Assembly (NCBI RefSeq): GCF_020382885.2
Contig: NC_058496.1
Span: 22,610,501-22,674,500 of the forward strand
DNA: 64,000 bases
Direction of reading: 5' to 3'
Origin: Scatophagus argus
Lineage: Eukaryota > Chordata > Actinopteri > Scatophagidae
The notes under the pieces were generated by a model. It worked only from the letters and a program-made list of their open reading frames with translations, did not search any database and had not been told where the DNA came from. Position numbers and translations under genes: made by a program. Positions 1-64,000 of this stretch are shown piece by piece (the stretch's first letter is position 1; every line of letters begins with the position of its first letter).

Positions 1-198
1 TAGAAGAGAGGAGAATTTATCTATTATTTATCTTATTCATGTTTGTCCAGTGGTTTGTCTGTGGATTGGTCAGTTAGCAATCTCATTAATTCTGAAAAAT
101 TCACACTGCGAACAGCAGAGGAACACTACAGTCAGTGGGAGTTACACTCATTGCTGGGTAGTGATCAAAGTGAGTGATCAAATATTTGAGCCACTGAC

Positions 199-1550
199 CT
201 ATGTCATAAAGCAACACAGTGTGAGGGTATGACCAGATCTCACTCCCCATCGTATAGTCTCTTATCCTGGCTGTGATGTTGAGGATGGCTGCTGGGCTGA
301 AGATTCCCTGACAGGATATGACATTGTCCCTGCTGAAGAAGAGAAAAGAAAGAAGGAGAGAAACCAAAAGAGAGAGAAAGAACAAAGGGATTCATCCACC
401 AGTTTTCCATACCACTCAAACCTGGAACCATCTTGCTGTGAGGCAACAGGGCTAGCCACCACACCACCATGCAGTCAAAGGTGGAGGGATTAGTTTTCAA
501 TACTACACATTTGATCTAACGCAAAAGCAGGAAATTCGCTTAAACTTTACACTTTTTGGAAAAAACAGCACTTACATTTAAGAAATATGAAATAATTAGT
601 TTGACTGTTGGATTGATTAAAGCTGTAATATATGTAGCTATTTCATTTCAGTATTGAGCCCTTCGGTCAGTATTTACCTCCTGAAGACGAGTGAGAAGTC
701 TGACATAGTGTTGCTGCTTGACTCCTCACTCCACTCACATGTCATGGATCTGTGTGATATCTGGTAGTAACAGGAAATGTTCAGGCTCTCTGCAGCAAAC
801 AACAGATGATCTAATTTTAAGAACATACATGACCCCACATTTCATTAAAATCGGACAAATGGTGTCACAGTTACGACCTTTGAAACCTAAAAATTCATAG
901 TTTGATGATTTGAAGAAGGCCTCAGATGTTTAAATAAAGCACATGAAGCACAGTTAAAGGTGACACATTTCATCAAGATTAGGGGTTATTACAAAATAAA
1001 TACATAAATACAACAACCAAAAATCAAGTTATTTGACTTCTGTGTGTGTGTGCATGTGCATACTCACTCTGTATAGAATGAGGCCCACAGTCTCGAATGT
1101 CAGTGACACACACTTGCTTGTCCTTTTCACACAGCTTCAGATTAGAACTCTTGACTGTCAGCTCTGACACGCAAGTACATTGAAAAGAAGACTGACTGAC
1201 AATCAGAGATGACAGCAAGTCTAAACAAATAAAATCTGAAATTAAAGCTTAATTTAAGAAGTAATTATCAGCACTCTTTAGGGCATCAGATCAGTTAATT
1301 CAAGATAAATCTAGTGCTAATCTAGTACTCCTATACAAATCAGAGAAGGCCATTTAAAATTTATACTACAGACTTAATCTACACTTTATATTGATTTGCT
1401 TAATCCATAAAGCTTGTCTTTTAAATAACAGCAAAATGTAACACTTGCCTTTTATAAAGAAAGAGTTTTGGGCAACTCACCATAAGAAAACACACAGAGG
1501 AGGTTCACCATTGTGCAGGAAGCAAGGCGCAGTTGAGGAGACCAGTTCAT
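199..1550 (-). CDS. Class I cytokine receptor, N-terminal part (gene runs off the left edge)
   Basis: Four coding exons on the minus strand link in phase: 1481-1550, 1068-1220, 678-789 and 199-332, with GT-AG borders. The start at 1550 opens a hydrophobic stretch that could be a signal peptide. The third exon carries a cysteine pair of the C-x9-C-x-W type (SMTCEWSEE), the hallmark of the first fibronectin-like domain of class I cytokine receptors, and the fourth reads CQGIFSPAAILNITARI followed by a hydrophobic strand. From remembered family members it most resembles IL12RB1/IL27RA-type chains, but the WSXWS motif, membrane segment and Box1 region are outside the window, so I give no symbol. 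Such receptors sit in the plasma membrane and signal through JAK kinases (family knowledge). The donor at 198-197 shows that the gene continues to the left. It could also be another gp130-family chain. Confidence 0.66.
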
Positions 1551-2119
1551 CTTGGACTCTTTCAAATGATACTATATCCAAAAGATCAGCTCATTCTAAA
1601 CATCCAACAACATCCATCCTGTGTTTAAACCCAGCATTTCACCATTCATCTAAATTAGCAAAAGATATCTCTGTTTCTCTGATGTGTTAATGATGAGGAA
1701 GCCTGCAGACAAACTTGCTGCCTCTACAGACTGAGCCGCTGAGGTCTCTGCAGTCAGGAAATTGCTCCATGTCTGTAAGCAACACCCATTAACCCATCAA
1801 ATGTGTGTTGAAATTTTAGTTTCCACTGAACTGATCACAGCTTGTCAAGAGCATCCCATGAAACTGAACTTGCACAAGAGTGGAATTAGAAAATTAAAAT
1901 AATTAAAGATGGCACATTTAGGATTGTAACATCAACACACTAATGGTTCTGGGATTACAAAGCCAGCGTGATTACAAGCCGCACTCCAGAGAGAGAGTTC
2001 TCCGTCCGCTGGACGACTTGCAATGAAATTTGGTACAAAACCAAAGCCCAGCTAACACTGGATTTTTAACTTGTCTGATCTTTTCTGTTATGTATTGTAA
2101 TGTACACTAATTGTAATTG

Positions 2120-3190
2120 TACACTACAGTGCCTATAAAATGCCAAACAGCCCTTTTCAAGTCCAGCCACAAATTCTCTATTGAATCTGAATATGGGCTT
2201 TGACTTGACTGCTTCAGAACATTCACCTCATCGTCTTTAAACCATTTCTGTGTGGCTTTCACTGTATTCTTCAGGTGATTTTCTTGCTGAAAAATAAATC
2301 CTTTCCCAAATCATAGTTCTTTTACAGACCGAATCAGATTGTCCTGCAGCATTTTCCTATATTTTGCAGCATTCATTTTACCCTCTGCCTTTACAAGCCT
2401 TCCAGAACCTACTGCTGAGAAGCATCCCCACAGCATGACGCTGCCACCACCATGCTTGACGATGGGGACAGTGTGTTTGTGGTGATGTGCAGTGATTGGT
2501 GTCTGCCAAACTTAGTGTCTGGTCTGATGGCCAAAAACCTCCATTTTGGTCTCATGAGACCATAGAACCTTCTACCAGTTGACCTTGGAGTTTCCCACAT
2601 GCCTCTTGTCATGATTTAATATGAGCTTTCCTCGACTGTAGCTGTCTCCTATAAAACCTTGACTGGTGAAGAGACCAGGCAACAGTTGTTGTATGCAGAG
2701 TCTCTGCCATCTCAGCTGCTGAAGCTTTTAACTCTTTCAGAGTAGTCATAGGTGTCTTGGTGGCCCCTTTTACTAGTATCCTTATTGCACGGTCTCTCAG
2801 ATTTTGACAATGGCCTGCTCTAGGCAGATTACAAATATGCTATATTTCTTCCATTTCCTTATGATGGATTCAACTGAACTCCAGTTGATGTTCAGTGGCC
2901 CCAGGACTTCCCCTTTTTATTAACCGTCTCTCAGTTGCTTGTTCTTTTGTCTGCCTGGTGTAATTGTGGTCAGGAATACTGTTTAGGCAGCGACTGGACC
3001 TTCCAAACACACGTGTCTTTGCAATTACTTGAGACACATTCACGGCACTCAGGTGATCTCCATTTCGCTAACTGTGACACTACGAGCATCAACTGGCTGA
3101 ACCTGTTCTGAATTAGGTCAGTCAATTTGAAACAGGTAAATATTTATGTAATCACTTATTTTACACAATATATTTTTAATCAATTGGCCC
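2120..3190 (-). mobile_element. Decayed Tc1-like DNA transposon
   Basis: Read on the minus strand, 2130-2480 gives interrupted transposase C-terminal sequence. It resembles the Tc1 DD34E pattern VMLWGCFS, then FQQEN, then a degenerate SIENLWLDLKRAV near the end. Several frameshifts and stops break it. The segment around 3130-3190 resembles the usual right-hand flank of fish Tc1 elements. Limits are approximate because I could not pair the terminal inverted repeats. Confidence 0.6.
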
Positions 3191-4223
3191 AGTTGATTCA
3201 ATTGACACTGACTGTCATTGACTGTTATACAGTGTATACTTTAAATACAATCCATTACAGTATTTTTTTTTATATTAGCCTGTATTTCATTTCAGTTCAC
3301 TTCAATTCTTGAAGTCCTCAAAAGCAAATTATACCTCCAAAAGTAGAAAACTACATACAGAGGAAAAAAATACTCATCAAACAGTTTGTTCTGAGGTCTC
3401 GCCCTTGACCGGGCAGATTACCAATCACTCTTCCAATCAGATTTCATGGGTGGCCAGTGCCACCCAGACCCCACTTGTGGATACACCCCTGGTCTCTGCA
3501 CAACAATAGAGTAACATCTGCTTTAGAATATTGGCCCAGCTAGTTTATCATTCTAGTGGTAGAAACATTCAAGGTCCTGAAAGAATGAATGTCGCAAACT
3601 TTCGTAGTCCTCTGACTTTTCATGCCATGCTACCAATAGGTCAAAACGGCCACTTGTGCAGTATTTCAGTAGGACACCTTTAAAACAAATGCAAATGACA
3701 AGATAGCTGTCAGGCCAAGGAAACAAGCTTAGGGATTAATGCTAACATACATAACACATTGAACATATATTGAAACATCCCACAACAGTTTGCATGTTTC
3801 CATGATAAGGTGAGATGTTGATGATGATGATTCCTTAATAGAGATAGATTACTTTATGTACATGAAGTAGTTATGTGCAATACATGTATACTTGTCTATA
3901 GTTTTACAAGGTTTTTAAATGTTATGTGTGACCAGTGTTCACTGTTCTTTCAGTGTGTTTGTCAGTCTTTGTGGAAAAGAACCGGACTTGTGTCTGGTTG
4001 TTTTGGTGCTCAGTGGCGCCTACCAGAGGGGAGAAGTGGAGAAGGCGGTGTGATGGGTCTGCAGTGATGTTTGACACACTAACTGTTTGGAAAAGGAAAA
4101 GCAGACATTTCTCTCTGTGACGGTGCCAGTTGCCTGCATGAGGGACAGTACTCGATGCTCCTGAAAGAGTGTGGTCAGTGAGGTCGGTTTATAAGATGAG
4201 AAGAAGAAGAGAAGAAGAGAAGC

Positions 4224-4500
4224 GGCTCATGATCGGAAGGTCGCTGGTTCGATTCCCCCACCGGACAGGCAGGAAAAATTTGAGTGTGGTGGAGTTATAA
4301 TGTCCCCACCCTGCATTAGCTGGCTGATGTGCCCTTGAGCAAGGCACTTAACCCCCAATATGCTCCCCGGGCGCTTAATGCAGTCCACTGCTCCTGTGTG
4401 CTTCACTGCATGTTGCATGTGTGTGTGTTTCAATCAGTGTTGGGTTAAATGCAGAGAAGTAATTTCCCAGTTTGGGATTAATAAAGTAACTAAATAAAAA
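4224..4500 (+). repeat. tRNA-derived SINE
   Basis: A B-box-like GGTTCGATTCC lies at about 4247-4257. It is followed by the body motif CCTTGAGCAAGGCACTTAAC and a CCCCGGGCGC block, then an A-rich tail near 4490-4508. The same family occurs at 37361-37597. Orientation is plus. Confidence 0.75.
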
Positions 4501-5048
4501 ATAAAAAAATACTGACTCACATCAGGTTGTGTTCTTGGTGTTGACAGAAGCAGTCAGGTTTACTGGAGTCAAGTCTCACAGACATGGCCATGGAGCAGGT
4601 TCAAGTCTCTGTTTAAGGCTTCTGTAGAGTTCTAGTGATTTGTGTCACAAAGATCATCTTCATGTTCCACAAATAACATCTGCTTGTTAAGCAACAGGTT
4701 CTTCTGTGATTAAAAAAAAATCTGTTGAGCAAGGCATTCAACATTTGTTGTCTCTTTCACCCTCTCTCTCTCTCACACACACACAGGTAGTGAAAGGACA
4801 GGACAAACAGGAAAAACTGTTCCTTGTTTATTTTTCACTTATTTTCCTTCAAAAGCAAAATTTCAGCTCATCTCTGCTCATCTTTTCTTTTTATTATAGA
4901 AAATGGAAACAAAAAAATTGCCTTGTACAAACATTTAAAAATAACTAACAGCCCAAAAAAGAAAGAAAGGAAGAAAGAATAAAAGGAAGGAAGAAATCCT
5001 GTACAGATTAGCAAAGAAAGAAGATTCCTTCTTCCTCTGGGCTCATCG

Positions 5049-5077
<29 letters not shown>
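5049..5077. repeat. (GT)n microsatellite
   Basis: Uninterrupted GT dinucleotide run of about 14 units. Confidence 0.95.
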
Positions 5078-5080
<3 letters not shown>

Positions 5081-5389
5081 CTCAGTGCTGCAATGTGCAG
5101 TGAATTACAGAAGTAAACAAGCTTTCTAAGATCACAATCTCCATTTCTCTATGCACACAATGAACTGGCAAAAGAGCGCATTAGTACTGTAGACAAAAAA
5201 GGCTAAACACATGGACTTTTTCTTAAGGTACACTGAAATATTGTTGGGTTTCCTGACCTTTGAACCTGTGAAACCTGTTACCGGTCCCGTGTATAGGATT
5301 GAGGATGAGCTATTTGCAGAAATGCAATATTCATAAATATGTTTTCATAGTGTATAATCACTTTTTTAAAAAAGAACTGCTGTTTTTGT

Positions 5390-5602
5390 TACAGGTCCTC
5401 ATCCACAGAGGTCGCTTTGTTACACAGCCATGATTCTACAGTAGCCCAGAACAGACAAACCAAACACTGGCATTACAGAGCGGCCACTGCAGGTTCTACT
5501 ACAGTTAAATGGGGAGGGGGAGATGAGGGTTACTCAGTTGGTTGTAATCTGCAATTTCACCACAAGATGCCACTAAATCTTACACACGGGACCTTTAAAA
5601 TG
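5390..5602 (+). repeat. Dispersed teleost repeat, SINE-like
   Basis: The order of motifs (GTAGCCCAGAACAGACAAAC, a G-rich patch, CCACAAGATGCCACTAAAT, ACGGGACCTTTAAAA) is familiar from repeats scattered through teleost genomes. No coding function is seen. Family name not assigned. Confidence 0.5.
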
Positions 5603-7516
5603 TCAAGTTAATAGTTCTCACCTGAATAACTGATGTCTTTGCAGTGGTTTTTGCTCAGCAACAGAGACAAACGTAAATAAAGATACAGCAAAGAGAATCT
5701 GGTTATTTACAAAAGAGACAAAAAGTGAAAGTGACCAAATCATACATATATATATATATATAAATATATATAAAATAGTTTTCCACTGGCCCTCTCTGAT
5801 CACAGACTGGTCTGATGAAACCCTGAATGATTTCAAGAACATCCTACAGTCACATGTTTAACTGCAAGACCCATAACCACTTTTTTGGACTTATTAGTAG
5901 AAAAGGTGCACCAGATGTTGTGAGCAGAGCTGATTGTGTTTGTGAAACTATGAGAGAATTTTGTCTTTCATTCCATCACAGGCCTGTCTGAGATACTGGA
6001 GGCCAGTAAGGCTGACATCCGCATGATTTCTTTGAGTAGCTACTGATATTTACGGTATGTTTAAATGCGACTGTGGCACAAGTCTACAGTAAAAGAGGTT
6101 CAAAAGGTCTCAGAAAAACCTGCAGAGCAGAGGATTAAAAGTCCCGGTTTTCTGTATTTAGAAAAAATTACCTTCCTGCCTTCCTGTATGTTTTCTGCAG
6201 ATAGCCAAAAATAACAGTAAAGTATACCGCTGATACGATATAATCTTGCTGCTTGAAAACAGAGTTTGGTACTGAAGTGATTAATCCAACACAATACAGA
6301 GGCAATTTTTCTAAGAACACAATCCTGGGTGACAAAACAAAATCTTCAAAATACTTAATTCTGTTGATTTTAGAGATGGTGATGAAGTTTTGGTTAAAAA
6401 AACGTATATATTGTGTAGAACACTCGGTGATGGGACTTCAAACAGTTGTTAAAGTTGTTGTTGTCTAGTATGAAAAGCTTGTACTGCAGTCCAAAATAGT
6501 TGCAGATCAAGATGTGATGGAAGCAGACTACTGCACATCTCCAAAGGCTTCTGCCACAATCTGTTACTGCCATTTCATTTTCTATTGTTAGTCAGTCCAA
6601 CACTGTGTTCAAATTTGCTTATTTCTGTTTTTTATTTATTTAATTATCTGTTTGTTTGCTTTTTGTTTAAATTCAGTCACAGTACAAATTTGGCTCCTGT
6701 GCTTCCTGTTACATTTTTTAAATGTGTGAACTGATCTAAGTGCTTTGATTTGCATCTGAATCAGCTGCAGTTGCTAATTATCTCTGATCTCTTCTGATTT
6801 CATTTCCCAGAGGAACTTCCTATGTTTCAATATGAACATTACATTTCCAGCGGCTGCAGTACTTCTTCAACTTTTGGTGTCAGCATTGTCACATTTCAGT
6901 TACAAAATATCCTTATCAGCCTTTACACACCCAGCTGAATGGTGGTCCGGACACCCTTCACTTTGCAGATACAGGTGCAAGGTTACTTCTGCACTTAAAG
7001 GCATTGCTTTGGTAAAAGTATATTGCTCCTTTCATATCAATTCTGATTCATATTTTTCTTGGACAAGCATCTCACCTCTGTTCTTTCAATTGGAGGAGGG
7101 AAACAGACTTGAGAGTGATTCTACAGGACAAACAGCTGCTGGTGCTGTGCATGGCAGGAATCAAACCTGCAACCTTTCCATCAATGTCTCTCTTAAATTA
7201 ATCCTTTAAAGTCCATGTTTAGGAGAGCAGAAGAGAGAGGTGCATAGGTTGAAAAAAAATACATTTAACAGAAAAAGAAAAAACAAGAGACGGCAGTTCA
7301 AACTGAAGTTGTGATTTGAAAAAAGAAAAGCAGCACCCACTTGTGCCCAGTGAGCGTCAAGTTGTTACAGCCAATTCAGCCACAACAGCTTTTCAAAGCT
7401 TCCCAAGTTGAGGAAAACATCAGTGTTTACCCAAACTGACTCGAGTCAGGACAAACCAAATTGGTTTCACGATGAGTCCACGTGTGCCTGTGTCAGTCTG
7501 TGTGTATAGTAGTACA

Positions 7517-10500
7517 TTATTTGTTGCGCAGCAACTCCAGCTGGTCCTGGTATTCAGTGAACAGTCTCTGGAACCGCAGGTTCTCACCGATGACGGGTAA
7601 AACCTCCCGCAGCAACTCCCGCTTATGTAGACCCTGAACATACAGAAAACAATGACAACAAATAGTGCAATGATATATACACCAGGTAATGAGGGGGTAG
7701 AGCTGACTATGGCTAACTCATTAGCTGTAAGAGCTTTGTCAAAAAGGGATTAGGTAACGTAAAATATAATCAGTTTGAAAGTAATATGTGTACACATATA
7801 CACACACACACATATATATGTTAATGTATGTATGTGTGTATATGTGTGTATATATGTATCTGCATGTGTGTATATATGTATCTGCACTTTAGTACCATAT
7901 TTTTCGGACTATAAGTCGCTCCGGAGTATAAGTCGCACCAGCCAAAAAATGCATAATGAAGAAGAAAAAAACATATGTAAGTCGCACTGGACTATAAGTC
8001 GCATTTTTGGGGGGAAATTTATTTTATAAAATCAGAGATCAAGAACAGACATTACATCTTGAACGGTAAATTATAGTAATAACAATAGATTAGAGAACAA
8101 GGGGCTGAATGGGTGTCTGGTATGTTAATGTAACACATCAACAGATATTAAGATAACTATAACATAAACAACATAAGTTTACCAAACCCTGTTCCTCTAG
8201 CTGTGGTCATCTAGCTTTTAGCCCGCGATTAGCTTTTGTGGTTTTCTTCATTGCAATTAGAGTATCCTCCGCTTTTCGCCAGTCCCTCACAAGTTTCTCG
8301 CTAACTACAAACTTTCTTTCAGCTGCTCCATTACCGTTTTTGGCTGCATATTTCACTACTTGCAGCTTGTAATCTGCAGGGTATGATTTTCTTTTTGGGG
8401 TATTTGTGTTCAGTCTTTCTCAGTTGTCTTTATAAGTTTATGTTTAAATTTAAATTTTTCGGTGGTACAGGAGCGTAGTAGATACTGGCACACCAGCCTA
8501 GAGCGCCCCCTCGCGACTGTCAGCGTGAACATGTGAAATTACCGTATATATTTTATTATATAAGTCGCACCTGAGTATAAGTCGCAGGACCAGCCAAACC
8601 ATGAAAAAAAGTGCGACTTATAGTCCGAAAAATACGGTAACTGATTTTTGCTCATGACATTAACCACCTGCTGTTCATTTGCACTGTTTTGCACTCATTT
8701 GCACTATACTCCACCCTGCACTACCTCACTTTTAGACTACCTCCAGAAACATATTTATTTTACTTATTTTATTTTGTGTTACCTTATTTTATTTTATTTT
8801 ATTCTTCTATTATATGTTACTTGTTACGTTCTATGTATGCACCAATCACCAAGACAAATTCCAAGTAATGTGAAACCTCTTCACTTACAATGGCAATAAA
8901 GTCTTTCTGATTCTGATTCTGATTCTGGTATACACACACGTGTATATATACATTTTTAAAAATCTATATAAATTATAGATCACTTTAAAAAATAAGGGAG
9001 CACGGGCAGAGTTGTCATAAACAAAACAGCTTTTGATAGGAGGAAAAAGAGGACTGATATTTTTTTATGTGTGGAAGGCAAACTTTTTGAAATCAATCAG
9101 AAAAGATTTTTGTACCAGAGTGGTGGGCTCCCAGGCTGTAGCCGCTGATTTATGGACAGGGCCCAGCAGCTCCTTACAGAGTTCTCTGAGACGATACTCG
9201 GAGCCTGGAGGAGGAGGAACAACACACACGCACACACTTTCAGTCTCAGCCTCATCAGCCTGTAGAGAGTGAGATACTGTTAAACAGTGACAGTTGGGTA
9301 CCTTCATTGACAAGGAAACGAGCATAGATGAGCAGCCAATAGCGATACTCCTGCGCCGACTGCAGAGTGAGAGCAGATGCCAGCTGATTCTCCAGGAAGG
9401 CCAGCGTCATGCTCTGTTGCAGGTGGTGAGGGGTGGAGGAGAGGCGGGACGCCAGACGACCAGCACTGCAGGGACCAGACAGATTTTTTACTTTAATTCT
9501 TTTACATATTTTAACTGAAGTAAAAGATGTTGGTGAGTAAGGAGAGAAGTTAAATATTTCTGTCTTACTTGAGGTTGCGTCCCTGCATGACTGCCAGCGG
9601 CCCTGAGGCCACAGGTGCATCGTGGGTAGGTAAGCAGCTTCTGAAGTCAGCGCACTGGACCAGAGAGTCTCCTGTATCTGCTATTAGAGTCCTGAGAGAG
9701 GCAGAGTGAAATTCTTGAAATTTATACAGGAAATAATTGAGTCAGTGCCCTCAATGCTGTTTAATCACATATTCATCGTAGGGTTAATCAACACAATACT
9801 CAATAATATAAGAGCAAACTTAAAAGCAATTTCAACATTTTTCACATATTGAAAAATGATGAACTGTGTCTGCACTCTTTAGTTTCTTACCACATCTCCA
9901 GTGATGAGCTGAAGCAGTAAGACTTCCCATTGGACAGTCTAATGACTGGAACCCCCTGCTGAGTCAGCAGAGACTGAGACACTGTGATGTCAGCACCTAC
10001 AGACACAAATAAAATCTTAATAGGGAGAACAGAGCAACTGGGTTCTCCAGGCTGCCTGATATAAGTCGCTATAATGTGGTTTAAAACCATCATCATCAAC
10101 CAAACTCTATTATGGATTATCATGTGTTAACTGTACTTGATAACTGAAGAATTCAGTATTTTAGGAAATATACTTATTTTTTTCTCCATGGGTTACACAG
10201 ATATTAATCTCATTCATCAGGGTGTGGTTAATCCAGCATAGCACACAAACTGGAAGCAGGGGACAAACAACTAGATTGGTCTTCTCTGAAAGTTTTGTAG
10301 AAAAATACGCCTACTTACAGCTTTAATTAAAATTTTAAAAATATTGTCCATTCAACCCATACTTGAATGAAAACTTTTAGGGGGATTTATGTGCTGTAAG
10401 ATGTTGGAGTGTCTCACCAGATAAAATTGTCAGCAAAGTCTCGTTCTTCACCAGAGCCTTCTGTTTTTGAACGTCCCTGCACACAGACAAATAATAACTT

Positions 10501-13361
10501 AAAACACTGTTGCACAGTTGTGCATGAAAGCTCTTGAAGACCTCTTTCTATCAACTGGTACAAACAAAACCCATCTGTAACAGCCTAATTACAACATCAA
10601 AATAAACCAACATTTCTCTCAGTATATGAATATTATTATAATTTAGGAATGTACCTGTATTTGCACCACATGGGTGGGAAAATAACAGACAAGTTCAAAA
10701 CCAACAGAATCAATTAACAAAAATCAACGTGACATTTCTAACATTATGTGTGAGCACTGACCACACAGACAGCGTTGCTCCAGCAGTCAGAACCATGACA
10801 AAGTGGGCAGAGCAGTGCAGGGCCGATACAGGCGTGGCTAGCTGGATGGCCGGAAGGAGCCGCCGCCCACAGGAAGAGAACACTGACAACATCATGTCCT
10901 GACAGGCGACGGCGAGGATGTCACTGAGGCAGGGGAGGAGCAGGAAAAACAGATTTGACATTGATTTGGATTCATTTATTTATTAAAATGCATATGGAAC
11001 ATATCAAAAACAATAGTGCAAGCAAAATAAGTAACGCAAAAAGACAAGCTTTATCCTACACATGTCAGGGTGGCCTCCTACCTGCTCCCTGCTGCTGTGA
11101 CCACTGAGCTGGGCAGCAGTGTGTTCCAGTCACGTCCATCTCGAGAGCATCGCAACTGGCTGAGCCTCGAACCTGCGACCACTGACACTTCGTTCTCCAC
11201 CTCCAGGAACACGGATGGCTCCATGCTCACCTAAAGACAGACACACACACACATTTTATAGCTCATGCTAACTGACTATATAATGAGGTCAAAAAATGAA
11301 ATAATATGTTCAGACTTAGTAAGAACAGATCAGAATAGGCAGTAATACAAAAATATGACTGGGATACAGCACAGGTTTGATAAACTTCCACCAGAACAAA
11401 ATTTAGATAAGGACATCAGGAATTGTGCTTGGAAAGAGAGAAAGAACAAGCAACTTTGATGAACAAAGTACTATCACTGCAAACCATCCACAACAGCTCC
11501 AGGTGCAGGAAACAAACACCACCACAGTTTTAGGAAAGTTCTTAGACTGCTTAAGTCAGGGGACATTTTAGTGCTATGGGGAAGTGGCCATCCAGTCTTT
11601 CCCAGTTAGGGTTGGACTCCACCAGGGCTGCCCTTTGTCACCGGTTCTGTTCAAAATCTTTATGGACAGAATTTCTAGGCACAGCCAAGTGGCAGAGGGT
11701 GTCAGGTTCAGTGATCTCAGGATTCAGTCTGTGCTATTTGCAGATGATGTAGTCCTATTGAGCAGTGAGCTGGTGGAAGTAGACGGGCAGCGGACAGTCC
11801 CTGCTGAGACTGCTGCCCCCGCGACCCAGACCCAAACAACCGGAAGAAGACAAGATGAAACGAAACAGACAGACAAAGAAAGACACACACACAAATAACA
11901 AGCAAATCAAAGAGCATGTGTTACCTGCAGACTGAAGGCCTTCTTTATACTCGGTGTTGGTAGTTTGAGAGCAACAACAGCAGCTGGAGGTGCAGCCACC
12001 CTGCTCGGCTCCCGCTCTGCTGGAGGAGTAATCTGACAGCAAGAGGAGGGACAAAACATTCTTATCTCTCTGATGCTCTGTACACCTACTCCAAGGACAT
12101 CTGCACAAAAGAAGCACTTACTAGACCCTTTTAGAACTACTAGCTATTTAATTTAAAGCCATTTAAAAAACTGTCAGATTTGTCCTTCCTTAAGTTAACT
12201 GATGTTTTTACAAAGGAATGAATAGATCGCTTGGATGTAAAAGATCACTGAGACCTCCATTTTCCCATTTATCTTTTCCTTCCATCTTTATACCTGAATG
12301 AAAGGCTGGGCAATGGGAGCAGCCATCTTGTCTTTCCTGGGCCTTCCCTTTTTCCTCTTCACCACCTCTCCTCCATCCATCAGCAGCTCCGGTTTCCTCT
12401 TGTTGAACGACAGGTTTTTGTTGATAGCAGCCATCTTGTCCTCACTGTCGCTGCTAGTGTCTTCTTTGGATTTTAGGTCTTTCAAGGCCGATACGCTGTC
12501 TTTTGGCCTGCTAAACCAACAGAGTGGTAAACATTTGCTTTGGGGGCAGTTTGTTCTCTTTTTCCACCTCACACTTTTTCATTACACACCTGTCTAGTGG
12601 CGTGAGTCCAGCGGTGGAGGAGATCACAGCTGTGACGCCAGGCGTGGCCTTAGACCTTTCTGTAAATCTGGAGTCCAAAGCTTTCATTGGCTCAATTTTG
12701 GAGGCAGATGTGAGCAGCTGACATGGCTTAACACTGGAACATTAAGAAACCATAAAATAAGAGGGAGAAGAGAAGAAATGAATGGTGATGTCAAGGTTGA
12801 GATTATGAAATGAAGGGTAAAAACAAGATGGGGTTATGAGAGACATATCTGGTTTGTAACAAGTGCGATCAAACTCATGTGAATAATGCAAGGCAAAATT
12901 TTGTTTCTCTTTCTATAGAAGGACAGTGAACTTGTTAGCCTAAGCTAACACTAAACTAAGAAAAACTGAGAGGGTAAAATAACATCTTGTTACTTGTACC
13001 CATCCTTGTTGTCCTCCAGGCCCTTGGTGCCGCTGCTGGGAGGAGGCGAAGTGAGCATGGCGTCGTGGCTGGGTCTAAGCCCCAGAGAGGAGGCCTGTCC
13101 CGGGCTGGAGTCAGAGCTAAGCTGGGAGGTGAGCTGGTTGGACATGGACGAGCCCGAGGGCAGGATGGGAGCGCTGTTGAACAGAGCTGGCGAGAAATCC
13201 CTACAGAGAAAGAGGACAGTGATCTACTACTGATTCCATGACTATCATTGCTCATGCAACTATTAATACTACAGTCACTACTGCTAGGACAGGAGCTGGG
13301 GCTCACTTTGACTTAAGTGGAGGTTCTTCAGTCTCTATCATTTCTGATCACACAGAGCATC

Positions 13362-13393
<32 letters not shown>

Positions 13394-16300
13394 CTGGAGA
13401 AAATAGGTTATTCGAGGCAGAGGGAGAGAATAAACTGCAAAGTTCAGGAAAAGTATGCTGCTGTTCTCCACTTCTGCTTCTCATTAATTGGTGTGGTATC
13501 AAGCTGTTGCCAGTTCTGGTGTTCTCTCTGCATCTGTCAAAGTCTAGCACACTTTTGACCTGGTGTGATTATCCTTGAGTGAAAATTGAACCTGTTAAGG
13601 TGAGGTTTGACTTTTTTCTGTTTGTAGTAGGGCAGGCAGTTCTTTACCTTTTCATCTTTTAAATAGATCTTAAACAACCTCATAAAGAATGCTGACTGAC
13701 ACTTAACATACACACTGTATGAAAAGACAGCTTCTTGATGGCTAGGTGAGTGAAAGATGTATGAATGGTTTTCTTCAATAACGTGCACTGAATGTTTTGC
13801 TCTCTGCAAAGTGAATGTCACTTAAGCTAAAGAAAGTGCTCTGAATTCTGGAGGGAACAGGGATGAATCAGTGATTAAGCAAAGCGGGTGTTTCTGGGGT
13901 GTACAAAAGTGGTATCATGTGGATAAACACAAGCTGTTCCACTGTGAGGGGCCTGACAAAAGACAGCATGTTGGCCCTGCATGTAAGAAGGATGGGTATG
14001 GCACTGACCTTTTGAATATTAATTTAGGTAATTCAAGTGCAGGTTTCAAATCTTGAACTGTCAATATATGTTGTAACTCATGGATTCAGCTTTTTTGTTT
14101 TTGTTTGAGTTTCATACTATCAAACGTGCTTTGTATTTAGAAGAAATGACCCATATTCCAGATACTGTCTTTGGAATTTAAGTAAAGTTTGTCAGGATCT
14201 TGCATTATCTGATGAATGAAAGTTCTGTCCACCGATGAAAATCAATGTCTCTTTTTATGTTTTCTTACCCCGTGTCCAGCTGAGCAATACACAGCGGTGT
14301 GATTCGTCTTCTGCCGTCTGCAGTTCTCGTCTCCACCTGTTTTTTCAGAAGGTTCTGCAAGACGACAAAATAAAACATTCAAGAAATTTAGGATCCAAAG
14401 GTATATTTGTTCATACAGCTTTCGAAAATGGAGTTCTAAAATAGCATAAAATATCATAAACATAAATAAATATGTACCTGATAAATTACTGATATCTGAA
14501 CGAGAGTTGTTCCAAATTGGTCTACATCATTTGCTCTCCTGTGATTACCTTGGATTTCTAAACCTGAGTATATTTATTCTCCACAGCTATTGTAGTATAA
14601 ATATGCATATAAATACACTATAGACAAAAGTATCTGGAGTATCTAGGGCTGTTTCTCAGGGGTTGGGTTGGGCCTCTTACTTCCAGTGAAGGGAAATCTT
14701 AATGCTTCAGCATACCAAGACATTTTGGACGATGCTGTGCTTCAAACTTTGTGGCAACAGTTTGGGAAGGTCCTTTTCTATTCCAGCATGACTGTGTCCC
14801 AGTGCACAAAGCAAAGTCCATAAAGACATGGTTGGATGAGTTTGGTGTGGAAGGACCCCATCAATCCTATCAACCACCTTTGGGATGAATTGAGACGGAG
14901 ATTGCAAGCCAGGCCTTTTTGTCCAACATTAGTGTTTGACCACACTGTTGCTATACTGCATGAATGGGAACAAATTCTCACAGAAACAAAACCTTGTGGA
15001 AAGCCTTCCCAAAAGAGTGGAAGCTGTTATGGCTGCAAAGCTGTCTATCTACTTAGAATGGGGTGTCAATAAAATCCCTGTTGGTGTAATGGCCATGTGC
15101 CCCAATACTTTTGTCTATACGGTGCATGTAGATGCAGTATAATCAGCTTAACATCCATCCATCCATTTTCTATACCGCTTATCCGTCAGGGTCGCGGGGG
15201 AGCTGGAGCCTATCCCAGCTGACTACGGGCGAGAGGCGGGGTACACCCTGGACTGGTCGCCAGTCAATCGCAGGGCCAACACACAAAGACAGACAACCAC
15301 ACACTCTCACACTCACACCTAGGGGCAATTTAGAGTAGCCAATTAACCTAATGTGCATGTTTTTGGTATTGTGGGAGGAAGCCGGAGTACCCGGAGAAAA
15401 CCCACGCAGACACAGGGAGAACATGCAAACTCCACATAGAAGGGCCCAGACCGGGATTCGAACCTGGAACCCTCTTGCTATGAGGCGACAGTGCTAACCA
15501 CTGCGCCACCGTGCCGCCCATCAGCTTAACATTTTCGAGATATTGTTTTTTACTTGCAAACAAAATCTTAAAATGCTGCATTATCACGCATTAATCCATA
15601 CAGTCTAAAACTCAGCTCTCCAACTTATTATTTTCCTTGCATGAAATCCTCTAATTAGCATTTAGTCTGCATCTTTTATATAAGCATACATAGTAAGTAT
15701 ATTTAAGAGCAAATATGTCATTAATAAAAACGAATTCTCACACAAATGATGACAGTATGATTCATTATGTTTGTCCTGAACCAACTTTGTGCTGCTTGTT
15801 GGATGTTACATTTTAATTTCCCACCTTCCTGATGTCCTCCAGAGACTCTCCGTTCATCACACTGTTGAGTTTGGGGGCTGAGGATTCGGGGCCAGCGCTA
15901 CCTGGTCCTGAGTTAGCCTGGGCCGAGTTCTGTCGCTCCTGCTGGTATTTGAGCATCTCAGGGTTCTCGATGATGGTGGTGGAAAGCTGAGCCTCTGTGC
16001 TGGTTATAGCCAGACTCTTACCGTAGATGTTCTGGTGGATGCTGTTCTGTGGGTCAGAGGAGGAAGGAGAAGTTTGATTTGGGTTCATGTTGTGTTCTTG
16101 ATGGAATGATGAAAGAATAGCAGCATTCTAACAAGAACAAAATAAAAAATAAATAAAAAAAGAAAAAAAAAAAGAAAAAGCAAAAAGGATTTTTTTGGGT
16201 GACAAGCTAACCATGTAAACATATCACATGAGTCGGGTGGCATGGATATTAACCGCTTTGTTTCCAGAACAAACTTGTATTAAAGTCGTCTTCACATGCT

Positions 16301-19300
16301 CATCCTGTGTCTGTTTTGTCTGCTGTTCATATCAGGCAAAAACATTAGGAAAAACCAGCTGAATTAAAGACAAGTCACATTCGCATGAGAAATGCCTGGA
16401 TATTACAGGTTAATATTTGTCTTCATTTATAAATAAAAATTTGTGTCTGGTAGTCAAGAGTTGGTTCTAATCAATGATTAAATGCACAGAGGGTCACTTG
16501 GAGGAAGACAGTGACTTAAAATTCACACCATTTGTTCTCTTCATTTAATTGGGTGTGCAAAAAAAGGCCTATGCAGCCAAGCTCAAACTCAGAACACACT
16601 GGTTGGGAACCAGCAATAGAAAGAAAAGACCTGAGGTTAATGATGTTGAGACAAGACAGCAAACAGAATCTACCTTTAGTCGAGAAATAATTTATTGTGG
16701 TTTACGGAGTAAAATTACTAATATTCTATAGTGCCGCACACATACAATCAGAGGGTGAGAACGTAATAAGATGTCAGATGTGGTTCCATGATGTGTGTCT
16801 AACCTTCTCCTCCTCGTTCAGTGGGTCTCCCAGTTCATCCAGTGAGAAGTCCAGGTAGGCCACAGTACCGTCCATCGAACACACCAACATCCCTAGGCCT
16901 GTCAGAGTCCTGACACACACGGTAAGCTTAAGAAATGTGGAAGGGTGTACCAGTGATGTCTAATAATCCTGTGATTTAGTCTCAAACCAGAGTAAGGAAC
17001 AGAACAGAATACACTATGCAGAATCAGCCTCATCCCAGTGGCCAGCTACAACACTAACAGCGTTAGTGCCCCCTGAAGCTAAAAATTTTTTTTCCCCCAC
17101 AGACTGCAGTTATGAAAACATACATTTATTAGACTTGCTGATAGAATAACAAAGTAAGGTATCACCCTTTCTATTTTTAACTAAACCTAAAACTATTTGT
17201 AAAACGTTCCTAGAACCACAAGGAGCAATTTTATGTGTGTGATGTCATCAAGTTTTTCAGACCAGCCCGAAAAACTCAGGAAAAGCCATATTAATGCACA
17301 TGAATGACAAACCATGCAACACCTGTCTAAAACTCACCAGGAAATGTCCATAATTGATTTGTCAAACAGATCATGGATGACCACCAGGGGGCGCTTCAGG
17401 GAGGTGAGCTGAAGAGGAGGATGAGGAACAGAGAGGCAACATTAGTACAGTTTAATAGTTATACTGTCAGGATGTCTTCAGATACTCACCCTTACTTCAC
17501 AGTTACAAAAACAGGGTTAGGAACAGTCTGCTAAGAGGTTGCTTAATTACAACCTGACACTTTAGAAAGTTACTAAAATTGATGATTGGGCTTTATTGGA
17601 ACTACTAAAGGTATGGTAGTTTGCCACGTGTTTGCGTGTTTGTTCCTACTACCTTGCTACTAATTAAATAATCACAATGAGAAAAACAACTGCATCCAGA
17701 GAGAGTCCATTTAATTTATCTTTTTTTTTTTTTTTTTTTGGTTGTGTAATTTTATTCTGTGTTTTATTTATTGAGGGTATTTTGATATTTTTAACATTCC
17801 AATTCCACTGTCTGGATGTTTTTATAACAATTTCATCAATTTTTCAAAGGGTGTACTTGCAGTATTATGCTATTTTATTATATTAAACAGATACAGAGGC
17901 ACAGAACAACATAAGTGAGAAGTGACATGCTACATCACAAGTACTGACTTCAATGTTTCACTATTTTCTATCAACTGTAAAACAAACTGAGGTATGAACT
18001 GACCCAGACGGAGAGCGATCGATCTTTGCTGCCGACAGCGCAGCAGCAGTATGGACAGCTGGGTTTTGGAGAGCTGCCGTTCTTCTGCTTCTTCTTAAAA
18101 ATCTTTGGATTGAATTTCTACAAAGACAGAAACCAGGTCCATTGGTATGCAGATAGATTTTGGGGAAGTCTGTGTTTTGAACATATGTCTACAGACTCCT
18201 TACCACCACAGTGACAGCTTTACGGTGGCCAACAAAGTCCATATTGGTCTTCCAGCCGTCTCTCTCCACGATCTGAGCAGTAGGACCCGAGTTGTTCATG
18301 GCGTGAGCCGACACCAGGTACTGACCATCCGGAGACCAGGACAGACGCAGGACATGGGTCGTCCCACCACACTGAAACACAAAGCAAGAGAGAGACAGAA
18401 GAGAAATAATTATTCAGACCCTCAATTATGAAACTGTGCACGTAAGAGACCTGGCATGACAAATCAAAAGAAAAACTTGCAACAAATGCAAATGTTTCCA
18501 TGTGTCCATAATGCCATAACAATGTCAACTACCGACTCTCACAGCATCCTCAAACACAGCTGACAGCGTATTTTTGCACCTCGCTGAAGGGTTTGGTGAT
18601 GTTGGCCTCCATTTGCCAATCCACTGTCCTCCAAACTTTGAGGCTGTGATCGTCGGCCTGGGAGGCGATGTACTTCCCCACTGGATCCCACGTTAGCCCT
18701 TTGACTAACCCAGTGTGTCCTCGTAGACACATCACCATCTCTGGAGTGACACAAAGAAGACAGATATATGGATGACAGGCTGACAAGACAGAGACATATC
18801 TTCCTGTTCTATTAACAGGTTATACTGGAAAGTGTTTGATAATAAAAAAGTCAGTGTTATGGGCCCACTTTTAAGAAATAAAAAATAAAAATTCAGGTAT
18901 GAAACAATATTAGAACTAATACATTTTATATTAATAAACTACATAAACTAATACATTTTAAATTACTGTACCAAACATTCCTGCTGCTTTTTTGTCTGTG
19001 TAGGTTAACAGATGTAAAAATATCAATCATGCATTTCAAGACCAAATGAAAGATCAATTATCATTCTATTCAAAAGATTATTAGATAATGAAAATAACTG
19101 TCAGATACAGCCCTTTTGCAGTTACAGTGTAAACTGCAATACTGTGTGCAAAGAGGGTATTCAGCGCATGGGATTTGACAAAGTTATTATCATGACACCA
19201 TATTATTTTGACCTCTGCTGCACAAGTGGAACAGAGCAACATGTTGAAATTGCCCTTTTACAATTGCAAATCAAACATTTTAACCACTTTTAATTCAAGA

Positions 19301-22300
19301 CAATGTCATCCATTTAATGATCACCCATTTTCGTTCAGGTGTGATGCTACACGCAGGCTGAGCTCTGGCTTCCATGTCTCCTACCTGGAAATTTGCGAGC
19401 GTTCCAGATGACGATGGTGTTGTCCACGCTGCAGGAGGCCAGCCACACATCATGGGGAGACCATGCCACGTCCATCACATCTGTTAACAAAACACACACA
19501 CACAGATTGAACTGTTACTACATGTTACTCGTCAAATGTTACCTGTTTTTGACCTCTAGTTATGCAATGGAGCGCTTCTTCTATGTGGGGGTCCTGGTTT
19601 TGCTTATCTCAAAAAAATGCATTTGGCTATATTGTGATTTTGGTAATATTTTGCTTACTGTTTAGCCCTAGTGTGCACACATATTTAAGTGTTACATTTG
19701 TGCGTGTTTTTGTGTCTTACCCCCAGTGTGGTTCCTTAGGATGGTAACACACCTCCACTGCTCCACGTTGGCCAGCTTACTGCTCGACCCAAACACTGTG
19801 CTCGGACCAATGAATCTATGGAAAAAACACAAACAATCAAACAGCATCAACCACCACAGGCCTGTACTACAAAGCAATTTCTTCATAAACAAGATATCAG
19901 GTATGAGTTATCTGGCTTCACTGAGCCTAACAAGCATAATGTGTCTAAGTGGTCACAAGACAATGGTTATGAATCAGGAACATGTAGCCATGAGCACATT
20001 CGCATAAAAGAGGAGGTGTTTGCATCATACGGCAAACTTGATTCTGCACATCACACTGCACTGAAAAATGCATGTCACATTTCATAGCCAATACATTATT
20101 AGGTAAAAAACCCACTGATTTCTCCAGCCTTTGGTCTTATTATACCGCCATTCATGGCACTAAAACTACTTAACCAAATTCTTTAAACATCCACAGGGTA
20201 CACAGAGACATGGTAAAACTGCTTTCCTCTTTCATGCACCCTGAAAATGGATTGCGCTGCAAAATACCTTAGCAGCACTGTCTTCTTTGAGCACCTTTAA
20301 AGGTTGTTCACAAGTGGCACTGAAGGAAATTTATTGCAGTTTTACCTGACCCTCGACTCAAAGTGGAATGTGTTATGGTATGGCCTGCATGTTGCTCTTT
20401 TTTTCATGATGTCCCTTGTGTTGCTTTCATGTATTGTGTGGGTCTTTATTCATTTATTTATTTGACAGTATTTTTTTTTATGTAAAACTACATACATACA
20501 AGCAAAACACAACCCTGAAAACCCAGGGTTAACCTTAACCTTAAGTCATCACTCTAACCAGAAATCCTGCATTGATGAGTAGGCCTCAGCTCTGAAAGTA
20601 CAATCTTCTGACATTTCACTGAAATTCAGAACACTTTTTGTGGTTAAAATCAGGTAACGAATTGTTCTATAAACAAAAGCAATATTACTTTAAAAAAATA
20701 CGTCATGTGCATTTGCACATTTTTGTGCACGTGTGTACATACGCAGCTCTCTTCCACACCATGACCAGCTTGTCGTCTCCTCCTGATGCCAGGTAGAGCC
20801 CGTTGTTGGACCAGCGCACACAGTTCACACACGCTGCAGAGACAAACAAACACTCCTGCTGACTTGGGTTATAAATATAACATGCGTTTGTGCTGATGAG
20901 GCTATCTGTTCAGGTGGGTTTTAAAAGGTATCTGCAGTGCAAAGCATTTTTGTTATTAAACTGACTGCTGGTGCATTTATTTGGTAATTTCATATAGCAG
21001 TAACTAGTATGTTTCCTCATCAGGCCAGATGACATCATTTTAATCTGTTTGTCCACAAACACTCATACAGGGTACGTAAGATAAAAGTAAATAGCAGCAG
21101 TGTGTAAAATCAAGCACATTTGGTGTTTGCTGGTGGGAAAACAGAAAAGTAGCAGAAGGTCAAAAATCGAACTGAGTCCAGTTCTCCTGGTTGGGGTTAC
21201 ACACAGCGCAGTGCAGCTAACTATGCCTCACATCACCGGATAACCAATAATTATCTGCTTCACAAGGCCAATACTGATTAGAAAATAATAATTTGTATTT
21301 TAAAAAGAAGTTCCTGATCCATAGTTTATGCACACCTGAGCACAAGAAAGACTAAGATGTAGTGAGCAAGGGATGATTTAATATTATGCTGTCCCAAAAA
21401 GATTTACCGTAATGCAATTCATACTTTTTTGCTCATCTGTAACCGTGGAACACATATTGCAAATTCCAATTTTGCTGTCTTCCTCTTAATGTGTAGAAAT
21501 GTCCACTTTCTAGTTCTACTCCTATTAACAAACTGTAAGGGTGCATACTGCCACATGAAGTGCAGAGACACTGCGCTTGTCCGCCAACAAATACATCAAC
21601 TGAATGAAACAGATATGAAACAGACATTTTTACATTCAGTAGGCTCATCTGAATAAACATGAAAACTAATACATATAAGGCTGGTTACCTAGGTGATTGT
21701 CCATTTGGCAAAGCATTTTGGGAATATTCTCATTCTTCTCATCCTCCTCTCTGAGGACTGGCGCCATGTTCCAGATCATCACCTTGCCAGAATCCTCTCC
21801 TGAAAACAAACCCAACATTTTTGTTTAAAAAAAAAAAAAAAAAAAGCACAACCCATACTCATCTGACTTTCTGTTTCATGATGGAAGAATAAAGACATCT
21901 TTGTGTTTTAATTTGAAAACCTCATCTGAGGAATAAGGAAACTATTTTTAGGCAGCAAAATAAATCTAGTCTGCAGCTGCACGAGAATACGTAACGTGAT
22001 GTGATACAGATTCATAAGTGAGTGCTTATGAACTGACACCAACACCTTAAATTTTCAGCCAATCAAGTACGATATGAAGCACTCCTGTCTATTTCAACAC
22101 AGCATCCCAGTACAGTGAAGCAAGTTCAGTGGAACTGGTCTTACCTTGCCCACCAGTTGCAAACTTTGTCCCATCAGGGTGGATGTCAACTGAAAATATG
22201 GGTTTGCCTGTAAAAGACATAAGTCAACATCTAATAATAAATTTTGACTTACATTTAATCTAGAGTATATTACGTAAGTCTAGTAGCGTTGCAACATTAG

Positions 22301-23804
22301 AGGTGTGAGGGGAGGAAAAAATTAACATATGGAAAGATAACACAAGGAGTAAAAATACAAACATATGAATACAGAACTGTTATAGTATAGTTCTGTACAA
22401 TCTATAATCAACAGGCATACTAGATACAAAGTTCAACAAATAAATGGACAGACAAGCAGATTTAGCAGATTCAGACACAAGAAATTCTAAAAATTCAGTT
22501 AATGTGCAACTGGAGCTGTGGGATAACTGGATTTGGAAAGTGTGAGAGCCCTCAGTGTTTGCTTATATGTATCTATGATCTTTGATTGTTGGGATTAGCT
22601 CTGACTAACTAGCGAATAAAAACATGAATAAACGGATTGGTTCCAACTTCTCAAATGTGAGGATTTGATGCTTTTCTCTTTTATATCACTACAAACTAAA
22701 TATCTTTGAATTTTGGACTGTTACCAGTAAAAACATCAACTTGGGTTCTAAAAAATTGTGAAGAGCATGTCTAATAATCAAATGTGTTTATTTTAAAGAT
22801 AATCCTTTATTTGTCCCACAGTGTGGAAATTCATACATTGCACTTTGATTCTCCTTATAAAAAAGTATCTGCAGATTAACTGATGAATTTAATAAAAATA
22901 AGAATACAGTTGGAGTCCTACTGTATTACTTTAATTCAGCTTTTATTTCAATGTTTATTGATCCTAAATTTTACCATTTCTGTGCACCTAAGGACTCCCT
23001 AAACGTTGAAATAAGGGCAAATAAAAGGAAGAAAGATGATTGTTTTGAGTGTCAAAGAGCATTAGCACAGAACGCCATTTGTCAACAAGAAATACAAACA
23101 TTTGCTGGACTTGATTGCTGTCTCGGTTTCTTATCACTGTATATTTCCGAAGTGATGGACCGTTAGTTAATATAAAAATGCCTGAACATCTCACTTGCTA
23201 GTTCACTTTTCAGCCATGGTGTGTTATACAATAACCGTAAAAACAAACGTCACTAATCGTTAGCTGCACCCTAAATTCAGGCCATTTCCCTAACGGTTAA
23301 CTTTCCAAACTGACAGCTTGGGCATTTCACTGGCAGACACTTTTTTTAGATCTATGCCGAGCTTGTTCACTGCCAATAAAATACTATGTCTGCTCAAATG
23401 TCGCACTGGAAATCAAAAACATTAAACAAGTTACTCTGAGACAGTAACTTCGTCATGGCTTATTTGGCAAGGTAAGTTAGCTGAGCGTCAGGGTATCTGA
23501 GCTAGCCGGGGGGGCTAACTAGCAAGCAAGCTAACTATGGTTAGCAAACATTAATACATATGGGACAGCAAAGGGTGATACTGATCATAACAGGAACACC
23601 ACCTCTGTGCGTTCAATTGTTGAATAAAATCTGGCAACTACATGAGGGATTATTAAGTGACAAACAAGTCACAGAAGTATCGACCACCACCATCATTCCA
23701 CATCAATTCAGACCCCCTCCGACAACAAAAGCCCAACTTGGTCCAACAGATTCCTGCACAAGCTTACCGTTGTGGCTCACCCAGCTCGGCTTCAGCAGCT
23801 TCAT
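7517..23804 (-). CDS. hira: HIRA histone H3.3 chaperone subunit, complete
   Basis: HIRA is the scaffold of the HIRA-UBN-CABIN1 complex, which deposits histone H3.3 independently of replication. Coding exons (minus strand, first to last): 23768-23804, 22145-22207, 21689-21799, 20743-20833, 19721-19815, 19385-19480, 18580-18740, 18204-18371, 18004-18117, 17338-17408, 16804-16909, 15825-16046, 14269-14354, 13000-13200, 12590-12733, 12294-12507, 11925-12032, 11082-11230, 10762-10923, 10418-10476, 9891-9996, 9569-9691, 9302-9465, 9116-9204, 7517-7633. All phases join with no stop: 3057 nt, 1018 aa, against 1017 in human as I recall. The start gives [15 protein letters not shown]40 repeats fill about residues 1-370 (e.g. 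[20 protein letters not shown]). The ASF1-binding B domain RRRITPL is at about 460-466. A basic RKKGRPRKD stretch precedes the C-terminal Hira domain, which ends [15 protein letters not shown]. The gene appears intact; a few exon edges could shift by some bases. Confidence 0.97.
7795..7885. repeat. TG/TATG-rich microsatellite
   Basis: Alternating purine-pyrimidine tract of CA, TA and TATG units in the last intron of hira, directly left of the pogo-like element. Confidence 0.8.
7895..8638 (-). mobile_element. Pogo/Tigger-like DNA transposon, internally deleted, keeps DNA-binding domain
   Basis: The ends are inverted repeats of about 25 bp: the left end reads CCATATTTTTCGGACTATA and the right end is its complement, differing at the fourth base. 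Each end is flanked by TA (7893-7894 and 8639-8640), the target preference of Tc1/mariner elements. The minus strand at about 8205-8399 reads without interruption as a basic helix-turn-helix segment: [20 protein letters not shown], then [19 protein letters not shown] and [13 protein letters not shown], followed by TGA. This matches the N-terminal domain of pogo-like transposases (family knowledge). The catalytic DDE part is missing, so this is a non-autonomous copy in hira intron 24. Confidence 0.75.
8641..8928 (+). repeat. L2-type LINE 3' tail
   Basis: The stretch ends in GGCAATAAAG followed by tandem TTCTGA units, the usual 3' end of L2-clade fish LINEs. It abuts the pogo-like element. No open reverse transcriptase frame remains. 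Confidence 0.6.
11555..11785 (+). mobile_element. LINE reverse transcriptase fragment
   Basis: The plus strand encodes [20 protein letters not shown] and then [13 protein letters not shown], the RT block ending in the catalytic FADD box. Only this short piece survives. It sits in hira intron 17, antisense to the gene. Confidence 0.8.
13358..13393. repeat. (CAT)n microsatellite
   Basis: Twelve trinucleotide units, one of them changed to CAC, in hira intron 13. The histidine or aspartate runs it would encode lie in no exon. Confidence 0.95.
14616..15124 (+). mobile_element. Internally deleted Tc1-like element, copy A
   Basis: Starts CACTATAGACAAAAGTATC and ends with the near-complement (TACTTTTGTCTATACGGTG). 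It is preceded by TA, and the matching TA at the right is changed to CA. Inside are broken pieces of a DD34E transposase, including a degenerate [19 protein letters not shown] segment at about 14860-14920. It lies in hira intron 12 and is the same element as the copy at 60978-61485, with almost the same length. Confidence 0.82.
15155..15519 (-). repeat. tRNA-derived SINE with pol III boxes, copy A
   Basis: Read on the minus strand it begins with GGCGGCACGGTGGCGCAGTG (A box TGGCGCAGTGG) and carries the B box GGTTCGAATCC. It ends in a GGAT-type tetranucleotide tail. A perfect 13-bp target-site duplication, ATCAGCTTAACAT, flanks it at 15142-15154 and 15520-15532, as expected for target-primed insertion. 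It sits in hira intron 12. Confidence 0.85.
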
Positions 23805-24115
23805 TTTCAACCCGATTTTTAAAAAATACCTCCTATCTTATTTTCAACAAGCAATCCATCCAGCGATCGGTTCAGTGGGAGAACTAACGACAACTCCCCC
23901 TCCCTTTGTCTCAAACTCTGACCCACACTTTGTTGTTCTTGTGATTCAACTCCATCTCTGCAGCAGCATCCCACAGTCTCGGAGCAGAGCAGTGGCAGAC
24001 AGGCGGCCCCGGACGACAGGCGAGGTGACACCAGGCACTTCAGGAGGTGTTTCCGTTATTTTCGACCGCGGACCGGAAAAGCGTGGAGGGCGGCTATCAT
24101 AATACTTCCGCACGG
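23805..24115 (-). promoter_or_regulatory. hira: Presumed hira 5' UTR and promoter region
   Basis: The stretch upstream of the hira start is more GC- and CpG-rich than the surrounding AT-rich DNA (especially 23990-24110). A CGGAAGT ETS-type core lies on the minus strand at 24104-24110. No TATA box is evident, which fits a housekeeping promoter. The transcription start is not determined; an upstream noncoding exon cannot be excluded. Confidence 0.5.
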
Positions 24116-26798
24116 GATGAATTTTATAGATTTTTAAATGAAATAATTCAAAGAAATTATCAGTTCCTTGTCTAAGTGAAGTTGATGTTCTTGTTTACTG
24201 AAATCATTTAAAGCTGAGAGCAAAAAATATAAAATTTGTCCCGTCAATGTAAAAGTTTATTGATTAGGATTTTATTTTGAAAAATCGTAAGTTGCATTGC
24301 GCAAACTCAGAATTCAAACAGTTGCAAAAAATGAATGTATTATTTAGACTACGGGCTGCTGTAATGTGTTTTAAATTATCTTAATAACGATCACCTTTTT
24401 AATGTTGTCTTTGGATTTTGGTTCTGCAAACTCTTTATCGCGAAATTTCTGTATTTTTCCTGGAACTTTTCTAGTTCGAGAACAGGAAGCACTCCAGGCC
24501 AAATTTTTCTTATGCAGGGAAGGATACATAACCTTCCTCATTTTGAATGAATGACATGCACCACATTTACATTCACATTTACAAGTGAATTAAGCAAATT
24601 ATTTATTATTTATTAATGTTTCAGGAAATTTCACTCCTCATTTTATTATTGTTGCATCCTTAGTTACTTCATGTTGAATTCATTAATAGGAATTTTATAT
24701 CTTTGAGGTTTTCGTTTTTGTTTTATATTATCCAGTTTCAACGTATTCTAAAATTTGTGGCTTTTTTGATGTCCTTACCATTGTTACTTTGCTTTGGCAC
24801 AACAAAAGAAAGCATGAATAAATTGGGAAAAAAACATATTATGTAATTTAGTGGTAAGATGTAAAAAGTAATTAATTAAGTAAATAAAAGATAACTAATT
24901 GCACAACATTTAGCGTAAGATGCCTCTGGCTCTGAAACATCTCAATATTTCAAGGGTTATGAATTTGAATATGTATTGTTATATAGGATTTTATTTCACT
25001 GTACAGTACAGAGAAATAAAATGCAAGTATTACGAAGATATTTTTTACATGTTTAGATGCAAAAACAAGTAATTTCTTTGGAAATTACAAGTGAAACTAG
25101 AATTTATGAGAGGTTGAATTCATACATCTTGTACCTGTTTCTCTCTCTCCCTCTCTCTCCTGAAGTAGCCTAAAGTAATGTGTGAATTAAAATTGTCATT
25201 TCACTATATTCTTAAACAATGACACAATGCAACCATTCAACACCTGGAATTTCCGTTAACTATTCTGTTTCAATGATTTACTATTGTAAATCCATCTAAT
25301 TGACGTAATCCCAGTATAATTTTGCATTTGCATTCATATGTTTACACTGATGAAAGTCTTATTTGGTTGACTTTCTGATTTGTGCAGCACATTCTGACTT
25401 ATGACAAGTGGAGGCTGTTATCTTCAATCATTACTGGATGACACAAGATGTTCAAAAAGTGATTTTATCCCATTTCAAGAGTATCCCAAAAGAAATTTAT
25501 TACAAAGCACACCTAAATTCTTTCTTGTATGACAGTTTACAGTTGGCAGTTTTAATTACATTGATTGTAGATGTTAACTTTTGCATCACAGAATCTGTTT
25601 AATTTCACTTCATGACAATGTAAACCCCACAGTTAAATGAACAACAAGAGTTATTGTAAACAACAGACTCAGTTCCCAAGACATCAGTATAATAACAATA
25701 AAGTTCTTTCTAAATTCCTTAAAGACTTTTTGATTTTCTTGATTTTCAGGAGCAAAACCAGGAAGTCAGACATTATTTTAGTCTCTGTATTTCCTGCCCT
25801 CCCAGCATTGTACCACAACTAGAATAGAAAATCAAACAGAAAATAGAAAAAAGCCCCAGAGAATTTCTTCCAAACATATTCTCAATGCAGAAAACTCACA
25901 TTTGTTTAGTACAGGTTTCAACCTGCTGATATAACAAACTGAAAATAGTGATAAACAAAGATTACGACAGATGCTGTTTTTTATGAGTTAAATGATGAAA
26001 AGTGAAATATGAACAGTGAAAAAATGTGTTGCAGCAGTAGTCTGAGAAACATCTATGGATATTCTGATATTGCTTTTCCACAGAAAAATCTCAACACAGT
26101 TGAATCTCTTGTATCTGTCATTAATTCAAGCTTACAACAGCCTCTTATCTCTTTCAAAAAACATTTTTGGCACATAAAAGGGAGAAACATATGGGGTGAG
26201 GTTTACAATTAACACAAATTCGTTTGGATACTTGACACTACAGAATTCAGGCCCGAAAGCGTTAAGACCACGGTGTTAAATAAAACCTTTACTATGTATA
26301 CAATTTTCAGTTGCACAGCTTTCCATAAAGCTGCTTAACTGTTAAACTACACGAGGTTAGGAAATTTTAAACCAGTGCAGAAAAACTTGCTGATCTAAAT
26401 GACTGAAAGACTTAGAGGTGGGCTACAGCAGTGCGACCAGCAGGGGGCACTGTAAAGTTGTTTTACTCAGGGTAGCAGAACACCAAGGACGCTTGTTCAC
26501 TTAAGTCTAGAAAAGGATTTGACCTACAGAAAACTGTATTTCATTTTATTCTTTATTTTTGAAGGTCAGACTTCCTACAGAAACAAATGATTTAGTCAGA
26601 CCTCACCACTGGAATATACATATATATATATAAACTGGTTTAGAAATTATTATCAAATAATTTGTTATATATATAAATACACCCTCCGCAGTTCTATCGC
26701 ACCATAAACTACATCTTCCAAAATGATCATACAGTTGACTGACCTCTCTAAACCAGTTTGAATGAAAACTCAACATTGTAACCTCCATGAAGGTAGGA
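24116..26798. other. AT-rich intergenic spacer between hira and slc2a8
   Basis: I see no gene, RNA gene or clear transposon here. The short open frames have no recognisable domain and the composition is strongly AT-rich, with a short TA microsatellite near 26618-26632. Confidence 0.6.
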
Positions 26799-26804
26799 TT
26801 TATT
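26799..26804 (-). terminator. slc2a8: Candidate polyadenylation signal of slc2a8
   Basis: AATAAA on the minus strand about 160 nt after the slc2a8 stop codon. No cleavage site data. Confidence 0.45.
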
Positions 26805-26963
26805 ACAGTGCTGTTGTGCCAGTCTGCATCAGGTTAACTTTATAATTATTATTTTTTTGAAAATGTCCACACAGTGTCCCAAGGATCAGTCACCTCAGAA
26901 ATATGAGGCCTGAGATTTTTCAGTTTTTGACATGTGTGATATTTTTTGGCAGGTGGGATGGCT

Positions 26964-29900
26964 TCATGGCCCTGCTGTCCCTCTGAACGTGGCTTCGATC
27001 TGCTCCAATGTCTTGCCCTTTGTTTCTGGGACAAAGGCAATGGTGAAGATGACGTTGATAACGCATAGGGAGGCGAACAGCCAGAAGGTTCCAGCACTGG
27101 TTAGAAGATTCTGGAAGAGGTCACAGTTATATTACATGGAGCTCTAAATTATAAAGATAAGCTTCATAGTTTTACATTAAATACCAAAAGCCACACAAAG
27201 GCAATAGGAGGGTATACACAGCTTGAGCTGCAACTAAGGATTATTCATTAATTATCAAATAATTTGTTAATTATTTTTTCAATTACTTGATTAAATACTC
27301 ATTCTATAGTATATAGTATAGTTTCTCAGAGCCCAATGTGACATCTTCAAAAATGCTTATTTTGTTCAACCAACAAAACCCCAGAATATTCACTCAGTTA
27401 ATATCAAACTGAGAAAAGGATCAAATTCTCACACTGGAGAAACTAGTCACAGAGACTACATTGTTTCAGCTCTGCTTTCAATCAGATCATTACAGTAGAC
27501 AGATCCAAAAAAATTCAAGATGTCTCAAAATGTATTTTGACAGAACCAACGCTCTTGAAACAGTGTCCCACTGAGCACTCACCATCATGTCTTGGAAGGT
27601 TTTGGTAACGATGAACGCCATACTCCAGTTGGTGAGGACGCAGACAGCACTAGCAATCCCTCTCACTTTCACAGGAAAAATCTCAGACATGACCAGCCAA
27701 GGGATAGGGCCCCAACCGAGAGCAAAACCTGAACACAGTAACAAATTGTTAATGTGGTAAAATGTTCTTGAAAATGATCATCACCTCTGTAGTTGACCTT
27801 AATGTTGCCTTGGTTAATTTAGTCCTTTTGAGGGATGGGACATTTTGCAGATGACATTCAAACTTAGCTTTGTGAGATTGTTGATCTTTGTTGACATTAT
27901 TCAGATACAAAATGAATTGGGGAAAAATAATCTGTTTATCAGCTGAGAACTGAAATAAACTCTTTAGTTGCTCTTCTTAAAGAAGGGAACAAATGCTGTC
28001 ACCTATCAGCTCATGTGCAGAGTGCCACACAACATTAGCCTTCTGTGCTCTTTAAATAGAGATATCATGTATAACACAAACCATTTCACAAGAAGAATGC
28101 TACAAGGACAAAAATAGACATAAAGGAGAATAGAAAATGTGGGAGAGGTATAAATGAAAGTTAACTGAAAGGGATATGGAGAGAGGGTGAGGAGTATGAG
28201 CATCTTCAGCAATGTACTGTTGAGTTAATTTGGGAAAAATAATTATTTCATCACTTTGACCTGAACATTTAAAGATCAAATCATTCTGCTGCTATAGAGT
28301 ATAACTTTGACTGAACTTTCTTCACCTGTGATGAAGACAGCCATACTGGCCAGGGCCAGCCAGGCCAGATCAGCGTGCGGTTCTTCAGCAGCCTTGCTCT
28401 CGATGTCTAGCATCATAAGGTTCAGCGAGGTGGTGCTGTGAAGTTTGGACATCAGGTAGAAGTAAACCCCAAACGCTGTGGTGCTGATCGCCATGGCAAC
28501 ACCTTATTTGTTATGGGGGAAACAAACCAATTTTTCATTTCAAAACTCCAAATCACTATCCAGTTAAAGTAAAAAGTAAAGTAAAGTATTTTGTTTTCCT
28601 GAGAATTTCACGCCTTTAAGAAAAAGTTCATAGTAGAGAGGTGGCAGTAAACGAGAAGAGAGGGCAATGGGGACTGACATGCAACAAAAACAACATTGCA
28701 GTTTAGAATAAATTTAGTTGACAATACCTGAGATGATGAGAAGGACTTTCCTTCCAGCTTTGTCCATGATGAGCGCTGCCACTGCTGTAAAGATGACCTG
28801 TATCAGACCCACGATCACTGAGGCCAGGTCACTCTCCTGCAGAACAACAAAACACTCACAGCTGTCCTCTCTACAAAAAATTGTGTTTTCACAGAAAATT
28901 GACTATACTATACTTTTGTGATCTGTTTGCACAAGAAATTACATTACACTGTGTATTTTGTTGGAATCAAGATACAGTTCCAGGTCTTTTTACTACACAG
29001 AAATCATGCAATCTTAAAAGTTTAATTATTGATCAGAGCAGGAATACCAAAAACACTGGGACGATGTGTAAAGTGTAAATGAAAACAAAATGCAATCATT
29101 TGCAAAGTGTGTTTATCAACAACAGTTCTACTTGCTAATCTCCCCTTTCCTAGTCCGTTGATGCCCCTGTCCCAGCCTGTTTGAAAGGTGTTGCTGGCAT
29201 CTAATTCAGACCAAGTATACATTTACAAAAATCAATGAACATGATGGGGTAAAACATTAAATATAGTGTCTTTGGACCTTCTTCATTTATCATATCTAAC
29301 AAAAAAGATTAGCAAATGATCACATTCTACTTTATGTTGTGTTTTTTACACAGTGTCCCAAATTTTTTGAAATTACCATTGTGTAATCAAAAATGTTTAA
29401 TTGTAGTGTAGTTGTAGTGCACATGTGCAGAACTGAATGGAAAGCCGAGACTCAACAATTTAAACTCCCCTCACCTTAAAATGTGCCTGTTCAAATATGT
29501 TCTCAGCATAAAACATGATAGCATTGATCCCCGTCATCTGCTGCAACAACATCAGCACGAATCCGATCATCAGAGGCTTGTAGACACCAGGATCCTTCAG
29601 GTCAGACATCTGGAAACTGGACCCCTAAGAGAAAACACAACAAGGACAAAATCAGTGAGACATGTCACTGTCCTGGACTGCAGATGAGACTATGTGAACC
29701 TTTGAGGTAGTCTATGTATTCATTTCAACATTTCTAACAGTGATGGCATTAGCCTTGGGAAGGAAAATGTTGTCTCGAATTTTCTGGTCATTTGTGGGGG
29801 CTTTTGGTATCTGTCTCTTGCAGTCACTTCACGTAGCATCTCTCTGTTTGTTGCTTGTGAGCTCAGTCACAAACGACATTCTCAGTGGCTTACACTGTCC

Positions 29901-32900
29901 ACGCATCACTACCAAATCAACCAACCACAGACTCACCTGCTCATCACAGGCGTCCTCGATGCGGCCGCACTCCCATTCGATGGGCGCGTCTGGTCCTCGC
30001 AGGAAGCGTAGAGCCTCCTCTGCCTCCCGCCTCTTGCCCTGTGACAGCAGGAACCGGGGCGTCTCTGGCATGAAGCACATGCAGACCATCAGCAGCGTAG
30101 GCGGGATGGAGCTGCAGATCGCCAGCCAGCGCCAGTCCAGGAAGAGACCTGCAGGATGAGTTCACGCAGAATGAGAAGCTGAAAACAAGACCATATTTCT
30201 GGTAAGGAAAGAAAGAAATTAAAAATTATTCAGTTATGAAAACAGTTGTAGATTACATTTCTGAAGAATGACTAATCAATTAATTAATTGTTTAAGTTCT
30301 ATGCAGATTGGGTCAGCCTCAATCAATTCATCTGTTGCACAACAATATATGAGTCTGATTCAGAACACAAGACCATATTAACATGATGTGCAGTAAAAAC
30401 CACAAGTCCAACACTGACAAAACAGAGGCACCAACACAAATGAAGTACAACATATAATATTAGACAGACAGGAGAGACAATACTTTGGCTGTTGTTTTTC
30501 TTTATATGACTGTTTGGAACCTCACATTTGAAGAAAGTGTGATATGATTACAAATCAAGAGCAAACCTCCTGTAACATCCCATGTGGCTTGTAGACTATG
30601 GCTCTGAAGCCTTAAGTTTGGCATCATGGCCATCACCATCTTGGTTTTAAAGTGGAGCCGGGGAGGAAATGATATTTGTGTTTCTGCTGCACTTAACCTT
30701 AGATAACTCAATAACATTATATTATCATATTTTAAGTAGGAAAGTAGGGCAGATGTATTAATGCTGGTATTCAATGATAATTCTGGTATTATAGATAGAT
30801 ATACTTTATTGATCCCAGGCTGGGAAATTACAGCGCAGCAGCAGCATTACACACAAAAGGCTATACAAAATATGTTAAAAATAGCAACATACAAAGCAAT
30901 ATAAAAAAGTGTATATACAACAAATAAGCAGTGTAATGTGCAAAATAAAATAGAATATAAGGTGCAGTGAACTGAGTGTGTAAAACACAGAAAGTGCGTA
31001 GTGACTGTATGTTATGACCAGAGTTTAGCTGTTATTGTACAGTGTGATGGCATGTGGCAGGAAAGACTTCCTGTATCTGTCCCTTCGACAGCAGAGCTGT
31101 AGCAGCCTGTGGGAGAAGGTGCTCCGCTGTCTGTCTACTGTGTGGTGGAGAGGGTGCTGATCATTGTCCATGATGGATAACAGCTTGTTCAGCATCCTTC
31201 TCTCCACCGCGGTTTCAAAAGACTCCAGCCTGAGACCGAGTACAGAGCCAGACTTCTTGATGATCTTATCAAGTCTGTTGGTGTCGCTGGATCTCATGCT
31301 GCTGCCCCAACACACAACAGCAGAGAAAATGGCGCTGGCAACAACAGACTGGTAAAAGATCTCCAACATCTTGCTGCACACGTTGAAGGATCTCAGCTTC
31401 CTCAGGAAACAGAGTCTGCTCACCCCCTTCTTGTACACAGCCTCAGTGTTAGATGTCCAGTCCAGCCTGTTGCCGATCACCACTCCCAGGTATCTGTAGT
31501 CCTCCACCTCCTCGACCACCTCCCCCCTGATCCGTAGTGGCTGTGAAGGCGTCCTCTTCCTCCTGAAGTCAATCACCACCTCTTTGGTCTTGTTGACATT
31601 TAGTCTCAGGTGATTCTGTTCAGACCACCCCACAAAGTTGTCCACCAGTGTCCTGTACTCGCCCTCCTCTCCCTCTCTAATACACCTGTCAACAGCTGAG
31701 TCATTGGAAAACTTTTGCAGGTGACATGACTCAGAGTTGTATTGAAAGTCAGTGGTGCATAAGGTGAAGAGGAAGGGAGAAAGCACAGTTCCCTGTGGAG
31801 CTCCTACATCACTGACCACCACATCAGACGGGACGTTGCCCAGACAGGCAAACTGTGGCCTGCCTGTCAAGTAGTCAGTAATCCAGGAGATCCTTGCGTC
31901 GTCAACACCCATCACCCGCAGCTTCTCACCCAGTAGCAGAGGTTGAATGGTGTTGAAAGCACTGGAGAAATCAAAGAATGTGATCCTCACAGTGCCTCCT
32001 CCACCATCCAGATGCAAATGGACTCGTTGCAGCAGGTAGATGACAGCATCATCGGCTCCTAAATGGGGCTGGTAGGCAAATTGCAAGGGGTCAGGAAACA
32101 TCCTCACCTGTGGCCTCAGCTGGGCTAAGATCAGTCTCTCCAGGATCTTCATCACATGAGATGTGATATTTAAAAAGCTGACAAATTTTACCACACTGGC
32201 AGCATCTGTGTGTTTGTTGTTGTCCACCTTCCTTTTAACAGACAGTTAACTCATCACATAATATTTCTCTTTCTTTGCCATTTAAATTCCCATACAAATC
32301 CTACACAACTTGATTTTTTCATCACATCAACTTAATAAAATCTCTATGTGTCATCGCATGTGTTGCTTTTATTTTCTAATTTTACTTATTCGAAGCATGG
32401 AAGGACTGCTAAACTAGAATAATCTTAACTAGGAAACAACATTCACTAAACAACACAGAAATGATTTGGATTTGTGATTCAGGTGTCGGAATGAGATGAT
32501 GCTGAGGGGTTCTGAACCCCGCCAGAGGACACCCAAAAGAAGGACATAAAAACCCTATTAAAAAGGAAAAAGGAAAATTGCCACCATGACAGCAGATGCC
32601 TGTGACCTCTTGTACTTATGTTTAAATGGGTGACCCAGGAAGATTTAAGATTTGAGTTTTTCCACAGTTGTGCTCTGAACATGCCAGGCATCAAACTGTC
32701 CATAATGGACTGAAGGCTGCAGGACACAGTGGAGCTTTGTCAAGTCCTCACGAATGTCTTCCTCTGCTATATCTAAAAATACACTTCTCTGCTGATCTGA
32801 TTGTTCCACTGAATTTTCTACGAGGATCACATTGTTCAATCTTTTCCTGAACAGCAGCGGCTCTATGACAAATTTGACTTTCTTTTATTTTTAATTTGTA

Positions 32901-35900
32901 AGATATGAAACAATTACTCCTCTGACAAGCACGATTAAATAGAACATATGTCCTCATTCAGCACTAAGTGATTGCATCTGGTGACTCATTTTCTTTATTC
33001 TGACTGAGCTCAACAGATCATTAGTCCATGGAATCACTTATTTGGAAACCAGATGCTTAGTTTGAGTATCCTTTATATCATCAACATCAACTAAATAAAA
33101 AATGTTTTTGTTACACATTAAAAGGACCATTTAACCCAAATGACAACCATATTTTTCCTGGACCTTTAATATAAGACAACCCACCTCATGTAACACACCA
33201 GCTTCTATAGATGTAAATGGCATGTGGCTAACAAGATTAGCAAGAAGCAGCTGTTTTTGCACAGTTCAACCAGTGAGGCAGCTGTTGAGGAGGCAGCACA
33301 AGAGTCTGATTATATCTAAGGATGGTCACATCACATGCTGGACATCATGTGATGTGATGGTCACATCACATGATGTCCAACTTTTGGTTATCTCCTCTTC
33401 ACAACCTTTGATGAAGAGGTTTACAAGCGGATAGCAAACTCAGACTAGAATTACTGCCGTGGTTGTAAGCAGCCTCTGTCATGTTTCAGGTTACATCCGT
33501 TTCTTCATGGATTCCCCTGAAGTTCAGTATTATCAAAACCAATGTGCTTTGGGGGGGTCTATCAGCGTGTAAGTTCATCGAAAAAACAGAAATTCTTTGT
33601 ATGTGTTCACGTGTTTGGCTAATAAAGCTGATTCTGATAGAACACGGGAACAGTAGACAAAGCTTCAGATGTGGTTGTTGCTGCAAAGACGCCACAAATT
33701 CTAAAATGTGGAAGCTTCACACACATCTTCAACCTGACAGCACAGAAGATCTATACAATCAGCACAGTTTCAAGGTTGACACCCAAGCTGAGAGTCACCG
33801 GTTCAGAACCTGAAATATGGTTATGAAAAATGTGAAATATGGTCACAATTTGACCTTCTGTTCCTGCACTATGGTGCTGAATCATGACCAGCAAAAAAGT
33901 GTTTTTGCCATAGACTGTATAAAACATGGATGCAGTCTCCATGATGTCACCAATAGGTATCGGAGGAGCCATTTTTAAGCTCAACATGGTGGCTCCAGCC
34001 AGCCATCATCCACCATCTCAGCAGTGCCAGACCAAATTTCAACCGAATACAAAAATGGTAGCACATTTTTTAACCAGTGCAGGAAACTAACTAACTAAGT
34101 ACAATTATGTAAGTACAATTTTGAGGTACTTGTACATTACTTAAATCTTTCCATTTTCTGCTACTTTATGCTTTGCTACAGATCATAGGCAAATATTGTG
34201 TTTTTTACTCCATTAAGTTTAGTCTGCAACTTTGGTTACTAGTTTTTAGATAATAAAAATTCACAAGCTAGCCAACAAATAAACTATGAAGTACCAGCTT
34301 TACCAGCTTCAGTATTAAAGTGATGAGCACATTATTGAATCAATAATTAGAATCCAGTCATATAACTACTACTTTTGTGGTTTTAATAAGTAAAATTTTT
34401 AATGACTTTCACTTGTGACAGAGAATGTCAGCACTGTGGTATTGCTACTATTATGTAAGTATAAGATCTGAGTACGTCTTCCACCACTGCAATTAACTGC
34501 AGAGCAAGCCATATTATTTGTCTGATATAATCAGTTCATTTGTGCACCCAAGCGGATGTTTGTGCCAAAAGAAATGAAATTCCTTTCAGGTGTTCCTGAG
34601 TTTTTGCATTCACAAGAATAGGATGCACAGACAGACAAAACAAAACAAAAACAAAAAATAGGCCACAGCTATTGCTGGCATGGAAGCATAAATAGCACTT
34701 TAAATAAAACAGTGTGTCTGACAGAGCATCAGAATGGATGGATACAGATAATAAACCAGAAAGGGCAGATTTTTAGTTCTGAACTATGTCGCCGGTGAAT
34801 GTTTTAAAGCTGTGAGTTACTACATCATGGAAAACTCTCAATCATTTACAGCTCGTAAACTGTTGTGTTAGAGTAACATTGCAGTTTTCTTTCCTATCTT
34901 CATTTGAACCTTCAGCTAGTTTCACTATCCTGCAAACTTTACAAAATGAGATGCAAAGATGGCATAAGTACTTCAAGCTGAGCTTACATACCTGCAAGAT
35001 ACACTCCCATGATGCCTAGCACCACCATGAGTTGCACACAGGAGCCCAGCATCCCGCGTATCCGCTCGTGTGCCATCTCAGAGATATAAAGCTGTATGAA
35101 GAGAGAAGTAACAATTATCAAGTAGGAACACCAGAATTAGTGACAACAATCGATCAGCTCTCACTAATATTTTAGGCATTTGTAACAGATGCTTTTACTC
35201 ATAACAGTAAATGAACTTGGAAACCTGGGACTTTCCAAGCAGTGCCAAAATCATTACTGAGTCATTGCTTTATACTGTAACTCATTATTATCTTCTTTGT
35301 TATCAATTAAAATGCTGTTGACTGCCCTGATTAACTGATGAATTATTTCGTCGATAAACAAACAGAGAAAAGTGCACTTCATATATTACCAGCACCCAAC
35401 ATTATTTCCTCAAATTGCTTTTTTTGCCCTATAAATAGTTTAAAACCCAAACATATTCAATTTACAGAGGCAGCGAAACAGCAAATGCTCACACTTGTGG
35501 AGCTAAAACCAGAGAATGTTTTTGCTTTCTAAATACGCAGGTCGATTACTCATCAAAATAGTTGCCAGTTAATTAATTGTCAATCGATTAACTGATTATC
35601 TGATTCATTGCTATAAGCTAGGAAACATGATATACCAGTATTACTGAAAAATCAACACATCACAACATGCCAGTGTTCAGACTGATGACAACAAGGTGAC
35701 AAAAAGGAACTGAAGCAGGAAGGTGTCCAACTTTTTATTTTCTTTTTTTTCTCCAGACAACCAACCAAAGACAATCGAGCGCTTCTTACTGGGACAACTA
35801 GTGAGGTGACTCCGCTGGCGAGGCCGGTGAGCACTCTGCCGAGGTAAAGCATCCACACATTCTGCGCTGCGATGATGATGGTGAAGCCAAAGACGAATGG

Positions 35901-38201
35901 CAGCGAGCAGAACATCAGACTGAGCTTCCTGCCGATCTTCTCCACCATCCAACCGCCCAGCAGCCCACCTGCCGCCGCTCCCACTGTCACTATGGACTGG
36001 GAAATAAACAACAAAGAACTTCAGGAAATGACTTTGACAATTTTATTTGAAATTCACTCTGTATTTGACCAATTCTAATGCTCCAGGTTATGTTCATTAA
36101 AAACTCAGTTTTTAATCTTCTGCATTGATTCAACTGGGACAATTCAACTGTCACTTACCTAACATTAGCTGTGCTCTGAAATGATGCCCTATTCCGTATA
36201 CAGTGCACCATAACAGTCTGTCTTTTTATTTGAGTGTCTAAATGCTGAGTATGGAATTAACACCATGTCTTGTGCTTCAGAACACACAAATGAATTAACT
36301 CTAAAAATATAAATGTATTTCATATATTTATATTTGAATATTATATATTTATAATCTACTTGTTTAAATAACTACTAAATTTTCAGGAAATTCCCTGTTT
36401 TTATCTTTAAACATGTTTCTCTTCATACATAAGAAGCCAAAGTCAACCAAAGTTTTCATTTTTACTTGTGCTTGACTCTTGCTGCTATAAGAGCATTCTT
36501 ATGTGTTTCTTTATACTGTCACTGCAGTGGGCTTTGAACTCAAATGAATCCAGTGAGGTGTGTTTGGACAGCATGTGACGACATAAAACTGCTGATAAGT
36601 TCAAAACACATCGTCCAAAAGCTGTTGTGCTTTGAAGCATGTGATATTAAATCATCATGGCTGCTATCATACCCCAAACCAGGAGGCCTGGTCAATGTCC
36701 AACCGCAGTCGAGGGTCAGTGATGCTGGTAAGTTCAGGGATGGTAGGAGAGCTGTATCCCAACACGAACCCAAAGCTCATGGGACCCAGAACAGACGCAA
36801 ATGTGGCCAGGTATAAATTCTTGTTTTTCACTTTACTGTGGACAGAAAGAGGAACAGATCAGACTGTAGGGGGTAAAGGTCAAAGGTCAGTGAGTTAAAC
36901 ATGGTCAAAAGACAGTTCATCTGTTTTTATATGAACTTTTGTGCATTAAAATGTCCTCAGTTAAAGAGTAGAATATTTTCATCTCTCTGACATTTAGAGG
37001 AGTGAAACTGTGATTTATATTCTGCCTTTGCTCTTTTTGTGTTGCACAGTAGCTACATGTTTTTAATGTTTTGGTATTGACATACAATGAAGTATGTTGT
37101 AGCAAAAATAATACTGACTTTTGTAAAGTGCTTTAAAGAAATATTTTAAACACTAAAAATGATAATGTCTGAGGAAGGAATAAGTGAAGGAAAAGTGAAG
37201 GAGTACATCAACACACTGATCATGTGGTGGGGAAAAATTTGACTGAAAAATGTTCTAGCAAAAATGCTTTTTGATCAGCTCAATTAAGAAAAAATGAGCT
37301 TTTTATCAAGTAAAAATGTTAAAACCCAGTGTGCTAATCCGCTGCTTGTGTTTAATATCAGTGGATCGCTGGTTCGATTCCCCGTCCCGGTGTCCATGGC
37401 TGAGGTACCCTTGAGCAAGGTACCTAACCCCCACTGCTCCCCGGGCGCTGCACGCGGTCGCCCACTGCCCCGGGTTTGCTGTGTGTGTGTGCACGTCACT
37501 TGGGTGGGTTAAATGCAGAGCACAAATTTCGTTGGAGTGAGTTCCCTCCAATGACAAAATATGTCACTTTAAACTTTAAACTTTAACTTTAAACTTTACA
37601 TCTTTGGATTTTGTCTTGGATGTTGTGAAGGACATACTGTTATATACCGTTTAATTGGCTAAATGACAATACATTATATTATGCCATATGTATTATTGCT
37701 GCATGATAAAGCAACTGTGTACAGACTCACTGCATCAAGATAATGATGTCACCTTGACAAAAAATAATACAGTCTTGATTGTTAACTTATAAGACTGGGT
37801 GTTTAGAGTCTACTAATTGATTTTTATATTGTTTAGAAAGATACAAGGTAGACAAAGATAGATCGATAGATGAGTGCATTCAGATTTTTTAAACACGACA
37901 GCATTGCTTGCCTAATGGATGTGATGTAAAGCATGTCTTCTCCAGTAAAATGGCAAAAATTCACAAAACCGTCTGCAGTAATCCATGTTTGTATTTGCTT
38001 GATTGTTTAGCTCAAGATTAGTTTCTATAGAACTCTTGGAGTTGATTAGTTGATATACAGACCGCAGTTACACTGATCCGGTAATTGTATTTGTGTGTTA
38101 ACTGACCTCAGATAAGCATCCTGCTCAGACATGAGTCCTGTAGGGTCTTCATTTCTACTCTCCGCATCCAGCAGTCTACTCCTCTCGCTCTGGATGTCCA
38201 T
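26964..38201 (-). CDS. slc2a8: GLUT8-type facilitated glucose transporter, complete
   Basis: A 12-helix hexose transporter of the SLC2 family, in mammals held in endosomal/lysosomal membranes by a dileucine signal. Coding exons (minus): 38107-38201, 36673-36835, 35790-35996, 34992-35091, 29937-30148, 29475-29624, 28728-28836, 28326-28502, 27583-27728, 26964-27110. They total 1506 nt and 501 aa (human 477). The start gives [15 protein letters not shown], whose ERSRLL (residues 6-11) fits the acidic dileucine pattern. Sugar-transporter signatures are in order: [11 protein letters not shown] after helix 2, PETPRF at about 216-221, [14 protein letters not shown] in helix 7, GWGPIPW at about 409-415 and PETKGKTLE at about 481-489. 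Similarity to remembered GLUT8 is higher than to GLUT6. Intron 4 is large (about 4.8 kb) and holds a LINE and a hairpin. The start and exons 1-2 lie inside a tandem duplication, so a second copy of both exists at 46914-48213. Confidence 0.95.
30790..32227 (-). mobile_element. Rex1/CR1-like LINE, truncated
   Basis: A 400-codon minus-strand frame (31025-32227) encodes reverse transcriptase. It has [11 protein letters not shown] (motif A), [15 protein letters not shown] (motif B), then FSND at the catalytic YxDD position, and SYLG-type DYRYLGVV and VVCWGSS blocks. The first aspartate of the DD pair reads as asparagine, so this copy is probably dead. The 3' end at about 30790-30830 carries the GATA-rich and CTTTATTGATCCC tail usual for fish LINEs of this kind. 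The 5' part is missing. It lies in slc2a8 intron 4, same strand as the gene. Confidence 0.88.
33339..33379. repeat. Perfect 19-bp inverted repeat with 3-nt loop
   Basis: Left arm TGGACATCATGTGATGTGA at 33339-33357, loop TGG, and exact complement at 33361-33379. The motif GATGGTCACATCACATG also appears twice in direct orientation, at 33321 and in the hairpin itself. It lies in slc2a8 intron 4; function unknown. Confidence 0.9.
33591..33638 (+). repeat. Short L2-type LINE tail
   Basis: AATTCTTTGTATGTGTTCAC followed by GGCTAATAAAGCTGATTCTG, the 3' end of an L2-clade LINE. Confidence 0.55.
33908..34025 (+). repeat. Dispersed teleost repeat fragment
   Basis: Begins GACTGTATAAAACATGGATG and contains CATGATGTCACCAATAGGT. 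A related fragment, GACTGTATAAGAAATAGCAG with CATGATGTCACCCATAGGT, is at about 57259-57330, so both come from one dispersed family. Confidence 0.6.
37361..37597 (+). repeat. tRNA-derived SINE present only in unit 1
   Basis: Contains the B box GGTTCGATTCC and CCCTTGAGCAAGG and CCCCGGGCGC blocks, then a TTTAAACTTTAAACT-type tail. It is the same family as 4224-4500, with its head truncated. Unit 2 has 11 bases (ATTAACTGTAC) at the matching place (47601-47611). It lies in slc2a8 intron 1. Confidence 0.8.
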
Positions 38202-38787
38202 ACTCACAGTAGTGCTTTCTGGTGTTTATTCTCTTTTCTTGTTCACCTTTTACATGGATCGCAGGTCAGGCAAGAATAAAACCTGAGAAAATCAACAGTG
38301 CCTACGGTACAAACTGGCAACCGTGAGGCCACACAAGGACGAAATCGATAGAACGGGATTATACAATATCACAGGTAGACCTGGAGTAATCATCGGCCAT
38401 TGTAGTTGTTAGAAGCTGACCAGTTAGTCATCGTCAGAGGAATCCAGCATTTTTGTTCCTCTACCGGCGGCCAACTTGCTTTGTCAACATTTCAGTCAGC
38501 TGACTACCGTATGTGTCCGTAATTTCCCATTTTCAAAATAAAGGTCTTTACGTAGCTGTTAGAAAGAGCCAAAGACCTGTGTGCACTTTCTTACATATGA
38601 ACTACAAATGTGCGGTTTAAAGGCTGAAACACCCGACTGTCAAAAAGTAGTTCTGCATTCACATTTCTCACTGACAAGCTAAAGTAAGCCTCCATAAACT
38701 AAAGCCTTTTCTAGTAGTAAAACAGTTAGCTATCAACCATAACGTTACACGTTTAACATCATACATCATTGAAATACTTAAAAAAGA

Positions 38788-38819
<32 letters not shown>

Positions 38820-39107
38820 CTATTTAAAGTGTATATCTTTGGCACAACAATATTAACAGCGGTGAACCCCAAATCTTACATGGTTTGACGTTTTCTTTGC
38901 GGGGCCGAAACAGCGCCGGAAGTGACACGAAGTTCCCTCAAAGTAGAAACTCTTTGAGCGTTACGTATCGAAGTTGGTTTCCATGGTGACAAAACACGGT
39001 TGACGTTACCTAGCAAGTATAAAATTCAAGCAAAGCGAAATTTGGTCTACACAGAGCAAAAGTGACTAAAGGAATTGAAAAACCGCATCAGCCATTTAAA
39101 CAACACA
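38202..39107. promoter_or_regulatory. Divergent slc2a8 / ttc16 promoter, unit 1
   Basis: Only 906 bp separate the slc2a8 start (leftward) and ttc16 start (rightward). An ETS core CCGGAAGTG is at 38916-38924 and an X-box-like RFX site GTTTCCATGGTGAC is at 38977-38990, about 120 bp before the ttc16 start. The surrounding 120 bp are CpG-rich. RFX X-boxes drive ciliary genes (established), which suits a TPR protein expressed in ciliated cells. An (ATT)n run lies at about 38789-38817. Confidence 0.65.
38977..38990 (+). promoter_or_regulatory. ttc16: X-box (RFX binding) motif, unit 1
   Basis: GTTTCCATGGTGAC agrees with the palindromic RFX pattern of GTNNCC and GGNNAC half sites joined by AT. The identical site in unit 2 is at 48992-49005. 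Confidence 0.6.
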
Positions 39108-42100
39108 ATGGACACTGAGGAGATAAATGAACAATCGGTAAGCGCCTGCTTGTTTCGCTGTAATAGCAAAGCGGCTTACAAAAACTTACAACTAAGGGCC
39201 AAAAATTAGTATATCTGGCAGTGAGCCCAGAAAACTGCACATGAACAAAACTGGATGCCAAAATCTGCAGTGATTTCTGATAAGTAGACAGACCTTACTT
39301 ACTCAATATACTTTTAAAACTGTTTATCTTTCTAGGAAGGTAATAGTTAACAGTTTTAATTGTCACCAAGTCTAATCTTTCCTTATTTGCCGGTTGGCAT
39401 GCTTCAGGACCACTGCAGTTTTTCGCTATGTTTATTTTCAAATCTTTGATTTATTTAATGTCAAACTTTTTGTCAACCAGCAGGCAGGAGAGCACAGATT
39501 TTTTCCCACCGCTGTGTCAGAAGAGGAGCCGAATGAGGCCAGGAGAAAAAGCACCCTCAAGCAGATTTCCAATACAGTCTGTCTGACACCAGGACAGAAA
39601 CGTCCACAAAGACCAGATCTACAGGGGAGCCTCATCATTCGGAGCAAGGCTGCAGAGCAGTGAGATTCATGAATGAAACAAAGATTTTCGCATTTTCAGG
39701 AGTAAATGAGAGAGTTCTACTGTAGCCTCACTTACTACAGCCATGTGTTGTGAACATGTACTGTATCATTTTGCTTCAGGATTTACACTTCAGTTTAAGT
39801 TGAAGTGTGTTTTCTGCAAGAGAAGTCATAGTTGTGTTCCAAATATTGTCAAACCAAGTGGAAGGGCTTTCTTTGTTGAGTGTATGTACAAAGTTGGAAC
39901 GTGACATCAATCACATTTTTTTCAGATGGAATAATGCTGTGATGTTTTACTTTGCAGTTACAGAAACGGAAAAGAGGCCATGGGGACGTCTCAGTTTGAG
40001 AAGGCTGTGATCTGTTTCTCCAAAGCCATTACACTGAAGCCTAAACAGGTGCTGAACCAGATAACCACTGACACCTATGTACTGCCCAACTGGTGGTTTC
40101 TCTTTTCCTGTGTTCACCTTCATTCTATACCAATAACCAATAACAACTGCTGTTGTGTGTTTTAGCCTCAGCTGTATGTGAGCCAGGGGGAGGCCTACCT
40201 CCAGATGTGTGACTTCCAGTCAGCAGCAGCCTGTTATAAACGGGCCTGTCTCCTGGAGCCCGGAGCCCACAGCACACGTTTGGCTTTCATCTACTTTCTC
40301 CAGGTAAGGGTCTTCACATCACTCCTCTGTTCTGGCTGGGGCTTAGTCTTACTGTTATATGTACTCTAGCAATAAACCACCACTGAACTATGACTACAGG
40401 AAAACATATTACTGTGATCATAAAACAATGCATTATATAAAACTGTCAAGTGTGATGGTGTTATGTTAACCTTTTAGTTGATAAATTAGATCCTTTAGCA
40501 GTAGCAGAATAGATTATTTCTGTATTTATGGTCAAAAAAGATCTCGACCAATCAAGAGCAGAGCAATGAGCAAATGAAGAGACCTGAGCCAGTTTCCCAA
40601 TTGAGTTTGTGCAGAAAAAATGAAATTGTGTTGTAAAGGACAATTTAGAGCAGTTTTTAGCTTAAAAACGGGTGACTGAGCACTGATCTCTTGTGAATTG
40701 ATTTCAGTGAATTAAATCAAGGAATAGTGGAAGAGATGCAAATGTGATTTGAATGGTGAGCCTTCTGTTTCCTGTTGTCCTCAGGGCCAGTGTTTGTTGG
40801 ACCACGGCCTTTACCTGGAGGCTACCTGGATCAAAGCTTCTGAGGTGAAGCCCGGCTGCAGAGCCTACGAGGTCAGAAGGTCAGAAACAACCCATCCATC
40901 CATTTTCTATACCGCTTATCCGTCAGGGTCGCGGGGGAGCTGGAGCCTATCCCAGCTGACTACGGGCGAGAGGCGGGGTTCACCCTGGACTGGTCGCCAG
41001 TCAATCGCAGGGCCAACACACAAAGACAGACGACCACACACTCTCACACTCACACCTAGGGGCAATTTAGAGTAGCCAATTAACCTAATGTGCATGTTTT
41101 TGGTATTGTGGGAGGAAGCCGGAGTACCCGGAGAAAACCCACGCAGGCACAGGGAGAACATGCAAACTCCACACAGAAGGGCCCAGACCGGGATTCGAAC
41201 CTGGAACCCTCTTGCTATGAGGCGACAGTGCTAACCACTGCACCACCATGCCGCCCGTCAGAAACAACCTATATACAAAATGTTTTGCAGAGCTATGGTG
41301 TCATATTTCTATGGTATATGTAGTTGTACATATTGATATACTCATATGGGACACGTACTAATATATCATATATATACATCATATTTACAATCTACATTTT
41401 TTCATGGTTATCATTATAGTCTTGGTTCTAATTCACACACATGTTGTTCATTAATGTATTTTGTACCTTGTGTCTCAGCCTGGCCTGTCTGATAGCTGCA
41501 GGTAACCACTCTGAGAGTCTGATGCTGGTGAACAACTGGATGGTGACAGATACTCCCAACTCTGATCTTTACATCTTCAGAGCCCGGCTGCACAAACGGC
41601 TCAACCAGGTCACAACTACAGGGACATCTTGCTCTTTGAATGCCTAAATTAGGCAGTATATACTCTTTGCATGTCAGGCAGTTAGCTGCTGCTGTGAAGG
41701 ATCAAGCAGTTGACAGCAGAAAGATCTAAAAGCGCAGCGTTGTAAAGGAAGCCCAGGCGACAAAAAGTAACAAGGAAATCTTGAGTTTCTCCTTGTAAAG
41801 TAATTTCTAGGGTGAATAACAAAATAAAAAATTACAATTATAATAGTACATAATAGCAGATAATAACGATATCTTGCAGTATAATGTCATGACATGACAA
41901 TCTGGTGTATCTAAATATTTAGACTTTAGAAAAATTATTTGGTACAGACTGGGTTAGCACTCATGCTGAGCACTCATACATAAAGTTGCATGTAGTATGT
42001 TAAATATACTGTACTTACTGTAAACATACAATCAGTGGTCTCCCTTCTACCCAGATATCACAATGTTATGAAGACGTGAAGTCTGCATTGACACTGAACC

Positions 42101-45100
42101 CAGCGTGTCCGAAGGCCAGAGCCATGCTGCTGCAGCTGCAGGAAACTGCCGAATGGGCCAGACAAATGGCTGTGCACAGATCTTTGACTGGCCAGCTGCC
42201 TGAATCCCTCTGCATGATCAATATCGCTATAGAGAACTGCACAGACGACGGACGCCTCTACCTGTTCAGGTGAGTCCGACCAATATGAAACACAGACAAG
42301 CCGCAAGTAGAAAGTGTGGTGAAACCAGTAGAACACATCTCTCAATTACAAAGGAACTGCAAAGTTAACAAAATGTAAGAAAGTACTTAGATCTTGTACT
42401 TAAATAAAAGTAGCAATACCATAATGTGGAAATACTGTATAACAAGTGAAATCCATGCATTTAGTTTTTTTCCTGAGTGAAAGTAAAAAAAAATTAGCAT
42501 GAATAAATTAATTTTAGTGGGCCTCTTTAATCTGAACAACAGCCAAAAAACAGCTTTAAGTGTGAACATTTTGTTAGGCAGAACCAGCAACTGAGTTCTT
42601 TTTAGATTCACTCCATTAACAAAATTACCACAATTAAAAATATTGCTCTGTTAAATAACTTCTGCAGTACTTTGGGTCAGTCCGTAACAATTCAGTATAA
42701 TCAGTTCTTTTAAGTTCATTTCAGTTTAATGTTACCTTTTTGAGATAAATATGATTCTGTTTATTTTTGCTTAGATGTATTTAATGTCAATTCTGTTTCA
42801 TTCACTCATTCTCTGTCCATCAGAGCGAGTCTGTACCGGCAACTACATGTGTTCCAAGCAGCCTTCGACGATGCCGTCCGGGCCCTGAAGATGAGCGAGG
42901 AGGATGAGGTGGAGAAGGAGGTCGGAGGTCAGGCAGCTGCCAGAAATGAGAAGGACGAGCGTAATTCCATGGAAGAGGATGCAGAGCTCGAGCTGGTTCA
43001 CATTTACAATGATTCTGCTGTTGAGCGCTTCAGCAGAGGCCTCTACACTGAGGCAATTCGGCTTCTTAACGACACCATCAGTGTGGAGAAACGCCTGGCA
43101 GGCCTGTACCTGAACCGAGGAGGTGAGGCAAGAGACACTTGCTCTGTTAGTGAGTGAGTGTTGTGAATGTGTGTGTGTGTGTGTGTGCACTCGGGATCTG
43201 CTGCTGTGGGAACAAAATCCTAACTTATTGTTGTCTCTTTTAAACTGAAAGTCTGTAAATTCAGAAAAGACAAAGCATCTAATTTGACATTTGCGAAGTT
43301 TTTCCTTGTTGCTGAATGTACAGAACACAAAGTGTACGTATGAGATGAGGTGGCACTGAAACTGTCAGACAGGTGTAACCTGACAAACCTGATCAGCATT
43401 TCACCACAGTGCAGTATGAAGAACTTGTCCAGCCTTAGTAAATGAACAGGTTGTACTGTATCACCACTTTCCAATAACCATGAACCCTCGGCTGTGTTGA
43501 TTTTCTCTCTCTCTAAACACACGAGCGTAGAAATGATTATTGGTTGACAGAAAATTAACAACAGTTTTGATAATTGATTAATCATTAATAGGTTGTAGCT
43601 TCTCTTATGTGATTGGCTGAATTTCACTGTTTGTTATGGTTCTGAAGATCTTTAGGTTTTGGCTGTTTGTCGGATAAAGCAAGATATATGTCACTTTTGT
43701 CTGCGGGAAGTTGTGACGGGCATTTTTGTTTGTGCGTGTGTACCTGTGTGTGTGTTAGACTGTTTCTTTTTACAGAGTGAATTTTATTTAGCTCTGGCTG
43801 ACTACCAGCAGGCTGACGAGATGACGCAGCTTGATAACCCTGCTATCCTGCTCCGCCTCGCTGTCCTCCACAACACACTGGGTTCTTTCAGCTTCCGAGA
43901 TGGGTCAGGACCGCACAAACACATTTACACAGAGGAACCTATAGAGAAAGGTCTTCCAGTCTTGATCAGATGTTTTTTTGTGTGTATTTGTATGTCTGCA
44001 TCTACAGGAAATTCCGAGAGGCAGCTGAAATGTTTTCCTGGGCCATCCACTACAACCCTACAGTCAGTCAGTACTATAAGAACAGGTCAAAGGCCTTCCA
44101 AAAGCTGCTGAACTTTAAGGCTGCCAGACAGGACTTCGTCTGCATGCTGCTCCTGGATCCCACCAACGACGAAGTCAGAGCTTCATCTCACCCTCCAGAT
44201 CCACTGACATTGTCTTTGTGATTTTAATGACAATGATGTTTTTATTCAATGAGATGAACATAATTTTAACTTTTGCATGTCATGTTGAGTCCACCAGTAA
44301 GTGCAACCCAACAGTATTGAGATACTGATGCTATATATCACAATTTATAGCTGCATATTAATATTCAGTTTTTCTTCTATATATTGTGGATATTAATCCT
44401 TAGGTAAAAGCCCCTCATATAATGCAATCATTTAATGCAAAAGAGTCTATATGTGTAATGCAAACTTTGTGGTTTATTTCAGATAATGTGATTAAAATGT
44501 GATTCTGCATGCTGGCTATTCTGATCCAGATGTTTTCTCTGGTGTATTGTAGTAGTAAATTGTGTGTGTATGTCTGTGTATTTGTGCATGTAGGTGCCTG
44601 CTCTGCTCACGCATCTGTTCCCTCGCTGCAGCGTGTCAGATGTTTTGTTCAGTCGAGAAGGACAAGCAATGAGAGTTCATCTGATGAACATCATCCAGGC
44701 TTGCAGCTCTTTCGAACAACAAAGGTCAGCAACTTGAAAATTCCCTGAAAGACTGGTCACATGTGCTTTACACTGACAGACCTTGGGACAGATGCACTGC
44801 AGCTTAATGTTTTACAAGTTAAAAAATAATTATGTCTCTTCTGTACCTGGGAGATTCTGAGCGCAAGCAGTTTACTGCTGGTGCCAGCTGCAAAACTAGA
44901 TGACACTGAATATTTTTATCGACTCATTGTCAATGCATAAAGATACTTCCAAATTAAGACTGCCTGTAACTGCAGGGTAGTGACTTGTATTAATGTGTTC
45001 TCAGACCGAGTGAGACACTCCAGAAGATGACTCTGGCTGATGAGAGCATACCGAGCCAATCAGAGGAGCCATCTGAAGCAGTGGAGCTGAAGCTGTGTCT

Positions 45101-45161
45101 AAGCCAACAGCAGTTGCAAATAATTGATAATAGTCCTCTTCAGATATTTACAGAATATTAA
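39108..45161 (+). CDS. ttc16: TTC16-type tetratricopeptide repeat protein, copy 1
   Basis: Coding exons: 39108-39137, 39481-39659, 39958-40048, 40166-40303, 40785-40879, 41479-41608, 42055-42269, 42824-43122, 43759-43903, 44008-44173, 44594-44724, 45005-45161. They total 1776 nt, 591 aa, in phase throughout. After a short N-terminal tail, TPR helices run from about residue 68 (HYRNGKEAMGTSQFEKAV, then GEAYLQMCDFQSAAACYKRA) to about 495 (KFREAAEMFSWAIHYNP). An acidic insert EEDEVEKEV lies at about 317-325. Order and wording follow human TTC16 as I remember it. TPRs bind protein partners; the exact role of TTC16 is not known, but expression in ciliated tissue and the promoter X-box suggest a ciliary link (inference). 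Exon 5 uses the donor after 40879: the alternative GT at 40872 would put exon 6 out of frame. Exon 2 has a NAGNAG acceptor, so one glutamine is optional. Confidence 0.9.
40893..41256 (-). repeat. tRNA-derived SINE in ttc16 intron 5, unit 1
   Basis: Same family as 15155-15519 (minus-strand A box TGGTGCAGTGG, B box GGTTCGAATCC, tetranucleotide tail). It has a perfect 13-bp target-site duplication GTCAGAAACAACC at 40880-40892 and 41257-41269. The left copy begins exactly at the GT of the exon 5 splice donor. Confidence 0.88.
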
Positions 45162-46338
45162 TGAAGGATCACAATAACAGGGCTACTGTTGTTTATAGCC
45201 ATGTAATAAAACATTTCTGAAAGCATATTTAATTGTAAAAGAAATATTCTAAACAACTTCAAGATACTTATATAACTAGTGAGACAATATTTCAATTTTG
45301 ACAAAACCACATTTAAAACGTTTGAGTATGTGAATCTTAGTCTTTGCCTGTAAATGCTTAAAAAGGAGATTGCTGCATGCTTCGATTTGCAGCATGATAT
45401 AATTACCTCTTTAATTTTCACACATTTCATCCAAACAAATGCCATACTTGCTACCAAAAGCTATGTACAATTTGTGAGTGACAGTGAGCTATGAAATGTG
45501 ATTCTGACAACAATTCTCATTTGTGTGAAAGTCAGATTTTTATTTGATTGTATTGTAATGTCTTAATTCAAGTAGCAAAAAGATGCTAAAAGCAAATTTA
45601 TAACAGAAACTCAAAGATGACAAGTTGATCGTTTCTCATCTCATTTCCTAATGCCACAGCTACAAAGTGGATGTTGAGCTTTGAAACATAAGGTGATGTT
45701 GGCATGATGCTGAACTACAGATGTTCTTGTGTGTTGACTGTGGCAGGGTAAGAAAATGGTTTCGATTATTTCTAAATAAGTACAAAGCTGTACACCATAC
45801 TGATCCACACCTCACAAAGCACCACCCACCAGGTGGTCTTTCTGGAGTCCAGGATTTTAGATGCTCTTGAAAGTCTGTCTCAGAGATGATGGTGGCAATA
45901 AATTGATGTCTGAGTGTTGTGTTTTTGTATGCATTTCCCTTTGTTTCAGGACAGAATGATCCAAGTTTGATTTACTTGCTACACACATTGTGAATCACTT
46001 TCAACGATACCTTTTACACTGTGAGTTTAACCACAACAATGATTCTTTAACTCGCACTTATTGTTTGAACCTGGACAGTAGAGGAAATCATTCAGCACAA
46101 GAACTGCACACTCTTTTATGTGGACAAACTATAAAAATAAACTATAGGGACAAACATTACACATTGGACCTACATAATCTTCAAACACAAAGGATAAGAC
46201 AGCAGTGGTAACACTTTTCCAATATATGGTGGTACTATCCTTTAATTAGGATGTTATTACATACTGTAATCCAATAGGTGGCAGCACAGGCACAGTTTTA
46301 AAGTGAAGGCACTCAGTTTTGAGACCTAGAGTGAGGAG
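45162..46338. other. ttc16 copy 1 3' flank up to the duplication junction
   Basis: No coding exon recognised. It holds the 3' UTR with polyadenylation signal, then AT-rich sequence. Another AATAAA lies at 45897-45902. The small frame at 45990-46211 has no recognisable domain. Confidence 0.6.
45205..45210 (+). terminator. ttc16: Candidate polyadenylation signal of ttc16 copy 1
   Basis: AATAAA 44 nt after the stop codon; a second one lies at 45897. The matching signal of copy 2 is at 55209-55214. Confidence 0.55.
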
Positions 46339-46913
46339 TAAAAACTCAGTTTTTAATCTTCTGCATTGATTCAACCGGGACAATTCAACTGTCACTTACC
46401 TAACATTAGCTGTGCTCTGAAATGATGCCCTATTCCGTATACAGTGCACCATAACAGTCTGTCTTTTTATTTGAGTGTCTAAATGCTGAGTATGGAATTA
46501 ACACCATGTCTTGTGCTTCAGAACACACAAATGAATTAACTCTAAAAATATAAATGTATTTCATACATTTATATTTGAATATTATATATTTATAATCTAC
46601 TTGTTTAAATAACTACTAAATTTTCAGGAAATTCCCTGTTTTTATCTTTAAACATGTTTCTCTTCATACATAAGAAGCCAAAGTCAACCAAAGTTTTCAT
46701 TTTTACTTGTGCTTGACTCTTGCTGCTATAAGAGCATTCTTATGTGTTTCTTTATACTGTCACTGCAGTGGGCTTTGAACTCAAATGAATCCAGTGAGGT
46801 GTGTTTGGACAGCATGTGACGACATAAAACTGCTGATAAGTTCAAAACACATCGTCCAAAAGCTGTTGTGCTTTGAAGCATGTGATATTAAATCATCATG
46901 GCTGCTATCATAC

Positions 46914-48213
46914 CCCAAACCAGGAGGCCTGGTCAATGTCCAACCGCAGTCGAGGGTCAGTGATGCTGGTAAGTTCAGGGATGGTAGGAGAGCTGTATCC
47001 CAACACGAACCCAAAGCTCATGGGACCCAGAACAGACGCAAATGTGGCCAGGTATAAATTCTTGTTTTTCACTTTACTGTGGACAGAAAGAGGAACAGAT
47101 CAGACTGTAGGGGGTAAAGGTCAAAGGTCAGTGAGTTAAACATGGTCAAAAGACAGTTCATCTGTTTTTATATGAACTTTTGTGCATTAAAATGTCCTCA
47201 GTTAAAGAGTAGAATATTTTCATCTCTCTGACATTTAGAGGAGTGAAACTGTGATTTATATTCTGCCTTTGCTCTTTTTGTGTTGCACAGTAGCTACATG
47301 TTTTTAATGTTTTGGTATTGACATACAATGAAGTATGTTGTAGCAAAAATAATACTGACTTTTGTAAAGTGCTTTAAAGAAATATTTTAAACACTAAAAA
47401 TGATAATGTCTGAGGAAGGAATAAGTGAAGGAAAAGTGAAGGAGTACATCAACACACTGATCATGTGGTGGGGAAAAATTTGACTGAAAAATGTTCTAGC
47501 AAAAATGCTTTTTGATCAGCTCAATTAAGAAAAAATGAGCTTTTTATCAAGTAAAAATGTTAAAACCCAGTGTGCTAATCCGCTGCTTGTGTTTAATATC
47601 ATTAACTGTACATCTTTGGATTTTGTCTTGGATGTTGTGAAGGACATACTGTTATATACCGTTTAATTGGCTAAATGACAATACATTATATTATGCCACA
47701 TGTATTATTGCTGCATGATAAAGCAACTGTGTACAGACTGACTGCATCAAGATAATGATGTCACCTTGACAAAAAATAATACAGTCTTGATTGTTAACTT
47801 ATAAGACTGGGTGTTTAGAGTCTACTAATTGATTTTTATATTGTTTAGAAAGATACAAGGTAGACAAAGATAGATCGATAGATGAGTGCATTCAGATTTT
47901 TTAAACACGACAGCATTGCTTGCCTAATGGATGTGATGTAAAGCATGTCTTCTCCAGTAAAATGGCAAAAATTCACAAAACCGTCTGCAGTAATCCATGT
48001 TTGTATTTGCTTGATTGTTTAGCTCAAGATTAGTTTCTATAGAACTCTTGGAGTTGATTAGTTGATATACAGACCGCAGTTACACTGATCCGGTAATTGT
48101 ATTTGTGTGTTAACTGACCTCAGATAAGCATCCTGCTCAGACATGAGTCCTGTAGGGTCTTCATTTCTACTCTCCGCATCCAGCAGTCTACTCCTCTCGC
48201 TCTGGATGTCCAT
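46914..48213 (-). pseudogene. slc2a8: Orphan slc2a8 exons 1 and 2 (duplicated 5' fragment)
   Basis: Exon 1 copy 48119-48213 and exon 2 copy 46914-47076 keep the start codon, reading frame and splice sites of slc2a8. Exons 3-10 were not duplicated. The fragment would encode about 86 residues (through helix 1) before running into the 3' flank of ttc16 copy 1, antisense. It is an expressed-looking but partial gene. Alternatively its exon 2 donor at 46913 could splice over about 10.9 kb to slc2a8 exon 3 (acceptor next to 35996), giving a full-length transporter from a second promoter. Splicing to the first-unit exon 2 would break the frame. Confidence 0.85.
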
Positions 48214-48799
48214 ACTCACAGTAGTGCTTTCTGGTGTTTATTCTCTTTTCTTGTTCACCTTTTACATGGATCGCAGGTCAGGCAAGAATAAAACCTGAGA
48301 AAATCAACAGTGCCTACGGTACAAACTGGCAACCGTGAGGCCACACAAGGACGAAATCGATAGAACGGGATTATACAATATCACAGGTAGACCTGGAGTA
48401 ATCATCGGCCATTGTAGTTGTTAGAAGCTGACCAGTTAGTCATCGTCAGAGGAATCTAGCATTTTTGTTCCTCTACCGGCGGCCAACTTGCTTTGTCAAC
48501 ATTTCAGTCAGCTGACTACCGTATGTGTCCGTAATTTCCCATTTTCAAAATAAAGGTCTTTACGTAGCTGTTAGAAAGAGCCAAAGACCTGTGTGCACTT
48601 TCTTACATATGAACTACAAATGTGCGGTTTAAAGGCTGAAACACCCGACTGTCAAAAAGTAGTTCTGCATTCACATTTCTCACTGACAAGCTAAAGTAAG
48701 CCTCCATAAACTAAAGCCTTTTCTAGTAGTAAAACAGTTAGCTATCAACCATAACGTTACACGTTGAACATCATACATCATTGAAATACTTAAAAAAGA

Positions 48800-48834
<35 letters not shown>

Positions 48835-49122
48835 CTATTTAAAGTGTATATGTTTGGCACAACAATATTAACAGCGGTGAACCCCAAATCTTACATGGTT
48901 TGACGTTTTCTTTGCGGGGCCGAAACAGCGCCGGAAGTGACACGAAGTTCCCTCAAAGTAGAAACTCTTTGAGCGTTACGTATCGAAGTTGGTTTCCATG
49001 GTGACAAAACACGTTTGACGTTACCTAGCAAGTATAAAATTCAAGCAAAGCGAAATTTGGTCTACACAGAGCAAAAGTGACTAAAGGAATTGAAAAACCG
49101 CATCAGCCATTTAAACAACACA
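48214..49122. promoter_or_regulatory. Divergent promoter, unit 2
   Basis: Duplicate of 38202-39107 with the ETS core and the X-box (48992-49005) unchanged. Nearby differences from unit 1 include one base just right of the X-box (G in unit 1, T in unit 2) and one extra ATT unit in the run at about 48801-48832. Confidence 0.62.
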
Positions 49123-52100
49123 ATGGACACTGAGGAGATAAATGAACAATCGGTAAGCGCCTGCTTGTTTCGCTGTAATAGCAAAGCGGCTTACAAAAAC
49201 TTACAACTAAGGGCCAAAAATTAGTATATCTGGCAGTGAGCCCAGAAAACTGCACATGAACAAAACTGGATGCCAAAATCTGCAGTGATTTCTGATAAGT
49301 AGACAGACCTTACTTACTCAATATACTTTTAAAACTGTTTATCTTTCTAGGAAGGTAATAGTTAACAGTTTTAATTGTCACCAAGTCTAATCTTTCCTTA
49401 TTTGCCGGTTGGCATGCTTCAGGACCACTGCAGTTTTTCGCTATGTTTATTTTCAAATCTTTGATTTATTTAATGTCAAACTTTTTGTCAACCAGCAGGC
49501 AGGAGAGCACAGATTTTTTCCCACCGCTGTGTCAGAAGAGGAGCCGAATGAGGCCAGGAGAAAAAGCACCCTCAAGCAGATTTCCAATACAGTCTGTCTG
49601 ACACCAGGACAGAAACGTCCACAAAGACCAGATCTACAGGGGAGCCTCATCATTCGGAGCAAGGCTGCAGAGCAGTGAGATTCATGAATGAAACAAAGAT
49701 TTTCGCATTTTCAGGAGTAAATGAGAGAGTTCTACTGTAGCCTCACTTACTACAGCCATGTGTTGTGAACATGTACTGTATCATTTTGCTTCAGGATTTA
49801 CACTTCAGTTTAAGTTGAAGTGTGTTTTCTGCAAGAGAAGTCATAGTTGTGTTCCAAATATTGTCAAACCAAGTGGAAGGGCTTTCTTTGTTGAGTGTAT
49901 GTACAAAGTTGGAACGTGACATCAATCACATTTTTTTCAGATGGAATAATGCTGTGATGTTTTACTTTGCAGTTACAGAAACGGAAAAGAGGCCATGGGG
50001 ACGTCTCAGTTTGAGAAGGCTGTGATCTGTTTCTCCAAAGCCATTACACTGAAGCCTAAACAGGTGCTGAACCAGATAACCACTGACACCTATGTACTGC
50101 CCAACTGGTGGTTTCTCTTTTCCTGTGTTCACCTTCATTCTATACCAATAACCAATAACAACTGCTGTTGTGTGTTTTAGCCTCAGCTGTATGTGAGCCA
50201 GGGGGAGGCCTACCTCCAGATGTGTGACTTCCAGTCAGCAGCAGCCTGTTATAAACGGGCCTGTCTCCTGGAGCCCGGAGCCCACAGCACACGTTTGGCT
50301 TTCATCTACTTTCTCCAGGTAAGGGTCTTCACATCACTCCTCTGTTCTGGCTGGGGCTTAGTCTTACTGTTATATGTACTCTAGCAATAAACCACCACTG
50401 AACTATGACTACAGGAAAACATATTACTGTGATCATAAAACAATGCATTATATAAAACTGTCAAGTGTGATGGTGTTATGTTAACCTTTTAGTTGATAAA
50501 TTAGATCCTTTAGCAGTAGCAGAATAGATTATTTCTGTATTTATGGTCAAAAAAGATCTCGACCAATCAAGAGCAGAGCAATGAGCAAATGAAGAGACCT
50601 GAGCCAGTTTCCCAATTGAGTTTGTGCAGAAAAAATGAAATTGTGTTGTAAAGGACAATTTAGAGCAGTTTTTAGCTTAAAAACGGGTGACTGAGCACTG
50701 ATCTCTTGTGAATTGATTTCAGTGAATTAAATCAAGGAATAGTGGAAGAGATGCAAATGTGATTTGAATGGTGAGCCTTCTGTTTCCTGTTGTCCTCAGG
50801 GCCAGTGTTTGTTGGACCACGGCCTTTACCTGGAGGCTACCTGGATCAAAGCTTCTGAGGTGAAGCCCGGCTGCAGAGCCTACGAGGTCAGAAGGTCAGA
50901 AACAACCCATCCATCCATTTTCTATACCGCTTATCCGTCAGGGTCGCGGGGGAGCTGGAGCCTATCCCAGCTGACTACGGGCGAGAGGCGGGGTTCACCC
51001 TGGACTGGTCGCCAGTCAATCGCAGGGCCAACACACAAAGACAGACGACCACACACTCTCACACTCACACCTAGGGGCAATTTAGAGTAGCCAATTAACC
51101 TAATGTGCATGTTTTTGGTATTGTGGGAGGAAGCCGGAGTACCCGGAGAAAACCCACGCAGGCACAGGGAGAACATGCAAACTCCACACAGAAGGGCCCA
51201 GACCGGGATTCGAACCTGGAACCCTCTTGCTATGAGGCGACAGTGCTAACCACTGCACCACCATGCCGCCCGTCAGAAACAACCTATATACAAAATGTTT
51301 TGCAGAGCTATGGTGTCATATTTCTATGGTATATGTAGTTGTACATATTGATATACTCATATGGGACACGTACTAATATATCATATATATACATCATATT
51401 TACAATCTACATTTTTTCATGGTTATCATTATAGTCTTGGTTCTAATTCACACACATGTTGTTCATTAATGTATTTTGTACCTTGTGTCTCAGCCTGGCC
51501 TGTCTGATAGCTGCAGGTAACCACTCTGAGAGTCTGATGCTGGTGAACAACTGGATGGTGACAGATACTCCCAACTCTGATCTTTACATCTTCAGAGCCC
51601 GGCTGCACAAACGGCTCAACCAGGTCACAACTACAGGGACATCTTGCTCTTTGAATGCCTAAATTAGGCAGTATATACTCTTTGCATGTCAGGCAGTTAG
51701 CTGCTGCTGTGAAGGATCAAGCAGTTGACAGCAGAAAGATCTAAAAGCGCAGCGTTGTAAAGGAAGCCCAGGCGACAAAAAGTAACAAGGAAATCTTGAG
51801 TTTCTCCTTGTAAAGTAATTTCTAGGGTGAATAACAAAATAAAAAATTACAATTATAATAGTACATAATAGCAGATAATAACGATATCTTGCAGTATAAT
51901 GTCATGACATGGCAATCTGGTGTATCTAAATATTTAGACTTTAGAAAAATTATTTGGTACAGACTGGGTTAGCACTCATGCTGAGCACTCATACATAAAG
52001 TTGCATGTAGTATGTTAAATATACTGTACTTACTGTAAACATACAATCAGTGGTCTCCCTTCTACCCAGATATCACAATGTTATGAAGACGTGAAGTCTG

Positions 52101-55100
52101 CATTGACACTGAACCCAGCGTGTCCGAAGGCCAGAGCCATGCTGCTGCAGCTGCAGGAAACTGCCGAATGGGCCAGACAAATGGCTGTGCACAGATCTTT
52201 GACTGGCCAGCTGCCTGAATCCCTCTGCATGATCAATATCGCTATAGAGAACTGCACAGACGACGGACGCCTCTACCTGTTCAGGTGAGTCCGACCAATA
52301 TGAAACACAGACAAGCCGCAAGTAGAAAGTGTGGTGAAACCAGTAGAACACATCTCTCAATTACAAAGGAACTGCAAAGTTAACAAAATGTAAGAAAGTA
52401 CTTAGATCTTGTACTTAAATAAAAGTAGCAATACCATAATGTGGAAATACTGTATAACAAGTGAAATCCATGCATTTAGTTTTTTTCCTGAGTGAAAGTA
52501 AAAAAAAATTAGCATGAATAAATTAATTTTAGTGGGCCTCTTTAATCTGAACAACAGCCAAAAAAACAGCTTTAAGTGTGAACATTTTGTTAGGCAGAAC
52601 CAGCAACTGAGTTCTTTTTAGATTCACTCCATTAACAAAATTACCACAATTAAAAATATTGCTCTATTAAATAACTTCTGCAGTACTTTGGGTCAGTCCG
52701 TAACAATTCAGTATAATCAGTTCTTTTAAGTTCATTTCAGTTTAATGTTACCTTTTTGAGATAAATATGATTCTGTTTATTTTTGCTTAGATGTATTTAA
52801 TGTCAATTCTGTTTCATTCACTCATTCTCTGTCCATCAGAGCGAGTCTGTACCGGCAACTACATGTGTTCCAAGCAGCCTTCGACGATGCCATCCGGGCC
52901 CTGAAGATGAGCGAGGAGGATGAGGTGGAGAAGGAGGTCGGAGGTCAGGCAGCTGCCAGAAATGAGAAGGACGAGCGTAATTCCATGGAAGAGGATGCAG
53001 AGCTCGAGCTGGTTCACATTTACAATGATTCTGCTGTTGAGCGCTTCAGCAGAGGCCTCTACACTGAGGCAATTCGGCTTCTTAACGACACCATCAGTGT
53101 GGAGAAACGCCTGGCAGGCCTGTACCTGAACCGAGGAGGTGAGGCAAGAGACACTTGCTCTGTTAGTGAGTGAGTGTTGTGAATGTGTGTGTGTGTGTGT
53201 GCACTCGGGATCTGCTGCTGTGGGAACAAAATCCTAACTTATTGTTGTCTCTTTTAAACTGAAAGTCTGTAAATTCAGAAAAGACAAAGCATCTAATTTG
53301 ACATTTGCGAAGTTTTTCCTTGTTGCTGAATGTACAGAACACAAAGTGTACGTATGAGATGAGGTGGCACTGAAACTGTCAGACAGGTGTAACCTGACAA
53401 ACCTGATCAGCATTTCACCACAGTGCAGTATGAAGAACTTAGTAAATGAACAGGTTGTACTGTATCACCACTTTCCAATAACCATGAACCCTCGGCTGTG
53501 TTGATTTTCTCTCTCTCTAAACACACGAGCGTAGAAATGATTATTGGTTGACAGAAAATTAACAACAGTTTTGATAATTGATTAATCATTAATAGGTTGT
53601 AGCTTCTCTTATGTGATTGGCTGAATTTCACTGTTTGTTATGGTTCTGAAGATCTTTAGGTTTTGGCTGTTTGTCGGATAAAGCAAGATATATGTCACTT
53701 TTGGCTGCGGGAAGTTGTGACGGGCATTTTTGTTTGTGCGTGTGTACCTGTGTGTGTGTTAGACTGTTTCTTTTTACAGAGTGAATTTTATTTAGCTCTG
53801 GCTGACTACCAGCAGGCTGACGAGATGACGCAGCTTGATAACCCTGCTATCCTGCTCCGCCTCGCTGTCCTCCACAACACACTGGGTTCTTTCAGCTTCC
53901 GAGATGGGTCAGGACCGCACAAACACATTTACACAGAGGAACCTATAGAGAAAGGTCTTCCAGTCTTGATCAGATGTTTTTTTGTGTGTATTTGTATGTC
54001 TGCATCTACAGGAAATTCCGAGAGGCAGCTGAAATGTTTTCCTGGGCCATCCACTACAACCCTACAGTCAGTCAGTACTATAAGAACAGGTCAAAGGCCT
54101 TCCAAAAGCTGCTGAACTTTAAGGCTGCCAGACAGGACTTCGTCTGCATGCTGCTCCTGGATCCCACCAACGACGAAGTCAGAGCTTCATCTCACCCTCC
54201 AGATCCACTGACATTGTCTTTGTGATTTTAATGACAATGATGTTTTTATTCAATGAGATGAACATAATTTTAACTTTTGCATGTCATGTTGAGTCCACCA
54301 GTAAGTGCAACCCAACAGTATTGAGATACTGATGCTATATATCACAATTTATAGCTGCATATTAATATTCAGTTTTTCTTCTATATATTGTGGATATTAA
54401 TCCTTAGGTAAAAGCCCCTCATATAATGCAATCATTTCATGCAAAAGAGTCTATATGTGTAATGCAAACTTTGTGGTTTATTTCAGATAATGTGATTAAA
54501 ATGTGATTCTGCATGCTGGCTATTCTGATCCAGATGTTTTCTCTGGTGTATTGTAGTAGTAAATTGTGTGTGTATGTCTGTGTATTTGTGCATGTAGGTG
54601 CCTGCTCTGCTCACGCATCTGTTCCCTCGCTGCAGCGTGTCAGATGTTTTGTTCAGTCGAGAAGGACAAGCAATGAGAGTTCATCTGATGAACACCATCC
54701 AGGCTTGCAGCTCTTTCAAACAACAAAGGTCAGCAACTTGAAAATTCCCTGAAAGACTGGTCACATGTGCTTTACACTGACAGACCTTGGGACAGATGCA
54801 CTGCAGCTTAATGTTTTACAAGTTAAAAAATAATTATGTCTCTTCTGTACCTGGGACATTCTGAGCGCAAGCAGTTTACTGCTGGTGCCAGCTGCAAAAC
54901 TAGATGACACTGAATATTTTTATCGACTCATTGTCAATGCATAAAGATACTTCCAAATTAAGACTGCCTGTAACTGCAGGGTAGTGACTTGTATTAATGT
55001 GTTCTCAGACCGAGTGAGACACTCCAGAAGATGACTCTGGCTGATGAGAGCATACCGAGCCAATCAGAGGAGCCATCTGAAGCAGTGGAGCTGAAGCTGT

Positions 55101-55165
55101 GTCTAAGCCAACAGCAGTTGCAAATAATTGATAATAGTCCTCTTCAGATATTTACAGAATATTAA
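49123..55165 (+). CDS. ttc16: TTC16-type tetratricopeptide repeat protein, copy 2
   Basis: Coding exons: 49123-49152, 49496-49674, 49973-50063, 50181-50318, 50800-50894, 51494-51623, 52070-52284, 52840-53138, 53763-53907, 54012-54177, 54598-54728, 55009-55165. They give the same 591-residue length with all splice sites kept and no stops. I see three coding differences from copy 1, all changing the residue: V311I (base 52892), I529T (base 54695) and E537K (base 54718). Domains, the intron 5 SINE and the candidate polyadenylation signal match copy 1. Both copies look able to make protein. It may be a true second gene or the other allele placed in tandem by the assembler. Confidence 0.88.
50908..51271 (-). 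repeat. tRNA-derived SINE in ttc16 intron 5, unit 2
   Basis: Copy of the SINE at 40893-41256 carried by the duplication, with the same 13-bp target-site duplication at 50895-50907 and 51272-51284. The insertion therefore predates the duplication. Confidence 0.88.
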
Positions 55166-55208
55166 TGAAGGATCACAATAACAGGGCTACTGTTGTTTAT
55201 AGCCATGT

Positions 55209-55214
55209 AATAAA
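55209..55214 (+). terminator. ttc16: Candidate polyadenylation signal of ttc16 copy 2
   Basis: AATAAA 44 nt after the stop codon, identical to copy 1. Confidence 0.55.
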
Positions 55215-56342
55215 ACATTTCTGAAAGCATATTTAATTGTAAAAGAAATATTCTAAACAACTTCAAGATACTTATATAACTAGTGAGACAATATTTCAAT
55301 TTTGACAAAACCACATTTAAAACGTTTGAGTATGTGAATCTTAGTCTTTGCCTGTAAATGCTTAAAAAGGAGATTGCTGCATGCTTCGATTTGCAGCATG
55401 ATATAATTACCTCTTTAATTTTCACACATTTCATCCAAACAAATGCCATACTTGCTACCAAAAGCTATGTACAATTTGTGAGTGACAGTGAGCTATGAAA
55501 TGTGATTCTGACAACAATTCTCATTTGTGTGAAAGTCAGATTTTTATTTGATTGTATTGTAATGTCTTAATTCAAGTAGCAAAAAGATGCTAAAAGCAAA
55601 TTTATAACAGAAACTCAAAGATGACAAGTTGATCGTTTCTCATCTCATTTCCTAATGCCACAGCTACAAAGTGGATGTTGAGCTTTGAAACATAAGGTGA
55701 TGTTGGCATGATGCTGAACTACAGATGTTCTTGTGTGTTGACTGTGGCAGGGTAAGAAAATGGTTTCGATTATTTCTAAATAAGTACAAAGCTGTACACC
55801 ATACTGATCCACACCTCACAAAGCACCACCCACCAGGTGGTCTTTCTGGAGTCCAGGATTTTAGATGCTCTTGAAAGTCTGTCTCAGAGATGATGGTGGC
55901 AATAAATTGATGTCTGAGTGTTGTGTTTTTGTATGCATTTCCCTTTGTTTCAGGACAGAATGATCCAAGTTTGATTTACTTGCTACACACATTGTGAATC
56001 ACTTTCAACGATACCTTTTACACTGTGAGTTTAACCACAACAATGATTCTTTAACTCGCACTTATTGTTTGAACCTGGACAGTAGAGGAAATCATTCAGC
56101 ACAAGAACTGCACACTCTTTTATGTGGACAAACTATAAAAATAAACTATAGGGACAAACATTACACATTGGACCTACATAATCTTCAAACACAAAGGATA
56201 AGACAGCAGTGGTAACACTTTTCCAAAATATGGTGGTACTATCCTTTAATTAGGATGTTATTACATACTGTAATCCAATAGGTGGCAGCACAGGCACAGT
56301 TTTAAAATGAAGGCACTCAGTTTTGAGACCTAGAGTGAGGAG

Positions 56343-59230
56343 TAATCTGTCAAGGCTATGCCAAATGAATTAACATGCATCATTGAAACTGTGTTGAAAA
56401 ATCTGAAACGCTTTTCAAACTGGAGTCTGAGAAAAGCCTGTGGGAGCTCTAGGAAACACACGCTGCAGCCTGTTGACATCAGACAGCTGTCTCGGGGTAA
56501 TTTCTGCTTGTCACAGGTTCTGCAGTACCACATGCCAGTGCCTAAGTCACCCAGAAATACACAAAGTGAGATAAATCCCAGATCAGTTACAGTTTTGCTC
56601 ATGCTCTTAATTAAATTCATAAAGCTACTTGTTTTCTTGAAGCCCCTCAGGTCGTGTTATGATGGAAGCTGACCCTTTCAGATCAACAGCAGGCCAAATC
56701 TGTGTCACTGTGTTGGTCTAAAAGGATTTTCTCGCTAATACACAAGATGACATTTTGATTGACTGGTGAGGTGTAGCTGGGTCTGAGTAAAGAGAGAACT
56801 ATCTCATCTCACTCAAACATACATCATCTGACGATCTGTATGAGCTTTATTTAGTTTGTATGCTGTGTTGTGCAACCACATCTAGTCAAGTCATAAATGT
56901 TTTGACCTGTTCCCAAAGGCTACCTTACAAAGCAGGCCAAAAAGCTGGTCGTCATAGAGATAGGTGAGAGACACAGGAAACTGTACAAATGGGGATAACA
57001 GTGCTCACTTTTTTGTTTCCTCTCAAAGGCCTTCATTATGCTGCGTGATATTACGTCTGAATACTTGGGAAATCCTCGTGTTAAACCGGCATAGGTGTTG
57101 GATGGCCTATTTTAGAAAGTCACAAAAATGATCAGATGCAGACCCCAGATTCTGCTGTCAGAAAAATGTGTGTGTGCGTGGAGGGTGACAGTTAGACATA
57201 GCTATGCAACACGTCATTTAAGATGTGTTATTATACATGTTATTATATATGGATTACACAGACTGTATAAGAAATAGCAGTCAGAACCACCATGATGTCA
57301 CCCATAGGTTTCTAAAGAAACACAGAAGATAACCCGAAGCTATCAGGAACTCAGGTTTATTTGCTGTATATTTACCCCATTTTCCTACCCGGTTGTGTAT
57401 ATATAAGTGTATTTCTAGTCTGGCATTTTAACATCAGGTCTCATGTAGGTTGACTTGCTTTTGGAGCTTCCTCAAGTGATCATGTGAGTGGCCATTTGAG
57501 CAACTGCAGTTTTTGGTGCTTCTGCTTTGTCTTCATTTTTTAGCCCTGGAGGTTGCCACTTGGTTATCTACTCACATGTCTGCTTAGTGGTAGTTTGTTT
57601 TGTGAAATACCGTCCTCAAAGCACTTGTGTGTACTTGTGTGTTGTCCAAGGAAAGAAGAGGGCATTAAATATCTCAATCTCTGCTTCACAAGATCAGTCA
57701 CAATCTTAAATTGAAACAGATTTCTTCCCTTTTTAGCCACCTCAAAGACAAATGGATTTTACCTTAATGGTACCTTAATACAGTGACCCCCAACCACTGC
57801 TTCTGTTGCTTCGCCAAAGTAATGAATCTAATTGATGGTGTACAGCAGTTTAATCAGTATCAACAGTGAAGTTGTGTTGTGGCTGCAGCTGCGTGGTGTT
57901 CTCTGAGAGGCAGCTGACCTCACAACATTAACAGCAGCTGTGGTAACAGCTGACACACAGAGAAAGGACCTGTGACACACTGGCTGCCCTCTCACCATTG
58001 AAAGTACCCAGGCTACATTGCTAAAAGCACACACATACCAAAGATACCACAGGTTGTGCTGTCGCAGTCACTTCACACCATGCAGTTTAGTACTAAATTA
58101 AGTCTAATGAAAATGGAAACAGCATGTTTTTTCTCTACCTTCTCCAAATAGGCCTCCACATGTGGAATATTGAAGAAAGTGCTCTCTCTTGGTGTAGAAG
58201 TCATATTTTTTATTTGTTCAGATGTATTTCTTTATTATATTTTGATACCCGCTGAAATTCCATGCCGTGGTGGAATGTGGGTGCAGACGACCATGCTCAT
58301 ACTCGTGTCAGTCAGCGCTTATTGTGTTGACACTGTCAATGTCTGCTGAGCAGCATGACTCGCAGTGGACCGGTCCAGGTTCAGGGCCTCAGATAGTGTG
58401 TATGCTCATATGTGTGTGTGAGATCCTATATTCCTGTTCTTGTGAGGACCACGTGTTGTTCAAAGGGTCAATTAATCCTGAAAATTCTCAAAACTTAAGT
58501 CATTTTGCTGGTTTTCATAATGACTCTTTCAAACTTAAAGCCTGAATTCAAGGTCAAGATTAGGATTTGATTGGTTGTAGATAAGTGAGCTGTTAAGAGA
58601 AGGACTTACAGACAGCAAGAAAGTCTTCACAAGTATAGTAATACAGTCCTAAATGTGTGTGGGCTCCAGTCCCTCAGCAGAGTGGTGGGGGACAGACAGT
58701 GGTTGTAAAGGAGCTGAAAAGTGTTTCACACTTGTGCAATAAAAAGCTCAAGTTACCGTGCTGTCAGGGCCGGTAGGAGCAGCCAGTCGGGCGGTGCCAG
58801 TGGCCCAACAAGCCAGGTTTCTGAGGCCAGACAAAAACACCTTTCTCTGAGCAGAGGAGCTGGCGGCTTGGCCCTAGCTCAAAACATTCCCCGGTGGAGG
58901 GGAGGTTCATTCACGTTTTGGCTGGAGACTGTTTTGTCTAAGACACACAGAACATGTTTGTAGTCTTTGGATAGTGTTCAGGGCAGGTGACGTGCGTGGA
59001 CGCAAAATCCCATGTCCTCCTGAAGTGAAAGTGGATGGGGGATATGTGGGACTGGAATTGGATTAGTGTTGCTAGACTGGCCTTGAAGTATGTGCCAGTC
59101 AGGGATTTGTTAGTGGTTAGCTTTGCTACGTACACATCATTGCATTATGATAATGGCTCGGATAGTTGAGGCTGTTAAAATTCCATCCTCTCCCTAAAGA
59201 CCAGTTAAAAACATGGTTACAACATTTCAT
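56343..59230. other. Intergenic spacer between the duplication and mymk
   Basis: Unique sequence with no recognisable exon on either strand. It holds a dispersed repeat fragment at about 57259-57330 and otherwise AT-rich DNA. Open frames at 56358-56672 and 58721-58963 have no domain I recognise. Confidence 0.55.
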
Positions 59231-59236
59231 TTTATT
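59231..59236 (-). terminator. mymk: Candidate distal polyadenylation signal of mymk
   Basis: AATAAA on the minus strand about 1 kb after the downstream mymk stop codon at 60260. It would end a long 3' UTR. Not supported by transcript data. Confidence 0.3.
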
Positions 59237-60259
59237 TTCAAAATGTTAAAAAATTATCAAAAACAAACACACATTATACTGAATATACAAGCTTCCATAC
59301 TACAATAAATAACAATATATTGATAAAAGTTTTCCCCAGAAACATTACACGGCCTGAACAATGCACATTACAGACAAGGGTCATAGCCAAAGCTGTGCAG
59401 TCAGTGAACCAGAGTTAATAGACAGATGAGTCACCTGCTGATCCAGAAACACATCAAAATGCTTCTGTCAGGTTACAGACTGAGTGTCTGGGTTACCACC
59501 TCCCCTGACTCCAACATCTGATGCTCCACACGACACATTTGGAACCTTAAGGATGTATAAAACCAGTAAAATTTGCTTTACAGTCTTGTAATTCCCATAA
59601 ATGAATTCAGACTCATGGTCCTTTCCCTAAGAGAGAGAGGGGAAAGGGAAAAAGTAGGGGGGATGGACAGACAGAGGCAAGCAGACGAAGGGTCTCCCTT
59701 GAGGAACATTTCGAAAGACAATTTATATATTTTGGAGAGATAAAACATCTGCCTGTTTGTTCTTCTCATAAATTTTCCAGTCAGTTTTACTGGCTTGTCT
59801 CAGCCACCGTCTCCCTGTTCGTGCTGTGTGTGTTCTTTTGTAGCGTGCTGCCTTTCCTCGACTTTGGACAAGCGCTTCAGACGGCTGTGTTCTTATTGGT
59901 TCTTTGAGGGTACTGGAGGCCTGATTCTCCTTTTGCTCCCATCCTTAAATTTTAGAAGCATATCAGGATACTTTTGTTTCTTTATCTGCTGGCTACAGGA
60001 GCTGGTGGATTCCAAAAGTCACTGTTGACCTTAAATATTCTACCAGCCAAAAACAATTTTTTTGGAGTAGAAAGGAACGTCCACATGATGGTTGGTTTCC
60101 TGCTGAAGTAGATTAGCTTACCAGCCACATACAAGTTTATCAGCATTTGGCTGACAGTTATTTGGTGATTTTCCCATTTCCCGCTCGTTTCCAACCACTG
60201 CGTCTGTCTGTTCGTCATGATGAACTTCTGCTACGTCTGACCTAACAGTTATGTTTCAT

Positions 60260-60460
60260 TCACTTCCAACCATTCATCTCTTTGAGCTTGCGGATGCTGG
60301 TCCCTTTGATGGGTGTGGAGGGCGGAGGGTTGTACAGAGGCAGGGTGGGGGTACTACAGCCTCGTGTCCACAGCTTCTCAGTTGGGATTGTCCACACGGT
60401 CCGAGATGACTTCTTTTTCGGCTTGTCTGCATTCTCTTTAGAAGTACCAGGGCTCATGGA
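60260..60460 (-). CDS. mymk: Candidate alternative last exon of mymk (extended C-terminus)
   Basis: An open 66-codon exon behind a pyrimidine-rich acceptor (CTCTCTCCAG before 60460). It encodes SMSPGTSKENADKPKKKSS, then IPTEKLWTRGCSTPTLPLYN and a PPPSTPIKG stretch, and ends in TGA at 60260-60262. Its phase 0 matches a strong donor (TGT followed by GTATGT at 60652) inside mymk exon 5. Joined to it, the protein would be 285 residues, with a lysine- and proline-rich cytosolic tail after the LCCC palmitoylation-type cysteines. A lengthened C-terminus has been described for trout myomaker as I recall. It could instead belong to an unrecognised neighbouring gene. Confidence 0.55.
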   Translation of the reverse strand, partial: SMSPGTSKENADKPKKKSSRTVWTIPTEKLWTRGCSTPTLPLYNPPPSTPIKGTSIRKLKEMNGWK

Positions 60461-60526
60461 CTGGAGAGAGAACAGAAGCAGGATTAGAGTGGACTTTTGA
60501 CCTTGATTCAATGCGAATGATGCTGC

Positions 60527-60532
60527 TTTATT
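60527..60532 (-). terminator. mymk: Candidate intronic polyadenylation signal of mymk
   Basis: AATAAA on the minus strand 97 nt after the short-form stop codon and upstream of the alternative last exon. It would allow the short form to end within the intron. Confidence 0.45.
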
Positions 60533-60628
60533 GCAGCCTTCTTATTTTTCACATTCTGCAGCCTGCCCTTTTAAGTCTATCCTGTCCCCACATTACCTGA
60601 CCAACTGCCTTCAGCTCCCCTTTCAGAT

Positions 60629-62618
60629 TTAGATATAATAAATGTAACATACACAGCAGCAGAGAGTGAAGCAGCTGAGCTTAGCAGCGTTTCGTCCTGT
60701 CCCTGCATAGCGGTTTTTCTTCGGCAGCAGCAGGACAAAGGACACAGCCAGAGACAGATGGTAGAAACTGTGGACATAGGCATAGTCCCACTCCTGCAGT
60801 GAAGAATACAGAATACAGTACCAGAATTTAGGGTGATTTCATTTATTAACATACATAATTGTATGTAACTGGACAATCAGCTGCCTGTTTAATAGTTGCC
60901 TTTAGTTTGTTAGTTAGTTTTCTTTCTTTATATTCTTAAAGTAGATATTCAAATATTATGTGTTAATGGCTATAATACACTATATAGACAAAAGTATCCA
61001 GATGTATCTCTTTGGGGCTATTTTTCAGGGGTTGGGTTGGGCCCCTTACTTCCAGTGACGGGAAATCTTGATGCTTCAGCATACCAAGACAGTTTAGGGA
61101 AGGTCCTTTTCTATTCCAGCATGACTGTGCCTCAGTGCACAAAGCAAAGACCATAAAGACATGGTTGGATTAGTTTGGTGTGGAAGAACGTGACTGGCCT
61201 GCAGAGAGCCCTGACCTCAACCCCATCCAACACCTTTGGGATGAACTGGAACAGAGATTGCGAACCAGACCTTTTGGTCCAACATCAGTGTCTGACCTCC
61301 CTATTGCTTTACTGCATGAATGGGAAAAAATTCCCTCAGAAACACTCCAAAATACTTTGGAATGTCTTCCCAGAAGAGTGGAAGCTGCTATAGCTGCAAA
61401 CCTGTCCATGTATTTAGAACGCAACATCATTAAAGTCCCTATTGGTGTAATCTTCATGTGTCTCAATACTTTTGTCTACATAGTGTATTTGTTAGGGAAG
61501 GTAAATAAATAAAATGTAGCCTTATGGCAGCTAATCTCACTGCCTAGTCTGTAGTTCTACACATTTTCATTTATGCGTTAGGATTTGTTTTATTTTGATG
61601 ACTGTCACCTCAAAGTAGAAACGCAGCATCAGAGCGAGAGCACCGAAGCAGCAGCCTGGACCGACCTGCTGCGTGTACACTGTCTTATCAGGATACACCG
61701 CCCTCAAATCTTTCATCTTCTGCAGCTGAAATTACAATCAAATTCAAAATTCAAAAGTTATACTGATTGATTTGATGGCAGAGAGACAAAAGGACAATTG
61801 ACAGTAAGGTGCCCTCCTAAGGCCACTCACCCATTTGACAGTGATGATGAAGACAGCAGATCCAATGGGTCCAGAGTAGATCCCGTAGCCCCAGCGATCC
61901 TGATAGATCCTCACAGCAATTGTCAACACTCCAAACATGGTTATACTGGAGCGCTGGGGTTCATCAAAGTCTCCCAGAGCTGGAATGAGGACACACAAAA
62001 CTACATGTGAGACAGAAGATAAATAAATGTACTGTAGTGTTAAATTTATTTCTCACATATTTTTTTTTTATTAAATTAAGACCAAAGTTATAGCTCTCTT
62101 TACTTATCTAGGAACCCTGAAACCCTTGGAAGTCCCCAAAAGTCCAGCATGAAGCCCATAAATCTGAAGGTTTTCAGTTCAGACAAAAATGACACCAGGA
62201 CATTTTCACAGTTTGCTTTCTGGTACCATGACAAATACACATGTCTAATATCGTTGAAGTAGCTGATGCATGAGAACAAAAACTACATAACTGATGATAG
62301 CCAAATACCCCGCAGGCAATAAAAAATCAACCCAAAATCAATGCAGTACATCAGAAAGCTCTAATATAGGTATACAGGCTCAGGCATCACAAATGGTTTG
62401 CCTTTCAGTGAAGATCTTCTCTATTCCTGCTTGGTAACATTTCTAAGATGAGCTTGGATTTGATATTTAGCCAGCCATTTTTACATCATCGGTACATCAG
62501 CCGAGAAAGAGGGCAGAGGGCAGAGGGCAGAGCAGTCTGTGTGGTCAGCTGTCAAAGACTTTGGCCCTTCACAGCAAATGATTTAAAGCCCTTGTTACAA
62601 AACCTCAAGGGCTTAGAT

Positions 62619-62652
<34 letters not shown>

Positions 62653-63648
62653 TCAAATAAATGAGTAACAGCAAGCCTGTCTGAGCATTTGTGAGTTGAA
62701 GTCTAAGACACAACATATGCTATCAACAACTGTCAGCTGTGTCAGAAGATCAGTGATTAACTTGGATGTAAGTCCGGAGAGGGCCTTCAGTATCTTAAAG
62801 TCAATTCTAAACTTTACCCGAGGTAAAAGGAAGCCTATGCCGAGTGGGAGCACTGATGTTCAGTGTCTCTCAGTGTCTTTCTTAAGGTCATGATAAAGGA
62901 CACACATTATGTAGAGACAATAAATGTGCTGCTACCTACTGCAACTGCTAACTAGTCACACCACAACACATTGTGTGCCAGACTGTATATTATGACTTAC
63001 CAATAAGCGTGACCCACATGGAGAGAGCCGTACCATACACACTGAAGTACTCCAGAATGTCATATCTCATGAAACATAGGATGGAGAGTCCTGGTCCATC
63101 ACATGCATGGTAGATCTACAGAAAGACGAGTGCAAGTTCAAATCAAACAGACTTTCACAGGATCTACAAGGTTAGTAATGATCTACATGCAGTTCAGATA
63201 TCAACAGCACAATAAGCACTTTTTTGTTACATGAATTGTTGAAACTAAAGCTGAATAGATTCAGTAGGGCATTTTGGAGAATACGGATTTGATGAACAGA
63301 TTTTCTACTGGATTCAGATTCAGTAAAGTGCTACTGAACCCGAGTCTAACTCTGGATGAGATAAACAGTAAACAGAAAAAATACAAAGACCCTCATAAAA
63401 AAATCTTTCAGTCAGCACCAGAGACATTGCTGTCAGCTAACTGCATGCGCAGTCACCACAATCAGTCAGCTTCAGTCTGTCACATCAAAACTGAACCATA
63501 AAGGCATTCTCACCGCAATGAAGAACATGGTGAAGAAGTAGACCATGGCCTCCATGTGGAAGCCTCTCTTGGCAGCCACACTGGCTGTAGGCAGGAACAC
63601 CAGGCTGCTGACTGTAGGAAGTAGCATCTTGGCAATAAATGCACCCAT
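60629..63648 (-). CDS. mymk: Myomaker, myoblast fusion membrane protein (short form)
   Basis: Myomaker (TMEM8C) is a multipass plasma-membrane protein needed for fusion of myoblasts; it works with myomixer. Coding exons (minus): 63514-63648, 63001-63115, 61831-61979, 61609-61725, 60629-60793. They total 681 nt, 226 aa (221 in human). The start gives MGAFIAKMLLPTVSSLVFLP. Diagnostic blocks follow: CDGPGLSILCFMRYDILEYF, GDFDEPQRSS, DRWGYGIYSGPIG, GPGCCFGALALMLRFYF and WDYAYVHSFYHLSL. The frame passes FTLCCCV at 214-220, where the zebrafish protein ends as I recall, and continues six residues (CYIYYI) to TAA. A donor (GTATGT) overlaps this point, so a longer form ending with 60260-60460 is possible. 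Intron 4 holds a Tc1-like element. Confidence 0.95.
60978..61485 (+). mobile_element. Internally deleted Tc1-like element, copy B
   Basis: Begins CACTATATAGACAAAAGTAT and ends with the near-complement TTTTGTCTACATAGTG. TA dinucleotides flank both ends (60976-60977 and 61486-61487), the standard Tc1/mariner duplication. The plus strand still encodes a transposase C-terminus with DLNPIQHLWDELEQRLRTRP and then LPRRVEAAIAANLSMYLE, but lacks the N-terminal half. It is 508 bp, against 509 bp for copy A at 14616-15124. Confidence 0.88.
62621..62651. repeat. (GT)n microsatellite
   Basis: About 15 uninterrupted GT units in mymk intron 2. Confidence 0.95.
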
Positions 63649-64000
63649 CTTGAAGTGGCAGCAAACACAACCCAGATAGAAACTGTTGTAAGAGTTTTCG
63701 ATGAGATGTAGATGTGTCCCTCAGAGGTTTCTCAGTCCTTGAAGTTGTCTCATGAAGAAGATAATGTTTAAACTCAGTACATAAAGTGATATCAATAAGG
63801 AAATAGGACAGGAGAAATGTCCTCAGGTCCCTTAGTTCTTATTGTGTGTGTTACCAGTGAGTATAATAGTGAGTGGATGAGGTAGAGAATGCATATGCAG
63901 CTCACATCCACTCCCATTGAGATTGAACACACCCAGCTGTCCAGTTGGCCCTTTAAAGTTTAAATGTCCCCCATGCTGGCAGGTCCACAGAGGCCTGTAT
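63649..64000 (-). promoter_or_regulatory. mymk: mymk upstream region with clustered E-boxes
   Basis: Three E-boxes (CANNTG) fall within about 60 bp: CATATG at 63892-63897, CAGCTG at 63934-63939 and CAGTTG at 63942-63947, some 245-300 bp before the start codon. CAGCTG is the preferred site of MyoD/myogenin, which are known activators of mymk. The window ends at 64000, so the promoter may be incomplete. Confidence 0.5.

Follow-up and report, generated by a model that had tools for sequence, protein, structure and literature searches.

A segment of 10.0 kb in the genome of Scatophagus argus has probably undergone an ordinary, recent and real tandem segmental duplication, and both copies lie within the 64,000-nucleotide stretch of contig NC_058496.1 that was analysed here (the window; all coordinates refer to it). 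Self-BLAST and MAFFT alignment recover two head-to-tail units with exactly the ends and lengths claimed in an initial annotation of this DNA, as follows.

36098..46338, forward strand: unit 1, the left copy, 10,241 bp (self-BLAST and MAFFT)
46339..56342, forward strand: unit 2, the right copy, 10,004 bp (self-BLAST and MAFFT)
46336..46345, strand not applicable: novel junction, GAG followed by TAA, of which the surrounding 400 bp were searched in the genome
37361..37598, forward strand: 5'-truncated SINE with an ACTTTAA-type tail, in unit 1 only

The copies are head-to-tail, adjacent, near-identical and confined to one locus, as a young tandem segmental duplication is, and a repeat of such size and identity rules out a chance match. 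The annotated divergence of about 0.2% can be reproduced, since the MAFFT alignment shows 20 substitutions over 10,000 columns (0.20%), of which two fall in the tail of the SINE. With the tail left out, 18 substitutions remain over about 10.0 kb, or 0.18% (95% interval from the Poisson distribution, 0.11-0.28%). Indels comprise the SINE (net 229 bp) and four small events, namely a 3-bp step in a TAT microsatellite, one homopolymer base, a 2-bp TG step and 10 bp missing in unit 2. With regard to gene conversion, the longest stretch free of differences is 2,898 bp (P 0.04 if differences are uniformly placed). At rates of 1e-8 to 3.5e-9 the duplication would be 0.9 to 2.6 x 10^5 generations old, a figure that overstates the age if the copies started out as different alleles and understates it if conversion has acted on them since. 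Read by eye, the SINE takes the place of 9 bp (47602-47610 in unit 2), with no target-site duplication seen; it sits in intron 1 of a sugar transporter gene described below, and members of its family are found across the genome. The pattern of differences also led us to reject a homotype false duplication, that is, a copy made of read errors, because 18 substitutions, a SINE of a genome-wide family and a 10-bp indel are accompanied by only one homopolymer indel.

The segment was said to carry a whole gene together with a promoter and a gene fragment. This content agrees with our gene models, in which the promoter is a putative element.

39108..45161, forward strand: TTC16-like gene, copy 1; hand-built predicted model encoding 590 aa in 12 exons, with both start and stop codons and GT/AG at every intron
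49123..55165, forward strand: TTC16-like gene, copy 2; predicted model, structure as in copy 1, 590 aa, intact
35790..35996, reverse strand: SLC2A8-like exon 3, encoding part of Sugar_tr, outside the duplication
36673..36835, reverse strand: SLC2A8-like exon 2 in unit 1, from the gene model
38107..38201, reverse strand: SLC2A8-like coding exon 1 in unit 1, adjoining the rest of the gene
46914..47076, reverse strand: orphan copy of SLC2A8-like exon 2 in unit 2, identical in sequence, donor site intact
48119..48213, reverse strand: orphan copy of SLC2A8-like exon 1 in unit 2, identical in sequence
38202..39107, strand not applicable: putative divergent promoter, 906 bp between the two start codons; copy in unit 2 at 48214-49122

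The fully duplicated gene encodes an array of tetratricopeptide repeats (Pfam TPR_1, 7.2e-21, above the cut-off) and is presumably TTC16; its 69 matches in the PDB include, among the 60 listed, natural and engineered TPR proteins and none named TTC16. When the 570.7-Mb assembly was searched with this protein, all 22 matches fell within the two units, 11 exons in either one, and no third copy was found outside them. Reading frames are intact in both models, and expression of the duplicated genes is presumed. Copy 2 departs from copy 1 by V310I, I528T and E536K, so that all three coding differences change an amino acid, an outcome with a probability of 0.05 at an omega of 0.2 and 0.42 under neutrality, as far as three events can tell. 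The partially duplicated gene, which we take to be SLC2A8 ("member 8"), encodes a sugar transporter of the major facilitator superfamily (Pfam Sugar_tr in two segments, 7.9e-12 and 3.3e-15). The start of its protein has no PDB match at 1e-10 and two weak ones at 0.001, both sugar transporters, the best at 2.4e-5. Since exon 3 falls outside the duplication, intron 2 must contain the left breakpoint. The 906-bp stretch between the two genes may act as a divergent promoter; its copy in unit 2 differs by four substitutions and one TAT step, and four of these differences fall between 38445 and 38999. An Rfam scan of the 64-kb window gave no matches at the gathering threshold, and the unit is thus marked by no known RNA family.

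The 400 bp around the junction were found whole only once in the genome; the only other places where its halves were found are where unit 2 ends and where unit 1 begins. The trinucleotide TAA is indeed common to positions 36098, 46339 and 56343 with no further homology, the bases on either side being different. However, when 200,000 pairs of positions were drawn at random from the window, 6.1% had at least three bases in common (P = 0.061), and the overlap taken alone could be due to chance. The initial annotation had read it as a sign of microhomology-mediated or replication-based duplication rather than of recombination between repeats. The second half of this statement stands and the first is weaker than it was put, because random pairs match so often and plain end joining looks alike. 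The junction has no inserted (templated) base, a feature that is telling when present and is not required for MMBIR or FoSTeS; NHEJ, MMEJ and FoSTeS/MMBIR cannot be distinguished from a single junction. Unequal exchange between repeats at both ends (NAHR) can be given practically no weight. A 10-bp word, ACTCAGTTTT, does lie no more than 35 bp from each breakpoint, as happens for about 0.6% of random pairs (up to 5,000 drawn), but it is out of register and both of its copies are thus retained in the product. In register the match is only 3 bp, self-comparison reveals no repeat bridging both ends, and the longest identity within 300 bp of the breakpoints is 13 bp, again out of register; NAHR was rejected for want of long in-register repeats at the ends.

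The left end offers a further hint, one that the initial annotation did not contain.

36098..36114, forward strand: perfect inverted repeat TAAAAAC-TCA-GTTTTTA with a 7-bp stem and a 3-nt loop, copied at 46339-46355

The left breakpoint coincides with the exact base at which this repeat starts. Of all window positions, 0.24% are within 3 bp of the edge of an inverted repeat with a stem of 7 and a loop of 3 (1.0% with loops of 3-8), proportions to be read with the hairpin having been sought post hoc, once the sequence had been read. The predicted fold is not exceptional (z -1.31, with 22 of 200 shuffles equally stable; z -0.75 at the junction). A break or stalled fork at this repeat, within intron 2 of the SLC2A8-like gene, may have started the event; end joining or template switching, via the three common bases, would then have linked it to a position beyond the 3' end of the TTC16-like gene. 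The product would be two intact TTC16-like genes and an SLC2A8-like gene whose own 5' end is retained, with a second putative promoter and exons 1-2 now 10 kb further upstream. According to the model, splicing of the unit 2 exons 1-2 to exon 3 would give the same SLC2A8-like coding start. Later, in what appears to be the likeliest order, the truncated SINE would have inserted into unit 1, an intron of unit 2 would probably have been shortened by 10 bp, and some 18 point differences would have arisen.

Care must be taken to weigh this reading against errors of assembly. In a heterotype false duplication, the assembler or a gap-filling step places two alleles of a single-copy locus one after the other, and we consider this unlikely here. 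The initial annotation had raised this alternative. The 0.18% divergence, microsatellite steps and presence or absence of a SINE do suit alleles. Such errors are common according to the available extracts of two sources (PMC8081667, PMC9516828), and a 10-kb unit is on the order of one long read, for which the first of these extracts gives averages of 10-35 kb. A false join without a gap could result from a chimeric read or from a gap filled wrongly, and unsupported joins from incorrect gap filling are described in the portion available of PMC9516828. However, the join itself, gapless and poor in homology, disfavours an artefact. The window contains no N, and neither do 38 loci checked in the genome (139,050 bases; 36 picked by similarity and 2 by position). 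According to the accessible part of PMC9516828, most published false duplications have a gap between the copies, a usual and not an obligatory mark. Three common bases would give an assembler no usable overlap to build from unless a read crosses the join, and copies 0.2% apart should be merged easily. Heterotype errors increase with heterozygosity, as stated in the extract of PMC8081667, whereas divergence here is low. Finally, three amino-acid changes among three coding differences are less expected of constrained alleles, though these are only three events.

Genome searches bear on the same question. The first 903 bp of the unit have two matches, both at the tandem locus, and a spare haplotig is therefore not seen. 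The right flank (2,000 bp) has 40 matches and the left flank (3,098 bp) has 43, with 40 of 1,472 candidates scored for the latter; in each case one match is full-length and the others are short repeat-like pieces. A real duplication could also be polymorphic, carried by one chromosome of the sequenced animal or by some individuals only. The low divergence marks it as young enough to segregate, no observation here argues against it, and a single haploid sequence would look alike for a polymorphic and a fixed duplication; we regard this as a serious prospect, at somewhat less than even chances. It overlaps with the preferred reading of a real, recent tandem duplication and does not exclude it.

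If real, the locus provides a young duplication resolved to the base in which both gene copies are intact, useful for studying the early fate of duplicates, and a case for asking whether an intact gene can be fed by a detached promoter and first exons. Should it prove an artefact, it would represent a false gain of a gene, without a gap, of the type that misleads gene-family counts. The same chromosome carries, about 2.4 Mb from the duplication, dmrt1-, dmrt3- and dmrt2-like genes, each identified by one exon, and sex-linkage of the duplication is worth asking about because the locus is on the dmrt1 chromosome. In the sciaenid Argyrosomus japonicus, slc2a8 and ttc16 are within the sex-linked region (PMC11675234). 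It is a long shot that a testis-associated gene, the TTC16-like one, has recently changed in copy number, together with a duplicated divergent promoter that might raise SLC2A8-like output without a gene copy, in linkage with dmrt1 on a possible sex chromosome and hence sex-linked.

Several known systems can be compared with this locus. The dmrt1 duplications of sciaenids (PMC9871315) are alike in being recent tandem gene copies in the same wider neighbourhood. There, cfap157, dmrt1 and dmrt3 are doubled, with a block in addition in Collichthys lucidus, whereas here it is the TTC16-like gene and the SLC2A8-like 5' end; that paper reports dmrt2a apart from dmrt3 in sciaenids, whereas the three DM genes here are within 47 kb, as would probably be the case only in a fish outside the sciaenids. 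The heterotype false duplications of the VGP, as far as the available extract of Ko et al. 2022 (PMC9516828) describes them, resemble our locus in their allele-like copies and in the doubling of a gene and a gene fragment, and our locus is unlike them in its lack of a gap, its low divergence and its homology-poor join. Also comparable is non-recurrent tandem duplication with short junction microhomology, by NHEJ, MMEJ or FoSTeS/MMBIR. In Drosophila, as reported in the extract available of PMC4056370, 41% of 644 CNVs have simple ends with microhomology of at least 2 bp, and non-B DNA is enriched at CNV breakpoints. Head-to-tail copies, a clean junction, three common bases and no insertion are found here as well, and the present locus differs from this class by nothing in kind.

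Self-comparison of the window (22610501-22674500 of C4, one of 48 contigs in an assembly of 570.7 Mb) returns a single large repeat pair, unit 1 (36098-46338) against unit 2 (46339-56342), and so recovers the tandem duplication that the initial annotation had correctly seen. It is most likely an ordinary, recent tandem duplication, cleanly resolved and of modest added interest: both of its gene copies are intact, it supplies a spare 5' end upstream, and it lies on the chromosome of a dmrt1-like gene. Across 10,000 aligned bases the units differ by 20 substitutions. Two of these fall in the tail of an element inserted in unit 1 only, leaving 18 (10 transitions and 8 transversions), or 0.18% (interval 0.11-0.28%). 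A net 229-bp insertion in unit 1 interrupts the repeat in both the self-comparison and the alignment; the units also differ in length by a TAT step and a TG step, by a single homopolymer base and by 10 bp missing from unit 2. The units are identical over 2,898 bp (38999-41897 against 49014-51912; P 0.04), possibly through gene conversion or by chance.

The trinucleotide TAA had been proposed to be common to both outer ends and the junction, and this is borne out at the left breakpoint (36098, ...TTCAT/TAAAAACTC), at the border between the units (46339, ...GAGGAG/TAAAAACTC) and at the right end (56343, ...GAGGAG/TAATCTG), with no inserted bases in the junction sequence. Because at least 3 bases are in common in 6.1% of 200,000 random position pairs from the same window, this microhomology is suggestive at best. 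When the two ends are compared within 300 bp, the longest identical word, at 13 bp, is out of register. A perfect inverted repeat, TAAAAAC-TCA-GTTTTTA, begins exactly at the left breakpoint. In the window, 0.24% of positions lie within 3 bp of the edge of an inverted repeat with a stem of 7 and a loop of 3, or 1.0% when loops of 3-8 are allowed, and the predicted fold of the repeat at the breakpoint is unexceptional (z -1.31; 22 of 200 shuffles equally stable). The repeat is a hint consistent with the enrichment of non-B DNA reported at Drosophila CNV breakpoints (PMC4056370). The same source gives 41% of 644 Drosophila CNVs as simple ends with microhomology of at least 2 bp, and describes the signatures of these duplication pathways as difficult to separate; end joining, microhomology-mediated end joining and template switching are indistinguishable from one junction.

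The plus-strand gene of each unit, which we take to be TTC16-like, was modelled by hand, using reading frames and splice sites. Each model has 12 coding exons and 590 amino acids, with a start, a stop and GT/AG at all introns, and the protein matches Pfam TPR_1 (7.2e-21) and, in the PDB, TPR proteins. A search of the whole assembly with it gave 22 matches, 11 exons per unit and none outside the two units, the 10-codon first exon being unmatched. All three coding differences between the copies change an amino acid (V310I, I528T and E536K), against an expectation of 0.42 if neutral and 0.05 at an omega of 0.2; judged from these codons, which at n=3 are too few for much, the copies resemble relaxed duplicates slightly more than constrained alleles. 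Among titles and abstract openings in the open-licence literature on ttc16, slc2a8 and dmrt1, no report of a duplicated TTC16 in fish was found.

On the minus strand, a sugar transporter gene, presumably SLC2A8-like, has Pfam Sugar_tr matches in segments at 29829-30161 and 35655-36020 and weak PDB matches to sugar transporters. Its exons 1 and 2 lie within the unit and exon 3 beyond it, so the breakpoint falls in intron 2 and leaves orphan exons 1-2, unchanged in sequence, in unit 2 together with a putative promoter. Were these exons transcribed and spliced to exon 3, they would provide the same coding start. The two genes run divergently from start codons 906 bp apart, which suggests a shared promoter. 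The right-hand neighbour has a Pfam DUF3522 match and is presumably myomaker-like; a Hira/TUP1-like domain exon at 9255-9680 on the minus strand (Pfam Hira, 1.5e-15) indicates a HIRA-like gene left of the sugar transporter.

The duplication is probably real. The window contains no N bases and no gap, and there are 0 N in 139,050 bases from 38 loci, 36 of them selected by similarity. A search of the assembly recovered the junction whole only once and found the start of the unit in no copy beyond units 1 and 2; among the matches listed, each flank had one full-length match and otherwise short repeat matches. We infer that an overlap-based assembly could not make a join with three shared bases unless a read crossed it, and the differences between the units are unlike read errors. 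The initial annotation rightly named two haplotypes placed in tandem as the alternative. The differences are allele-like, and the unit is about read length. Such heterotype errors are tied to high heterozygosity in PMC8081667, which speaks against one here, and we consider a false duplication unlikely. A real duplication that is polymorphic overlaps with the preferred reading of a real duplication.

The inserted element, a SINE at 37361-37598, has no tRNA-like head and ends in ACTTTAA-type repeats. With 40 of 1,734 first-look candidates scored, all 30 other copies listed (the best-scoring ones, from 29 loci, one with two) reach further 5' into the tRNA-like head, one with only about 32 head bases. 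Read by eye, the SINE stands in place of 9 bp kept by unit 2, and no target-site duplication was seen at it. Since unit 2 lacks the SINE and keeps these 9 bp, it would represent the older, empty state, with unit 1 having gained the element. The 39 other matches among the 40 scored are 97-100% identical to the unit 1 copy, so the family has probably been recently active in this genome. A 370-bp sequence, possibly a mobile element, occurs at 15155-15524, 40892-41261 and 50907-51276; the first copy shares 98.1% identity with the two inside the units, the sequence was already in the unit prior to duplication, and no Pfam family matched its open frame. Reverse-transcriptase frames of retroelements (Pfam RVT_1) lie at 31025-32245 (minus strand, open frame of 406 aa) and 11572-11898 (plus strand). 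Segments 14757-15117 and 61089-61478 are 79.5% identical, and a weak DDE transposase-like match, under the Pfam cut-off, overlaps the latter.

A DM-domain search of the genome found seven DM-domain exons and placed three of them on C4, about 2.4 Mb from the duplication, with names that we presume from their sequences:
C4 25,026,474, DM exon, dmrt2-like
C4 25,037,538, DM exon, dmrt3-like
C4 25,073,753, DM exon, dmrt1-like
The DM domain of DMRT1 usually reads HKRFCHW and is followed by ALRRQQ. The dmrt1-like exon (C4:25073753) has unusual residues, such as HKHFCNW, and ...VTLILPVSTASLS after the domain, and these could reflect either divergence of this copy or a splice border. A sex-linked region of 2.8 Mb centred on dmrt1 is reported in Argyrosomus japonicus; it contains slc2a8 and ttc16, both listed among genes highly expressed in human testis (PMC11675234). 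Ancestral gene order probably accounts for the linkage of the TTC16-like and SLC2A8-like genes to the dmrt1-like gene. Other sciaenids are described as having recent duplications near dmrt1 (PMC9871315). Since the three DM genes sit within 47 kb of each other here, the animal is probably not a sciaenid, a group in which that source places dmrt2a apart from dmrt3.
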